Shown here piece after piece: positions 1-64,000 of a stretch of DNA of 64,000 nt (position 1 is the first letter of the stretch; each line of letters opens with the position of its first letter). The notes beneath the pieces were generated by a model, which searched no databases, had not been told where the DNA came from, and worked only from the letters and a program-made list of their open reading frames with translations. Position numbers and translations under genes: made by a program. This DNA is from Cenococcum geophilum 1.58 (Eukaryota; Ascomycota; Dothideomycetes; Gloniales; Gloniaceae): positions 1,116,001-1,180,000 of the forward strand of contig KV748223.1 of the NCBI GenBank assembly GCA_001692895.1, read 5' to 3'.

Positions 1-3000
1 AAAATTACATAAAGGATTTCATCGGTCACGTTTAAGTTAAACCTACCAGCTAAAATAAAGATCTACCCTATATAGCACATTATAATACTAGAGCTAGCAT
101 ATAGAAATATTAAGCCACCGGTTTATAAAGCAAATATATATAGAGGATAAGAAGAAGACAAATAGCAAGTTTTAAAGATCGTTAATTATAAGGATATTAA
201 CGACGAGATATAGTATAAGGTTAAGTAGACAGGCTATACTAAGACTACCTAGAAGCTACTAGAAAATTTAAAGAACGCTATAGAAAAGGTATAGAAGTAT
301 TAGAAGAGATTAGGTTAGGTAGTATTAATAAAAAAAGGATCGCTAAAGAATAAGTTACCTAAGGGGGACCTAAGAAGAGCAGTTGCCGAACTACTTAGAT
401 CTGTTTCCTTCTCTATTAGAGGAGAATCCGTTCTTTTATTACCTAGTTCCTATAGACCTTATTTTATAAGTCTCCACTCCTTAAAATAAACTTTCTTATA
501 AACCTTCTTAAGACGAAGCAGACGAGTAGACGCCGCAATTTAAGCATCTAGGGCCTTCTATTCCACGTTATAGGAACGTTCCAACTTAGTAAGGGCTTAT
601 AATAGTTTACTATTTAGCTACGCAGCAGCAGATTAAACATAAAACCCTAAGACAAATTAATTAGGGAACTAGACGACTATTAAGAGTAATAAGACGCGTA
701 TATTTAGTATTAGAAGTAGAGCGAACGTTATAGGACGAACGAATATTTGCTTTAGTATACTCTAAGTAAGAGAACGGTTGTCGCGAAGATGGGTTCGCCA
801 ACGCAATATAAACTAACCCCTCTTTTAAATAATAAGAACATAAAGACGGTATAATCTCACTAAGAGATAGTATTGCAGCGATAGTGTAGGCACAACATTA
901 GGCGTATAAAGAAGAAATTGCTTTAGGTATAATAAGTAATAATATTAACTAAATTAATTAGATAGACATTACACCTTTAGTAAATAACTTAGAGATGTTT
1001 TAAATCTTTAAGGATAAAGATAAAGAGGAGGGAGATAGTATTACGGACGCTTTAAGTACGATATTATGACTACTTAGAGAAGAGACGGAAGAAGCTAGTT
1101 AGTTAATTTAAGTACGGTCTAGGATGGAGCCAGTAGAACCATATAACGAGGAATAGTAACTAAGGTTATATAATATGCTACGTATTAAACAAGAGGAATA
1201 AGAGGAACTTATGTACCTTATATATAAGACGTATATTATATATAAGAAGGATTTTATAGGAGTACGGTTGTGTATTTAAGGACCCTTAGTCCCTACCTAG
1301 ATAGTTCCTTCCTTATAGTAATTCTTAGAATATAATTAGAGTTAATCTATTAGGTAACCACTCCACCAGTTATTATTACGTTGTTGACTTTTATACTTGC
1401 ATTTCCTACACACCTAGCCCAATAACGAGCCTATTGTAGTTCTTGCTACAAGGTTCCGTTACATTAGCTACGCGATCGCACTTCCAACATATAGGTTATC
1501 TAGTAGTTAACTAGTTAGCTTCCCTTATATTAATCAGCTATAAAATAGTATAGAAACAAATATTACTTACTACTTAATCGACTTCCTATATACCTTTAAG
1601 TCTCGCTGGAGCTTTATTAATGTACCCAATTTTAAGCCCAGCTCTTCCCACGTTATATTACTAAGCTCCTTACTATTATATAAGGCTTCTAAATTATAGT
1701 TATTCTCGTTTAAGATATCTATAATATATTCTAACTTAGTAGCTAACTCTACTAAGTTCTAATAAGGGTATTCTTAAAGCTAGTTAAAGTAGTTGTTTAG
1801 CTCTTAGGTAAAATTAGGCCTAGGTGCAATTGGGCTTATAGAAGGCTCTAGAAGTAGTACCGGCTCTATTACATAGGTCGGGGGAGGTACCCTAGGTATA
1901 GTAGGCTGTGGATATAGGTAAGGCGCGTACTAAAAGTGTGGTTGTGTTTAATACTATAGAGGATGCATCTGGTAAGGGGTATAGGGAGGGTAGCTCGGCT
2001 AAGGCGTTAGCTCCGTTTTGGCTCTATACGATCGTACCAAGCCGTCCTTTTAGCTCAGCTGTATAGCGATTCATACGGGCGGCTTATTAGGAGTAGCCTT
2101 GCCCTTTAAAATATTATTCCCCTATGCGGTTATAGTCAGTGTATTAATAGGGTGGTAATTAGCTAAATTATCTGGACTGCTACTATTAACCTAGCAACTA
2201 CGCCCGTTATTTAAATAGATTGGATTTTAGCAAGGCCATCGCATTACAATTAGTGGCCTACTATGCTAAGCAAGAACCTTAGTTAATATTATGCCTGGTA
2301 TATTTAGGCGTTATAGAGCAGTTATAGTACCACTTAAAGCCTTACCTTTCTTATTCTAATTACTAATTACCTCTAGGATACTTCTAAGTTAATTGGCGAA
2401 GGCCTATATATTTAAGGAGTCGGGTATACTAGCTTCTAAATTTAATAAATTTGACACCTATAGGAGCTCCAAAAGAGTTACAGTGACTTTAACTTTTAAG
2501 CCCTTCTTCTTCTTACCGTACTAGGCCTCTAAAAGCCGCTTTATAGCGGTAATATCTTTTATACCATATAGATTAACAAGGACTTCTTTGCGCTTAGTGG
2601 CCCGATTGTAACTGGCGGCTACCTATATTACTGCGGTAAAGTTAAATCGACCTAGAGATTTCTCGCGAACCTTATCTATCCACCTTATTAACTTAAAGTA
2701 GCGAAAGCTATATATATACACTCGCTAAGCTATATTTGCAATAGGTATATTACCCACTACTATACGCCAAATAAGCGTATAAGGAATAGGCTCCGGCTCC
2801 GGCTCCTCTAGCTCCCGCTCTGGCTCCTACATTACATCTAGTTCTAATTTAGGGGGTGACGAATATCCCAGATTAATTGCCTCTTAATTTTAACGCTCTG
2901 TAAAAATTATACGTAGAGACTTATGTAATAAAGGATTTCTTGCAGGTAGCTTCTTAAGAGGCTTTGGCTTCTTACTATTCTTCTTTCTAGCGATTTTAGA

Positions 3001-3290
3001 AGCTCGCTAAGAGGCTACTTCCTTATTCTCTACTACCTTTCTTAACTAGCGTCGCACTTGTGGTAAGGATACTCCCTCATAATCAACAGAAGGATAGTCC
3101 TTAGGTAAAGAGCTAGTAGGAATAAAGCCTTCCTTACTAAGGAGGACTGGTATAGGAGAGCCGCAGTTATTATCCTTATTAATTCCGATATCTTCGTCTT
3201 CTAGGAAGTTAACCTCATCTAGCTCCTTAGAGAGTTCCTCTGTAGGTACAGAGGAAGCTCTTACATAATTAGCTTACCCTTTTTTAGGTG
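1..3290. repeat. AT-rich degraded repeat, probably RIP-mutated transposon
   Basis: This stretch has no open frame of useful length on either strand. It is full of TA dinucleotides, TAA/TAG triplets and runs such as 'tatata', while islands of normal composition remain (for example around 2790-2830). This is the pattern expected of a repeat hit by repeat-induced point mutation (C-to-T changes). On the minus strand, just downstream at about 3410, a short frame starts with ATG followed by several Ser codons and stops near 3285, which could be the start of the element's first protein. I cannot name the element family. Composition contrasts sharply with the gene-bearing DNA from 5 kb onward. Confidence 0.7.
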
Positions 3291-4992
3291 CTATACCAAG
3301 ATGCCAATTGCTTTTAGTAAGGGAGCGAGAGCCAGGGGGTGCTGGTGGTGGGCGTAGAGGTTGTATAACCTGCGACGCGGCTCGTTTCCGGAGGCTTGAT
3401 GAGGACGCCATATTGGTAAAAACACCTGCCAAGACGTCGCGATATAAATGTCAATAGAAACTAGAGCTTCATATATTTTAGAGTTTAAAAAAAGTGGTGC
3501 GCATTCGACGATATTCGATTTGTATGTGATTTTGTATATAATCAAAATATTTTAATGTGGGCGGCTCTTATCAAGCGAACTTTGCAGATGATAAGAAAAC
3601 CACTGTAAAATTCTTTGTGGCTGTGCTAGGTAACATCCACCGTCTGGCACTGAAACCACGAACCCAAGTCACTCTTACAATTTATTACAGCGATTCATCT
3701 GTAAAGATTCCTGCATCTTATGGATACCGTTCCCTGAACAAACAAAGTTCGGGACTGATGAGCCATGACACGCCATACATATCTCGAGCTACCCCGTGCG
3801 TGAGTTAAGGCTGACGGTAACGAGTTCGCTCTTGATGTTGCCATCCACGAAACCAAAACAAGTGATGGCTGCCACACTTCCACCAGCTCTGAGCTATGGC
3901 CATCTCTGCTCTAAGTATCGCGCGTTATTCATCCTATACTCGTCACCAAGCTTATCTCATGGATGCGACACGTCTCATCCAATTGGCCCTGGCTGCGCCA
4001 AAACGAAAAGTTATCTATTATCCATATATGTAAGCCCATAGTGGCTTAGAACGACAAGGAGAGGCTGAAGGCTTCCTGCTTTATGACAAATTCTATGGTA
4101 CCGGTCATATCCTGTCAGCCACGACTATTCAGTAATCCGCGGTATGCCAAGTTGCTCTCGGCTTATCACAGAATTTTCTTCCACATGTTCACCGCGTAGG
4201 AAGCTCGTATCCGTTGTGTAGTTGAAGAGATTCTTGCTGCACATATTTGTAGCTCATCTATCCAATATCTTGCAAGAATTCTCAACTGATCGCTTCTCTA
4301 ACATCTCAGAGGAGCGATCTTTAAATCTTTCTTCTACTGCAATGGTAGTAATTCTCCGTCTTTATGGAATGCTGTAATGCATAACGGGGAGGCTTGCTCA
4401 AGTAGACCGGCTACTAAGAATGTGAGCCGAATTCAGAACATCATACTTGAAAAACAGCATGATAGGTGCGCCCATAAACAGCACATTTAGAATAGGAAGA
4501 GGCTTCATATTCTAATATCTTATTACCACCATATGAAGGGAGACGTTAGCGATGGGCAAGAGACCAAGCGTCGATTTACAAGTAATGCGCTGGCCAAAAT
4601 GCGCTGGCCGGGCAAACGATTGCCGCGGGGAAGTGTTCTTACACTCCCGTAGCCGCCCCTTCAACCTCGGATCAACAACGGAAAATCCATTTGCGAGATC
4701 TTGCATGGTAGTGTATATGACTATAGAGTAAATGGATTATACGCCTTCGCACCTTCCTACTTTTGCTATACGGTTGGTCGTTTCCCTCCGGCTATCTCCC
4801 GGGCTTTTTCACTCTTGGAATCCTATCACCATTAGCCCGTACTCTGTCGCTGAGGAGTCTCTCCGGTAAAGAGCGTCGAAATTCTAAGTCCTTTCACGGG
4901 TCCATTCTTCTACTGAGCTGCATCACGAATCTGACTTAGCCTAGCTACAAACGCCGAAGGCACATAGAACATCTTCCTTCGCACACTCAACA
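3291..4992. other. Intergenic, no supported gene
   Basis: Only short unrelated frames are present. I see no conserved motif and no plausible exon chain. The last few hundred bases are the likely promoter and 5' leader of the gene at 4993. Confidence 0.5.
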
Positions 4993-6156
4993 ATGACACC
5001 GCCATCGTTTTTACGCCCGACTGCTACGTCTCTGGCGAAACGATCCTCTCAAGCTCGTAGGGGCTCTCATGGAGACGATGCTACATCTCCAGCTGGGTCT
5101 CCCACGACCTCTGTGAGAGGCGATGTTTCTCATTCAACACTTCCATTTCGTGCAAATACCTCGGATTGGTCCTCGGGAAGATTTCGAGCTGCCTCTCAAG
5201 GGAGTGCCTCTTCTCAAAATTCGAGGCAATCATCCGGCGCTAGCCATGCTCCTATCAATTCTCCGAGGGCCACATTGGAAGAAAGCTCTGATACCACATC
5301 GACTCCATCATCGCCGACTTTTATATCAAAGCGAATTCGGCACAAGGAAAGACAACAGTCGTCAAAGAGCCTTATCAATCCTGCCCATGGGGAAGTCTGC
5401 TACTTCGGCAAACTTCCTCCGGAACTTAGGGTCATGATATACAACCTCGTTCTGAACAAGCAACGACCGCTGCCAATTTGTTCATCCAGACGCCTTCCTC
5501 AGAATGGCCCTTCAGTGTGGCCAGCTTTGCTTAGAGTATGTCGTACCATCAGACATGAGTTTTCCTACGAATTTTATTCCAAAACTCCATTTGTTGCAGA
5601 CATTGATAACAATGATTTTCGTGCCGTCATGTCCTGGGTTGAGAGGCTTCCTCCCACTAGCAGAGCCCACCTCCAATACAACAATGGACTTGTCTTAACA
5701 TTTCAAATCAATGAAAAGGGTCACTTTTGGTTTCCAGACGGAAACTATGCTAGTTGGTCTGAGACTAGGTACTTCGGAAACATCTATGAAGTTCCTGATG
5801 GCTTTCGGCCTTACTTCATTTTCATTATTCGACTTTCCAAGTGGTTCCTCTGGTGTGGCGCTAGGGATGAGATGCAGCAACACATACCATGGAAGTACCA
5901 AGCTCGGGTTCAACATTGGTGGTATTGGGGCCACAAACTGCGCCACGACGATTTCATTAGAATCTTTCGTTGGACTCTAGGCATTTATTTGCAGCCTATT
6001 ATGAAATACGTCCAACTCAGCAAAGATCAGAAACGGCTTATTGCGGACGAGGCATTTTCCCTGCTGCGCAGCTTGGAGGACCTGCATGATCGGAACGGCG
6101 TCGAGCCATTTCAAATTAAATACGCTCGGTTAAGACGTTGGCTGGCCGACGTTTAG
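4993..6156 (+). CDS. 2EXR/F-box-like domain protein
   Basis: Single-exon gene of 387 residues. The first 130 residues are low-complexity, rich in Ser, Thr, Pro and Arg, and look disordered. Around residue 137 comes 'YFGKLPPELRVMIYNLVL', the hallmark start of the fungal 2EXR (F-box-like) domain, followed by 'LLRVCRTIRHEFSYEFY', the usual second half of that motif. The rest is a mixed globular C-terminus rich in Trp and Tyr. These proteins are expanded in Pezizomycotina and mostly uncharacterised; a substrate-adaptor role like F-box proteins is suspected but unproven. The ATG at 4993 follows a CAAC-rich leader and is the first in frame. No introns are needed. Confidence 0.8.
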   Translation: MTPPSFLRPTATSLAKRSSQARRGSHGDDATSPAGSPTTSVRGDVSHSTLPFRANTSDWSSGRFRAASQGSASSQNSRQSSGASHAPINSPRATLEESSDTTSTPSSPTFISKRIRHKERQQSSKSLINPAHGEVCYFGKLPPELRVMIYNLVLNKQRPLPICSSRRLPQNGPSVWPALLRVCRTIRHEFSYEFYSKTPFVADIDNNDFRAVMSWVERLPPTSRAHLQYNNGLVLTFQINEKGHFWFPDGNYASWSETRYFGNIYEVPDGFRPYFIFIIRLSKWFLWCGARDEMQQHIPWKYQARVQHWWYWGHKLRHDDFIRIFRWTLGIYLQPIMKYVQLSKDQKRLIADEAFSLLRSLEDLHDRNGVEPFQIKYARLRRWLADV

Positions 6157-6903
6157 AGGCGGTGTCAGCATTTCTGGAAAGGGATATGAAGTCAATATGC
6201 TGGTATAGAATGTGATAGGATTTGACGAGCATTAGAACGTTGAGCATTTTCTCTTTAGGAGGTTAGATGATGGTTTCATTTATTCTCATCATTTTTGCTA
6301 TCAGTCTTCAAGGCCCTTACCTCATTGCAATACAAAGAACACTTTCTAGCCTGCGGGGGGTTATAATTTCTTCGCATTCTAGCCAGAGCGTTAACTATAC
6401 TAATTACCAAACGTGCTGCCCGGCTAGTTCGGCTCGTCGTCTAGTTGGCGATTCAAGAGCGTCTTCCGATCCCTCCGAGGCCCGGAACTCTCCTTCGCGC
6501 ACGGTCCAAGGTATCTAGGCACCTATCCCTTCGGCTGGTAAGGTTCTACGGTAGTTGGACCGTGCGCGAGCGTCAAAAGTACGCGTATGGTTACGGGGCC
6601 TTGATACTATTGATTCTATTGGCTGGCCCCCATCGATAACCGTAGGACCAGCCGAAGGGATACGACCTACGCCCGTATGCTTCTTTTCCTAGCAGGATTT
6701 AAGCCCAACAAATACTGCACCACAATTCCGAAAAGTAATCACCTGCATATCAAGGATTCTGGAAGGCACTTATCTAACGAAGACGACTCCTACAACTCAC
6801 ATACTCCCCTTTCAAATTCCGAAGAATATCGATTATTAGCATTTCGTACTACAATACTCAATATGGATTTTACACCACTAATCAAGCCTTTTGACAAGCG
6901 GCC
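6157..6903. other. Intergenic with a small inverted-repeat element
   Basis: Contains the inverted repeat listed separately at 6496-6660. Otherwise only short frames are seen. Confidence 0.4.
6496..6660. repeat. Nested inverted repeat (MITE-like hairpin)
   Basis: Two sets of inverted arms are visible. A perfect 14-nt pair lies at 6496-6509 ('cgcgcacggtccaa') and 6555-6568. An imperfect pair of about 22-27 nt lies at 6526-6552 and 6639-6660, sharing 'cccttcggctggt' and its complement. The structure resembles a small non-autonomous DNA element or its remnant. No flanking target-site duplication was identified. Confidence 0.55.
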
Positions 6904-8224
6904 ATGGTCCCAATACAGGATGCAGATGACAAAGAAAGTGTGTGGTCCTTTTAGTGGAGGCAGGATTTCTGTAAGAAAACATATTTCCAAGTACAGCTCT
7001 CTCAGCTGTAAATGTCTTCAGCAAGGGCAATAACCCGCACCAGTGGATACCATATCTCAAAAAGCCTTACGGTTCTTCCTAAACACCACCTCTCCCTTCT
7101 CCAAGAGACTTACCCATCCCCAGTTTTTCCGCGACCAATTTACAATCTCAACATGGCTCGCCCTAGGTGCTCTTTGTCAAGCCACCCTATTCCTCCTCTT
7201 CGGCCGCCTCGCATTCCTTCCAGCACTACTCCTCATCCTCTACCGCACCGCTGATACCTTTCTGATGGCTGTCGGCGTAAAGCGTAACCACGAATTAGAT
7301 GGCGTGATCCTGAAAAAGTTCTCCGCACAGTACCCAGATACCGCCGGTAATTTTGGCAACACGCCAGCTAACCAGGAAATCGTGGTATTCCTGATTGGCG
7401 GGCGTATCAACCAGTGCGTTCACTCCAATCTTCACCCCTAAATCGTTACTATCTCTGCAAGCAAGGGAGAAGTCAAGGCAGCAAAGCAAATCTGATTCGG
7501 TGCAGCCCTCTAGGTGTCCTCGCGCCAGGCGCCCGAGATCTCGGCGGATACTTTGGCAAAATGAACAAGGAACTCGAGCGTATGTTTCAGCCCCCTATCC
7601 CCACTCCTTCCTTTCCCTCCCTTAGCTCTGCGGCCTCCATCAGATACCAAACACATCTAGCATCTATTAAAGCTTCCCATCTGGCAGTAAACGCCGACAA
7701 ATACGGCTACCTCGGCGCCTCGAACTGGCTCTCCAACGGCGAGCGGTCCACCACGAACGAAAACCTAACCGTCATGTACTTCCGCAGCATCGAGTAGGCC
7801 TCCCTTCCATACTCCCCCCTTCTCTCCCCCCCTTACCCCACTAACACACACCCCACGCAGACACCTTCACGCCTTCGCCGTCTCCCCGCTCCACCGTGCC
7901 GGCTGGAACTGGTGGAACCGCTTCGTCGTCGACCACCCGCACCTCTCCATCTGGCACGAGATGTACGCCGCGCCCGCCGGCCGCTGGGAGAGCATCTACA
8001 TCAACTCGCACGCGACGCTGTTGGCTGGCGCCGCGTTCCGCAGCGGAGGAGATGGAGAGGGGAAGGGGGAGGAGCGGTGGGTGGCGCCGATTGTGGATGC
8101 GAGTAAGGGTGCTTTGAGGTCGAGCCGAGGCAGGCTGAGTGGGGGGGCGGAGGGGGAGGGGGAGGGGGAGTGGTACGGGGAGAAGGAGGGGGAGAGAGCG
8201 AGGGAGAGCTTGGGGAGGGGCTAG
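6904..8224 (+). CDS. DUF4188 family protein (putative monooxygenase-like)
   Basis: Reconstructed from several exons: 7044-7413, 7506-7579, 7661-7793 and 7861-8224, with a proposed first exon 6904-6937. Phase and motifs agree at each later junction. The 7413/7506 junction restores 'NHPLG', typical of the family, then 'LAPG'. The 7579/7661 junction leads into 'YGYLGASNWLS', and the last junction restores 'EHLHAFA'. 'HRAGWNWW', 'IWHEMY' and 'ESIYIN' follow. About 324 residues, with two hydrophobic segments near the N-terminus. DUF4188 proteins are often labelled monooxygenases by similarity only. The tail after 'WVAPIVDASKG' is Gly/Glu-rich low complexity. The weakest point is the start: the main frame has an upstream stop at 7031-7033, so a spliced leader exon is required, and the 6938 donor is only my best fit. 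Confidence 0.75.
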
Positions 8225-8335
8225 AGGGTCAGCACCGGGTCGGGCTTGCCTGAGCTCAGACATTAGAGGTTAGATATTGGTCGTTAAGTATGTACATTCA
8301 GAATCGGTCCCCCCAGTTCATCGAGCAGCATTGCC

Positions 8336-8874
8336 TCACAATCCGACCAACACGGTCTTTATGGCCTCCATATCCTTCAAGACAACTTCAAATTCGGCCT
8401 CTATCTTCCGGGCTTTGATAGTGTTGTCACGAGCGACATTGTTCTCCCAAGAAAGCTCTCATGTGAAACTCTGAGTTCTTCGTAGTGTACACTAGCCTGA
8501 TCCGAATCCGCTCTGAGAATCGCAATCTAACGGTCAGCTTTAGGAGAATGCCAGTCAGGATACGTGCTGTCAGGTTCTCCATCGCAGTCAATCTCTCACA
8601 TAAGGCTGCAATTTCATCAACAGATCCACATGCTAGGCCAGGCCAGACATCATGGTACTGCCAAATTATGTGGGCATTGATGGAGGGAATAGCTGAAAGC
8701 CCTAAAAGTAGAAATTAGAAGTGCTCAGATGAATGCTGGATGAGCGGGGATGTGTACAGGCTGATGTTCTTGGCTGGCGGGTTGTTGAAGTGTGGTCTCA
8801 TCAAACTTGCGTTTTTGAACTTGTTGTGTTTGACGGCTTTCCCCGGCCGTATGTGTGCTGTTGCCGTTCTTCAT
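8336..8874 (-). pseudogene. Possible frameshifted gene with coiled-coil C-terminus
   Basis: On the minus strand an ATG at 8874 opens a Gln-rich frame that closes with TGA near 8727. A second open stretch (about 8700-8530) reads 'HIIWQYHDVWPGL', then 'VDEIAALCERLTAMENLTAR'. A third in another frame reads 'WENNVARDNTIKARKIE', then 'LKDMEAIKTVLVGL', and stops at 8336-8338. The coding-like pieces lie in different frames, and I found no splice sites joining them in phase. The simplest reading is a gene broken by small indels, or a gene with introns I misplaced. I do not recognise the family. The histone variant gene lies just upstream on the same strand. Confidence 0.35.
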
Positions 8875-9303
8875 ATGGATTTAGCAGGGTGTATGGGAGC
8901 GTGATGCTGGTAGGTGTTGGTGAGAGGTCTCGTCACGAGCTTACATTAAAGAGTCAAGTCAATCACACGGTAAACATTGATTTACCTTGCGGGCGTCATG
9001 GAGATCTTAAGTGGTTCGGACTTTGCTTCATAATATTGGAATCATTTCATACCGTGCTCAAATTAAAGCATGCAGTACAACCTCCTTGAAGAAAGAGACG
9101 TCCATGAACCACTGACTGCCAAAAACATCCGCAATAAACCATGACAGATCGTATCGATGTAAATCGATAATGTGTTGCAGCTATGAAGCTGACAAGATCC
9201 TTCCAAGTTGAACAACAAAGTTTCCCCAGCGCCAACCCATTCCAAAACGCCAATGGTGGGTATCAAGATAAAGCGAAAAGATCCTTCGGCTGTAGGTCAC
9301 GCA

Positions 9304-10237
9304 TCATTTGTGACCCAAGCCAAATCCCTACACTAGTTAGTTATGCGGGGCGGTATTGAGGAGCAGCAGCGCTTACGTAAAGGGGCGATCCAAGCTATGA
9401 TTTGGAATTAGCAGGCTGATTATAATTGCGGACGAGCACTCTGCAGCATCTACTTACGCGGTTTAAGATGAAGACAACCTAATATTTTGTAATAGGTTAG
9501 CTTGCCGTTATTCATAATGCATAAGTGTGGTGAGAAGTAGCTCACGTCAGTGACACAGACTGTCTTTCTGCCACAGTGCTCTGTTCAAAGTCAGTCGGAT
9601 GATGACTTAAAATATGCGATCGTTAGGATAGGTGACATACCGACAACACACACTATCTCTCTCAACAACTACAAGGCTGAGTTAGTTCTTGTTAGGGGCG
9701 ATCGAATGGCTAGCACTAATGCTCACCAATTCCAGTCGTGCTTTGAGAGCACTGCGCGTATCGGCATAGATATTGGCTGAAATGCGTTTAACACCACCGC
9801 GACGGGCAAGACGCCTAATTTACAGATATCAACTTAGAAGGGCCTGGTCGACGGATAGCGGTAACGATAGAGTTTGACTCAAGGCAGCGATACAAGTCCG
9901 CTCGCCAGGTGAGTTGCAGCCGTGCAGTCTCGTGTCTGGATCTGGTTGATGGCAAGATTGAAAATGACGCACTTTATGTCACCTTTAGTGACTGCTTGGA
10001 TATTATCCCGTAGGACTTTTCTATTGAAAATGTCAGATATGCAGCAACGCAGAGTTTGAAGTGACTGGATTGAGGCTGCAGTGCTAGACTTGAGTGCGGC
10101 TTGTCTACTGACCTGTGTCTTTTGAATGCCTTGCCTTTTCCGAGGCCCTTTCCAAGACCTGCCGCCCCGGGGCCACCGTATGGTAGACGAGATGCTGGCT
10201 GAGGAATGGGGCGCTGACTGGTGGAAGGTTTTGCCAT
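9304..10237 (-). CDS. Divergent histone H4 variant
   Basis: Eight exons on the minus strand: 10237-10113, 10020-9973, 9814-9727, 9668-9641, 9580-9546, 9478-9458, 9394-9377 and 9327-9304. All introns are GT-AG with matching phases. The 128-residue product carries the H4 fold in order: 'GLGKGKAFKRHRKVLRDN', 'RLARRGGVKRIS', 'ALKARLE', 'EHCGRKT', 'TDVVFILNRLG' and 'YGFG'. The N-tail differs from canonical H4: about 24 extra residues rich in Pro, Ser and Gln replace the start, and the acetylatable repeat is shortened and altered. Other changes are 'TKGDIKR' for the usual TKPAIRR and Tyr-Ala-Asp for Tyr-Glu-Glu. Canonical fungal H4 is about 103 residues with few introns, whereas this gene has seven introns and exons as short as 18 nt. 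Divergent H4 variants are known in filamentous ascomycetes (Neurospora hH4v); function is not established. It probably incorporates into nucleosomes with H3. Confidence 0.88.
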
Positions 10238-10693
10238 GTTGTCGAATTATAACAATGTAAATTGTCTTGATGGAGTGTTGCGGCGCAGTGACATCGGTGG
10301 ACCGCCACCTCGGCTGGTGGTGGAGCGTCACGCCAAGACCTCACGCGGGGTCATGTGAGTAGAGGTGAATTGAGTACCCCATCTTATCCACCTCTAAATG
10401 AATATATTGTATTAGCAAATGAGTATAAATAAGGCCTGGGAAAAGTGTTCAGTTCGTGGTTTGTGGTTTGTGGATAGAGTTTATTCCCAAATTATAATCC
10501 AATGGTCCAAACAGCTAACGGAAAAAGGTATTTTTAGTCAAGCAGTTAAACTTCCTGGAATGATCTTTGTTTCACAATGCGGTGTGCGAGCAGGTTGAGA
10601 ACAGGAAAGAATTAATACTTCTCAAGCGCCAGGCCTGAGTGGATGTCTAGGCATTACTAGCTTCGTAGTTAAAGTGGATAAGCGGAACGCCGA
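10238..10693. other. Intergenic between H4 variant and svf1
   Basis: Holds the promoter of the minus-strand H4 variant gene and the 3' end of svf1 on the same strand. No coding signal is seen. Confidence 0.4.
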
Positions 10694-12002
10694 TTACGAG
10701 ATAAACGTAGCCTCCGTGAACATAGCCCCATCTTCCTTAATCCCCTCCTCACCAATATGAAGGTCGAGCGTCAACTTAGGAGCAAACTGATAGATGTACG
10801 GCTTTGTTCCCGCAGCACTCGCAATGATCGCCTTGACGAAGCCAGGAACCTCCGCCATAACATCCACACGGTCTAGCCGTGTACCAAGACTGCCACTGAG
10901 GTCTGCGCGAGCTTCCTTTCCATCTGCTGTCTTTCCTTCCCAGTGATAGTTGGTAGCGCTAGGCTCTGGCCACTCGTTTTCGGGGTCATCCTTTACCTCT
11001 GTATGGGTGGCCGAGCCAGTACAACCAGCGAAGAGCAGTTTGCCATCGGTTGCCACTCCTCCAACTCGAACTACAGTCGATCCATATGAAGGTGGTGTTG
11101 TATACTCCATCATAACTGCAGAGTAGGTGGGTGATTGAAAATTGGCAAAATTCCAGCGAGCGGCTATCACGATCATCAGCGAGTCTTTTCTATGCAAAGG
11201 GAATTGATCACAGCTTACCCGCATGGTGCGGCTTCATTCCTTGCAAGGCGTGAATGAAGAGGCCAAGCCCCTTGAAATCCACCTCTCCTGCCTTTGTAAT
11301 AATGCTCCCCTCCACCTTGCACCTTGGCCAGAAAGCATGCCGCATCGAGCCCCACGGACTCTTCGGATCAGTTCCATAGTAACTTGTGCCATTCTGTCCT
11401 GCAACAAAACCGGGTGCTGCCTTTGTAAACTTCAAATTGACTAGGCTATTCTCATTGGTTGCTGATTTGATGGTGTAAAACGATCCGTCTTCGGATAGCT
11501 CCATGGAGCAGCCATCAGCGAAAAAGCTGAATTTGTCGTCATCGAATCCGTAATTGTCGAGAGGGTCGGAGGACCAAAGATGTGGGGTCTTGCCGTCGGG
11601 GTAGAAGATTTTGCTGTTGAACTGGCATGTAGTTCGGAGGCCTCTGCAAGCAATAAGTACTTAGCAAACACCCTGACTGCGGAGAATTGGCTTTCCTCTC
11701 ACGCAACGTTGCTGTAGATGACTTGAGCCATGCCTATGTGCCCGCTATCTCCGATCATATAGAATGTTTGCGTCTCGACGCATGTTGACTCCATGGCCAC
11801 CCATTTGAGCTCATTTTTGGTCAACTCGGTGTAGGGAGCATCCTTTGCTTGCTGTTCCACAGTTTGGATGGCTGAAGGGCCATATATGGGCTCCTGGGTG
11901 CCAGCTACATTGGCCAGCCTACATCGCGGGGCAGCACGTCTAAGTGAGGGTACAGAGGATGTTGGAGAGCGGTACTGACTGCTGTTTCGCCCAGTTAAAC
12001 AT
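10694..12002 (-). CDS. svf1: Svf1-family survival factor (ceramide-binding lipocalin-like)
   Basis: Four exons: 12002-11980, 11918-11703, 11643-11219 and 11163-10694. The first exon is only 23 nt and starts 'MFNWAKQQ', joining to '[13 protein letters not shown]', which is the normal Svf1 N-terminus. Later stretches 'YGTDPK.PWGSMRH', '[15 protein letters not shown]', '[15 protein letters not shown]', '[15 protein letters not shown]' and '[13 protein letters not shown]' match the family. The product is 377 residues, the usual length. Svf1 in yeast aids survival under oxidative and cold stress; it is a double lipocalin-like protein that carries ceramides between ER and Golgi and binds membranes through its N-terminal helix. 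The splice junctions all restore family sequence, so confidence is high. Confidence 0.93.
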
Positions 12003-13139
12003 TTTTTGTTGACGTCGAGGACTATATCCAATACGGTCTTGTAAGCAAGAGCAGGGAAAGGTCGTGAAGGTGGTGGTGTTGATGCTTGTTGGGTGGGAGT
12101 CAGTGGAGCTTAGGCAGTGTGTGTACTGTTGAAATTTGCGGCGAAAAAGTTTGCAGCAATGAGGGAATCAGTCTGAAGAAGCGCTCCGCTCCCTGCTCAA
12201 TTCTGGCGGCGACGGACACGAGTTTGCGATTTGACGCGAGACAAAGCTTGGCATCCAAATCTTCGTCACCGCTCAGCGTTTGACCTTTAATATCAAAGAA
12301 TACACATAAAGCCCAAGTTTATATTTTAACTTTTAGTATTCTAATTATGATAGATTACAAAAGATATTTATTAATTTATTAAGTTAAAATATTATTGTTA
12401 AGTAGTTAAATACATATAAGAAAGTGGTTCTCATACAAGATTCGCCACAGCACCAAAGGTCTAGGACCAAGGGGGAGCTACTGCCCCACCACAAGAGCCC
12501 AATACGAGCCCCGATTATAGCGCTCACCACGAGAACAACGCCTCCAACTGCGAGCGCTGCCTTCTTCTTGCCTTCTTCCTCCTCCACTCCCCACCCTAGG
12601 ACGCCATTGGAACTACAGCTGTGCTTTTGGCGCCGCTGCTTGCAAGAGATCTACGTGGCCCACTTCCATCCTGCACGAGTGGCTTGGTTCAGCACAACCA
12701 AACGACTAGAGGGGCCGGTACATCCGTTACGCTGTCGGTTTAATCTTAACTTCGTTCATATCGCAGCAATATTGTCCGAAAACTCTGCAGACACGTTGGA
12801 GACCTTGGTCAAAGCGATCGGAGAATTGTCGACAATCTTCTATTGCTGCTAAACAGCTTTGCATATCTCAGCTATCGCCGCGTCTGACTCCGCCAACCGC
12901 ATGCCCGCTCCCTGAAACAAACCTTTGACTGAGGCTTAGCGGCCTCGATACAAGCACTTCGTTTGGGATACGGTTTGATTGCCAACTTGTAAGGCCAGTC
13001 ATTATTATCAATCTCGCGCTACCCCGCCTCTGCCGGTCTTCTCCCAGATGACTATCGAAGGATTGGAGCATGTGGTAGGTCTAGATCACGGATTGCTGAT
13101 TAAAATCTGACCAGAGAGCACCGCCCAACACCTTCAAAC
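12003..13139. other. Divergent promoter region with an AT-rich patch
   Basis: Lies between svf1 (-) and the kinase gene (+). About 12300-12420 is strikingly AT-rich with TTAA-type runs, like a small RIP-affected repeat fragment. A short minus-strand frame at 12384-12587 has a hydrophobic helix but no supporting context, so I do not call it. Confidence 0.4.
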
Positions 13140-15669
13140 ATGGCTTCCACTGAAAGTAACCAGCCTCAGCAGGCAGTGCGCTTCAGCTCTGTCAACGAAG
13201 AGATCTCCCCGGAAACGTCGCTTCAACCTGTTGAGACTCTTACATCGACCTCTGAAACCCCCAGAGAAGAGTTCAGTCCTGAAGTTCAAGAAGAGATCCG
13301 CAACTTGTCTATGAATCTCCAGAAATCAAGATGTCAGGCAAGACGAATGGAAAACTTTTCTTTTGAACCAGTCTCTCTTCCCGCATCACGAGTAAGCACA
13401 ATTTTATCATGGTAGTATTTGCCCCGCTGACAGATTACCTTAGGCTCCATCACCATCCCCAGCTTCTCGAACTCCCTCAGGTCACTCTGCATATCATTTA
13501 GGGACGACCATGAGACCATCACCTCCGGCCTCCACCATGCATTCACCTCCTCTGACACCTGCTGGAACGCTTTCACAAGATGGGAATGCTAGTCCTGGTA
13601 TAGAACAGAGAAAAGCACATATTGACCCGGCAATGATGACACCGCAAATTTCGCCCCCACACGAACCTCCGCCTACGTCAATGGATATACTACATAGTGA
13701 GAAAAAACCTGAATCGTCTGTGCTACCTGCTTCTCCTAGGGAATCACCACTGCCATCGCCCCGGCCAAAATCATTGTCGGATGTAAGCGGAGTTGTTGCA
13801 ACACATCCAAAACATGCTCCTACCTTTACTGTCGGTCCTACTGGTGACTCTTTACCTCCCTCGAGAGATACAAGCCCTTCCGGATCACCCGGAACCCACA
13901 CACCTGGAAATCAAACACCAGGTACTTCCACTCCTACGTATAGCAGGCCATTTACACCTTCGGGTGATAAAGACGACCCATACGCCCGCAACAAGCGGCC
14001 TCCACAGCCCCGGAATCTTGATGCTCTTGACGCCAGATTCATTTTCGGTGGGAGGGACTCACGAAAAAGCCATAGTTACACGTCATCAACGCCAACGGCC
14101 GCAATACCCCGCTCTCGAGCTTCTTTAGAGGTGCAAGGCAAAGAGGAAAAACGACATAGTTTTTTTGGTGGCGGAAAGCATCAAAACACCAGCGAGGATA
14201 GTGACTTCCGGCCTAGCTTGGGGGTTAAAAAGCAGGGGTCAATGTCAGAGCTGAAACGATTCTTCAAACTCGGAGGCCACAAGCATTCTAAAGAAAAACG
14301 GGCGCAATCACCCGCTCCGTCTACGAAGAGCAGCAAGACTTCTAAATCGTCCAAATCATATAAAGCGGGAACCCGAACTCCACCATCGTCGCAAGGATCA
14401 ATAAGCGTTCCGTTTGCGGATGACCACGGATTGCAAAGCAAATATGGAAAGTTCGGAAAGGTTTTGGGCTCTGGTGCTGGAGGATCCGTTCGACTCATGA
14501 AGAGAAGCAGCGATGGAGTCACATTCGCAGTAAAACAATTCAGAGCCAGGCATTCATACGAAACGGAACGCGAGTACAGCAAGAAGGTCACGGCAGAGTT
14601 CTGCGTTGGATCTACACTCCATCACGGCAACGTTATCGAAACCATGGATCTTGTCCACGAGAAGGGGAATTGGTATGTTGTCATGGAGTACGCTCCATTC
14701 GATCTCTTCGCCATCGTCATGACTGGCAAGATGAGTCGGGAGGAGATTAGTTGTGCTACACTGCAGATTCTCAACGGAGTGACTTATCTGCATAACATGG
14801 GCCTGGCACACCGGGATCTCAAGTTGGATAACGTCGTGGTCAACGAGCATGGGATCATGAAGATAATAGATTTTGGGAGTGCCGCAGTATTCCGCTATCC
14901 ATTTGAGAACGAGATAGTCTCGGCTAGTGGTAAGTGCCTCTCCGTGAGGTTGAATAGATAGATGATCTAATACGAGCTAGGAATTGTTGGCTCTGACCCT
15001 TATCTTGCACCCGAGGTATATGATCTCTCGAAGTACGACCCTCAACCTACGGATGTCTGGTCCCTCGCCATCATCTTCTGCTGCATGACACTCCGCCGGT
15101 TCCCATGGAAGGCACCTCGTCTCTCTGATAATTCGTACAAACTCTTTGTCTCGCCACCCAATGATGGACCCAAGCGGATCGAACAGCCTTCAAGGTCGAA
15201 CGTGGAGCTCTCGGAAGCAGCTGCGGATGACCGCCGTCAATCAGGACCGTACTCGGAACCAGCATCTCGCCTGCCCTCTGATGTCCCGAATAACACAGGG
15301 CATCACCATCACCACCACCATAGAAACAGGGAAAATCACCTGGAACCAGCGACAAACGAAAACCGGCCGACAAGTTCAGCGTCGACCAGCCAAAGCAAAG
15401 AGCAGCAGCAGCAAGTCATCAAAGGTCCGTGGCGGTTATTACGACTATTGCCTCGCGAGAGCAGACATATCATTGGACGCATGCTGGAGCTGGACCCGAA
15501 GAAACGTGCTACGATGGACGAGATCCTCGAAGACCGATGGGTTTCGACCAGCTCGATCTGCCGGCAGGAAGAAATTGGGACCATCATTCGAGCACTCGGA
15601 CACGAGCATACTCTTGAGCCCGGGTCGGGCGTAGGGGCGCCATCGACGACGCAATCAAACAAGAAATAA
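13140..15669 (+). CDS. Ser/Thr protein kinase, Hal4/Sat4 type
   Basis: Three exons: 13140-13391, 13444-14929 and 14981-15669, giving 808 residues. The first 440 residues are Ser/Pro/Thr-rich and look disordered. The kinase domain follows: glycine loop '[14 protein letters not shown]', catalytic Lys in 'FAVKQF', 'HRDLKLDN', 'IIDFGSA', and after the second intron '[10 protein letters not shown]' and '[10 protein letters not shown]'. An insert of about 90 residues with a His run (near 15301-15322) splits the C-lobe before '[20 protein letters not shown]'. The overall layout, long tail plus this kinase type, fits fungal Hal4/Sat4 (HAL5/NPR1 group) kinases that regulate K+ transporters and nutrient permeases at the plasma membrane. 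The His/Gln-rich insert is probably lineage-specific low complexity. The family call is from motif similarity. Confidence 0.88.
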
Positions 15670-17134
15670 ATCAAGCGTCGGTACTTGATGTAACCTTGGT
15701 AGAAGTCCCTGTCGATAGATATACATAATGAGCGGAGGGGTAAAGCGAGGATGTTGTTGGTGGAGGGGAGAAGAGGCAATCTAGAATGGTGTTTCTTTTT
15801 TTTTTCCTTTCATTGCGGGAGTTTCTGGTGTAGAAAGCTTTCCGTCCCCATGATCAAAGTTGCACGGGCAGCATGCTTTGTATTTGTGGTCGTTTTCTTT
15901 ATTTACGGCATAGGGTGAGTTCAGGAGGGGAAGGGCTTTTGAGGGGGGAACATGTTTGGCAAGACTTGCACGATCCTTTTAGATAGGGCCCAGGGATCAG
16001 GGTTTTATAGAGTGAAATAAGGCTGCGAAAACGCCATAGTCATACGTGATAGATGTGTGATTGTTTTGCAGCATGCAGTGGAAAGTCTTGGCACGGTCTG
16101 ACATGGTTGTCAAGCCAGTGGGAGGGCAGGCATGGGGGACAGACGAGGGATAGTTGAGGTCCAGTGGAGGGTCGAGGTCCAGATTCGTGTCTAACCAGGA
16201 ATCATGCAAACCAAGGGCCAAGATATATTCAAACACCAATATAACACCAATACGACACAAGCTATAACCCTTAACGCACAAGCCGGGAGTTTTACAGACG
16301 GCCTCATGCTGCATTGCTTATCTCAGTGAGCGACTCTGACGGCACCTGGCCCGCGCGCTGCAGGCTTGTCCTGCCGTCGAATTAAATTTTCACAACTTCT
16401 TAATTTAATCTAATAAGTTAATAAAGTAAACCATCTTTCTCTTCTATAGTTAATCAGATTTTTATTAAAATGTAAAGCTATTAGCTAAGTAAAGATTTAG
16501 GTAGATTTTGCGACGTTTTGCGACAAAATCGTGCCCAGGCGGGGCTCCGAGTCGCACTAAATAAGTTGCTTTTATACTATAGGGTTTTATATAAGTATTC
16601 TTAAAAAGTAGCATTAGTTATATAATTAATTAGATTTTTAAAATACGTTATTTAGAGTAAGAGTAGGGTATTAGAAAAGGTAGCAGGAAGGTTACCAGTC
16701 TGACGTCGACCCTGTGTTTTCGCCGTCCTAAAATACAGGGGTTACTGCCTCGGTTGCCGTCTGAGTTGCTTGCTGTGATAATGCATTGCGCACGTTTAAG
16801 CATCGGTCTGCAGGCGGGGCTGAGGGTTTTAACAGACTGACGACATTTGCTTATCTCTATCTTCAACACCCATGTGGCCAATCGGAGACGGGTGTTGGGG
16901 TTTGGGGCGGCTTCGCAGCTTGGCGATATGAGAGCCAATACTTGTGAGCACGTTTTCCAATCTACTTAAAGAGAATGTCACTGATCCTTTTTTCTAACCG
17001 GCAGCGAAGTCGAGGAGCTCGTCTCGTTGCCGTTACCTAACGCACTAGCTACTAATTTTCCTTTTTGCCTTTTTTAACCTTCCATTTTTCCCTTTTTGGT
17101 CAGCCTATTTGCCCCCTTCTCCATCTAAATTACC
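15670..17134. other. Intergenic with AT-rich patch and dispersed repeat
   Basis: Positions 16385-16680 are AT-rich and stop-riddled, interrupted by a GC-richer core near 16510-16560, like a RIP-hit repeat. A dispersed repeat copy follows at 16700-16790 (listed separately). The final 150 bases, pyrimidine-rich, are the likely promoter and leader of the next gene. Confidence 0.5.
16700..16790. repeat. Dispersed short repeat, copy A (internally deleted)
   Basis: Shares 'gtcgaccct', 'aaatacagggg' and 'ttgccgtctgag' in the same order with the element at 35474-35649, but lacks the middle of that element, including most of one hairpin arm. It appears to be a deleted member of the same family. Confidence 0.55.
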
Positions 17135-18600
17135 ATGGTCCGCCAGCTACCTCCGCCGCATCTCAAACACATCCCTCCTCCTCCTCCTCCTCCCCCCGCC
17201 GCTGCTGCTGTGCCGCCAAAGTTCTCTGCCGACGTCGTCGTCAACCACTACTACCACGGCGTTGGCGATAAATTGATTCCTTCCATCCCAGGTTTTCGGA
17301 CCAGTGCTGGTGAGTGCGCATTTGCAAAAGGTGCTGCAAGCTGCGGGTGTCGTACAGAAACTTTTCCCTGCGTCACAATTTTCCTGCCCTCTCGGACTTG
17401 CGCACGCGACTCCATCTCTCTCGCTCCCCAACACACCCACCACTTCAATTCCCTCAAAAAACCGTAGAAACCCTCAGAGAAACCCTCTCCAAGTTCTCAG
17501 AAGCTTAAAACCAACCCGCTAACCCTGCCTCTCAGCCTTCCTCACCTCCCTCAGCGCCAACCTCCGCCTCCCAGACGACGACCTCCTACCCTCCCCGATG
17601 TCCACACCCTCGAGCATGCGCAGCAGCGCCTCCTCGCTCTCGCTCCCGCCTCCCCCCGTCTCAACCTCCACAGCCCTCTCCGCCAACCCCTCCCCTGCCT
17701 CGACCGTTCCTACACCCCACACCCGCACCTCCCCCAACGCCGCCACCTCCGCAAACACCGACGACGCCGCCGCCCCCCCGCCGCTGCCCGAACTACGAAC
17801 CTACGTCGCGACAACCGACGACGACCGCGTCGCAGGCCTGAAGCTCGTCGCCGACAGCATCGCGCAGCAGCGACAGCTGGCGTCGCGTGCCCTGCTCTCG
17901 CACCCCGCGCACCTCGCCCTCTACGTCACGGTCCTGGCCGCCATCGCGCAGTACCTGTACCGCCGCGCCTCGGACCTGCCGCTCGTCATGACCACCTGGG
18001 CTGGCGTCACCATGGCTGTCCTGGCTGGCGTGCGCTGGGCTGCTGGCGGCTACATCTTCCTCGCCGAGGAGGTCAATTGGGAGTGGCTTGGGGAGGACAC
18101 GATGGTGGTTGTGCGGTGGGGGGAGGAGGTTATCGGGGCGTTGGTGCTGGGTTGGGCGGATGAGGTGGGCGGCGGGCGGAGGGGGAAGGGGAGGGGGAAG
18201 AAGTGCGGGAGGGGCGTGGTGAGGGCGTGGACGGTTAGGCTGAAGTATCGGGGCAAGGGGATTGGAGAGGGTTTGTTGGAGGAGGCGGTGAGGGTGTGTA
18301 TGGAGAGGGGGGCCGAGGGGGTTGAGTTTGCGGAGGATCATGCGAGTGAGTTGGCCCCTTTTTTCCCTTTTTTTTGGGAGGCGGTTTGTTGCGGTTTTTG
18401 TTTTCTGGTCTTTGGTTTGGGAGCGGGGGCTTTAGGGCTCGGAGGCGTTGCAAGGTCTAGGCTAACCTTTTTTTGCGCCAGATTCGAAGCGGTTGCTGCC
18501 GAAGTTCTATAACGGGTTTTTGGACAAGCGGGACAGGAGGGCGCGGAAGGCGTTGGAGAAGGTTGCGAATGAGAAGGGGAATTTCGGGCAGAGGAGGTAG
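17135..18600 (+). CDS. GNAT-fold N-acetyltransferase with membrane segments
   Basis: Three exons proposed: 17135-17309, 17536-18345 and 18482-18600, giving 367 residues. The N-terminus has a Pro run and a Ser/Pro-rich linker. Two hydrophobic segments follow ('LALYVTVLAAIAQYL' and 'WAGVTMAVLAGVRWAAGG'). The acetyltransferase core comes next: 'MVVVRWGEEVIGALVLG', then the CoA-binding motif 'LKYRGKGIGEGLLEEAV' (R-G-K-G-I-G). The last exon restores 'NSKRLLPKFYNGFLDKRDR'. Substrate is unknown. The 226-nt first intron is long for this window and may hide another small exon, so the N-terminus is less certain than the rest. GC content is very high across the middle exon. Confidence 0.75.
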
Positions 18601-19003
18601 ATAAAGGCTGTTGATAGAGGGCGAAGCAAGTGGGTGGCTTTGCTGGATACCTTTTATAGAGCATAGAATTTTAGTCAGGCGGATCTTCAGGACGAGTGTA
18701 TTATTTATGTCTCAGTGCTTTTTGAAGTGCTGCATGGTGATGCTGTAATGCTGTATGAAGTGCAGACGCGTCTAGAACTCGGCCTGCTGTAGTGGTTGAG
18801 GGCTTCTCTTCCCCGGCTCTCGACGACGTGATCCTGCTCTCTTTGGGGGCGGGAATATGCCCAGCTCTTCCGCCGCGGAATGTATGTGCTAGTCCCTCGC
18901 GCCTAAACTAACTATGATGTTCCTTGGGCATCGTACCGCATATACTGCATTCTCGCACCCATCCCTTTTAAACGCCAACTCCCCATTGCCTAGTTCAGCT
19001 CCC

Positions 19004-19502
19004 TCACCTTGCCTCCTCTTCTTCCTCTTCCTCCGGCGGTGGTGGATACTGTGTGCGCAGCTCCTTGATAACGTTCTATTTAGATACCACTAGTTAGCAG
19101 GACCCACCGCCGCACTTGGGCAATCGTAAGAAACAGGAGCGGCTAGGACATGCTGCTGAGATAGCGGTACGAGGAGCAATAGCTGTGGGATTGGGGTGGA
19201 TTGGCAGGAGAGAGAGGGTTGGGAGAACGACGTACGGCCAGCGCCTCGGGATTAACCCCGTTCTCGATCAGGGAGACGCAGTACGAGAGCTGTTGGCGGT
19301 TGAGGTGCGTATTCTGTCCCGTTAAAGAATATAGTCAGCCCCCTATTCCTCGTAGCAGAGCGACGAGAGCGATTCAAATGGGATGGGAGACGTGTAAGGG
19401 CACAGGAACTGGAGGACACACCAGCAGTGTTGCGATCTCGTGCAGGATGTCGATGACTTCACGCGCGGCTTGGCGCTTATCGACTTCTGGTGCCGGAGGC
19501 AT
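19004..19502 (-). CDS. mzt1: Mitotic-spindle organizing protein 1 (MOZART1)
   Basis: Three small exons, 19502-19422, 19313-19236 and 19075-19004, all joined in phase 0, giving 76 residues. The sequence runs 'AAREVIDILHEIATLLNTHL', then 'SLIENGVNPEALANVIKELR', and ends in a Pro run and a Glu-rich tail. This is the signature of MOZART1, which binds GCP3-type subunits and recruits or activates the gamma-tubulin complex at spindle pole bodies. The usual length is 70-90 residues. Donors are GTGTGT and GTACGT. Short 11-nt direct repeats ('atgcaaacagg' type) lie about 90 bases upstream of the start, near 19588-19620. Confidence 0.92.
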
Positions 19503-19652
19503 GGCTGGAGTGGGGGAGAACTGGTGTTACAACGGGGGTGGAATAAGGATGCGGAGTTTGGCGGTTTCACACGTGTTGAGAGCCCCGCGGATGCAAACAG
19601 GTGCAAACAGATGCAAACACCAGGTACGGATCTTCATCCATAGCTATCTAAA

Positions 19653-19853
19653 CATGCAGAATAAACCCGTTTGGCTGCCACCTATTACTATCTTGCTTTA
19701 TTTCTCCTCGACACGCTGAGCATGCAGAATAAACCCGTTTGGCTGCCACCTATTACTATCTTGCTTTATTTCTCCTCGACACGCTGAGCATGCAGAATAA
19801 ACCCGTTTGGCTGCCACCTATTACTATCTTGCTTTATTTCTCCTCGACACGAC
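19653..19853. repeat. Three tandem 68-bp direct repeats
   Basis: The unit starts 'catgcagaataaacccgt' at 19653, 19721 and 19789. Copies one and two are essentially identical, and copy three diverges only in its last few bases. Because 68 is not a multiple of 3, no single frame stays open through all copies, so the array is probably non-coding. Confidence 0.9.
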
Positions 19854-19926
19854 GAGTCTACTGTGGAAGAAACCGGTCTCGTATAAGTAGAGACCTATCA
19901 CCGTCTAACTGTATTTTTCCTTGATA

Positions 19927-20055
19927 TAGGAAGTCTGCTGTAGAAGAACCTGCTTAACATAGGGAATATATCATAGAGGAACCTGCTCGACATAAGAAAT
20001 CTGCTGTAGAGGAACTTGCTTAATATAAGGAATCTGCTATAGAGGAAACTGGTCT
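19927..20055. repeat. Degenerate 33-bp tandem repeats
   Basis: About four copies of a 33-bp unit built around 'tctgctgtagaggaac' and 'tgcttaatata' differ mostly by C/T and A/G changes. The array sits next to the coiled-coil gene, whose own internal repeat is also 33 bp, although the two unit sequences are not obviously the same. A decayed extension of a repeat-coding region is possible. Confidence 0.6.
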
Positions 20056-20071
20056 CGCACAAATATTATAG

Positions 20072-20647
20072 CTACATCGTCGATTGCCGCAGCCGTAATA
20101 CCAATAAACTATATATTATTAGAACGTAGGATATAGTCAATATAAGAATACTAGTTGTAGTAAAGTATATTCGCCATAACAATCGAGCCTCGTGCTCATG
20201 TACCTTCTTTATTATGTCCGACATATCCCGGTGCGACTCCGCCCTAAGTTCCGATGTATTCTGCTTCGACTCCGCCTTAAGTCCCGATATATTCTGCTTT
20301 GACTCCGCCCTAAGTTCCGATATACTCCGCGTTAACTCCGCCTTAAGTTCCGATATGCTATGTCTTATTTCCCTAGAAAATGTATCGAACTTTAAGTCGA
20401 ACTTGGACTCAAGGGTGCCGGTTTGCCAAGTGAAGCTGGTCTGGAGGCTAGTTTGGAGGTCGCTTATTTTCGTATTAGTAGACTTTTTGAAGTGATCTAG
20501 CTGTAATTTTGTCGTAGCGATATCTGACTGAAGCACAATGATCTTGTCGACAGACCAGTTCTGATAAGGGCCCTGAGAAGAGTTTTGAGAAGACGGAAGG
20601 CCATCACTATTATTATATAGTGAACCTATAGAGCTGTTAATGGCCAT
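20072..20647 (-). CDS. Coiled-coil protein with 11-residue repeats and C-terminal membrane anchor
   Basis: One open frame of 191 residues. After a Ser/Asn-rich head come helical heptad-like stretches and then repeats of 11 residues ('SELKAELTRSI', 'SELRAESKQNI', 'SGLKAESKQNT', 'SELRAESHRDM'), encoded by 33-bp direct repeats near 20214-20345. A strongly hydrophobic helix ('TSILILTISYVLIIYSLLVL') lies close to the C-terminus, suggesting a tail-anchored protein. I do not recognise a named family. Upstream and downstream sequence is partly AT-rich and repeat-bearing, so this may be a lineage-specific gene. Confidence 0.6.
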   Translation of the reverse strand: MAINSSIGSLYNNSDGLPSSQNSSQGPYQNWSVDKIIVLQSDIATTKLQLDHFKKSTNTKISDLQTSLQTSFTWQTGTLESKFDLKFDTFSREIRHSISELKAELTRSISELRAESKQNISGLKAESKQNTSELRAESHRDMSDIIKKVHEHEARLLWRIYFTTTSILILTISYVLIIYSLLVLRLRQSTM

Positions 20648-21040
20648 TTAAATCGAAGATAGGTAATAGGTTTTTACGCGTTATAGTGTAGAGAGGACCA
20701 GGTTGAGATCTGAATCCATGGACGTGACCGTGCTGACAAGCGGTGCTCTGCCGAAGAGCAGCACGTTGGAAGGTCCGGACAGTTCTGTGTAGCATTTCTA
20801 GGTGATGATAACCCAAAGCGCAAATGTCTGTTGTGAGAAAGAAAGAAGAAAGGACTTCTGCTGAGGATGCTTTAAACGTCGACTAGCGAGACCGACCACC
20901 AGTGTTGAGGCGAACCATATTTGAGCGGGCGCCCCGCTTCGCCTTGCTTTGTCTGCCTTTCAGCTTTAAAATTTCACCGCAACCACTTATTTCATCGACG
21001 AAGACCGAAAGCATTTTGAGCGCTTCAAGACACCACAAAG
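20648..21040. other. Divergent intergenic region
   Basis: Lies between the minus-strand coiled-coil gene and the plus-strand CCDC25-like gene. It should contain both promoters; no further element is recognised. Confidence 0.4.
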
Positions 21041-22017
21041 ATGGTCTACTACTTTACGAGTAATACCGTGTCTCCCGCTGCCTTTATATATGTTGGTAAA
21101 GACAAGGTTGAGAGTAAGCGCTTTAAGCTTCTAATTTGCCAAGTTCCCTTTCTGATATTATTCCAGACGAAGAGTTGATCAAATATGGCCTGGACGAGGA
21201 CGTCTGGTAAGCAGGCATCACGAAATACCTGTCCACAGTTTTCTAACGCTAAGTTAAAGGGTATGTCGGATTAACTTAAGTGAAGCAATGATCCGGTCAC
21301 CAATCTCTTATCTGTAGTTCCACGTCGACAATCTTTCCAGCGCTCATATATACCTGCGGTTGGATGAAGAAGAATCATGGGAGTCAATACCAAAGCCACT
21401 CCTGGAGGATTGTGCACAGCTGACAAAGGCAAACTCTATTGAGGGTTTAACTAAGAATTCCTTTTCACAAGAATAAAGCTAAAGCCCATCCAGGCAACAA
21501 GAAAGATAACATTACTGTTATCTACACACCATGGTCAAACCTTAAGAAAGATGGAAGCATGGCTACCGGTCAGGTGGGCTTCAAAGACCAGAGAAAGGTA
21601 AAGCATGTTGTATTTGAGCTGTTCACTACAAATTTCCTTCTAAACCCGCTATAGGTCAAGAAGATTCATGTACCCCAGAGAGAAAATCCCATCGTCAACC
21701 GCCTCAACAAGACTAAAGTTGAAAAGTTTCCCGATTTAAGACAGGAGAAGGAGAACAGGCAAAAGGAGCTGAGGCGTCGTGACAAGGCCGCTCAGCTTGC
21801 ACGGGTAAGCGAAACAAGCTGTTCAACCCCCTGGAATTCTTATCTCAGCTAATCTTCGTTCCTCGAACAGCAAAAGGAGGAGGCAAAAGTGGCCAAGGAA
21901 AGAAAGGAGAAGGCATGGCATAGAGACCATGCTTACGACGACCTTCTATCCGAAGATGCCGTAGCTTCTTCAAGCAATCAAGACCGGGATCCAGACTTCC
22001 TGGATGATTTCATGTAA
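21041..22017 (+). CDS. CCDC25/Jlp2-like protein (NFACT-R/DUF814 family)
   Basis: Seven exons: 21041-21113, 21167-21206, a single nucleotide at 21260, 21318-21444, 21494-21597, 21655-21804 and 21871-22017. The product is 213 residues: '[20 protein letters not shown]', '[20 protein letters not shown]', 'LTKANSIEG', '[15 protein letters not shown]', '[11 protein letters not shown]', a Lys/Arg/Glu-rich coiled coil, '[10 protein letters not shown]' and an acidic tail ending in Met. This matches the conserved CCDC25/Jlp2 family (NFACT-R RNA-binding fold) in content and length. The yeast homologue is poorly characterised, and human CCDC25 is reported as a DNA/NET sensor. The notable oddity is the junction in 'DVWFHVD': the frame is kept only if two adjacent introns (21207-21259 and 21261-21317) flank one G. 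Confidence 0.92.
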
Positions 22018-22368
22018 ATACACTCATATACCAGTATCGTCCTGATTCCTCCCTCCAGAATTTCTATTACTGTGGCAGGTCGCGGTTGGTATAGATTTCT
22101 CTAGAAGTACGATTCCCAACAGCAATATTCAGGAGCTTCGAATAGATGCTTCGAGGTAGATTGATGGAATATATCCTTTGGAATTGGGATAATTAGGCGC
22201 CATGTTTTGTACGATTGAGCTTTAAATTGGCAAGCAAGTCCCCATGCTCTCGTTCAGCATCCGCACGGTGTGATTGTAGACATCATATGCCGTAGCTCTA
22301 ATATGGATCTCATCTGTTTCGCTGTTGTAAAGTCTCAGTTCATGTACGCTGCTTTCAACAGATTTACT

Positions 22369-22668
22369 TTACATCTTCGGCCTTGTAGGTTTTGGTTCTG
22401 CTTGGTGGAACCAAACGAAAATTAGGTTTTTTACAATCCTGTGCTCTAAACCTGTTTCACGAGTTGCTCCTCGAAGAAACTCGATCGTGTTGTCGATTTT
22501 GCGCTGATCAAAGTTGCGTGGGTTTCCCTTTCGAAATGCTGTTCGCAGGCGATCCCGAAGAGTATATCGAGCAGGCTTGGAGAATTGGACTGCTCGAAGG
22601 CCATGCCGATAGAGGTGGCGATATGCAAGTACAATTTCACTGGCCATAGCTGGCAATATCAGTAACAT
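22369..22668 (-). CDS. LYR-motif protein (DUF1763-like)
   Basis: Single-exon frame of 99 residues. It begins with either of two ATGs (22668 or 22647), then 'IVLAYRHLYRHGLRAV' with the LYR tripeptide, 'KPARYTLRDRLRTAF', 'NTIEFLRGATRETGLEHRIV' and 'NLIFVW'. It is short, basic and helical, as expected for Complex1-LYR-like mitochondrial proteins that act as assembly factors or accessory subunits together with acyl carrier protein. The exact role of this fungal subgroup is not known to me. I keep the longer start but consider 22647 equally likely. It lies tail-to-tail with the CCDC25-like gene, 351 bases away. Confidence 0.78.
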   Translation of the reverse strand: MLLILPAMASEIVLAYRHLYRHGLRAVQFSKPARYTLRDRLRTAFRKGNPRNFDQRKIDNTIEFLRGATRETGLEHRIVKNLIFVWFHQAEPKPTRPKM

Positions 22669-22963
22669 GGGAGGCGAGATGTTCGGGATCAGCGCAATCT
22701 CGGCAAAGCGCGCTCACGTGAGCTTGGCAATAGCCGCCTTCAAAATCGCTGGCGCTTCCACCCTTCTCTCTCCACTTCATACCGCCGCATCTGCTTGCGA
22801 CAACAGCAACACTGCGGATTGTAGCAGTTGCTGGATTATAATCATCAACATTGTAGATTACTTGTAAGGCACTAGGAAAGCTAACTAACGCATTCTTGCG
22901 CTTTCTTTCTCTCTAAGTAAGACCTGCTTCAAAGCGGTCCCATGGAAGTGAGGCAAACACGAG

Positions 22964-25900
22964 ATGACAAGAGTCAATCATCGTGCGCCAGCTGCACAAC
23001 CAAGCGGGTCTCTTAACAGAGTTACGAAAGCTCGCAAAAAGAAACCATATAAAATCCTTCTTGAATCTGTTACTCAAGAAAAGAAGAAACTTCACTCTGC
23101 AGTTGGTCGACTCTCCCATCAGTGCGCTTCTGGCAAAAGCTGAAAATCCTTCCAGATTTCATACGATGCACATGCACCAGTCGGATATTCATTCGTCCCC
23201 GCCGGTACACCAGATCTCACAGAATATTGCAAAGATCTCTGCAGAAAACGAGGACTCGTAGCTCACATTGTTTCGGTTTGTGCAACCCCTTTTCTTTCCT
23301 GTCAAGTTGGCTTTACTTACGTCTCGAAAGGCCAAACCAAAAAACAAAGCCCACGTAAATCCCGAGAAGATTGCACATCATGTGCATAGAATAGGACATC
23401 ATTTCCCAAATGAAGTTGTGGACCAAGCCTGCGACTGGCTTGGCTACAGTTATCGTGGAGGAACTTACCAGAAAAATCTAGATGGTATCGCGACCTCGCG
23501 ATTAGCTCGAAGCCTTGCCACTCATGGCAGTCGGATGGGCCTCCACGGCCGACCGGGCACTGTCCAAGAAACAAGCCAACAGATTCGAGCGGCCATTCGC
23601 GACCTCTTTCCCAAAATTCCCGATGAGGATCTAGAAGCTATCGTGAAGCATGCTTTTCGAGAAGTAGCCGGCCAGTATGTCTTCCATGTTTGTCTCGACT
23701 GACTTTTTCCAGGGTACCAAGAGGGTAGGTAATGCTCAAGAGTTGCCATTGCCGCGCCGGGTCCAGCTCGCGGTAGTAGCCCATATTCGCCATGAATATA
23801 CCGACTACGACCGACTTTTGAAGGTCGGCTCGTATGTAGATGCCAGATCGAAAGTCGAGCAAGCCTCGCTTGATCAGCTGATGAAATGGCGTGGCGAAGG
23901 TGATACCGGAATGCCCGAGATGGAAGAAACCTTCCGCGAAGTCATCGTCCTTGATGACGATGAGGATGAGGACAACGAAAGTGAAAATGCCGAGTCCACT
24001 GCCGACGGTCGAGAACATAGCCTGGAGATTATTTCAAGCCAAGCCACAGCCCATGAACTTCAAGCTAACGATCTTGTTGATGTTGAGTGGATTGACGCTC
24101 ACAGTACTCACCGCATGCCTGGGAAAACGTACTTTGTCCGTCGCGCCCCACGTCAGATTCCTTTAATTCAGAGGCATCCCCGCCCCGTTTACCAAACCAT
24201 GCAGCCTGCCCTCAGAACTGTTACGGATCGTCGTGTAGAAAATGTGCACGCAATATCTCCCAACCCTAAACCTCATTCAAGGCAAATCTCACACCCTCAC
24301 CGGCCAGAGCCACGATTACAGTACAGAACCGAACCTGCTTACGAGCGGGGCCGCCAGTTGGTGGCAAACCAGTGAGTGTGATTTCTCGTGTCGGATCATC
24401 TGAGCTTACTTATACGCTCTAGTAGCCCCGAAGCGCCCACCGCGATAGCCTCGGAAAGAGAGCAGCCCCCTCGATTTTTGGAATCGAACGGGGTGCTGTA
24501 CGAAGTAAGTATTCTACTAGCTGTATTAATTTATAGGCTGCACCTCGATAGACCCTGCGAGTCTCAATTTCAACCACTGATCAAGCATAGCTCCAATCCC
24601 GACCGGACACCCACAGCACTGCACCCACTCACAGCTCTATGCGTCCAGGTGTGGTAGAGTATAATAATCCTCAGCGTTTTCCTCAGCCTGTTTCCCACTC
24701 AATCCCTGCCCCCCAGTATACCCGGAGAGAGGTTATACCTGCCACATACTCATCAACCGGAAGGAGTAACGAACATGTTCCTTTACATGACAGCCCCCAG
24801 AAAAGATACCTCCGTCGCGCGGAGCACATAATTGGTGAAGGCGACGTTGTTATCCCATCAATAGAACGGGATGCCTTAGAACCAGAGAATATGCCATCAC
24901 TTCATGCCTTAAGTATTGCGCAGCAGCCTCAGGCTAACCAAGCGCCTGCACCAGCTTCAGAAAGCATATTTTCAAGGCCGAGAACCTTATATACAGAAGC
25001 CAATCCTATCAACAATGCATCGGACCAGCCTCTTGCTCAATATCAACATCCACATGGATCCAAGCGCAAGTCATGGCCTGCGCCTATGTCTGATTATTCA
25101 AGCGGTACCGGAAGTACACTGCCAAAGCGGCAGAAGTCCATCCAAGGTAACACAACTGTACACGAACGTCTACGTGAAGCTTCTGTGGGCGTACCCAGTA
25201 GGCATACACATGCACAATTGCAGTACCCTCGCAACGTCGGGGTGCAAAGCTCCGAACATTCAAGGATTATTGATCTTACTTCCAGTCCACAGAGCCCGAA
25301 TAATCGGAGATCCGATGCCTTGTTCACGTCTTTACAATCAGCGAAACACACTTTGCCCATTAGCAGAACACCTGTAAATCCCCCCTCGGAATACAGCTCA
25401 TTGCATCGCAGTCAGTACAACACATCAGACCCCTACGACAAAATCCGTATGCAAGGGATGTCATTGACGTCCCACGGCGTAGAAAGGCGCGGCACACTTG
25501 ATCGGCCTCCCTCTGCCCCTGGGACGGGAGTTGGAGCACCGCATCCTGCTCGAAATGATGATAGTTCGGTCCACAAACAGGAACGGTATAATCTGCGGAA
25601 TATGAATAGCGGCAGGCATGTGCAAAGCAATGCTCCGCAGCCCACTAAGCAACATCCTCGTAATGGAGCCCAACTCACATCCAGACCGGATGATCAAGAC
25701 CCTCTGCCTCAGTCCCGTTATGAACCAGCGCACCCATTTCAACGAAAGCAAACCAATAGAGAACCCATAACTATATCCGACAGCCCAGAAAAGAAAAAAT
25801 CTCATACTAGTGCTAGGGGGCAAGCCAAGCTTCACCGTACGCATTCGGGAGATCAACATCATGGCTCTGGAATGCTCGAGTCGCGTCGAATTCGACGATA

Positions 25901-26065
25901 TGGCTTGCCAGAGCAATCCAAACCAAATCCTATACGTGCTGTTGCTTCAACAGACAGTTATCCACGAGGGTGCGTACAATACACTTTTCAAGCCCCACCA
26001 ACTAACTAGAAATTATCTTTAGAATTCCACTAGAAAACCAGAGACAGTTGTACGACTACTACTAG
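22964..26065 (+). CDS. DUF2293 domain protein
   Basis: Seven exons: 22964-23101, 23156-23275, 23331-23663, 23713-24371, 24423-24504, 24591-25969 and 26023-26065, together 917 residues. The conserved N-terminal half reads 'KKPYKILLESVTQEKKKLHS', then 'APVGYSFVPAGTPDLTEYC', 'VHRIGHHFP', 'IRDLFPKIPDEDLEAI', and 'LPRRVQLAVVAHIRHEYTDY', which is the DUF2293 signature. An acidic patch ('DDDEDEDNESEN') follows. The long C-terminal half is Pro/Ser/Arg-rich and apparently disordered. Function is unknown; the basic and acidic composition suggests a nuclear protein. Every junction preserves phase. The 23331 acceptor (AAG) is the least certain. The final intron contains a clear 'actaac' branch site. Confidence 0.85.
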
Positions 26066-27065
26066 GATTTGGGACCCCTTCTTCTTTTTACTTGCCGTTA
26101 AGGGTGGTTTCCGCTTGGTCTCAGCTCTCAGAAGCCATTAAATTCCTAATCCCGCGTTGAGCCTACCATATACAGTCGACCTTGATGGAGTAAGCCTTAC
26201 CTCATTCACTTCTAGTGACGTGGAATCACGGCTCTGTTCGTGTTTAAATTGAACGACACTATGAATTCGTAGAACTGGATGTTTCGGCTGAGCAGAGAAT
26301 GGATGCTGACTTGGTTTAGAAGACGGCGATATACCTATATTTGATATCATAATCATTTGATTAATTTTGGTCCAGCCCATATCACTTGCTAGAGAGGGGC
26401 TTTTGCGGAATGAGGGTTGATTCGAGAAGTGGGTTTGTGCATCGTATGTATAGTGGAATTGCCACATTTTTTGCAAGGGAACGACACGGCTCTAGGAATG
26501 GTTAGGAAGTTTACAGTTCTATGTACGATCAAGGGCTCAAAGAATATGCCTGGGCACTGTATACTACTGTGTTAATTTTGCATGGATAATTGGCCATCAA
26601 TAATAATTGTATAATGCTTTCAAATGACTTGATCATTTTTCCATTCCAAGGTGACCTTCTGGAAATGAAACTCCATGCTATCCGCACCTTCAAATTAGCT
26701 CTAGTAGCATTATTATCTAGCATGTGCGGACCCTGTAGAGTATCCAACGCCAAGATTTCGAAACCCAAATGTCGACTTTGTCAAATTCTCCCACCTCAAG
26801 ACCATTATATCGTCCTCTCTTCCAGTACTCCTTCGGCACTCATCGAAGTATAAATCTCGAGGCGTGTTATTTTCTCTCTCTAACGTCTATGAATAGTTTT
26901 GTTTAAAAGTGCAACTCTAAGGGTTGAGTTTTTCAGACATTCACGTGTTGTTCCTGGATTATTGGTCTAGTTCTGCACTTCGATTGCATTAATTTGACTG
27001 TCTTTCCTCTTTAATATTTACCCATAACCTCCGGAAAGCCGTCTTTCTTGAAGATCAGACGGAAT
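26066..27065. other. Intergenic, no supported gene
   Basis: A few frames up to 112 codons exist on the minus strand (26138-26476), but they carry no recognised motif or exon context. The right end should hold the TYW2 promoter. Confidence 0.45.
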
Positions 27066-28628
27066 ATGGCGGAGGCATTTTTGTCCTTCTTGGTTCCGCG
27101 CGAGCATGTCAAGGCCGTCAAATCAGCACTAGAAAGGGCATGTCACTTAAACCGAGCCATGAAAATCCATCCTTCAGCGGATGAACGCAACAGCAATCCT
27201 GGAAACGGCAAGTGGTTCATCGTACCCTCTACGCTCCCAGCTCCCGGATACGAAACAACCCAGAACAAAATATCAGTAGAGTACAAGGCGCAACTCCTCC
27301 GCGACCTAGGGCTAGAAGAACAGCTCGACAGCATCTCCATTACCACCTACCCCACGCCAACCTCGCAACCCCTCTCTCAGCCCCCAAGCGGCAACATGCT
27401 CCTCGCAGCCCTCTCAACCTGGCTGCACGCCCTCCCCGCCGCCCTCCTCCCCTCGCTCGACCTCACCCCCGCCGCCCTCCTCTCCGCCTTCCCATCCACC
27501 TACTCCCTCTATAAACCCCTCCTCCTCCTCCCCGCCCACACCTTCCGCTCCCCCGCCTGGACCACCCTCCTCTCCGCCCTGCCCCTGCAACCGCCCCTTT
27601 CCCTCCTCCCATCCCTCTACGCCACCCTCGCACACGCCACCGGCGCCACTCACGTCGCGCTGAACGCGCCAATCCCGCCGCAGCGCGCCTCCTCCGCGGC
27701 GGAAGAGGGAGAGGAGGAGGGGCGCAGCGCCAACGTGCTGCGAGCCCCGCTCGCGCTGGTGCCGCTGCACGGCGACTTCGGAGGCCGTCCGACGGCAGCG
27801 GTGGCGGAGGAGAAGGGGAGCAGTGGGGCGGGCCCGACGGCGGAGGATTTCGCGGCCGCGTTCTGGGTGTCCGCGCGCCAGAATGGCGTCGTGCAGGTGT
27901 GGGCGCCGCTGCATACCATGTTTTCGCGGGGGAATGTGTCGGAGAAGGCGCGGGTGCTTGGGATGGCGAGTGTGCGGCTGGCGGTGGGAGAGGGCGAGGG
28001 CGAGGGCGAGGGGGGCGGAGCAGTTGGATGTGCGGCGGTCGATCTGTATGCTGGGATTGGGTATTTTGCGTTTAGTTACCGGAAGGCCGGGGTGCGGAGG
28101 GTGCTGTGCTGGGAGCTGAATCCGTGGAGTGTGGAGGGGCTGAGGAGGGGGGCGGCGGAGAATGGGTGGAGTGTTGAGAGTTTTGGCGCGGTTGGAGATC
28201 TAGAGGGTGAGGCGGTCGAGGCGGATTTTTGGGTGTTTGAGGAGTCGAATGAATTTGCCTTGGAGAAGATTTTAAGACTGAGAAATTCGTTACCGCCGAT
28301 TCGTCACGTTAATTGCGGCCTATTGCCGACATCGAGAGGGAGTTGGAAGACGGCTGTTGAAGCGGTAGACCTGGCGATGGGTGGGTGGATACATTTGCAT
28401 GAGAATATTGCGGTGAAGGACATTGAGGCGAAGGCTGAGGATATTGTAAGGGAGATTCAAGCGATTGTAGATGACGAGCCCCAAGGAAGCGTGTCCCAAG
28501 GCAGTCAGAAAGAGAGGCAGGTGAGACTAGAGCATGTGGAAAAGGTTAAGACGTATGCACCAGGAGTGATGCATTGCGTACTAGATATATACATTCCGCA
28601 GGGGGGTGCTCGTGTAAGGTATATATAA
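27066..28628 (+). CDS. trm12: tRNA wybutosine-synthesizing protein 2 (TYW2/Trm12)
   Basis: Intronless gene of 520 residues starting at the ATG in 'atatggcggagg'. It ends with a class I methyltransferase-like domain: 'AAVDLYAGIGYFAFSYRKAG' (SAM-binding loop), 'VLCWELNPWSVEGLRRGA' (acidic end of strand two plus N-P-W), 'IRHVNCGLLPTSRGSW', and 'GGWIHLHENIAVKDIE'. The preceding 'FWVSARQNGVVQVWAPLHTM' and 'MFSRGN..EKAR' agree with TYW2. The enzyme transfers the aminocarboxypropyl group from SAM during wybutosine formation at position 37 of tRNA-Phe. The region 27400-28030 is very GC-rich with Leu/Pro and Glu/Gly runs, which explains several long antisense frames. Length is normal for fungi, with inserts. 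Confidence 0.9.
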   Translation: MAEAFLSFLVPREHVKAVKSALERACHLNRAMKIHPSADERNSNPGNGKWFIVPSTLPAPGYETTQNKISVEYKAQLLRDLGLEEQLDSISITTYPTPTSQPLSQPPSGNMLLAALSTWLHALPAALLPSLDLTPAALLSAFPSTYSLYKPLLLLPAHTFRSPAWTTLLSALPLQPPLSLLPSLYATLAHATGATHVALNAPIPPQRASSAAEEGEEEGRSANVLRAPLALVPLHGDFGGRPTAAVAEEKGSSGAGPTAEDFAAAFWVSARQNGVVQVWAPLHTMFSRGNVSEKARVLGMASVRLAVGEGEGEGEGGGAVGCAAVDLYAGIGYFAFSYRKAGVRRVLCWELNPWSVEGLRRGAAENGWSVESFGAVGDLEGEAVEADFWVFEESNEFALEKILRLRNSLPPIRHVNCGLLPTSRGSWKTAVEAVDLAMGGWIHLHENIAVKDIEAKAEDIVREIQAIVDDEPQGSVSQGSQKERQVRLEHVEKVKTYAPGVMHCVLDIYIPQGGARVRYI

Positions 28629-29011
28629 TACAAACGCACCTGAAAATGCTGGTCTAGCCATTTGTCGCATGAGCGCTTGAGCAAAGAAAATTGTACAGCG
28701 AAGAAAAGATGAAAGAACTCTGATGTGATAGACAGCATCCCTGGTATCTTCTAGAAGCTCTTATACTCATAGAGAATCCATATCAAAATACATCCGGATA
28801 GTAAAGGAATACGAAATTCAGACTTCAGATCGGGCAGTGCTCGCAAGAGCCTTTGATCGTCATTGATCCCAAATTCATCATCGCCATCTCCATCTTCATC
28901 TCCCTCTCCATCCCCCCCACCTTCTTCGTCTTCATCTCCGTCTTCATTTATCACCCTCATCAAACGGTCCGAGTAAAAGACGAAGGCCATAAACAGAAGG
29001 AAACACTGTCG

Positions 29012-29685
29012 TCAAGCGCTCCTTCTAAACTTCGCCGGAATATTCGCCTCTATAATGCCCGCCTTCTGTCTTCTCTCCAACTCTTCCCGCTCATCCTCTT
29101 CCCGATCATGCTTGGCGAAATGCGCAATATCCTCAGGATGTGTCAGATCCTCCTCTTTCGTATTCTCGTCATGATACTTCTCGAAATGGTGGATCTCATA
29201 CTCATATTCATCGTCACCATGATGTCCCGGGCCTAGTCCGAAATCGGGCAGCGTGACGCCTTTGGCATTGGCGATTGTGAACTCGGCGAAGCTGATGGTG
29301 CCGGATTTGTCCGCGTCGTACATGTCCATGATTATGCGTACCACATCGGCTTTCTTCTCTTCTGGCACGTTGTTTGTGGATTCGTCCATCAGGCCGTACG
29401 TGCGCCGGACTTCGTCGGGAGACCAGTTGCCAGAGCTGTCGTAGTCGTGCAATGTGAAGAAAACGCCCGCGTCGAAGGATGTGATGTGATGCTCCTCTGT
29501 AGGAATGAAAGAATGTAAATGAGAGAATTCAGGAAAGTTATGTTGAACTGACCTGCCATATGTCGCGTTGCCCAATCCGCATCGGCAGCTATTGTTACCT
29601 GCTCATGACCGCCATGTGCAAATGAATTGGGGGTGAGAGCGAGCAGCAGGAAGACTCCGACCGGTATTGTCTGTAACGACTTCAT
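29012..29685 (-). CDS. Secretory EF-hand protein (Ssp120/nucleobindin-like)
   Basis: Two exons (29685-29553 and 29496-29012), 205 residues. A signal peptide is evident ('LQTIPVGVFLLLALTPNSFA'). Mature sequence starts with His-Gly-Gly-His, then 'EEHHITSFDAGVFFTLHDYD' with a first EF-hand ('DYDSSGNWSPDE') and a second ('DADKSGTISFAEF'). A His/Asp/Glu-rich acidic C-terminus follows and ends without an HDEL-type signal. The layout matches fungal Ssp120-like proteins, related to nucleobindin, which act in the early secretory pathway and bind Ca2+. The second EF loop has all typical Ca2+ ligand positions; the first is also plausible. Confidence 0.87.
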
Positions 29686-30056
29686 CCTTGGAGGTTTTGA
29701 AGCTGATGGGAGAAGTTGGAGGTGGGAGAGGAGAGATCTGGGCTTTCGCAGTCACCGCGAGAGACGATTGCTAGCAATCAGGAGGCGATCTAATATGAAC
29801 ATCTCCACGTGATGTATCATGATGTCAACAACCTTTGAACCGTTGTTTTGAGATGAGGCATTGAAATCAACGAGGAGCTCCACTTCGGGATCAGGGCGAA
29901 GATCCTTCAATTTCGTTATGGAAACTTCAGAGAATACTTCGTGGCTGGCCTTTCCGCAGCCATAAAAGCGCCAAGCGCCACAATATTGGATTATGTACAA
30001 ATTATGCTCATGAACAGAACGCCCGCATTCCAACTCAGAGGGGCAATGAATGCCAG

Positions 30057-32046
30057 TTATATACCCATCCCTAACCCACAGAGTTCGAATAGAATTGGAT
30101 TACCTTCCACTGCCAACCAACCAATGCCTACAACGTTCACAGGTTAGTGATGGGAACCATTCCGCGATTATGGACGACTAACCAGAATATACTATAAGCT
30201 TCGTAATTACCTCAACGTCGTATCTAACTCGAGGTCTTTCAAGTCTCATAAACATTTCACGGTCTTCTTTCTCTTCATCTCCTCGTATGTCTGTCTTTCT
30301 GTCGAGGTCACTAGTGATATTGGCATCACTTTCTGGAGGCGTGACAGGTCTCGCAACCGGCTCTCCTGTACCCATCATTTGTTCATAAGAGTGGACACGG
30401 GAAGATATGGGCGTTGGAAGTAAGTCTACGCCTAGAGGGACATTTTCTCTTGCGCTGGAAGGAAATCTCGAGTTTGTCGAGTATCCAAAGTGCACCTCTT
30501 TACTATCGGGACTCTTAGGTTTGCCAGGTGTTCCCGGCCTTTCGGCTTCTGGGGCCGAGATACTCTCTCTTCGTCGTTTGTTTCGGTAAGCCAGAGTCTC
30601 ATATGCATCTGCCGCTGACTGCGGTCCCACGGAAACCGATCTTTTCCGTGGATGGCTGAGGTTTGTAAGGAGACGAGGAATATCAGAAGCCGACGGAATG
30701 ACATTGTCGTCTCCTCGTAGTTTCGGAACACTCTTATATTGCCTGCGATATTCGATGTCAGTATATATATACCTAATCGAGTGAGCGCATCAACTTACGA
30801 AGCTGTCAAAAAGAACGCTCGAGGAAGGTCTAGACGGGCATGTTCAAGAACTCGGAAAATAGGCGGAAGGATCTTGAAAAGCGCTGGCTTCATGATACCT
30901 CTCCATGCAAAAATAATACCAACGCCCATGCAAATGCGAAGACATGCTTTCAGCCACCCAATGCGTTTGAGATCGAATGGAACAGTGGAAGGGATTGGGT
31001 AATCCCAGGCAAACCCAGTGCCAGCATAATGCCATGCACCTATTTGACATCCAATAATGACTCCTGCAAATGCAACGCTATCATCGAAGCATGGACAATC
31101 ATCTGCAGGCTCCGGATGGATTCGCACCAGGACGAGGATGATTAGCGTGGCAACCAAAGGGTTCATGTATGAGCCTTGACAAATCCAAGCATCTAAAGCA
31201 TTGCCATAGATTATCTGTATGGCAGAGAGCCCGGCTCCGAGGATGCTTCCAACTACCACATCAAAAAAGCCGTGCATACCACAATACAGTCTTCCGAAAA
31301 CGATGGAGACAGCATAGAAGTAAAAAAGTATTTGCAATGCCAAGTGAACAGTCGGACGGTGGGTCTCTGTTGTGGTTCGCAACATCTGAATGGCATATAC
31401 AGCTACCGACACAGCATTGGTGGAGTGAGTCGACGGAAATCCATACTCCAGCGCTGTGGAGCCAGACATCGTGATCCGATGTAACGGGGGAGACAATGGT
31501 CGGGGTAGACATAGCATGTCCTTGATAAATCCACTCCAGATGACCCCAGAAGCTAGTACATGAACCATCCTTGGAGTTCAGGTCAGTAATGAGAGCTTGA
31601 GTTCTGACCAATTTCACATACGCTCTCCCTATACTTGTATATCCACACCAGAAGAGGATTGGCAGCATAATCATGAAGAAGGTATGAGTGCCCAGATTCG
31701 CAGTAAAAGCGAAATAAGAGTCCAGTGCAGGGGATCGCAATGTGTCCTGCAAAAGGGCGAGATATGGGGTCTCCAGTCGAACAATTGGTATCAGTCGCTG
31801 CCTCAAGGTATTCCGCCATTTCGGAAGCCTGTACGCATCTGTTTACGCAACAACACTCACATTAGCTTGTTTCCTCTGCTTCTGTGTGTATAGTCGGTAT
31901 CTGACGCCGAGGGAGACTTGAGACGCACAGTGATCATGGTCGCGCATTCCCGCATCAAGCCGCGGCTCCTTCACGGTGGTAGTTGGCAGAACCGAACTCC
32001 CATTTCCTCCCTCGCTCTTGTCAGTTCCATCATTTCGCGTAAACAT
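30057..32046 (-). CDS. lcb3: LCB3-type sphingoid base phosphate phosphatase, with in-frame stop
   Basis: Exons 32046-31622, 31569-30799, 30742-30183 and 30127-30057 (about 608 codons). PAP2 motifs are clear: 'KDMLCLPRP', 'GFPSTHSTNAVS', and 'FGRLYCGMHGFFDVVVG'. Multiple membrane helices surround them, and a disordered tail precedes 'LIVYSG' and the final 'GWLAVEGNPILFELCGLG'. The family dephosphorylates dihydrosphingosine-1-phosphate in the ER and feeds long-chain bases to ceramide synthesis. The first exon reads 'RLYTQKQRKQANVSVVA', then TAA at 31845-31843, then directly 'TDAYRLPKWRNTLRQRL' in the same frame. No GT-AG intron of plausible size removes this stop while keeping frame. The allele may be truncated to 67 residues, or the base is an error. 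Apart from this stop the gene looks fully intact. Confidence 0.85.
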
Positions 32047-32472
32047 GGATGCATTCGAAAGGGGTCGTCTGCGGGTAAGATGGTGGAGTGGTCGGCCAGG
32101 CTTTTTCGCATAGTTGGGGATCGAGTCGCATGCTATTTTGAGACCCTAGCGATGTCGCTTGACGCTGATCGAGGCGCCTGAAGGATTGTGGCGGGAGGCG
32201 TGTGTCAGGGGCCTGCATGGGCGCTATGGTGGGGTCCACGCGCAGTAAGGTTGCTTCGGTGATGGGTAATAGGAAAACAAACGAGCGCCACTCCTGACTA
32301 AATTTCAACTCTCCCCTCCTCAACTCTCAACGCAACAATTGCTTCATCACTTTTCTTCAACTTCGTTGTTCATATTGATACTCACGAGTTGCCTTATCTG
32401 GTCTGAACTCAAGAGCAACCACTCATTGGTGAACATTGTTTATCCTTTCAGTCCGGCATTTGCAAAGCAATA
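32047..32472. promoter_or_regulatory. Shared divergent promoter region of lcb3 and rho4
   Basis: A 426-base gap separates the two divergent starts. The right half is pyrimidine-rich, with CAACTC and TTCAACTTC stretches typical of fungal core promoters and leaders. No specific factor site was identified. Confidence 0.4.
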
Positions 32473-33398
32473 ATGGCGACGCACGCATCACAGAACTATG
32501 ACTACCTTCGCCGAAAACCTTCTTCGAAGGCGCCTAATGTCTCTATCTCTACACAACGCAAGCCAGTCCGGACACCAAGTGAAAGGCATAGCAATGGCAC
32601 AGTCAGCTCCACTACCACGTCGTCGACGGGGCGAGAATCGGCCGGAACCAACATTACAGAACCTCCTGCATATTCCAAGAAACTTGTTGTTGTTGGAGAT
32701 GGCGGCTGCGGAAAGACCTGTTTACTGATTAGTTACAGCTCGGGCAATTTCCCAGAGGTAATAAGTTCAATTCGACGCGTCAGATATAGACAGCTAACAT
32801 TCTCAACAGAAATATGTCCCTACCGTTTTTGAGAACTATATCACGCACACTCCACACCCGCCAACGGGCAAGATGGTCGAGCTTGCTCTGTGGGATACTG
32901 CTGGCCAAGAGGAGTATGATCGTCTTCGGCCGCTTTCCTACCCTGAAACCGACATTCTCTTCGTCTGCTTCGCAATTGACTGCCCGAACTCTCTCGAGAA
33001 TGTCATGGACAAGGTATTTTATGTTTAAAATTAATTCGTTTAATAGTTGCTAATTGTTTCAACAGTGGTATCCCGAGGTCCTTCATTTCTGCCCGACCAC
33101 CCCAATCATGCTCCTAGGGCTAAAGTCAGACCTTCGATACAAAAAATCCTGCATTGAGCTGCTTAAGACCCAAGGTCTAACCCCCGTTACTCCCGAGCAA
33201 GGACAAGCCGTGGCGCAGCGGATGGGTGCCATATACATGGAATGCAGTAGTAAAGAGAAAGACGGTGTTGAAGAGATATTCGACCAGGCTGTCACCATGG
33301 CTGTCGGGGACGAGTACAAGAGTCCTGTTGAGACTGGACGAACGCCAGTCTTTGCCGGGGGTAAAAAGCCCAAGAAACGATCTTGCAAGATTCTCTAA
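32473..33398 (+). CDS. rho4: Rho-family GTPase Rho4
   Basis: Three exons (32473-32757, 32810-33013, 33066-33398), 273 residues. A Ser/Thr-rich N-terminal extension of about 65 residues, typical of Rho4 rather than Rho1 or Cdc42, precedes the G domain: '[17 protein letters not shown]' (P-loop), 'YVPTVFENY' (switch I), '[19 protein letters not shown]' (switch II), '[13 protein letters not shown]', and 'LGLKSDLR' (variant of TKxD). The C-terminus is polybasic and ends in the CaaX box 'CKIL', whose final Leu predicts geranylgeranylation. Rho4 acts with formins in septation and actin ring formation. It is convergent with dad1, 440 bases away. Confidence 0.95.
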
Positions 33399-33838
33399 TT
33401 ACCTTCGTTTCAAGTCGATGGTATAAATACTTTCACGAGCAAAACGCTGGACGAGACAATCGATGCTGGAATGACATATCATGGGCTTTTTCTCCCAACC
33501 GACTTTTGCATGACGAGAATGTCATGCTGCTGCTCTTGCTTGATGCATAATAGCCATGGATGGTGTCATTGGGATCATACATATATTATTTTGGCGTTCA
33601 GGCGAATCGTTACAAGCACAAAAGGCTGATTGTTATCATCCGATTGTACGCTTGGAGAGTGTTCACATATCTCTTCTTTTGTATTCGTGTAGGATTCAGT
33701 CCCAGGTGTTTCATAAAATATTGATCCAATACAATTCATAATCGCACTCCTCTACTCAGGGTATCTTTGCGTGAAATCGAAGCGTACCACCGTATGCTGT
33801 AACGTCCGTATTTAACGCCTTAATAGATTAACGTGATA

Positions 33839-34320
33839 CTATGCTTTATCTTCCTGCTTCATTTCTGTCTCTCCCTCTTCGGCCTCCCCGTCTTGTCCCT
33901 CACCATCAGCGTCCGGATCTTTGGCCATGACATTCTCGAATTGTGACCACAAGGCTTCGACAGGACTAAACTCATTCCCAACCTGTAAATAACATGGTAG
34001 CCGTCAGCAATGCACGCACAGGTCCAGAGCATGCCTGCAGTGGGATTGTCTTACCGCAATCACCTCCTCCAAACTCCGATTTAGCTTATTGATATTCTGG
34101 AGGACATGCTCGAGGCTCTGAATCATAGAATAACAGTCATTAGGGTCATTATCCGCTTGCATAGTGGGCAGGACATCCTGGAAGATATTGTGTTTACCTG
34201 CGCTATTTCCCCCACCAACATTTCGCGCTGCTGCTCGAAATACGTCTTCTCCGGCGGACCACCAGCGCCATTGCCGTTCAAAGAAGCTGAGCCAGCAGGC
34301 CGCGAGGTTAAAGATGACAT
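33839..34320 (-). CDS. dad1: DASH complex subunit Dad1
   Basis: Three exons (34320-34198, 34117-34055, 33982-33839), 109 residues. The core reads '[18 protein letters not shown]', '[20 protein letters not shown]' and '[19 protein letters not shown]', the Dad1 signature. An acidic tail of about 30 residues follows. Dad1 is a subunit of the DASH/Dam1 ring that couples kinetochores to spindle microtubules. All junctions are phase 0 with GTAAAC or GTAAGA donors. Length is typical. Confidence 0.95.
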
Positions 34321-34777
34321 TTTTGACGCGTTGAAAGCTCCTGCTGTCCGCTTTGACAGGGTGTCAAGATACTGTAAACACCAAAACTACAGCAAGGGCT
34401 CGGTGCCGTTCCCCCGCCGCTTAACGCCGGACGCTAAGCGCGCTTGGCTGTTTTTCCCGCGTGGAACATACGGTAGTAATGCCAGCGCCCTTCTAAGGGG
34501 TAAAGCTTCCTCAAACACCACCTCGGAGGGCTTAGCAAATCCTTCTCCAGATTCCAGATGACATGTCCACAGGAGATTGAAGAGTTGCCGGTGAAGAATA
34601 TCCCTTGACTAGTAAGTGGTCCGTGCGCGAACACCTATATAAATTCCATTAATTAATTACCTACTATAATGTAAAATACCGTTCTGCAGGAAGGATAAGT
34701 GCTAGGAACTTCATATCGAGCGATTTGGCTCCCAAAATTACGTGTGTATATCAAATTACTACAAAATCAAAAGCCTT

Positions 34778-34858
34778 ATCCCTTGCACCGTTGTCGGATG
34801 GTGTTCTTGATCGTCGTGCACGGGCCACGATCGTAAGCACATCGACGGTGCAAGGGAT
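34778..34858. repeat. Short inverted repeat
   Basis: A perfect 14-nt pair 'atcccttgcaccgt' at 34778-34791 and its complement at 34845-34858 encloses a second imperfect palindrome around 'gatcgtcgtgcacggg'. It could be part of a small DNA element, since the flanks look repeat-derived. Confidence 0.5.
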
Positions 34859-35473
34859 ATTCCTCAGTACGGGCGTTAAATTCAGCTCGATTGATTGGCT
34901 AGTTCTTATCGATAACCGTTGGATGCGAATTAACAGATCAAGGATAATCAAAAGTTTGAACCGATTTTGGCATCAAAAGACCGGGAGGATAAGATTAATC
35001 AGAGTTCACCAGGTGTACTAGGTCTAAGTTCGGCTAGACCTCGATTCTGCAAGTGATACGAGCTGAGGAAGACTCTCATGATTTGCATACGAAGCCTTTC
35101 AAGCGAAAAGATCACCATTCTTCGAGAGGATCCATCGATCTTTCCAGTGCAGACGATCCTCGAGTGTTGGCCACCATCTTCAAAAAATACTCCGAGTCCA
35201 CAATTGTGCGTGATTCTCTCCCTAGCTAAGAGTTATGCACGCTCCCCATTTGGCGCTGAAATATCTGAGACAGTGAGACAATTGTTGTCAAGCCTCGTCC
35301 GTTTACCTCAGCAAGCTCAGACCCCTAATTTTAGAACTTTATCTTGGCTAAAATGCATAAATAAGTACATAGATAAATAAAGCAGCCCTTAAAATATAAT
35401 CGATTACCTTTTAAAGTAGTTAACTAGTTAACTAGTGGAGATATACTGCTTTTTAGTGGTGTCGCGTTCCATC

Positions 35474-35649
35474 AATAGTCGACCCTCCTATATTTTCGCA
35501 CCAAAGGCCTTCAGACGGTAAACGAGACAGTAAGCCTAAATACAGGGGTTTTATATAAAGCTATATTAGTTAAGTACTAGCGAGATTTACTGTCTCGTTT
35601 GCCGTCTGAGTCGCTTACTGAGATAACGATAGTCCTAACATCGACTATT
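35474..35649. mobile_element. MITE-like hairpin element, copy B
   Basis: Nested inverted arms are present. The inner arms of 22 nt at 35512-35533 and 35587-35608 differ by one base ('cagacggtaaacgagacag' versus its complement). The outer 9-nt pair 'aatagtcga' / 'tcgactatt' lies at 35474-35482 and 35641-35649. The internal loop is AT-rich, as after RIP. Related fragments occur at 16700-16790 and 44165-44200. No transposase is nearby, so it would be non-autonomous. Confidence 0.6.
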
Positions 35650-35797
35650 CCGGAGGAAGGAAATGGCCTTCAGCAAGGTAAAGCTGGACTGGATTACACC
35701 GGGTGCTCATCTTGCTGCTCATTCGTAGCTGTCCACGGCTAATCTATATTTGCCATTATTCGCAATACTTCCGCAAAAAACCGAATCTGTCTCAAAT

Positions 35798-36970
35798 TCA
35801 CCACCACATATGGCATTGCAGCCACTTGCGCTTCGCCGCGTCCCAGTCAGGTGCGACTAGAACCTTTAGGGCTTGCTCGGCAGTTTTAGGATACTCCAGG
35901 TCGTTTACCTCTTTAAATTCGGAATGCAATGGTAGATTATTATCTTCGGACCCTGGTGAAATTTGACATCCATTACAGGATGCAGCATTGACGCTGCCGA
36001 AATAGTACAATTTAGGGGTGCTAATCAGGGCGACAAGCTGACGCGAGGTTATCCGATGATCAGGATTGGGATCAAGCATTAGAAATGCCAGATCGGGAAG
36101 GGCAGCGCCATGGCGTGCAAATCTGTCCTTTGGACGAGGAGTAGGCTTGACAATGACGAACCAATGGCCCCATAGGTGCCATATCCACTGAAGAATTACC
36201 AGAGTATTCTCGGCGTAAGCAACAGTGCCAGTCTTCTCCTCACGAAAACGACGAAAGCGCTCACGGGACCCAGGAGGCCCAATTAGCGCTGTGCCCATCT
36301 CTAGAAACACGCAGCCAAGAGAGAAGATATCCGCGGCACGTCCACGGCGCGCATCATCTTTAAGAGCCTCCGGCGCAACGTAAGCACGAGTCATTGGTCC
36401 GAAAGGGCCATTGGTTCCTGTTGTCAACCCCTCGGGAACTATTTTAGATATACCAAAATCGGTAAAATATACAGCGCCTTCCTTAATCAGGATATTGGAA
36501 GGTTTGATATCCCGGTGCTTCACTCTCATCTCATGGAGATAGTCGAGACCCTGGAGGAGGCATCCTGTCCAGCTAAGAAGATGTTCTCGAGCTTGATCCC
36601 CCTGCTCACCATTTCCCATACTATCAATCTGGCTAAGGAATTGTTGAAGGTCTGTTTCTGCGACCGGTACCATGATAATACCGAATAATGTTGTCCAAGT
36701 GTATGTTCCAATAAGCTTTATTATATGTCGATGGCAAAGTCGATGAATAATGCGTGCCTCTTCTCGAAGTTGCTCAATCATCTCTTGGCGCTGAGGTCCC
36801 CATCGCAAGATGACTTGCTTTCGCGCATAGCATTCTTTAGTGGGGTCCCCTTTCTTCATCACTTCATCCACCGAGCCCCACCCCCCGTGGCCTAGAAGCC
36901 GTAAACTCTGGTAAGGATCCTCATCTTCGAGTATAAAAACTTCATGTAGGTCTTTAATGGCACCGGACAT
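35798..36970 (-). CDS. Single-exon Ser/Thr protein kinase, lineage-specific
   Basis: One frame of 390 residues with a full kinase core: 'RLLGHGGWGSVDEV' (glycine loop), 'YARKQVI' (catalytic Lys), 'REEARIIHRLCHRHI', 'HRDIKPSNILI', 'YFTDFGISK', 'AYVAPEAL' and 'ADIFSLGCVFLEMG'. The expected catalytic residues are all present, so it should be active. A 75-residue C-terminal tail contains 'CNGCQISPGSEDNN'. The lack of introns, unlike neighbours, and the repeat-rich flanks suggest an accessory kinase of the kind expanded in filamentous fungi. The substrate is unknown. Hit positions: Lys near residue 51 and Asp of HRD near residue 155. Confidence 0.82.
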   Translation of the reverse strand: MSGAIKDLHEVFILEDEDPYQSLRLLGHGGWGSVDEVMKKGDPTKECYARKQVILRWGPQRQEMIEQLREEARIIHRLCHRHIIKLIGTYTWTTLFGIIMVPVAETDLQQFLSQIDSMGNGEQGDQAREHLLSWTGCLLQGLDYLHEMRVKHRDIKPSNILIKEGAVYFTDFGISKIVPEGLTTGTNGPFGPMTRAYVAPEALKDDARRGRAADIFSLGCVFLEMGTALIGPPGSRERFRRFREEKTGTVAYAENTLVILQWIWHLWGHWFVIVKPTPRPKDRFARHGAALPDLAFLMLDPNPDHRITSRQLVALISTPKLYYFGSVNAASCNGCQISPGSEDNNLPLHSEFKEVNDLEYPKTAEQALKVLVAPDWDAAKRKWLQCHMWW

Positions 36971-38540
36971 TGGTGGATCAAATGCTCCTTGGATCCTGTA
37001 CTAGTCATACACCAAATACCGAGTGTGCTGCTCGCCAGGATGTGCAGGACTTGCAACGGTGGGGTAGGCGGTGCACAATGAGGGTAGAACACCGTCTGGG
37101 AGGGTGGTGTAGGTTTGATGCCAATCGCGAGCGTGCTGTTCAGGATGTTGTGTTGCATGCATACGCCTTAACAAGGATCGGGGTTTGAAGAAGGCAACAC
37201 CGAGACACGTGCTCGCTTGGCTGCTTGATATACATCATTCAGTTCAATGTAGGGGTGCAGTACAGGACGCTCGATTGTTATGTACGATGCTAGTCGTCGC
37301 GAGGATACTACTTAGAATAGCAAATTGACAGTTTCAAATGGATCCTGCTTGATACTCACCTGCATCAATTCCCTTGCACAGATAAGGTGCTATATATTGT
37401 AGCCCGTGCGTGGGGTCAAGAACATTAAACACCACCAAGATGGTGCATAACTACATATCTAATGATATAGACCTTGTGCAGCCCACTTAATATCCTGTTT
37501 CCAAAAATCGGGTCACAATAAGGCCACCCCTAGAGCTCATTGAGGGTTTTAGTGATGCGGTAGAACGGCTTACCGCTTATGCATGCACCTCTTTAATTAG
37601 TGTACACGGGCCGCATTTTATAGACCGTTATTATCTGTGCAAGAGATATATAATAATTAATGTATAATACCAGGGCTACTCGGCGCTTGGCCAAACCCCG
37701 TAAAGGTCAATACCAAGATATCTAATTCCGGTAGTGCACCACGAGTGTGGTTAGCTTGTGGGGCGATTGAAAATCCGCCATGGAATCAGGGACCACGCTG
37801 CTCAATCAAGCAATAGTTAGCAGGAGCCAATGTAATCCAGGTCGCAGTTCGCACGTCGTGAGCATCAGTCAAGTAAACTAGTGAACAGCCTCATAATCAA
37901 ATTGGGCACAAAAACTATGCTGCTCGAGTTCGTGCTTCTTATTTAATTTTACCTAATACAGTTTTAAACAACACCACTGACTTTTTATTGCTAATGAGAC
38001 CGACCGAGAGAACAACTTAACTTCAACCCCATTGCCCGCCGCCTTCGTCGTCATGCCACTTGTCGATAAAAAGAATAATACAAAAGAGTGGCAGTATATT
38101 CAGCCGCTGTTACCGAATCAGAAGAGCTTGACGACCGGCCTCACGGCTATAGACAACCAACCATCCATGCAATGCAATACGAAACGCCTGTATGAACAAA
38201 GGAAAATGTAACAGCATGCCCGCCAGCCTTCATTTCAAAACCCCTCAATTCGCCGTGTGATGCAATATGCCATAGTGTTTAAGGACTGTACAGAAGAGGA
38301 ACTCCCTTAATGAAGAGCAGGGATTTATTAGGAATTTAAGGGAACAGTTGAAATTGTGCTTTGGGTAATGTAAGAGCTAGTAAATGATGATCGCAATGGT
38401 CTGTAAAAGGCTACTCCAGAGGCCAAGAGAGCGAGAGGCTCCGACTTACGGTCCCAAATCCTGGAGTGGCTAACCAAAGAGCAGTAGCTCCAAAAGTGCG
38501 GCACGAATAGTATGATATCAACCACTCAGCAGGACTACCT
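36971..38540. other. Intergenic, no supported gene
   Basis: About 1.6 kb without a credible frame or exon chain. Several stretches are AT-rich with scattered stops. The right end may be the 3' untranslated region of the Ca2+-ATPase gene. Confidence 0.5.
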
Positions 38541-41500
38541 TCATGTGTTAGACTGGTGTGGCTCCCCACTCTTATTCAATTTCGGGTCCCCTGCAAAGGG
38601 CCCGACATGGAAAGATGGAGTAGTTTCGTTACGTTGACTTGGTGGAACTCCATCCTGGTGAGGCTCATTGACAAGAATGGGGTCAGTGGACTTAGTATCG
38701 GGATGGACGTCGACACCATCTTGAGCTTCAAGGTCAGACCTGCTCCGATTGTGCGGGAACTTCATAGAGTCATTGTCTCCGTGGCCTCTCTCGATAGGGG
38801 ACCATCCAGCAACACTCCCAGCAACAATGCCTGCCATAACAGTCGCAGGCCCAAAGGCCGAGTTAGATCGCGACCTTCCTCGTCGTCGACTGCGGGAGTC
38901 GGGCGTTGGAGGACCGGGTGAGTGATCACCATGGTGATCACCGTTGTTAGGAGTTCCCGGGAGCGAATAACTGGTTCTCGATCTAGAGAAAATCTCCCGT
39001 GGGTGCTGGACCTTGAATTTGAGATTGCTCAATCGTCCTCCACGAACTTTCTTGATAAAGGCAAGCTCCTCCCGAATTTCGAGGAGCCCCTGGTTCCATT
39101 GGTACTCATCGGAGACTACGACCTCGGGAGTAGATCTTCTCTTCAAAAAGTCAGGGACGAAACGACGGATAGCCTCGTCTGGTATTAGGCGGATGATGAC
39201 TCCAACTGGAATGGACAGAGCCCCTAATACAATGGAGTAGGCCCAATTTGCCGCGTTCAACTTAACCACTGAGAACGCACGACCACCTACGTAGATAATC
39301 ATGACCTGTCCGCCGATCATGACCGCGTTAATCATGATGAAGAAATAGTTGCGGTGGATACCCTCAAAGATGTTGAAATGGTTGTCAAGTCGGCGACTGT
39401 TAAGCTGATTGAAAATCTGCATCCACACGAAGGTATTGAAGACGAGAGTGTCCATCCGATCCTTTTCAACAGGGGTTTGATAAGACAAAATCTTGTTCCC
39501 TGCAAAGTGAAGGATGAAGGTTACGACAAGCTGGTAGATGGATTGTCCGATTATCATTTTCCACATTGTGAGAGTAATCAGCGGAGCGGACTTCGGATCG
39601 GGTTTCCGGTTCAGCAGGCTTCGTGTTGGGGGGTCAGTGGCCAAAGCTAGTGCTGCAAACGTGTCCATAATAAGATTGACCCAAAGGAGCTGGACAGCAG
39701 TAAGGACAGAAGATTGATCTGGACTAGCCACAGCCGAGACAAAGGTAAGCATGACAGCGGTGATGTTGACGGTGATCTGAAATTGGAGGAATTTCTTCAC
39801 AGCGTCGTTTACCGCACGACCCCAGAGGAGAGCCTTTACAATAGATGAAAAGTTGTCATCCATAAGGATAATCGCAGAGGCTTCCTTGGCTACTTCAGTT
39901 CCAGCAATTCCCATCGAGAATCCGACATCGGCAGTCTTCAGAGCGGGTGCATCATTGGTTCCATCTCCAGTGACTGCGACGGTTTCGCCTGTCTGTTTAA
40001 GTCGCTTGACGAGCAGTTGCTTGTCCTTAGGGCTCGACCTAGCAAGCACGCAAAGCTTGGGAATGACCGCGTCCATATCTTTCGAAGATAAAGCTCTAAA
40101 GGCGGGGCCTTCCATAATCATGCCGCCTGGGACGAGTATGCCACATTCCTCAGCGATAGCCTTTGCTGTCAAAACGTTGTCACCAGTCACCATGCGCACG
40201 AAGACACCAGCAGTTTGGCAGTCTTCGACGGCTGACTTTACACCATCACGGAGAGGATCCTGGATGCCGACAACGCCAAGAAAAACCATATTCTTGAAGA
40301 TATCGTCAAAAACCACCTGTGATGGATCATCTTCTACTCTGCGCGCATCCTTTGGAGGCCATCGCTCAAAGTCACGGTAAAGGAGTGCAATTGTACGTAG
40401 GGAACGTGAGGCGTAGGTTGAAATAAGGCGTTCTAGCGTATCCCTATTGTCGCGCGAGAGAGGAATATCCGATATGCCCTTGGTAGGATCCGAGATGATC
40501 CTATCACACTTGGCAAGAAGAATCTCAGAAGCGCCCTTGACGTACATTCTGTATCTACCGTCATTGACCTTGACAATGACGGCCATACACTTCCTACCCG
40601 AGTCGAATGGAATGAATTGTGCGATATTTGCATTTGATCGTTCCGTGCTAACCGGTCCCATGCCAAGGTGGTCGCGAGCGAAGCCGAGAAGAGCTGTTTC
40701 GGTCTTAGAGCCAATGAACGCCTCATTGCCATCTCCTTCGCCTTCAAATGCCGTGGAGTTAATAACAATAGACTGTTCGAGCAGGGACTTGACGTCGTCA
40801 CTGAGGGTATCGACGAATTCTGTTGCAGAAACGTCGTCGAAATGTTCGATGGGGGAATCATTAGGCAGCTTCCCTTTTGACACATCATCTAACATAGGGG
40901 CCCTCAACTTCCGATCTCCGAAGCGTAGGGCCGTACCGAGAGTGCCAGAGACGACAGACATTTTGTTTTGTGTAAGAGTCCCTGTTTTGTCCGAACAGAT
41001 TGTTGTGGCGTTTCCCATGGTCTCGCAAGATCGCAGGAGTCGGACTAAGTTCCCGTCTTTCAACATTCGAGTCGTCGCAAAAGCTAAGGCCAAGGTAACA
41101 GCTAGAGGAAGCCCTTCTGGTACTGCAACCACAACGACAGTAATGGCAACGATAAGTATGTTGAGAAAGGTCTGACCTTTCTGCGAGGAGTTTTGGGTGC
41201 TAGTGCGGAGATGCACGAGGAATTCGATAAGTAGAACTACGAAAAGGAGGAGAGCTGCGGCACCACCAAGCTTTGCAATGTACTCAGCGAGTACGTTGAG
41301 TTTTGACTGTAGTGGTGTGACTTCGTTGTCTTCTCGCAAAGACATCATTGTCTTACCGTATGTCGAATGAATACCCGTTGCAGTGACGAGGAACGAGCCC
41401 ACGCCTTCAGACACCTTAGCTCCCGAGAGAATGAAAGGGTCCATCTTTTTAACGTTCTCGTGGTTCTCCAAGGCCCGAAATACTTCCTCCGCCGGGTGTT

Positions 41501-42821
41501 TTTTTAAGAGATCAGACTCGCCCGTCGCAGATGACTCGTCACATTTGACTCCATGCCCTTCAATAAATATGCCATCAACTGGTACCATGTCACCCGGCTC
41601 TAGGAGTACAACGTCTCCCACAAGGAGATCATGTACCGATATCTCGCGTGTCTTCCCTGAGCGTACAACTTTGATATCTCGATCATCTTTTTTCTTGTTC
41701 AGCTTGACAAATTGGCGCTCTTTCTGCCAATCGTTGAGTGCGCCTACAACGACAACGATGACAATAGCCACCATAATGGCAACGCCTTCTACCCACTCGA
41801 CAGGAGCCTCGCCATCTTTGTGTGGTTGACCAAAACTCTGATACAAACCGAGAGCGAGCGAAATGACAGCCGCCACTGTTAGGAGTATAAGAACTTTATC
41901 ATTGTACGCCATCCAGGCAAGTTGAAAGATACTCTTGGCTTTTCGTTCAGGTAATCGGTTATCGCTGTACACGCGTTTTCGGTCGGCGAAGGCATCTTCT
42001 TTGGGTATCCGGGATGTTGTGGTGGTTTCACTTCTTTGTATGGCCTTTTCTGGTGCAGGCTTTACTGGAGAATCTGACAGGCTAGGGGCAGTTGCATCTT
42101 CAAAGGATACATAACCATCCATGTATTGCTCGTCGATGCTCAGTCCGTTCTTCCTGCTTGTTCTTAATCCTTTTTCTATTCCATCTATCCCACCTAGTGC
42201 GTGAAATGCGCCGAGACTCTTTGGGTTGAGCAACTTCGACAGATGGCCAGGTGAAAATGCAAATTTATTATCCTCCACTTTGAACTCATCCTCTGTGCCC
42301 GGATCTGGACGTAGAGCTTGTTCGTCGTTAAGAATTTCATCGTTTCCAGCGCCCCCTTTCAGTGTCTCTCCTTCAGAAGGTATATAGGTTGTGCCAGTTC
42401 CCGCTGATGATTCAGCAATCTCTGATGTCGAATCCAGAGAGTTACCCCGTGATCTTGCCCCTGGTACCGCCAGAAAGTTGTGTGGGTTCCCCCATTGTGA
42501 TGCTGGTGATGAGACATTATGCGGAGACGTCGGCCTGCTTTCTCTACTCTCGAACGAATTCGCTGCGCGCAGTTCTACCGGAGTTGACCGTTGCTGGGAC
42601 GGCTGTGATAGCTGTGATGGCTGTGATGAGGGATCTGTTACGTTCCCACTCTGTGATGATGATCGGTTATCAGGGATATTGCCCAAGGGGACCGCGTTTC
42701 CCATATCGGGATTATTACTACTAACAGCAGAGGTGTCTATCGTGATAGTCGGAGCCCGTTGCCTTCGTCCAGGACCCGGTGAGGGCGTCTGGCGCCCTTC
42801 GGCTTCTATATCCTCGGCCAT
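38541..42821 (-). CDS. pmc1: P-type Ca2+-ATPase, vacuolar/plasma-membrane (Pmc1) type
   Basis: Intronless frame of 1426 residues from the ATG at 42821. P2B features appear in order: a disordered N-terminus, 'LEPGDMVPVDGIFIEGHGVK', the TGES loop ('ESSATGESD'), membrane motif 'VVAVPEGLPLAVTLAL', the phosphorylation site 'CSDKTGTLTQN' (Asp about residue 611), nucleotide-binding 'MYVKGASEI', hinge 'VTGDGTNDAPALKTADVGFSMG', and C-terminal helices with 'LWVNLIMDTFAALALATDPP'. It pumps Ca2+ from cytosol into the vacuole or out of the cell at the cost of ATP. The C-terminal 250 residues are disordered and Arg/Ser-rich and may carry regulatory sites; a calmodulin site was not identified. PMC1-type genes are usually calcineurin/Crz1 targets, but I did not identify such sites here. 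Confidence 0.95.
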   Translation of the reverse strand: MAEDIEAEGRQTPSPGPGRRQRAPTITIDTSAVSSNNPDMGNAVPLGNIPDNRSSSQSGNVTDPSSQPSQLSQPSQQRSTPVELRAANSFESRESRPTSPHNVSSPASQWGNPHNFLAVPGARSRGNSLDSTSEIAESSAGTGTTYIPSEGETLKGGAGNDEILNDEQALRPDPGTEDEFKVEDNKFAFSPGHLSKLLNPKSLGAFHALGGIDGIEKGLRTSRKNGLSIDEQYMDGYVSFEDATAPSLSDSPVKPAPEKAIQRSETTTTSRIPKEDAFADRKRVYSDNRLPERKAKSIFQLAWMAYNDKVLILLTVAAVISLALGLYQSFGQPHKDGEAPVEWVEGVAIMVAIVIVVVVGALNDWQKERQFVKLNKKKDDRDIKVVRSGKTREISVHDLLVGDVVLLEPGDMVPVDGIFIEGHGVKCDESSATGESDLLKKHPAEEVFRALENHENVKKMDPFILSGAKVSEGVGSFLVTATGIHSTYGKTMMSLREDNEVTPLQSKLNVLAEYIAKLGGAAALLLFVVLLIEFLVHLRTSTQNSSQKGQTFLNILIVAITVVVVAVPEGLPLAVTLALAFATTRMLKDGNLVRLLRSCETMGNATTICSDKTGTLTQNKMSVVSGTLGTALRFGDRKLRAPMLDDVSKGKLPNDSPIEHFDDVSATEFVDTLSDDVKSLLEQSIVINSTAFEGEGDGNEAFIGSKTETALLGFARDHLGMGPVSTERSNANIAQFIPFDSGRKCMAVIVKVNDGRYRMYVKGASEILLAKCDRIISDPTKGISDIPLSRDNRDTLERLISTYASRSLRTIALLYRDFERWPPKDARRVEDDPSQVVFDDIFKNMVFLGVVGIQDPLRDGVKSAVEDCQTAGVFVRMVTGDNVLTAKAIAEECGILVPGGMIMEGPAFRALSSKDMDAVIPKLCVLARSSPKDKQLLVKRLKQTGETVAVTGDGTNDAPALKTADVGFSMGIAGTEVAKEASAIILMDDNFSSIVKALLWGRAVNDAVKKFLQFQITVNITAVMLTFVSAVASPDQSSVLTAVQLLWVNLIMDTFAALALATDPPTRSLLNRKPDPKSAPLITLTMWKMIIGQSIYQLVVTFILHFAGNKILSYQTPVEKDRMDTLVFNTFVWMQIFNQLNSRRLDNHFNIFEGIHRNYFFIMINAVMIGGQVMIIYVGGRAFSVVKLNAANWAYSIVLGALSIPVGVIIRLIPDEAIRRFVPDFLKRRSTPEVVVSDEYQWNQGLLEIREELAFIKKVRGGRLSNLKFKVQHPREIFSRSRTSYSLPGTPNNGDHHGDHSPGPPTPDSRSRRRGRSRSNSAFGPATVMAGIVAGSVAGWSPIERGHGDNDSMKFPHNRSRSDLEAQDGVDVHPDTKSTDPILVNEPHQDGVPPSQRNETTPSFHVGPFAGDPKLNKSGEPHQSNT

Positions 42822-45557
42822 GTGGACGGCCCGGAAGAGTAACGTAGGGCCAGGCGTAATGTAGCAGGCTGGCAAAGTGTTGGAGCTTGATGCCTAAGTG
42901 AAAGATGCGGTAAGAAGGGCGCGGTGGCTGAGCGATGGACAGCTGGACATACGGTATAATGTACACCGAATAAGTCGTTGATGAAGGGGCGAAGGGGGCG
43001 AGAGTTTGAGGCTGTGCAAGGTTTTGTTGGTGTAGCCAAAGTTTGGTCAAAGAAACAAAGGGGGAAGGAGCTTCCTGCGCTCGAGATGAAGTAACTACAA
43101 GGCGAAATCTCGGTCAGTAATCGTTATTCCAAGAGAACCTAATGGCAGCTAAGAAAGCATTCAATAACACAGCCACCAGACATACGACGAGGTGTAGGCG
43201 GTGCAATTGGGCAAGTATATGGAAATGCGCGGATCAGGCTCACCTCGGTGATGCGGAGTGACAGTGGCCTCCCTCACAGACCCAACCAAGTTAAATTCGC
43301 GGCTCCCGGCGGGATTAGCGGTGATGGTGAGGAGTCAATGGTAAATTATCCACAAAAGATTGTGAATCAGTGTGGCAGTGAAGTGAAATCGACATGGTCC
43401 AAGGTTTGGTTAGGCAAGGCAAGGGAGGCAAGAAGTATCGCCGTCGGAATTGGCGTCTAGGCAGGCCCGAATAATTTCGATGCCCAGCTTTTTGGGATCA
43501 AACCAACCATACCGAAACAAGCACAGATATTGGGGCAGTGCAATCTTGGCAGAACCAACCTTCTGCACGTTCGCCAATCAGAATCGCCTAACCGCGAGGC
43601 TGCATCGCATCTGACAATCCCCAAAAATTGCTGTTTACACTCGCTCGAGCTCAGCAATGCCCGCCTGACAGTAATACGTTTGCTCAAATTCCCAGGAGAC
43701 GCAAGCACCATCTCCTCTTTATCTTTTCCTCCATGGAGCTTCGCAAGTCTAATATCCGAGGCGAGCGGTGCGACTTCACAGTAATCCGTGTCCAGCGAGC
43801 TATATCTTGCCGCGTGTCACTATCAAGATCTGCCTCTTAAGGAGAATTTCCCGCACCCAAGAAATTCGAAGACGCTGCAAAGGCCTCTATCCAACCCCGG
43901 AATGGGCTCGACTCCGTTCTCTGGAATGAGCCAAGAAGTAATGGCCAAGGCGTACTTTCTCACGCGAAGCATCACGGTAACAAGGGGTGATCGACTGTGA
44001 ATGAGAGATGAAGACGGGTGCCGGATGGCAACAGGAAGGTCCCATGTCCGCAAACACAAAACAAAGCACATGGGTCAGGCCGCCACTGACGTGCAAGCAC
44101 GGTTGCGAGACCTCCAAGGCCTCATGCTTTAGAATCGCAATGTTCTGGAAGATCAGAGGGACGATACGTTGTCTCGTTTGCCGCCCGGGTAGCTTATCTT
44201 GATGCGACTCAGCCATTTTTCGCCAGCGGCAACATTCGACACGGTGCATACAGACCTTAGTTATCACAAAGAAAACTTAAAGCCGCAGCGCCGCTCGTCG
44301 CAGCATCGCAGGCGGTTCCTGTCGCCGTCTGCTTGGCTCTTCACACTTTTTCCAACTTTGAAATCTTGTTCCATTGATGGAGACGGTCTGGGCTTCAAAC
44401 TAATCTGCAGAAAACTGCCGGTTGTTTGTAAGTGGCTACCGCAAGTAGCGTTATTTCGCGCGGCACACGTCAAGCCAATCTAGTTTGTGGGTCGGATACG
44501 TTAAAGGCGCTTGAATCTAGCAAGGCAGCCTCAACACCAAGACTTAGACGATATGAAGGTTTTCACCTACCTTCTTCTCTCGCATTCTTTGCCATGCCTT
44601 GGCTCTTGGTCTACTAGCAAAGCCCCAATTGATGACGACGCTGAAAACCAAGAAAGCTGAGCAAATGTCCAAAATGCTAGCCTCCTCAGGAACCCATCAT
44701 ATGCAAGCGTAGTCAGCCAGTATGGGTGCCAACACAGGGGTTGACTCGGGTTGCCGGGCTGCGAAATCATGGCCGATGTTGGTGGGTGCCCAACCCACCT
44801 CAATGAAACGATTTTTCCCATAGGATCGCATCCTTTAGACGGAGGATCAATAGGATCAGGAGGATACGAATCATCGCTAACCTACAAAGCAATTGGAGAT
44901 TTTTTTTTAATCAGGGGCATTCACCCACCAAACATAACCAGGGACTCATCAGAGGTTATTAAAGTCCGAAGTGCATCAAAGAAGACATTAACAGCGCAGC
45001 ATACTGAGAACATCAAACACAACATCCGGAATCCGACACTCTTTTAAAATCCCAAAAATTTATCTATGGCAAGGCATGAATTTGAAGGAAAATAATCCCC
45101 ACTTGTACCAAATTAATCTATCAAGCGCCGTATATGGTAATCCTTGAGTCAATCTTACCATATATTTTGCTGACTTGCAGTCAACCTTGCAGTTAATCTG
45201 AGAGGCTCACCAGAGCGCCCCAGAGCGATGCCTGGTTGGGCAAAAAAACACTTACTAAGCCCCGCATACATCCGCGGAGAAATCACTCTGTTGTCTCTGC
45301 AAAACCGCCATGACGAACATGAATGATGACGAACACGACGAGTCTAGATGAACATGATTATAATCACAATGGTCGAACAGTCAACTATTAATACCTACAA
45401 ATCCTCAATCGAATCCATCATTCACGCTCTGCAAGAAGTGTATCTAAATAAATCACTGTCTAATATCCTTCTATCTATTTTAGAGATTAAGCATCTCACC
45501 TTTGCATATCCCGTACCTGAGCAACCTCTCGCGAACGACCCCAAAAAGCCAAAAATC
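42822..45557. other. Intergenic, no supported gene
   Basis: A long gap of 2.7 kb. Only short frames of unrelated composition are seen. It should contain the ATPase promoter on the left and the cyanamide hydratase promoter on the right. A repeat fragment lies at 44165-44200. A frame upstream of 45558 extends the hydratase ORF but looks like leader sequence. Confidence 0.5.
44165..44200. repeat. Dispersed short repeat, fragment C
   Basis: 'gtctcgtttgccgcccggg' matches one arm of the 35474-35649 hairpin element ('gtctcgtttgccgtctgag') with a few changes, and the bases that follow also resemble it loosely. It appears to be a single-arm relic. Confidence 0.4.
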
Positions 45558-46561
45558 ATGTCTGACCCGCTAGAGACCTACGGCTGGACCGCTGTGCCGC
45601 GCTCCCAATCCAAACTCCTAGACTCCGTAAAACCCAAGCCTGCCACCGGGATCACCACATCCGACATCACAGTGCCGTCATCGCCGGTCGCGCAGAAAGT
45701 GTATGAGTATGCTAAAGCACAGCTGCCTGAGCAGACCTTCAACCACTCTATGCGCGTGTTCTATTATGGTAAACATTGCCATTCACCCCGATCCAAGGCA
45801 GCAGCCATGGGTGTTTTTTTTTTTCCTTCCGCCCTGACAACTCACAGGCTCTGCAATCATCACGCAGCATCTCCCCCACTTCGCACCCAGCACCGAGACC
45901 TACTTCCTCACCTGCCTTCTCCACGACATCGGCACGACGGCGACGAACCTCCGCGCGACCCGCATGTCGTTCGAGTTTCACGGAGGTCTCCTAGCGCTCG
46001 AGCTGCTGCAGGCGAGCGGCGCGCCCAAGGAGCAGGCCGAGAGCGTATGTGAGGCCATTATTCGTCATCAGGATCTGGGCGAGTCCGGTAGCATTACGAC
46101 TGTGGGGCAGCTGATCCAGCTGGCCACGGTCTTCGGTAGGTTTTGAAGTTTCTGTTCGCCTTTCTGTGTAACTGGTGCCTTTCTCGTCTATGTGGGGCTG
46201 TGCATAAGCCTGCCGTCGTATGTTTCAGATCATAGGCCCGAATAGAGACCGCGGAAGCGGTCTTGGCACGCGAAAGCCGATGAGTTCCGGTGAAGATTGT
46301 GTGCCCGAGGCAGTCTACATATTTAGCGAAAGAGTTTAAACTAACGAATACGGAATAGATAATATCGNCATGAACCCCGAGCTGATCCACAAAGAGACTA
46401 TCGAGTCGGTGACAGCGAAATTCCCGCGGAACAAATGGTCCAGTTGCTTTGCCGCAACAATTCGGGAGGAGGTTAGGTTGAAGCCTTGGTCGCATACGAC
46501 GGCTATTGATGGTTTTGGGAAACGCGTTGAGTCAAATAAGCTGATGGAGCCTTATGACTAA
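45558..46561 (+). CDS. Cyanamide hydratase-like HD-domain protein
   Basis: Three exons (45558-45768, 45848-46135, 46359-46561), 233 residues. 'NHSMRVFYYG', then 'CLLHDIGTT' (the HD pair), 'FEFHGGLLALELL', 'EAIIRHQD' and 'IQLATVFD' match fungal cyanamide hydratases (Cah, yeast Ddi2/Ddi3), which convert cyanamide to urea at a metal centre bound by His and Asp. The last exon restores 'NPELIHKETIESV' and a Trp/Lys-rich tail. The second intron (223 nt) is long for the window. One ambiguous base (N at 46368) lies just inside exon 3 in a G-N-C codon, likely Gly by family pattern. The start is the ATG before 'SDPLETYGWTAV'. Confidence 0.9.
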
Positions 46562-46632
46562 CCGCAAATATATAGAAAAGGGTGAGTTCTGAAATCTGGC
46601 AAGATATTGTTGGTCGGCGCTCCTGAGTACGC

Positions 46633-48720
46633 CTAATTTCGTCGAAGGCGAGGCAACTTAATCGGAAGAATTAAGGCGTTGACAATTACAAAAAGGACAA
46701 TGGCAGAAATGAATGTCACTCTCAAGCTTTGCGAGTATGCATGGATAACTGGATGAGTGTTAGCTCAAAATAATGATAGTTAATTTGTTGATGTACAGTA
46801 ATTACCTTGCACCTGATGCTTGTGATCTAGGTCTAAAATTGCTCGGACGGACTTCCGGACTTGCAAGACAATCTATCAGAGTATTTTATAAGCACAGGTC
46901 ATGAGATGAATCTTGCAGAATGTACCTCATCTTTGTTGCTCCCAGTTACAAATTGATTCAGATATACTGAGAGGGCATTCTGTACAATCAGACTGCTAAA
47001 CGAAACGCCCATGACCGTACCAAGACTTCTCCAGAGAGTCAATGTGCTAGTCATGACTGCTTGGTCTTCTTGTGTGCTAGTAGCAAGTGCTGCTAATGAA
47101 GAGGCAGGAAACGAAAGGCCCTGGCCTATACTCGAAGGAGCGATGAAAACAGTAGCTAGCCAAGTAGGTATACAGTCCCACATTGAGGACAGGCAAACCG
47201 AGCCCAGCAGCATGCACAAAGAACCAATAATGATAAGCTCTTTCATACGTCCGGTACCAGTCATAATAAATCCGCTCGAGACTCCACATATCGTAAGAGC
47301 AACAGACGGGCCAGCAAGACAAAATCCAGACGCTGACGGTGTATCGAGCTTCACAGCTTGAAAGTAAAGCGGTGCATTGAAGATGATTGTGTTGATACCG
47401 ATCTGAGCGAAGAAGTTGTTGAAGACTAGGTTCGCTCGCGGCTTGCTTGATAACATTTTCAAAGGCATGACGGGACGATCAGCTTTAGACTCGACACGTA
47501 CCAGTATCACACCTGCTATACCGGCGACCACGAGGGAAGTAATGACAGAAGGATGAGTCCAAGGATAAATGTTCCCTCCGAGGTTTAATCCCAGAATCAA
47601 GAATGCGACGAACGTGGTTAAGAAGAAGGATCCAGCCAGATCAAATCCTTTGATTGTATCCAGAATGTTCTTGTCGGAGTGCTTCGCCAGGTGTGGTCCT
47701 AACGATGCAGGAGTGGTAAATAATGCCAGAAGCAGGATTGCCAAAATGAGAGGTATCTGGACACCAAATGTCCACCGCCAACCGATTGTGTCGCAAAGGA
47801 ATCCACCAAAAGCCGCACCACATGCGCCCCCCAGACCAAAGAACAGATTGATGTAAGCTTGGTAAGTACCTCTTACTTCGATGCTAACCAGATCATTGGT
47901 CATGATGGAACCTCAATTCACATTTAGCAAGAAAACAATTTTGGGCCACAGTACTTACCCATAGCAAGGACAGCTCCAGCTCCAAGACCGCAGAAAGCCC
48001 TAGCCGCGATGAAGCTCCCAATACTTCCAGCAAGAGCACACCAAGCCGTGGTCATCGCGAGGCTGATTAAACCAAATAAATATAATGGCCGTCTACCAAC
48101 AGTATCGGAAATTCTTCCATAAAGCGGCTGAAATGCTGTGGAAGTGAGAAGAAATGCGGTGGAGAGCCAGGATGCAGAGTTAGAAGCGTGAAAATATGAA
48201 GTGATGACTGGATGGCTAGATGCCATCAAAGTTGAATCAAACAATGCTATCTTACTATGTTATTAGAATAAGTGTGATTTATGTCTGCAAGTGCGAAATC
48301 CAAAGAAAAGAGTAATTTCAGTTATTTGCCCTAGCACCTTTGAAATTCCCTGATCACCTCAAACAAAAAGCCACTCACAAAGTATCCAACCAATATGCCT
48401 CCAAATATCAGTCTAAATTTTGTCTTTGATACGCCACCAAGTAGAATCTCTCCTTCCGTAGGAGTCTCAGACTCGGCCGTAGTTCCTTGATCCTCATCGG
48501 GAGCGAGCCAATGGCTGTGAGTATAACTCCGGAGCTTACTGAGGTCTGGTGGATGTCCTGATTCTAGCCCAGGACCACCGGGCTCTTGTGCTTGAAGGTT
48601 CCCATTCTCTACAACGGCCTCATCTGTTCCATATGTACTCGAGGTAGACGAATTTAGTAAAGGAGATTCTTCATTATGAACACCATCGGCCCGACCTAAT
48701 AGAGAGTTGGAACCTGTCAT
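46633..48720 (-). CDS. MFS transporter, vacuolar basic amino acid (Vba/Fnx) type
   Basis: Five exons (48720-48379, 48250-47959, 47911-46926, 46872-46806, 46748-46633), 600 residues. An acidic, Ser-rich cytosolic head precedes the first helix ('FGGILVGYF'). The signature 'FDSTLMASSHPVITSYF' follows, then 'QPLYGRISDTVGRRPLY' (MFS loop 2-3 motif), 'GLGAGAVLAMGSIMTNDLV' and 'GGFLCDTIGWRWTFGVQIP' (DHA2-type motif C region). Fourteen helices are expected. This matches Vba1/Fnx-type DHA2 transporters, which move basic amino acids into the vacuole; some members are drug exporters, so the substrate is inferred. The final two short exons restore 'VRKSVRAILDLD' and 'FVIVNALILPIKLPRL', typical of the family end. 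Confidence 0.88.
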
Positions 48721-48943
48721 ATCTGAATTTTGTTGCTGGATTGACCGAACAGTATATTAGCTCCGGCCTGGCGAAGGAAACCATGAAAGTTTTGCGGAAA
48801 GTAAGAGCCGAGTCGCTTCCCATTCGGAAACGATGCAGCAAAATCTAGCCTCAACAGGCTAGTATTCTTTCCGATATCGCAGCCCATAACGAAACTGCTT
48901 GAAAGAGTCACCTGAAAGACAATAGTTCTTAACAGAATTTAAA
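48721..48943. promoter_or_regulatory. Short bidirectional promoter, MFS / glutamine amidotransferase
   Basis: Only 223 bases separate the divergent ATGs at 48720 (-) and 48944 (+). The two genes must share regulatory DNA, which suggests co-expression. No specific factor site was identified. Confidence 0.5.
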
Positions 48944-49797
48944 ATGAAGACACCTCTCCGAATAGCGGTCCTTGAGTGCGACACCCTGAAATATGGAGGG
49001 TACGGACGTGTGTTCAAGGTACTTCTCGATGCTGGAGCGGATGCTCTACGAATGCCGGATGTGGTATCCTCGAAGAGAGGCCTTGAAATTTCAAAATGGG
49101 ATGTTGTGAACGAGCAGAAATATCCAGCCCTAGAAGATATCGATGCCATCCTCATATCTGGATCTCGTAAATCCATGCCTCAAATATCCTATCATCAAGT
49201 TCAATCTCTAACTCTGCGTTACAGGGCATTCTTCTTTCGAAGACATTCCATGGATTCTCAAGCTTGTTGATTTCACCAAGAAGATTCTTGAGCAGGATCG
49301 AATACGTATTATTGGCGCTTGCTTTGGGCATCAGATCGTCGGCCGGGCAATGGGAGTTAAAGTTGACAGGAGTGACGCCGGGTGGGAAATATCCGTCACG
49401 CCAATGGAGTTGACAGCGAAAGGCAAGGACTTATTCAAGCAGGACAGCCTCGTAAGGTCGCCAATCCTCCATTCGAGCGCTGCGGATGCTGACCAGCTTT
49501 TTGCAGAGCCTGCACCAAATGCATAGAGATATCGTCTACGAATATCCCGAAGGTGTTGAAGAACTAGGCGCTTCTCCCCGTTGCAGCGTACAAGGCATGT
49601 ACGCAAAGGGGAGGATTATCACAGTCCAAGGGCATCCAGAATTTAACCAACAGATTATGACAGACCTGTTAGAAACAAGGCATGCTCAGGGCATCTTCAA
49701 CGACGAATTGTACGAGGATGGGATGGCCAGGGCAGGGAAGCATCATGATGGCGTGGCAGTTTCTTCTGCATTCTTGCGATTCCTGCTTGAAGACTAG
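48944..49797 (+). CDS. Class I glutamine amidotransferase-like protein
   Basis: Three exons (48944-49166, 49225-49451, 49507-49797), 246 residues. The sequence reads 'IDAILISGSR', then 'HSSFEDIPWILKLVDF', the nucleophile elbow 'IIGACFGHQIVGRAMG' with catalytic Cys, and 'ITVQGHPEFN' with catalytic His. The product resembles stand-alone GATase1-like proteins of yeasts and filamentous fungi, with no attached synthase domain. These are thought to hydrolyse glutamine or related amides, possibly gamma-glutamyl compounds. The second splice joins 'DSL' to 'SLHQMHRD', restoring the family motif. The divergent neighbour is an amino acid transporter, so a shared nitrogen role is plausible but not shown. 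Confidence 0.88.
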
Positions 49798-50437
49798 AGT
49801 GCAATAAACTCTTTGATGATAATGGGAAGAAGCCCGTTGATTATGCATTTATCAGAGTTTCTTTCAGACATGAGCATACTTGGCAAACATGTCCAACGTA
49901 CCACTCGGCAATGGGGTGGAGTGGTTGCTTGGAAGCTTGCGACGCATTAAAGAAGATGATATCACCGACGAAGATTTTACCTAAGACCTTAGCATGGGTC
50001 TGCGATCTTTATGCGGGGAGTACGAACTTGCTATTCCGGCATTGTTCTGTTCTGTTCGCATTGTGCAATGGGCAATGGTCAAAGCCATCAGCTGAGGAAA
50101 GCTGTCTTTTCGTAGGGCTGACGGCTTCTTCAGTGCTTTTTGCAGAGTGCACGGGGCGCAGTCGAAGGCCTGGAGGATTTTGCATGGTGGCGTGGGTGTT
50201 TGCGTGGTTAGCGGCGTTGCCCAAATTAGGATTCGCCGCTGCATCCCTGGAAACCGTAGTATCTCAAAGTCGTGCCGTTTAAGCTCTGACAATCGCTCTT
50301 AATCTTTCCACAACACCCCCGCCTCAACTTATTCACTCGTTACTTTCTTCATATCACCATCTTCTTCTTGATGCCGTGTCCGCTCGCTGCTGAATGTCCC
50401 TTTCTCTGAATAGCTTCCTAGTGTCTGGTGTTCCCCG
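49798..50437. other. Intergenic / apyrase leader
   Basis: Frames such as 49911-50282 have no motif. The pyrimidine-rich stretch at 50300-50430 is probably the 5' leader of the apyrase gene. Confidence 0.45.
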
Positions 50438-52742
50438 ATGGGAAAGTGTACGCAAGCGTCCCTCAGCTCCTTATCGCAATACGGGAAAAACTTTCTGCTA
50501 ACACCACATCTGTCACAGGGAGATATGGTGTCATCCTGGATGCTGGGTCATCGGTATGTTCATACCTGCGCTGATTTCTACTGCATTGTGCGACAAAAAC
50601 GCTGATTATCCGAAAGGGGACCCGAATCCACATCTATCGATGGCTTAACAGCGAGAAGGCTCGCACCGAAGCGAGCCAGAGTGAATTGCAAAGTCTTCCG
50701 GTCCTAGAGACAGAGAAGAAATGGACCAAGAAGATACATCCCGGTATACTCGAGTCTCCCGTCCTTTGTTAACTTTGCGACGGTGCTGATTCCCATCTGA
50801 TGTAGGTATCTCGGCTTTCGGCGACACTCCCAACGATGTCGGGCCTGACCACCTAGAACCTCTATTCAAACATGCTCTTGAGATAATACCTAAGGAGGAA
50901 GTGGAGAATACTCCGATTTTTCTACTGGCTACTGCGGGAATGCGAATACTGCCGCAACTGAAACAAAAGGCTGTACTAGAACAAGTGTGCAATTATGCAC
51001 GGAAGACAACAGATTTCCAACTACCGGACTGCGACCTACATATCAAAGTTATTCCCGGAGAAACGGAAGGGTTGTACGGGTGGATTGCAGCCAATTACTT
51101 GCTAGGAGGTTTTGACAAGCCCGAAGAACACGACCATGGAAAGGGCCACCACACGTACGGATTTCTGGATATGGGAGGCGCATCCGCACAAATTGCCTTT
51201 GCACCTAACGCGACTGAGGCTGAGAAGCATTCCAATGACCTTACACTATTACGGATGAGAACAGTGAACGGTGAACCGATGGAGTACAAAGTTTTTGTCA
51301 CTACATGGCTTGGATTTGGAGTCAATCAAGCTAGGAAACGCTACGTGGAGGCTCTTTTACAGGCCAGTCCTGAAGCTCAAGAGTTGCCAGATCCTTGTCT
51401 ACCATCAGGACTTAATGTCACCACAGAGGGCAAACCGATCACACCAGGCTCAGATGAAGAGGTAGGGGGAAAGCCACATCTTCTAGGCACGGGTAACTTT
51501 CCGGAATGTTTGCGCCAGACATATCCACTGCTAGATAAGGATGCCCCATGCCCGGATCAACCATGTATGCTTCACGGCGTTCACGTACCAGCCATCGATT
51601 TTGACGTAAACCACTTTGTCGGCGTTTCAGAATACTGGCATACAACTCACGAAGTCTTCGAGATGTCACACAAGGACAAAGCCTACGACTTCCATGCCTA
51701 CCAAAAACGGGTCAGGGAGTTCTGCAGTCAAGACTGGGAAGTTATCCAGGAGGGGATCAAGGAAAAGAAATGGGGAAAGAAAGTAGACGAAACAACCGCT
51801 CTGGAAGTCTGCTTCAAGGCCTCGTGGCTGATCAGCGTTCTTCATGACGGCATTGGTGTCCCTCGCGTAGGCATTGAACATATGAAGGGGGGGCATAACG
51901 GCACAAAAGCAGTTCTGGGCCATGCAAAAGAGAAGGGCTTTTTAGATCCATTCCAGGCTGTTAGCAAGATTGACGACGTGGAAGTCAGCTGGACATTGGG
52001 AAAGATGGTACTTTACGCTTCCAGTGAGATACAAGCACCGCCAGAAGCTTTGGCTGTTGGCTTTGGTAGCAATGAGCCAGGCATACCTTCCGACTTCCAA
52101 TATGCTGGTGGCAAGTACGTGCCATTACCTGGCGATCTCCCTGGCGATGAAGACTGGCACGATACTTTATTCAAAGAATCTCCTCGTCGCATCCCTGGTC
52201 TTCTCATATTCCTTCTTATCGTTTTCGTTGTCTTATTCATGCTCTGTGGCCGCGATAGGAGAAANACCATGCGCCACAGAGTCAGCCATATCTTCGGTCG
52301 CAGATCAGGCTCATCGAAACGACGCCGTGGTTTCGGAGGTAAACTCTTTGGCCTCAGCAACTCGCCCACGTATGAGCGAGTCCTTGAGAGCGGAGAGAGC
52401 GCAAATGAGTTCGAGCTTGGCGAAGCCGACTCCGACAACGATCACTCCGACTCCAGCGAGGGCAGCCGCGTTGGCAGGACCTCTGGCTGGGCTACTCCGC
52501 AAATCAAAGCTGGATTTGACCATGGACCGTCGAATTATTTCGACAATAATCCGGTTACACAAGGAGCCGGGTTGGGCCTTGGCCCGCCGTCTGTTTTCAG
52601 TAATGCGATAGGGAGAGGCGGATTGATAGCTCGGACGGACAGCAAGGAGAGGATGGTGGGGCCAGGTCATCGAAGTCGTGCAGGCAGTCCCACTAGGATG
52701 CGAAGTCCGATGATGACGTCGCTGAAAGAGCTGGTTGATTGA
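50438..52742 (+). CDS. ynd1: Golgi apyrase (GDA1/CD39 family, Ynd1 type)
   Basis: Four exons (50438-50447, 50519-50553, 50617-50743, 50806-52742), 702 residues. The first exon is 10 nt. The apyrase conserved regions are in order: 'YGVILDAGSSGTR' (ACR1), 'FLLATAGMR' (ACR2), 'GETEGLYGWIAANYL' (ACR3), 'FLDMGGASAQIAFAP' (ACR4), and 'KASWLISVLHDGIGVP' (ACR5). A single helix near the C-terminus ('GLLIFLLIVFVVLFMLC') and a cytosolic tail rich in Ser/Gly identify the Ynd1 type rather than Gda1, which has an N-terminal anchor. It hydrolyses nucleoside di- and triphosphates in the Golgi lumen, supporting nucleotide-sugar exchange for glycosylation. An N at 52265 makes one residue ambiguous just after the helix. 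Confidence 0.94.
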
Positions 52743-53340
52743 TAGGAGTTGTACCCTCGGCGTTATTCATTTCTTCCTCGGAATTGAGAGGGCATCGTTG
52801 CGGCGTTATTGCCCCCCTTGATGTGGTAGTGGCTTGATTATGGGATGGGTTATTAGATTACTGGGGTTCAGGTTTTTTTTGGTTCATGGGCTTTTCGGGC
52901 TTTAGAGCTCTGTGGTTCGAGTTTTGCGTCTGCTGAATGTGTTTATGTGTTTCGGAATGAGACATACGCTGGCTTTTATGTTAAAAAGTGTGAAGTACGA
53001 GAAGAATTTATTGTTACTATATTCTTGAATATCTATTTATTCAAAGATATATCACTTTAATGCCGATTTATATCCTTTCAGTGAACCTAATATTGCGCGT
53101 GAAATCTTGCGACAGCACACAATTGGAGATATGATGATCGTCGTGTAAATTCATTTCTAGTTATCATTCTTACAAGAATAAAGTCATTGCCGAAATATCG
53201 GTAAAAATCGCAGAGCCGTAACGTCACGCATCGCCCCCCCCCTCTTGGGGGACAAATCTCATCGCCAACAGACGGGCGTACATAGGTACAGCCCTCCCCC
53301 ACTTCACGTACTGTTGTTCTATCTAGTACAAAGGAGGGGG
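52743..53340. other. Intergenic, 3' region of apyrase
   Basis: AT-rich 3' flank followed by transposon-derived sequence. No gene is seen. Confidence 0.4.
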
Positions 53341-54950
53341 GACAGACACAAAACGGAGCCGTCGCAATGAAACGGATACAAAGGAAGGCAGCACACCACA
53401 TCTCAAGGGGTTGGCGAACCACACCCGCAGGTGCCCTGAACGCAGCCCTATACCTCAAACCGGCGCAGCAGCTACTCCAGGAGATAGCCGCAGACCCCCT
53501 CATTCGTATGGCCGCAAAGGAACACTGCGCTAGGATGATAGCAATTGCAAACACTATGGCGAAACACGAAAGCCTCCTAGCACCCATAAGGCCGCACTCT
53601 ATAGGAGATTTGGGCCCCACGCCCTAGACATTGAGCCCACAACAGTCTCTGTCAGCGAGCCCTAGGGGCTACACCCTACTGTCAAGATAGCAGCCTTAGC
53701 AGAGGCGCAAAGACAAACCACGACGAGCATCACAAGGACTTAACAACGCACCGGTACACTAACGGGTCAGGAATTGACGAGAAGATAGGAACAGCAACAG
53801 TCAACCCAGAACAGGGCACCCGCCTAGGAGCCTATGTATGGCCCCAAGGACAGTACTCGGTTTTCGATGGAGAGGTCCACGGTCTGGAGATGGCAATGGA
53901 ACAGCTATCAAACGACACCCAACTAACACCAGCCGTTATACACGCGGACAACAAGGATCTTGCATAGTCAGTTACCGACTCCAATGCCCGGAACGGCCAG
54001 CAGTTCTTACGCCGTTTTCATGTCCTGTACAAGTGGACTTTACGACCTGTGGAAATCCACTGGACCCCTAGCCATGAAGGAATACTCGGAAATGATGAAG
54101 CCAACGAAGCCGACGAAGTCGCCAAGATTGCCACAGGATAGAGACCTGAGGGAAAGGGAACCCCAAAAGTCAAGGCCAAGGACACCTTGCCATCAAGGAA
54201 CCACCCCAGACGGCAAATGTACGAGTTCACGCAGAAAAGGTGGGCCCAACTATGGGAAGACACCCGCAGAGGCCGCCAACTGCTGGAGATAGTCAAACGC
54301 CCTACATTAAAGGTCCTGGGCAAATATAACGGGCTATCGAGGCCACTATGCTCCTTTGCGATCTAGCCAAGCACCGGAATCATAGGATTTAATAACCACT
54401 TGGCCACCGTTAGGAGCACCGCCGTGAACTCGCCCATGTGTTGACTCTGCCCTAATGATTAGAGATAGACTGTCTTCCACATCCTATATAAATGCACCCG
54501 GCTTGAGAGGGAGAGGGAGGAAATGTGGCAGGAAATAGGAGGTAAGAAACCAAACATATTAGAACTGCTGAGCAATCCAGAGATGGCCAAACATGCCGCG
54601 ATCCTAGTGCTGAAGACGAGAGTCCTACAGCAATTCAGGCAGGTCGACGCTGACGCTAAGCAAACCAACCTAGGGGCCATGGGGTTGGAAAGCAGGATAG
54701 GAAGAGATGCAGGGCCAAGCCCGCAACCCAAATTTGGCTGCCGGTCCCACTCTACAGGCATGAAAACACCACAGAGAGCTCCTTCTATATAGCAGTCCCA
54801 AGGGGTTGGAACCCACAGTAGATACCGGACTCTTCGGGCCTCTAGACAGCCTAATAAAAGAACCAACCAACCATCACCCCCCTCTAAAACAGTGCACCCA
54901 TATAACTTCACCAATAGAGCCATATTAATAAAGTTATATAGGGTGTTTTG
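53340..54950 (+). mobile_element. Degenerate non-LTR retrotransposon 3' part (RNase H)
   Basis: The plus strand carries the tail of a LINE-type polyprotein split by stop codons. 'MKRIQRKAAHHISRGW' at 53367 resembles the linker after reverse transcriptase. From 53755 an RNase H domain reads 'YTNGSGIDEKIG', 'DGEVHGLEMAMEQL', 'VIHADNKDLA', stop, then 'EIHWTPSHEGILGNDEANE'. The first catalytic Asp (expected YTDGS) is Asn, as a G-to-A change would give. Further stops interrupt the rest, including a Tad1/I-like tail around 54523-54670 ('GGKKPNILELLSNPEMAK'). The element is 5'-truncated with no intact reverse transcriptase in the window. It ends near 54950, where an AT-rich tract begins. Confidence 0.75.
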
Positions 54951-55506
54951 TTAAATCTACTAAACTTAAATTAAGGCTCTGCGCTGACTAATATAATCCC
55001 TCCCGGGCTCTAAATTATATAAATAAGGACTTATGTTATAGCTTTAGGGTAGAACTATTAAATAAGCCTTTATTTATAAAATATAGAGTTATACTAGTGG
55101 GGCTACAGGGGTGTATTGTTTTAGTGAAGGGTGCGATGCTTACCGGTCTTTTGGAAAATGCTGTACCGATATTTCGGTGATGACTGTAAAGCGTATTTTC
55201 TAACCATTTGGATTGTTTCATCGGCAATCTGCTACGCCAGAAAGCTATCAAAGTATTAACAGTTCTTGTAGCTATGTTTATACATATATTAAACAAAACT
55301 ATGCGAGGAGAGGCTCCGTGAACAAGACACCGAAATCCAAACTCAAAACGCCACTAAACACCTTGCCATTATTCTTACGGACCAAACTATATGATCGCTC
55401 AATCTTTCGAGATCCCGTTGAGCTAAAATGGATACAAACTCCAGTCTTTGGGGACGATGACATCTAGTAAGAACTTCTCCATCGCTAGCGAACCGTCTAT
55501 CAAATT
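54951..55506. other. AT-rich spacer
   Basis: Mostly AT-rich sequence between the retroelement remnant and the caspase-like gene's 3' end. Short frames lack motifs. Confidence 0.4.
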
Positions 55507-56893
55507 TCAACCATCGGAGTTACTATCGAGGCTACCATTCACCATCTTTTTGTTACGCGGGGTGTCCTCGGAGTGGTCCGGAGTCATCTGGTCAGCTTTC
55601 CGCTTCACGCTCGTAGAGGATTGGGAAGAACCGCCTGGAAGACTCTTCCATCTATTGAGAGAAGTAACCATCGTCGCAGCGGTCTTAAAGGTAGCCCTCG
55701 GCGGCCTAGCATTCTTAAAATCGAGCCATAATATGTTGTGGACAGGTGCGCGGGCATTGTGAAACGCCTTTGGTAGGGTGCGAGTAAGGACATCGATCTG
55801 CAGCTGGGACAACCGATCATCCCTCAGTGCAAATTGGAGAGATAGTAGACCCCTTGGTGTTTCCTTTTTTGGGCCTGCAACCTGGTTCTGTTGTCCACCT
55901 TTCATAGGGCTCAGCCTGACATGTCGGTTGTTGTTTGGTATTCCACGCCAGAGGGCTGGAGGAGTATTTGGCCGCTTGACAATAACCTTTTCATGCAAAT
56001 CTCGCGTGCTGAAGAAACTATCCTTAAATTGCGCCGCAAGAGCTTCCAAAGACTCTATTAATGCTCTCGTGAAGGAATGCTTCCCAGGTCTGGGAGTCAC
56101 TTGGTCGACCCCACTCGCAGCCATTATCTCGAATATCCTAGAAAAATCTAGGATGCTTCTAGCATAAGGGTTACTGGCAAAACAGCAGTCCATTAAAGCA
56201 AAGATATCGCCTTCTACGTTATTTACTAATGTCCTAACTGCTTCATTCCAAGACACTCTTGGCAACTCACTTCCGGACTCCTCGAACTCGTCGGAACTAG
56301 ATCTTAAAGCGTCAGCTGAGACCCTATCGGAGCGTTATGGTCTAGGTCAACGTACGCGGCTAGGTACAAGATATCCTCCTTGTGATTATATATCCCATGC
56401 CCAGCATAATACAGAATCAAGAGGTTGTGTTTTGCGTCGTTCTCGAAGGCAAAGCGAGTGATTTCGCATTCAAGCCGGAGTTGAGGCTTTACGGCGTCCA
56501 GCTCTACCACCGTCGTTTGGTAATTGAATGTCTCCTTGAATAATTTCTCTAAATCTCTAACCTGCCAACTATGTTAGTCATTGTCTCTAATGGCATCGGT
56601 TTTGACGTAATTACTTCCTGTGCTACTTCTAGCTGGTCTATTTCGTCGTGCCATTTAATCAACAGGACGGAAACATGTTGGTATCCATCCGGTAAACCCA
56701 TATTCTTACTGATTGACTGATCCCACCAGCCTTGCATCTTAGATTGGCAGTTCTCAGCCTCATTCTGTCGTTGGTTTGTTGTGACTGCGCTAGGTTGAGG
56801 GATCTCCAGCTGCGGAAGAGCTGCTGGGTCAGGTCTACAGAGTGGAAGTGAGGCCTCCACTACAGTATCAGGATATGGCGGTGTCCTTACCAT
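55507..56893 (-). CDS. Caspase-fold protein (peptidase C14-like)
   Basis: Three exons (56893-56615, 56561-56356, 56296-55507), 424 residues. After a Pro-rich head comes 'MGLPDGYQHVSVLLIKWHDE', typical of a fungal caspase-like family. Next are 'LLILYYAGHGIY' with the catalytic His (about residue 148), and 'GDIFALMDCCFASN' with the catalytic Cys (199 or 200), matching the caspase/metacaspase His/Cys dyad. The remainder, about 200 residues, ends in a Lys/Ser-rich tail. The second splice (donor GTACGT) restores frame exactly. No prion-forming or death-fold N-domain is visible. These proteins are accessory in fungi and are often linked to regulated cell death or NLR-type loci; the role here is inferred from neighbours. 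Full activity would require checking the second Cys and oxyanion residues against structures. Confidence 0.85.
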
Positions 56894-57641
56894 CTTTTGG
56901 CCTCTGCAACAGCTCTAGACAAAGTGAATGTGAGGAAGCTGTTCCGCATGCCGAAACCAATGCGGAGGCTGGCCTGATTTTACATTGTGACAAACAGCCT
57001 CTTAAGGCTCGTTCCAAGTGAGGCTGAGCTTTGTCTTGGTACTCTCTCCTTTTCAGCTCGTTGTGTGCGCAGGCCGGAGGTCAAAAAAGCCTGGTATTGA
57101 GAAACAAGCCACTCGGGCCACTATTGATTGCGATCCGTTTGATCACCCTATCATATGCAACTTCGGGAGGGGCCTGCAAAAATGACCCCACCATTCAACT
57201 CCCACCACCACCAGCTTGTGTGCCTCGTTGCCTTTTTGATGTTTTATGGCGCATTGCAAACTCTACTTGTGAAAGGGGCGCAGCAAAGTTCCCGCTCTTC
57301 GCATGTCGTACTTGTGCCTTCATGGCACGGTTTCGAAGGACAAGAGTTGGACTACTCATAATGTTTCTCACCGTAGAATGGGTAAATCCTCAAGGGCGAC
57401 ACAAGTGAAGGGCGTCGCGAGAGAAAAAGGCAACGAACGCAATTATTAAGAATAGGGCAAATCCTCATCCGCAGGCTGACACAAAAGCTGGCGACTCTGC
57501 CCACCACGCCTGCCACTTTCCAAACAAGGCTTTGCCATTTCGCTTTCACAGCGAGCTGTGCCTTTTGTGGCACCCAAGAACACCACAACATCACGCAAAT
57601 ATATACCAGGCATACTCTCAGGCACGCAAACACCGGAAAAC
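56894..57641. other. Divergent promoter region of the caspase-like and small basic genes
   Basis: No supported gene. Frames such as 57155-57361 are short and motif-free. Confidence 0.4.
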
Positions 57642-58027
57642 ATGACTGACCAGGTAAAACACATGCTACATGGATGTGAACCCCTGCTCACCACTCCTTA
57701 TCAGGAGTCGATTACTCCAAAAATCCCGCCAGACAGGGCAGGAGTTGCAAAGGGCAAGCGGGCGAATGTGTGTATGCCTTATACTCAGTTATCGCTTCCT
57801 AGAACTCATTATTCTGATGCTTCATTCAGTATCCACGAAGTTATAGGGACGGGAAAGACGTCGCGGTCACTGAGGTTGGACCTAATCTTACGAAGAAGAA
57901 GACGCTCAAAGTAGCGGAAGGAAGGCAGAATACAGACGGGAAATGGGAGTACAAGCTGAAAGATTCGAGCGGGGTCATATATCGAGGCGGCCACTGGTTT
58001 CCAGAGGCTGAAGTTAGACGGGCGTGA
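57642..58027 (+). CDS. Small basic protein, possible SH3-like fold
   Basis: Two exons proposed: 57642-57653 (12 nt, Met-Thr-Asp-Gln) and 57830-58027, joined in phase by a 176-nt intron with GTAAAA donor and TTCAG acceptor. The 69-residue product includes 'YRDGKDVAVTEVGPN', a Lys-rich run, then 'GKWEYKLKDSSGVIYRGGHW' and 'FPEAEVRRA'. The 'WEYKLKDSSG' pattern resembles small fungal proteins with a Tudor/SH3-like barrel (a 'hypervariable adaptor' type), although I cannot name a family. The gene sits between the caspase-like and DUF6594 genes. The splice model is my own reading and the start exon is the weakest part. Confidence 0.5.
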
Positions 58028-58185
58028 TTGGTTCATATTGTATGATTGTTGCGGCCCTGGCCTGATTGTATCTTAGCCTTGTGCGCATTGGCTACTTTTC
58101 CGGTGAGAAGTGGTGGGGAACATATATATACACCTTAAACAATTTACACAATATTCTTTTAACAGAACACACAACAGTGTACATA

Positions 58186-59531
58186 ATGGCAGAGCTGACG
58201 GGAATAACTGTGGAAAAGAATAGCAGCTTCTCCACTTCGCCGACTTCTCAGAGTACAGACAGTACTTTGGTTCCTCTACCTTTACAGAGCCTCTCAACTG
58301 GAGGATTTTATCCTAGACGGCGCAGTACGTCCTTTCACTCGTAATACGCGCACCTCTGACTGTCTTCTAGCCTCACAACGTCGTAAAATCATTCAATTCA
58401 TAAAACAATTGTTCTCTTGGGTTAGACGGAGTGACGCGATTAAAGTAACGACAAGAATTCGCCAATGTAAACATTTCCACCTGTCTCGTACAGCACGCAG
58501 TGTTAAATGACATGGCTCAATTAGTGGAATCATGCCCTCTTGGATATCCGCGACTTGCAGCTTTCAATGCTAGCGAGCAAAACTTCATGCTCTATCGAGG
58601 CTTCAGCTACGTCCACGCTCGTCTCCTCCTCGACCTGCAGACTGGTATTCAAGTACTTGAACGCGAACTTGACGAATTCGATAATGAGGACAACACAGAC
58701 GAGCAACGGCTACGCTTGCAGTGTTGGGAGGAAGATCTTGAAGCAGCCGGAGAGGCAGTATCAGAGACGGGCACCAAACAAAGGACGAGAAGGGATGTTT
58801 TGGATGAACTCCATGATCAAGTATCAAAATATGGCAAGTATGTCTGGAGTGCAAAAGTAAACCATTCTAATTCATATCCGTATAGACAAGCTTCTCATCA
58901 AGGCCCGAGAATTAGTATCCTTCCAGCGTCCAACAGATCGCGATTACCGGAGCGTGCGAACATGGCTCCATAATGTCCGGCCCATTGTCGAACAAGAGGA
59001 GAGCTATATCGAGCTAAGGGAAGATATCGTGAGTCTTCGTCATGGGCGTGAATGGGCCGGCTTCGACGGTATGATAGAGTCGCTATTACACAAATTGAAC
59101 TGCAAGCTGATTCGGGTACGTACTCTGAATTTCTTTTATTTGCATTACAGTTTAGAATCTCACGTACTCATCGTGATTCTGTGCTCTAGAAAATCTTTTG
59201 TACACCAGATCTGCTTGATAAAACATCCGACAAGCATGTCTACTACTTCTCACCATCCCGGGTTGAAAAGCTTGTCGGCTTCATCATAACCAGTGTCATT
59301 TTCGTTCTTCTAGTCCTTCCGGTCGTTGCAATGTACCGCTTGACAAGTTTGGGAAATACACAATCTACGTTTTCGGCGATTGGTGTATTGATTATATTCA
59401 CGTTACTGTTCTCGGCGGCGATGTCGTTGCTTACGAAGGCCAAGAGACATGAGCTGTTTGCGGCGAGCGCGGCTTATTGCGCGGTATTGGTGGTTTTCAT
59501 CACCAATTTCAGCTCGAGCAAGGGAGATTAG
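58186..59531 (+). CDS. DUF6594 membrane protein
   Basis: Five exons (58186-58324, 58371-58444, 58494-58833, 58886-59115, 59190-59531), 374 residues. A variable head leads to 'MAQLVESCPLGYPRLAAFNA', 'ENFMLYRGFSYVHARLLLDL' with small deviations, a coiled-coil acidic stretch, 'KYDKLLIKARELVSFQRPT', and C-terminal helices: 'LVGFIITSVIFVLLVLPVVA' and two more. This is the DUF6594 layout: conserved cytosolic head, helical coil, and a three-helix membrane tail. The third intron (58834-58885) uses GC-AG ('GCAAGT' donor), which is the only phase-correct solution. Function is unknown. These genes are abundant and variable in Pezizomycotina, often near nonself-recognition or effector loci. Confidence 0.85.
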
Positions 59532-60797
59532 ATAGGTCTGATTGCGAGGTTGATCATGAAGAAAAGGGGATATTCTCTTCAATATACGTGGAAATATCCG
59601 TCGCTGGTTTCTATGCCGCCTCTGGAGCAGCTGGTTTTCGCGATCTACTTCTTTCGTGGCCGGCTCCTACATGGCACATGTTACGTATGTTCCTTGTTCT
59701 GGCTGGTCACTTCTGGATCTTTCTTTACGTCCTAGTCTCGCACTTCAGCAGCCTAAGCGTGATGTAGCCTTTGCCGAAGGAAAATCTTGCTTCACTCCCA
59801 CTCTCAGCCTCCCAATCATCCGGCTTTGCAGCCATGCTTGCGCTTTCTTAGTACGATTGCAAGAACTAGGAATTTCGAACCAGTTAGCAATGAACTGCTT
59901 TTGTAACACCTGACGTACGAGATTGGGAACTGGAGAACCGTTCGAGCCGACACTGTGGGAGGCCGTTGAGGGAGAACAAGGATACGATACAGCTGAGGAG
60001 TCGGGCGATCTACAATAATTCTCTCGTGAGATACTCGCGTCCATCATATAATAGGCAACAATTACTTACGAACTTTGCTTGTGGTGATCGGAGCTTAGTT
60101 TTCGTTTCCCAGGATGATAGAATAGGCTCAAGTAGCTTCCTCGTTTTTTCCCCATAATTAATTCTGCCTTGTGAAATGAGGCAGATTTTTAAAAGCTGTT
60201 GATCTCTTACAGTCTCTCCACGCATCTTATGATTAGCGCGCAGGAGGCTTTTCTATGTAACAAACACTTCTTGTGGCTTTTTAGACCTCTTATACTAGTC
60301 CGCTGTAGCTTCGCAACGGTAATTTACCATGCTATAGCCGCATACCGGGCGATAACTCACCAGAAGGGTTTGCGAGGAATTCGTACAAGCCCTTCGCATA
60401 GCTAGTGGGTTTTTCTGTAAGAGGATTTTCACCTAACGAACGCCCTTTCAGAGTTTTTGCGTCTTTCATTTCAACTCTCTATTGCTTTGTAACTGTTTTA
60501 ACCCTGTTCTGGCTAAATACTAACCGAGCTAACCAAAAGTTTGAGGTAAGGTTCTATAACTTTGATGGTAGGGCGTTGACTACTGATAAGAAGACAGCCC
60601 CAATAGAAGTACCTCATTCATTTAGGCATAGCCCACGCAAGTTTCCCTTGGCCCATCCTAAACCATCAAATGGCTGGCACGAGGCTGCGAATCATGTATG
60701 TGCACTGCCTCATATCGCACGGAGGCTAAGACCGTAAATTATGATTTAATTTTAATTATCGCGGTTCGAAAGGCTCCCATGCCTCCTTCATATTCTC
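59532..60797. other. Intergenic, possible gene fragments
   Basis: Minus-strand frames at 59745-60047 and 60010-60225 have ordinary composition ('NLVRQVLQKQFIANWFEIPS') but no recognised family, and their junctions do not give a consistent gene. A decayed gene is possible. The region should also contain the promoter for the large gene starting at 60798. Confidence 0.4.
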
Positions 60798-63700
60798 ATG
60801 AATGCCTTTTCCTCCAGCAATCGACCGTTGCAAGACTCTCGGAAAGCTTTACCATCCGACCAGCGAGTATCAAAGCCCAGAGTTGAGCCGAAAATGTCTC
60901 CTCGTGGCGTTGACGCCACCCGCTTCCAATCTTCTGCTCAGCCTAGCGCTCTCCCTCCCCCACCTCTTGAGAGCCCTGGTCTGCCCAAAGTCGATTCAGA
61001 GTCATCAGTACACTATCCAATTAATTCCGATTGTGATCACCTGGACGGGTAAGTATTCTGTGGTTAACGAACTCTGGTATCTTTGAATGGTCTAACCTAA
61101 AGATGGAATACTTAGAGTTAATTCGGCACGATCTTCTCCATCTCAGCCCGTTGATGAACATGGCAGCTACGTTTGCTGTGTACAGTGCAAAAATGCATCG
61201 CCAGAGGTGTCCTTCTGTAATGTTTGCAGATTCGTGTTCTGCATAACATGTTGGGACCTACAGATAACGCACCAGATGAATCAGCTGGGGCCGGGAGGTA
61301 TACCCCACGAGAAAACTGACTTTTGGGTAGCAAAACGAGTGCAGGCCGTGTTGTCACTCCCAACAGACGAACTGATATATCGAGATATGTGCTTAGATGA
61401 CCAAAGCACAGCTTGGTTCGGTAAGCGCATTTTAATACATTTATTCTTAGCGTAAACCAGCTCCTGGTTGTTTCCGCGTCCGCTGATGCATTATAAACTA
61501 AGGTGTAAAACGAGACAACAACAACAAAGGACAGCCTCTCATATTTCAAGATCATGGAAGATACGCTGAATTAATGGCTGTCACGAACTCTGAAAGACTC
61601 GAGACAAGGTCCTCATCTGAAGTTGCCACGGCTCCTGTATTGCGAGACGTTCGCACTCCGAGTCTGGTTTCCCTTGTCGGTCAGACCGGAGCAGGGAAGA
61701 GCACAATCGTCAAATTTCTTATTGATCTTAAGTCACGAGAGAAGCCGGAACCATTCCCAACGCCAATCGTAGGGATGCCAGGGAAGGACGTACCTACTTC
61801 GGAGGATGTACATCTCTACATGGATCCCTGCTCAGCCTTATCTGACAATCCACTATTTTATGCGGACTGCGAAGGGTTAGAAGGAGGTGGAAGGGAACCT
61901 GTGGGTGCCAAAGTCCGCAAAAAGAAATGGCATGGTTCGAAAATGGCACAGGATCAGGCTGTCGAGGAATCATCACTCAGAACTCGTCACCGTTCAGAGC
62001 GCGAATTGATGTGGGCGGTTTCGCCGGACCGACGAAGCAGGGAGTTCGCAGTTAGCAACTTGTATCCGCGATTGTTATACACTTTTTCCGATGTGATCAT
62101 ATTTGTACTCAGAAACCCGAGGTGTGTGACCAATAGCTCTGTTTAACATTTCGCTAATTCCCACCTAGGGTTATTGAGGGAGTTTTCGAAAAGTTAATAG
62201 ACTGGGCTGCCGTTGCGCTTGAAACATCATCAAATCAGCCAATTCTCCCGCACGCCATCATAGCTCTGAATGCTTGCGAATATGATATTCATCCACATTT
62301 ATGGGATGTTGACGTCGCGACAGATACACTATTGGAGTCTTTATCCCAGACAGTCCATCTGAACACTTCGTTCCAAAAATATGCGCAGTTCTGGAGAGAT
62401 CGAAACAAGCAGGTTGATACTGTAGAACAGTTAATGCTCTGCTACTACAGCTCTTTACGGGTTCGTAAGGCAGATGTTCACATGCTTCGATACTTTTTGC
62501 CGTTCTTTCATTCCACCATTATTTTTTTTGGATATTTACTTATTTGCCTCATGCTTCGATACTTTTTGCCGTTCTTTCATTCCACCATTATTTTTTTTGG
62601 ATATTTACTTATTTGCCTACAGATTGTGCGGATCCCCGCCGAAGGTCGACCTAAAATGATCCAAGAGCAGACGGAGAAGCTCTATGGTGAGGTAGAGAGA
62701 GGCTGCAAAGCGGCTAGAGAGCGTAAAGCCGAATTAAGAATGTTGCTAGATGCAGAGGAGCTACAGTCGTACCTTCAGTATGCCTTCGATCACTTTGCCC
62801 AAACACTTGATGTTGCATTTGACTTCGTCCAAGCATCATTTTTCAACAGCCCAATTCCGTTAGACTTTGGAGGCAATATCCTGAAGCTAGCAATTAACAT
62901 GGTAGAGCAGGCAACGGACGATGCAGATGCAAGGGCCATTTTTAGTAGACTTAGCTACATGGTTGCTTCCTGTATTATGCTAGATTCGGTACGGCATAAA
63001 ATTAAAGGTAGTAACTGTAAACCGCTTTAAAACCTAAGGGATTTGTACTTACCTTTCATAGGAACTGCTGATCATATCTTTCCACAGTATCTAGATCACC
63101 TTGACGCAGCACTCAGCGATTTCTGCGACCGCCACTGGCCATGCGAGTTTGTAATACATGGTGTGAAACGTGGTCGGCTTCCACTACATCTGAATGCTAT
63201 GGAATTTCCGGCAGAAATGCACCGCCAGACTAGACTTTCGAGATGCGTAAATGTTCGGAGTGGACATGGATCAAAAGGCCATCAGCTACGGAACGGAAAG
63301 GTTTTTGCTGCTGGAGATTATGTTTCTGAATTCTCCTTTGAGAATAACCAAGACGAGTTTCACGTGAATGTCTTTTTTCGTCTGGAATTCCTTCTTGAAA
63401 AACTCGCAGAACGCACGAGCAAGGGTGAATCGCAAGATGTAGCAGCAGCGGAGATCCACAGAGACGACGTGATGGCACTCTTCTACAGCGATGGGCCGAA
63501 GGGAGGAGTAAGAACGGTCCACAGCCATTCCGTCTGTTTCACCTGTCTTTTTGAACCTCCAGAGCATTCGCTTCCTTGTGGTCACATTCTCTGCACGCCT
63601 TGCATAAAGACATATGGGAGGGTCAAAAGTGCAACGTTGATAGAAGTATACGAATGCCCAATGGAAGTAAGTGTTATTGGCCGGTCTCAGCCATGGACCG

Positions 63701-64000
63701 TACACCTTAAACCAGGGGCTGCTGGCATCCGGGTCTTAACGCTCGATGGGTGAGTATTACGTTTTTCTAATCTAAACACTGCTGATACGTTCGCAGTGGT
63801 GGAATACGAGGTGTGATTCAATTGGAAATGCTTCGTCTAATAGAGCGGCAATTAAACGGAAAGATTCCCGTCCAATTTCTCTTCGATTTAATCGTGGGTT
63901 CAGGGTAAGAGCAGCTCCAACAATATCATTAATCTGTGAGCTATACTGAAGCATACATCTTATGAAGGACTGGGGGCGTTATCGCTCTCGGACTTGCTAC
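60798..64000 (+). CDS. Zinc finger - P-loop GTPase-like - RING - patatin protein (partial)
   Basis: Open at the window edge. Exons: 60798-61048, 61116-61420, 61503-62121, 62169-62460, 62623-63007, 63062-63749, 63797-63904 and 63968 onward, all phase-consistent, about 893 codons so far. Domains: a disordered head; a Cys-rich finger at about residues 100-130 ('VCCVQCKN', 'FCNVCRFVFCITCW'); a P-loop NTPase ('VGQTGAGKSTIVKFL', about 245, then 'YADCEGLEGG' as a DxxG-like element and 'NACEYD' as a possible base motif); a helical stretch; a RING-like motif at about 777 ('CFTCLFEPPEHSLPCGHILC', then 'TPCIKTYG') whose last Cys pair is incomplete; and patatin motif 'LTLDGGGIRGV' at about 847. The nucleophile elbow reads 'VGSGTGG', where GTSTGG is usual, so the expected Ser is Gly. 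Patatins are phospholipases; this one may be inactive or use the neighbouring Ser. The architecture resembles nonself or immunity receptors, but that role is inference. Confidence 0.85.
62481..62618. repeat. 69-bp exact tandem duplication inside an intron
   Basis: The unit starting 'catgcttcgatactttttgc' occurs at 62481-62549 and again at 62550-62618, apparently without changes. It lies in the proposed intron 62461-62622, which is a multiple of 3 and free of stops. If retained, each copy would encode a 23-residue hydrophobic segment. The exact identity suggests a recent duplication or an assembly artefact. Confidence 0.9.

What the first reader, a model, noticed from the sequence alone, without database searches (positions are those of the whole stretch)
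9304..10237. Divergent histone H4 variant hidden in eight tiny exons
Piecing exons together gives a nearly complete H4 fold with a non-canonical N-terminal tail, changed residues after 'TK', and seven introns in a 387-nt coding sequence. No ordinary ORF search would find it. H4 is among the most conserved proteins known, so a variant with a replaced tail could mark specialised chromatin, for example at centromeres, heterochromatin or in meiosis. The altered tail removes or moves sites equivalent to H4 K5, K8 and K12.
Basis: partly seen in the sequence, partly recalled or inferred. Interest (0 to 1): 0.82.

Follow-up and report, generated by a model that had tools for sequence, protein, structure and literature searches.

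The report
Known fungal histone H4 variant, H4E
This is an intact eight-exon gene for H4E, a histone H4 variant already described in many filamentous ascomycete fungi and still without a known job, so the gene is real but largely ordinary.

Summary
On the minus strand, 10237 to 9304, eight exons joined by seven GT-AG introns give a 387-nt coding sequence for a 128-residue H4-like protein. A spliced alignment with the genome's own H4 scores 219; the best of 206 background tiles scores 59, the best of 500 shuffles 58. Of 96 PDB sequences matched, the 60 shown are named histone H4, best E 2.2e-31. The search found one such gene and two canonical H4 genes in this genome.

It is already explained. 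Flipphi et al. 2024 (PMC10878826) described H4E (hheA; Neurospora H4v) in most Pezizomycotina species. The window gene matches their gene plan in its 88-nt exon, 63-nt block, Dothideomycete 18-nt exon and longer tails, with svf1 next door; one published intron is absent and one extra is present. The dynein neighbour lies on the same contig, about 773 kb away.

The centromere, heterochromatin or meiosis idea has no support; in Aspergillus nidulans deletion gave no phenotype, sexual cycle included. The tail claim is partly wrong: the K5 equivalent is gone, but K8, K12, K16 and K20 align to lysines.

The parts
10113..10237 (-). Exon 1 (125 nt): start codon, 21-residue N-terminal extension, GKGLGKGKAFKRH tail; ends in phase 2
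9973..10020 (-). Exon 2 (48 nt): RKVLRDNIQAVTKGDIK (first and last codon split); as long as published H4E exons 2 and 3 together (29-32 plus 16 nt) without the intron between them; ends in phase 2
   Evidence: that an intron was lost is inferred
9727..9814 (-). Exon 3 (88 nt): RLARRGGVKRISANIYADTRSALKARLEL; same length and phases as published H4E exon 4
9641..9668 (-). Exon 4 (28 nt): LLREIVCVV; first part of a 63-nt block between phase-0 introns
9546..9580 (-). Exon 5 (35 nt): EHCGRKTVCVTD; second part of the 63-nt block, after a phase-1 intron
9458..9478 (-). Exon 6 (21 nt): VVFILNR
9377..9394 (-). Exon 7 (18 nt): LGSPLY; the 18-nt exon described for Dothideomycetes
9304..9327 (-). Exon 8 (24 nt): GFGLGHK and stop; C-terminus three residues longer than canonical H4
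10697..12109 (-). Neighbouring svf1 gene (three open stretches matching the Svf1 N-terminal and C-terminal domains; ends are those of open frames, not of a gene model), same strand, upstream of H4E
   Evidence: PF08622 E 8.3e-52 and 6.5e-08, PF17187 E 1.9e-61

Best explanation
The gene is the H4E (hheA) orthologue of a large-genome dothideomycete, probably the ectomycorrhizal fungus Cenococcum geophilum. It makes an H4 variant, likely of low abundance, that most likely pairs with H3 and enters a minority of nucleosomes. The N-terminal extension and the loss of the canonical end remove the sites nearest the terminus (R3, K5), while the KRHRK basic patch is kept; changes in the C-terminal half (Y72V, Y88F, K91N, R95S) may loosen docking of H2A-H2B. 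Shown here: the gene, its protein and its match to the H4E gene plan and one neighbour. Shown by others in A. nidulans: good expression under nitrogen starvation at 37 C, nuclear location, contact with H3, no rescue of canonical H4.1. Inferred: nucleosome incorporation here, the effect of the substitutions, and continued function in this species.
For: Exon/intron reconstruction with splice and branch signals; chance excluded; H4 matches in PDB; exon lengths and phases agreeing with the published H4E text (88 nt; 63-nt block; 18-nt Dothideomycete exon; 48 = 32 + 16); 0 of 7 introns coincide with an intron of this genome's two canonical H4 genes; svf1 adjacent and the only DHC_N2 dynein hit of the genome on the same contig, svf1 and nudA being the published H4E neighbours; one H4E-like locus found beside two canonical H4 genes of identical protein sequence. 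Between H4E and canonical H4 synonymous sites are saturated (pS 0.85) while pN is 0.32 and 63 of 103 residues are identical, so the fold was under constraint for most of its history. In a neutral simulation an intact gene survives 5% divergence in 2413 of 20000 trials and 10% in 273 of 20000. Function in A. nidulans: PMC10878826.
Against: No transcript was seen. Pfam gives the spliced protein only a sub-threshold hit (CENP-T_C, 14.2 bits against a cut-off of 28.1). No H4E sequence from another species could be aligned, so orthology rests on gene structure, synteny and the paper's text. The dynein gene is not adjacent but about 773 kb away. Published intron i2 is absent and a phase-1 intron splits the 63-nt block. 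The pairwise pS/pN comparison covers the deep past and cannot show that selection acts now. The figure legend of the paper gives 60, 18 and 21 nt for the exons after the 88-nt exon, whereas its text gives a 63-nt exon; the window gene fits the text. The A. nidulans H4E tail has two Lys and two Arg, this one 6 and 4 in 42 residues.
Confidence: 0.93

Rival explanations
1. A recently inactivated H4E copy: intact in sequence but no longer transcribed or under selection.
For: H4E is absent from several groups (Penicillium, Botryosphaeriales, Ophiostomatales) and its deletion in A. nidulans gave no phenotype; no RNA evidence here.
Against: Start, stop, 14 of 14 splice dinucleotides and 6 of 7 CTRAY branch sites are intact; at 8% neutral divergence only 674 of 20000 simulated genes stay intact.
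Confidence: 0.05
2. An H4 variant of a separate, new kind, duplicated from canonical H4 in this lineage.
For: Lysines aligned with K8, K12, K16 and K20 are kept, unlike the A. nidulans H4E tail, which has two Lys and two Arg; one extra phase-1 intron and one missing intron relative to the published model.
Against: Shared exon lengths and phases, svf1 neighbour, saturated synonymous divergence from both canonical H4 genes of the genome; Flipphi et al. report intron gain specifically in Dothideomycetes.
Confidence: 0.02
3. A chance assembly of H4-like pieces, not a gene.
For: Seven introns in 387 nt leave much freedom when exons are pieced by eye.
Against: Score 219 against maxima of 59 and 58 in the two nulls; PDB E 2.2e-31.
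Confidence: 0.001

Closest known systems
H4E / hheA of Pezizomycotina (Flipphi et al. 2024, PMC10878826)
   Same: Multi-exon plan unlike canonical H4, 88-nt exon, 63-nt block, 18-nt Dothideomycete exon, longer N- and C-tails, conserved fold and basic patch, svf1 next to it
   Different: Published intron i2 absent; a phase-1 intron splits the 63-nt block (whether other Dothideomycetes share it was not seen); lysines aligned with K8, K12, K16 and K20 kept; dynein gene not adjacent
Neurospora crassa hH4v
   Same: H4v is named by Flipphi et al. as the N. crassa H4E orthologue
   Different: Sequence not available here; no direct comparison made
Canonical histone H4 (two genes in this genome)
   Same: Histone fold; 63 of 103 aligned residues identical
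   Different: Different intron positions, 21-residue N-terminal extension, F insertion before the K16 equivalent, longer C-terminus
H4 variants of trypanosomes, rice, Oikopleura, human H4G
   Same: Diverged H4 proteins (search listing; discussion)
   Different: In other lineages; sequences not compared here

Membership tests
H4E (hheA) | Conserved H4 histone fold with diverged, longer N- and C-terminal tails | tested here: met
H4E (hheA) | Intron/exon plan different from canonical H4 | tested here: met
   0 of 7 intron positions shared with the C3 and C22 canonical genes (canonical positions corrected)
H4E (hheA) | 88-nt exon entered in phase 2 and left in phase 0, then a 63-nt coding block bounded by phase-0 introns | tested here: met
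   Exon 3 is 88 nt; exons 4+5 total 63 nt (against text; the figure legend there says 60)
H4E (hheA) | Dothideomycete form: 18-nt exon near the 3' end | tested here: met
   Exon 7 is 18 nt
H4E (hheA) | Phase-1 intron i2 between exons of 29-32 and 16 nt | tested here: not met
   One 48-nt exon instead. The paper reports intron gain and loss in different taxa, so I do not take this position as defining the family
H4E (hheA) | Location between nudA and svf1 (Eurotiomycetes, Dothideomycetes) | tested here: inconclusive
   svf1 adjacent; dynein heavy chain on the same contig about 773 kb off
H4E (hheA) | Sequence clustering with other H4E proteins | not testable with these tools
   No fungal relatives held; the paper itself found no stable tree
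H4E (hheA) | Spliced transcript, nuclear location, interaction with H3 | not testable with these tools
   Shown in A. nidulans
Canonical H4 | Near-invariant sequence and canonical intron positions | tested here: not met
   63 of 103 identical; no shared introns
CENP-T C-terminal histone fold | Match to PF15511 over its cut-off | tested here: not met
   14.2 bits against 28.1

The most novel reading that the evidence does not exclude
In this fungus H4E has kept an acetylatable H4-like tail (lysines aligned with K8, K12, K16, K20) behind a new 21-residue N-terminal cap, while losing several side chains that, from recalled structure, face H2A-H2B; it could serve as a conditional histone marking less stable nucleosomes during starvation or symbiosis.
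Probability: 0.12. Interest if true: 0.5.

Novelty: new member of a known kind. Interest (0 to 1): 0.22.

Why it matters
H4 rarely has variants, and H4E is spread through a whole fungal subphylum with no function yet found (PMC10878826). A gene model in a large-genome dothideomycete, with a tail that keeps more modifiable lysines than the A. nidulans protein, adds a useful comparison but changes no broad view.

Tried and rejected
Considered and rejected: chance exons; a CENP-T-like protein (the only Pfam hit of the spliced protein is CENP-T_C at 14.2 bits, under the 28.1 cut-off; PDB matches shown are H4); a lineage-specific duplicate (synonymous sites saturated against both canonical H4 genes). 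An alternative third exon, with residues like AIRR about 100 nt further along, was considered while reading and dropped, because it has no GT donor in the right phase and the TKGDIK reading has proper splice signals and phase.

Other histone-fold places in the genome: the CENP-T_C model gave 6 matches: two on C71 that look like the CENP-T gene itself, the canonical H4 genes on C3 and C22, and one each on C65 and C8. In the DNA held for the C65 and C8 places (L003, L004) neither canonical H4 nor H4E finds a tblastn match at E up to 10, so I do not count them as H4 genes; what they are was not worked out.

So it is unknown here whether this species is already in that list; the main text does not name Cenococcum. 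Loci L020 and L021 were fetched and not analysed.

In one search the printed position of the second canonical intron used a wrong exon length; the corrected positions are.

Full report
Observation. Reading the minus strand of the window from 10237 down to 9304 gives eight exons of 125, 48, 88, 28, 35, 21, 18 and 24 nt, total 387 nt including the stop, and a 128-residue protein. The seven introns are 92, 158, 58, 60, 67, 63 and 49 nt long; all 7 start GT and end AG. Read through, 5 of 7 contain a stop in frame, and the other two have lengths that are not multiples of three. A branch-site motif CTRAY starts 13 to 22 nt before the 3' end in 6 of 7 introns (intron 2 has only TTGAT); 135 of 4123 AG sites on that strand of the window have CTRAY starting 13 to 24 nt before.

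Chance. A simple spliced alignment, with GT-AG introns of 40 to 250 nt, of the genome's own H4 fold (88 residues) gives 219 for the region. The 206 tiles of 1200 nt from both strands, minus-strand tiles overlapping the gene left out, give a mean of 39 and a maximum of 59; 500 dinucleotide shuffles give a mean of 37 and a maximum of 58.

Identity. phmmer against PDB sequences gives 96 distinct sequences at E up to 0.001; the 60 shown are named histone H4 (one of them also H2A), best E 2.2e-31 over residues 27-124. Pfam gives only a sub-threshold CENP-T_C hit. In the genome (177,193,698 bases, 162 contigs) the protein gives 10 matches: four pieces of its own gene on C48, two each at H4 loci on C22 and C3, and two insignificant ones (E 3.6 and 5.3) (the tool calls such counts lower bounds). 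The C22 and C3 genes encode the same canonical 103-residue H4; the C22 gene stands next to an H3 gene on the opposite strand. The CENP-T_C model also rang on C71, C65 and C8; the C65 and C8 loci show no tblastn match to H4 or H4E.

Comparison with canonical H4. 63 of 103 aligned residues are identical. Synonymous sites are saturated (pS 0.85) and pN is 0.32; the two canonical genes differ by pS 0.53 and pN 0.004. Residues aligned with K8, K12, K16, K20, K31, K44, K59 and K79 are lysines; R3 aligns with A, K5 with G, R35 with K, K77 with G, K91 with N, R95 with S, Y72 with V, Y88 with F. The tail up to the K20 equivalent has 6 K and 4 R in 42 residues. That Y72, Y88, K91 and R95 face H2A-H2B is recalled structural knowledge, not tested here.

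What is known. I read the abstract, the Results and the Discussion of Flipphi et al. 2024 (PMC10878826) and passages elsewhere; figures and supplement were not seen. [quoted passage not shown] crassa as the orthologue. The published plan has a phase-2 intron i1, exons of 29-32 and 16 nt, a phase-2 intron, an 88-nt exon, then phase-0 introns; their text speaks of a 63-nt exon between phase-0 introns outside Eurotiomycetes (the legend says 60) and of an 18-nt exon in Dothideomycetes, with intron gains in that class. The window gene has a first phase-2 intron, a 48-nt exon (32+16 without i2), a phase-2 intron, the 88-nt exon, a 63-nt block split 28+35 by a phase-1 intron, then 21- and 18-nt exons with phase-0 introns. 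In Eurotiomycetes and Dothideomycetes hheA sits between nudA and svf1. Here svf1 is next to it at 10697-12109; the only DHC_N2 dynein hit in the genome is at C48:350687-351892 on the same contig, about 773 kb from the gene, as one would expect if gene order has been shuffled within a chromosome.

Organism. The genome size is close to the 177.57 Mb given for Cenococcum geophilum in PMC4392786 (passages found through a search listing 10 of 20 papers). Together with the Dothideomycete exon this points to Cenococcum; it is an inference, no marker gene was compared.

Function. In A. nidulans, H4E is nuclear, interacts with H3 in a split-YFP assay and is well expressed under nitrogen starvation at 37 C. 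Neither deletion nor overexpression from the alcA promoter gave a phenotype; selfing and outcrossing were normal after deletion. Expression from the canonical H4.1 promoter gave a mild growth phenotype, and H4E did not replace H4.1. My reading is the same protein doing the same unknown job here: a minor H3 partner in a few nucleosomes, with the sites nearest the terminus gone. I found no evidence for centromere, heterochromatin or meiosis roles in what I read.

Is it alive? Intactness argues for it: under a neutral simulation (substitutions only; start codon, splice dinucleotides and absence of stops required) 2413 of 20000 genes survive 5% divergence, 674 of 20000 survive 8%, 273 of 20000 survive 10%. 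A recent loss of function remains possible.

Literature searches: 'histone H4 variant' or 'hH4v' (66 papers hold at least one, 25 listed), 'H4E, histone, fungi, hheA' with at least 3 of 4 (1 paper), and Neurospora H4v terms (2 papers).

Noticed in passing
window 1-2000: G+C falls to 0.34 against 0.48 for the window, as in repeat stretches of fungi with repeat-induced mutation; possibly a decayed transposon on the side where nudA would be expected.
   Followed up: no
window 4945-6153 (+): Open frame with a 2EXR domain (Pfam E 3.9e-08); of the four open stretches scanned on the side where nudA would be expected it is the only one with a Pfam hit.
   Followed up: no
window 13444-52739: Ordinary genes: 1450-residue P-type cation ATPase frame at 38544-42893 (-); protein kinase domains at 13444-15666 (+) and 35801-37000 (-); an acetyltransferase domain at 17523-18509 (+); MFS transporter at 46902-47912 (-); GDA1/CD39 phosphatase at 50790-52739 (+); PAP2 at 30798-31577 (-); DUF2293 at 23668-24372 (+).
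   Followed up: partly
L018 (C22) and L019 (C3): The two canonical H4 genes encode identical proteins but differ by pS 0.53; the C22 gene has one more intron than the C3 gene, in the codon for R96 (Met = 1).
   Followed up: yes
L003 (C65) and L004 (C8): Weak matches to the CENP-T_C histone-fold model over its cut-off (30.4 and 29.9 bits; L004 with one stop inside); no tblastn match to H4 or H4E. Not identified.
   Followed up: partly
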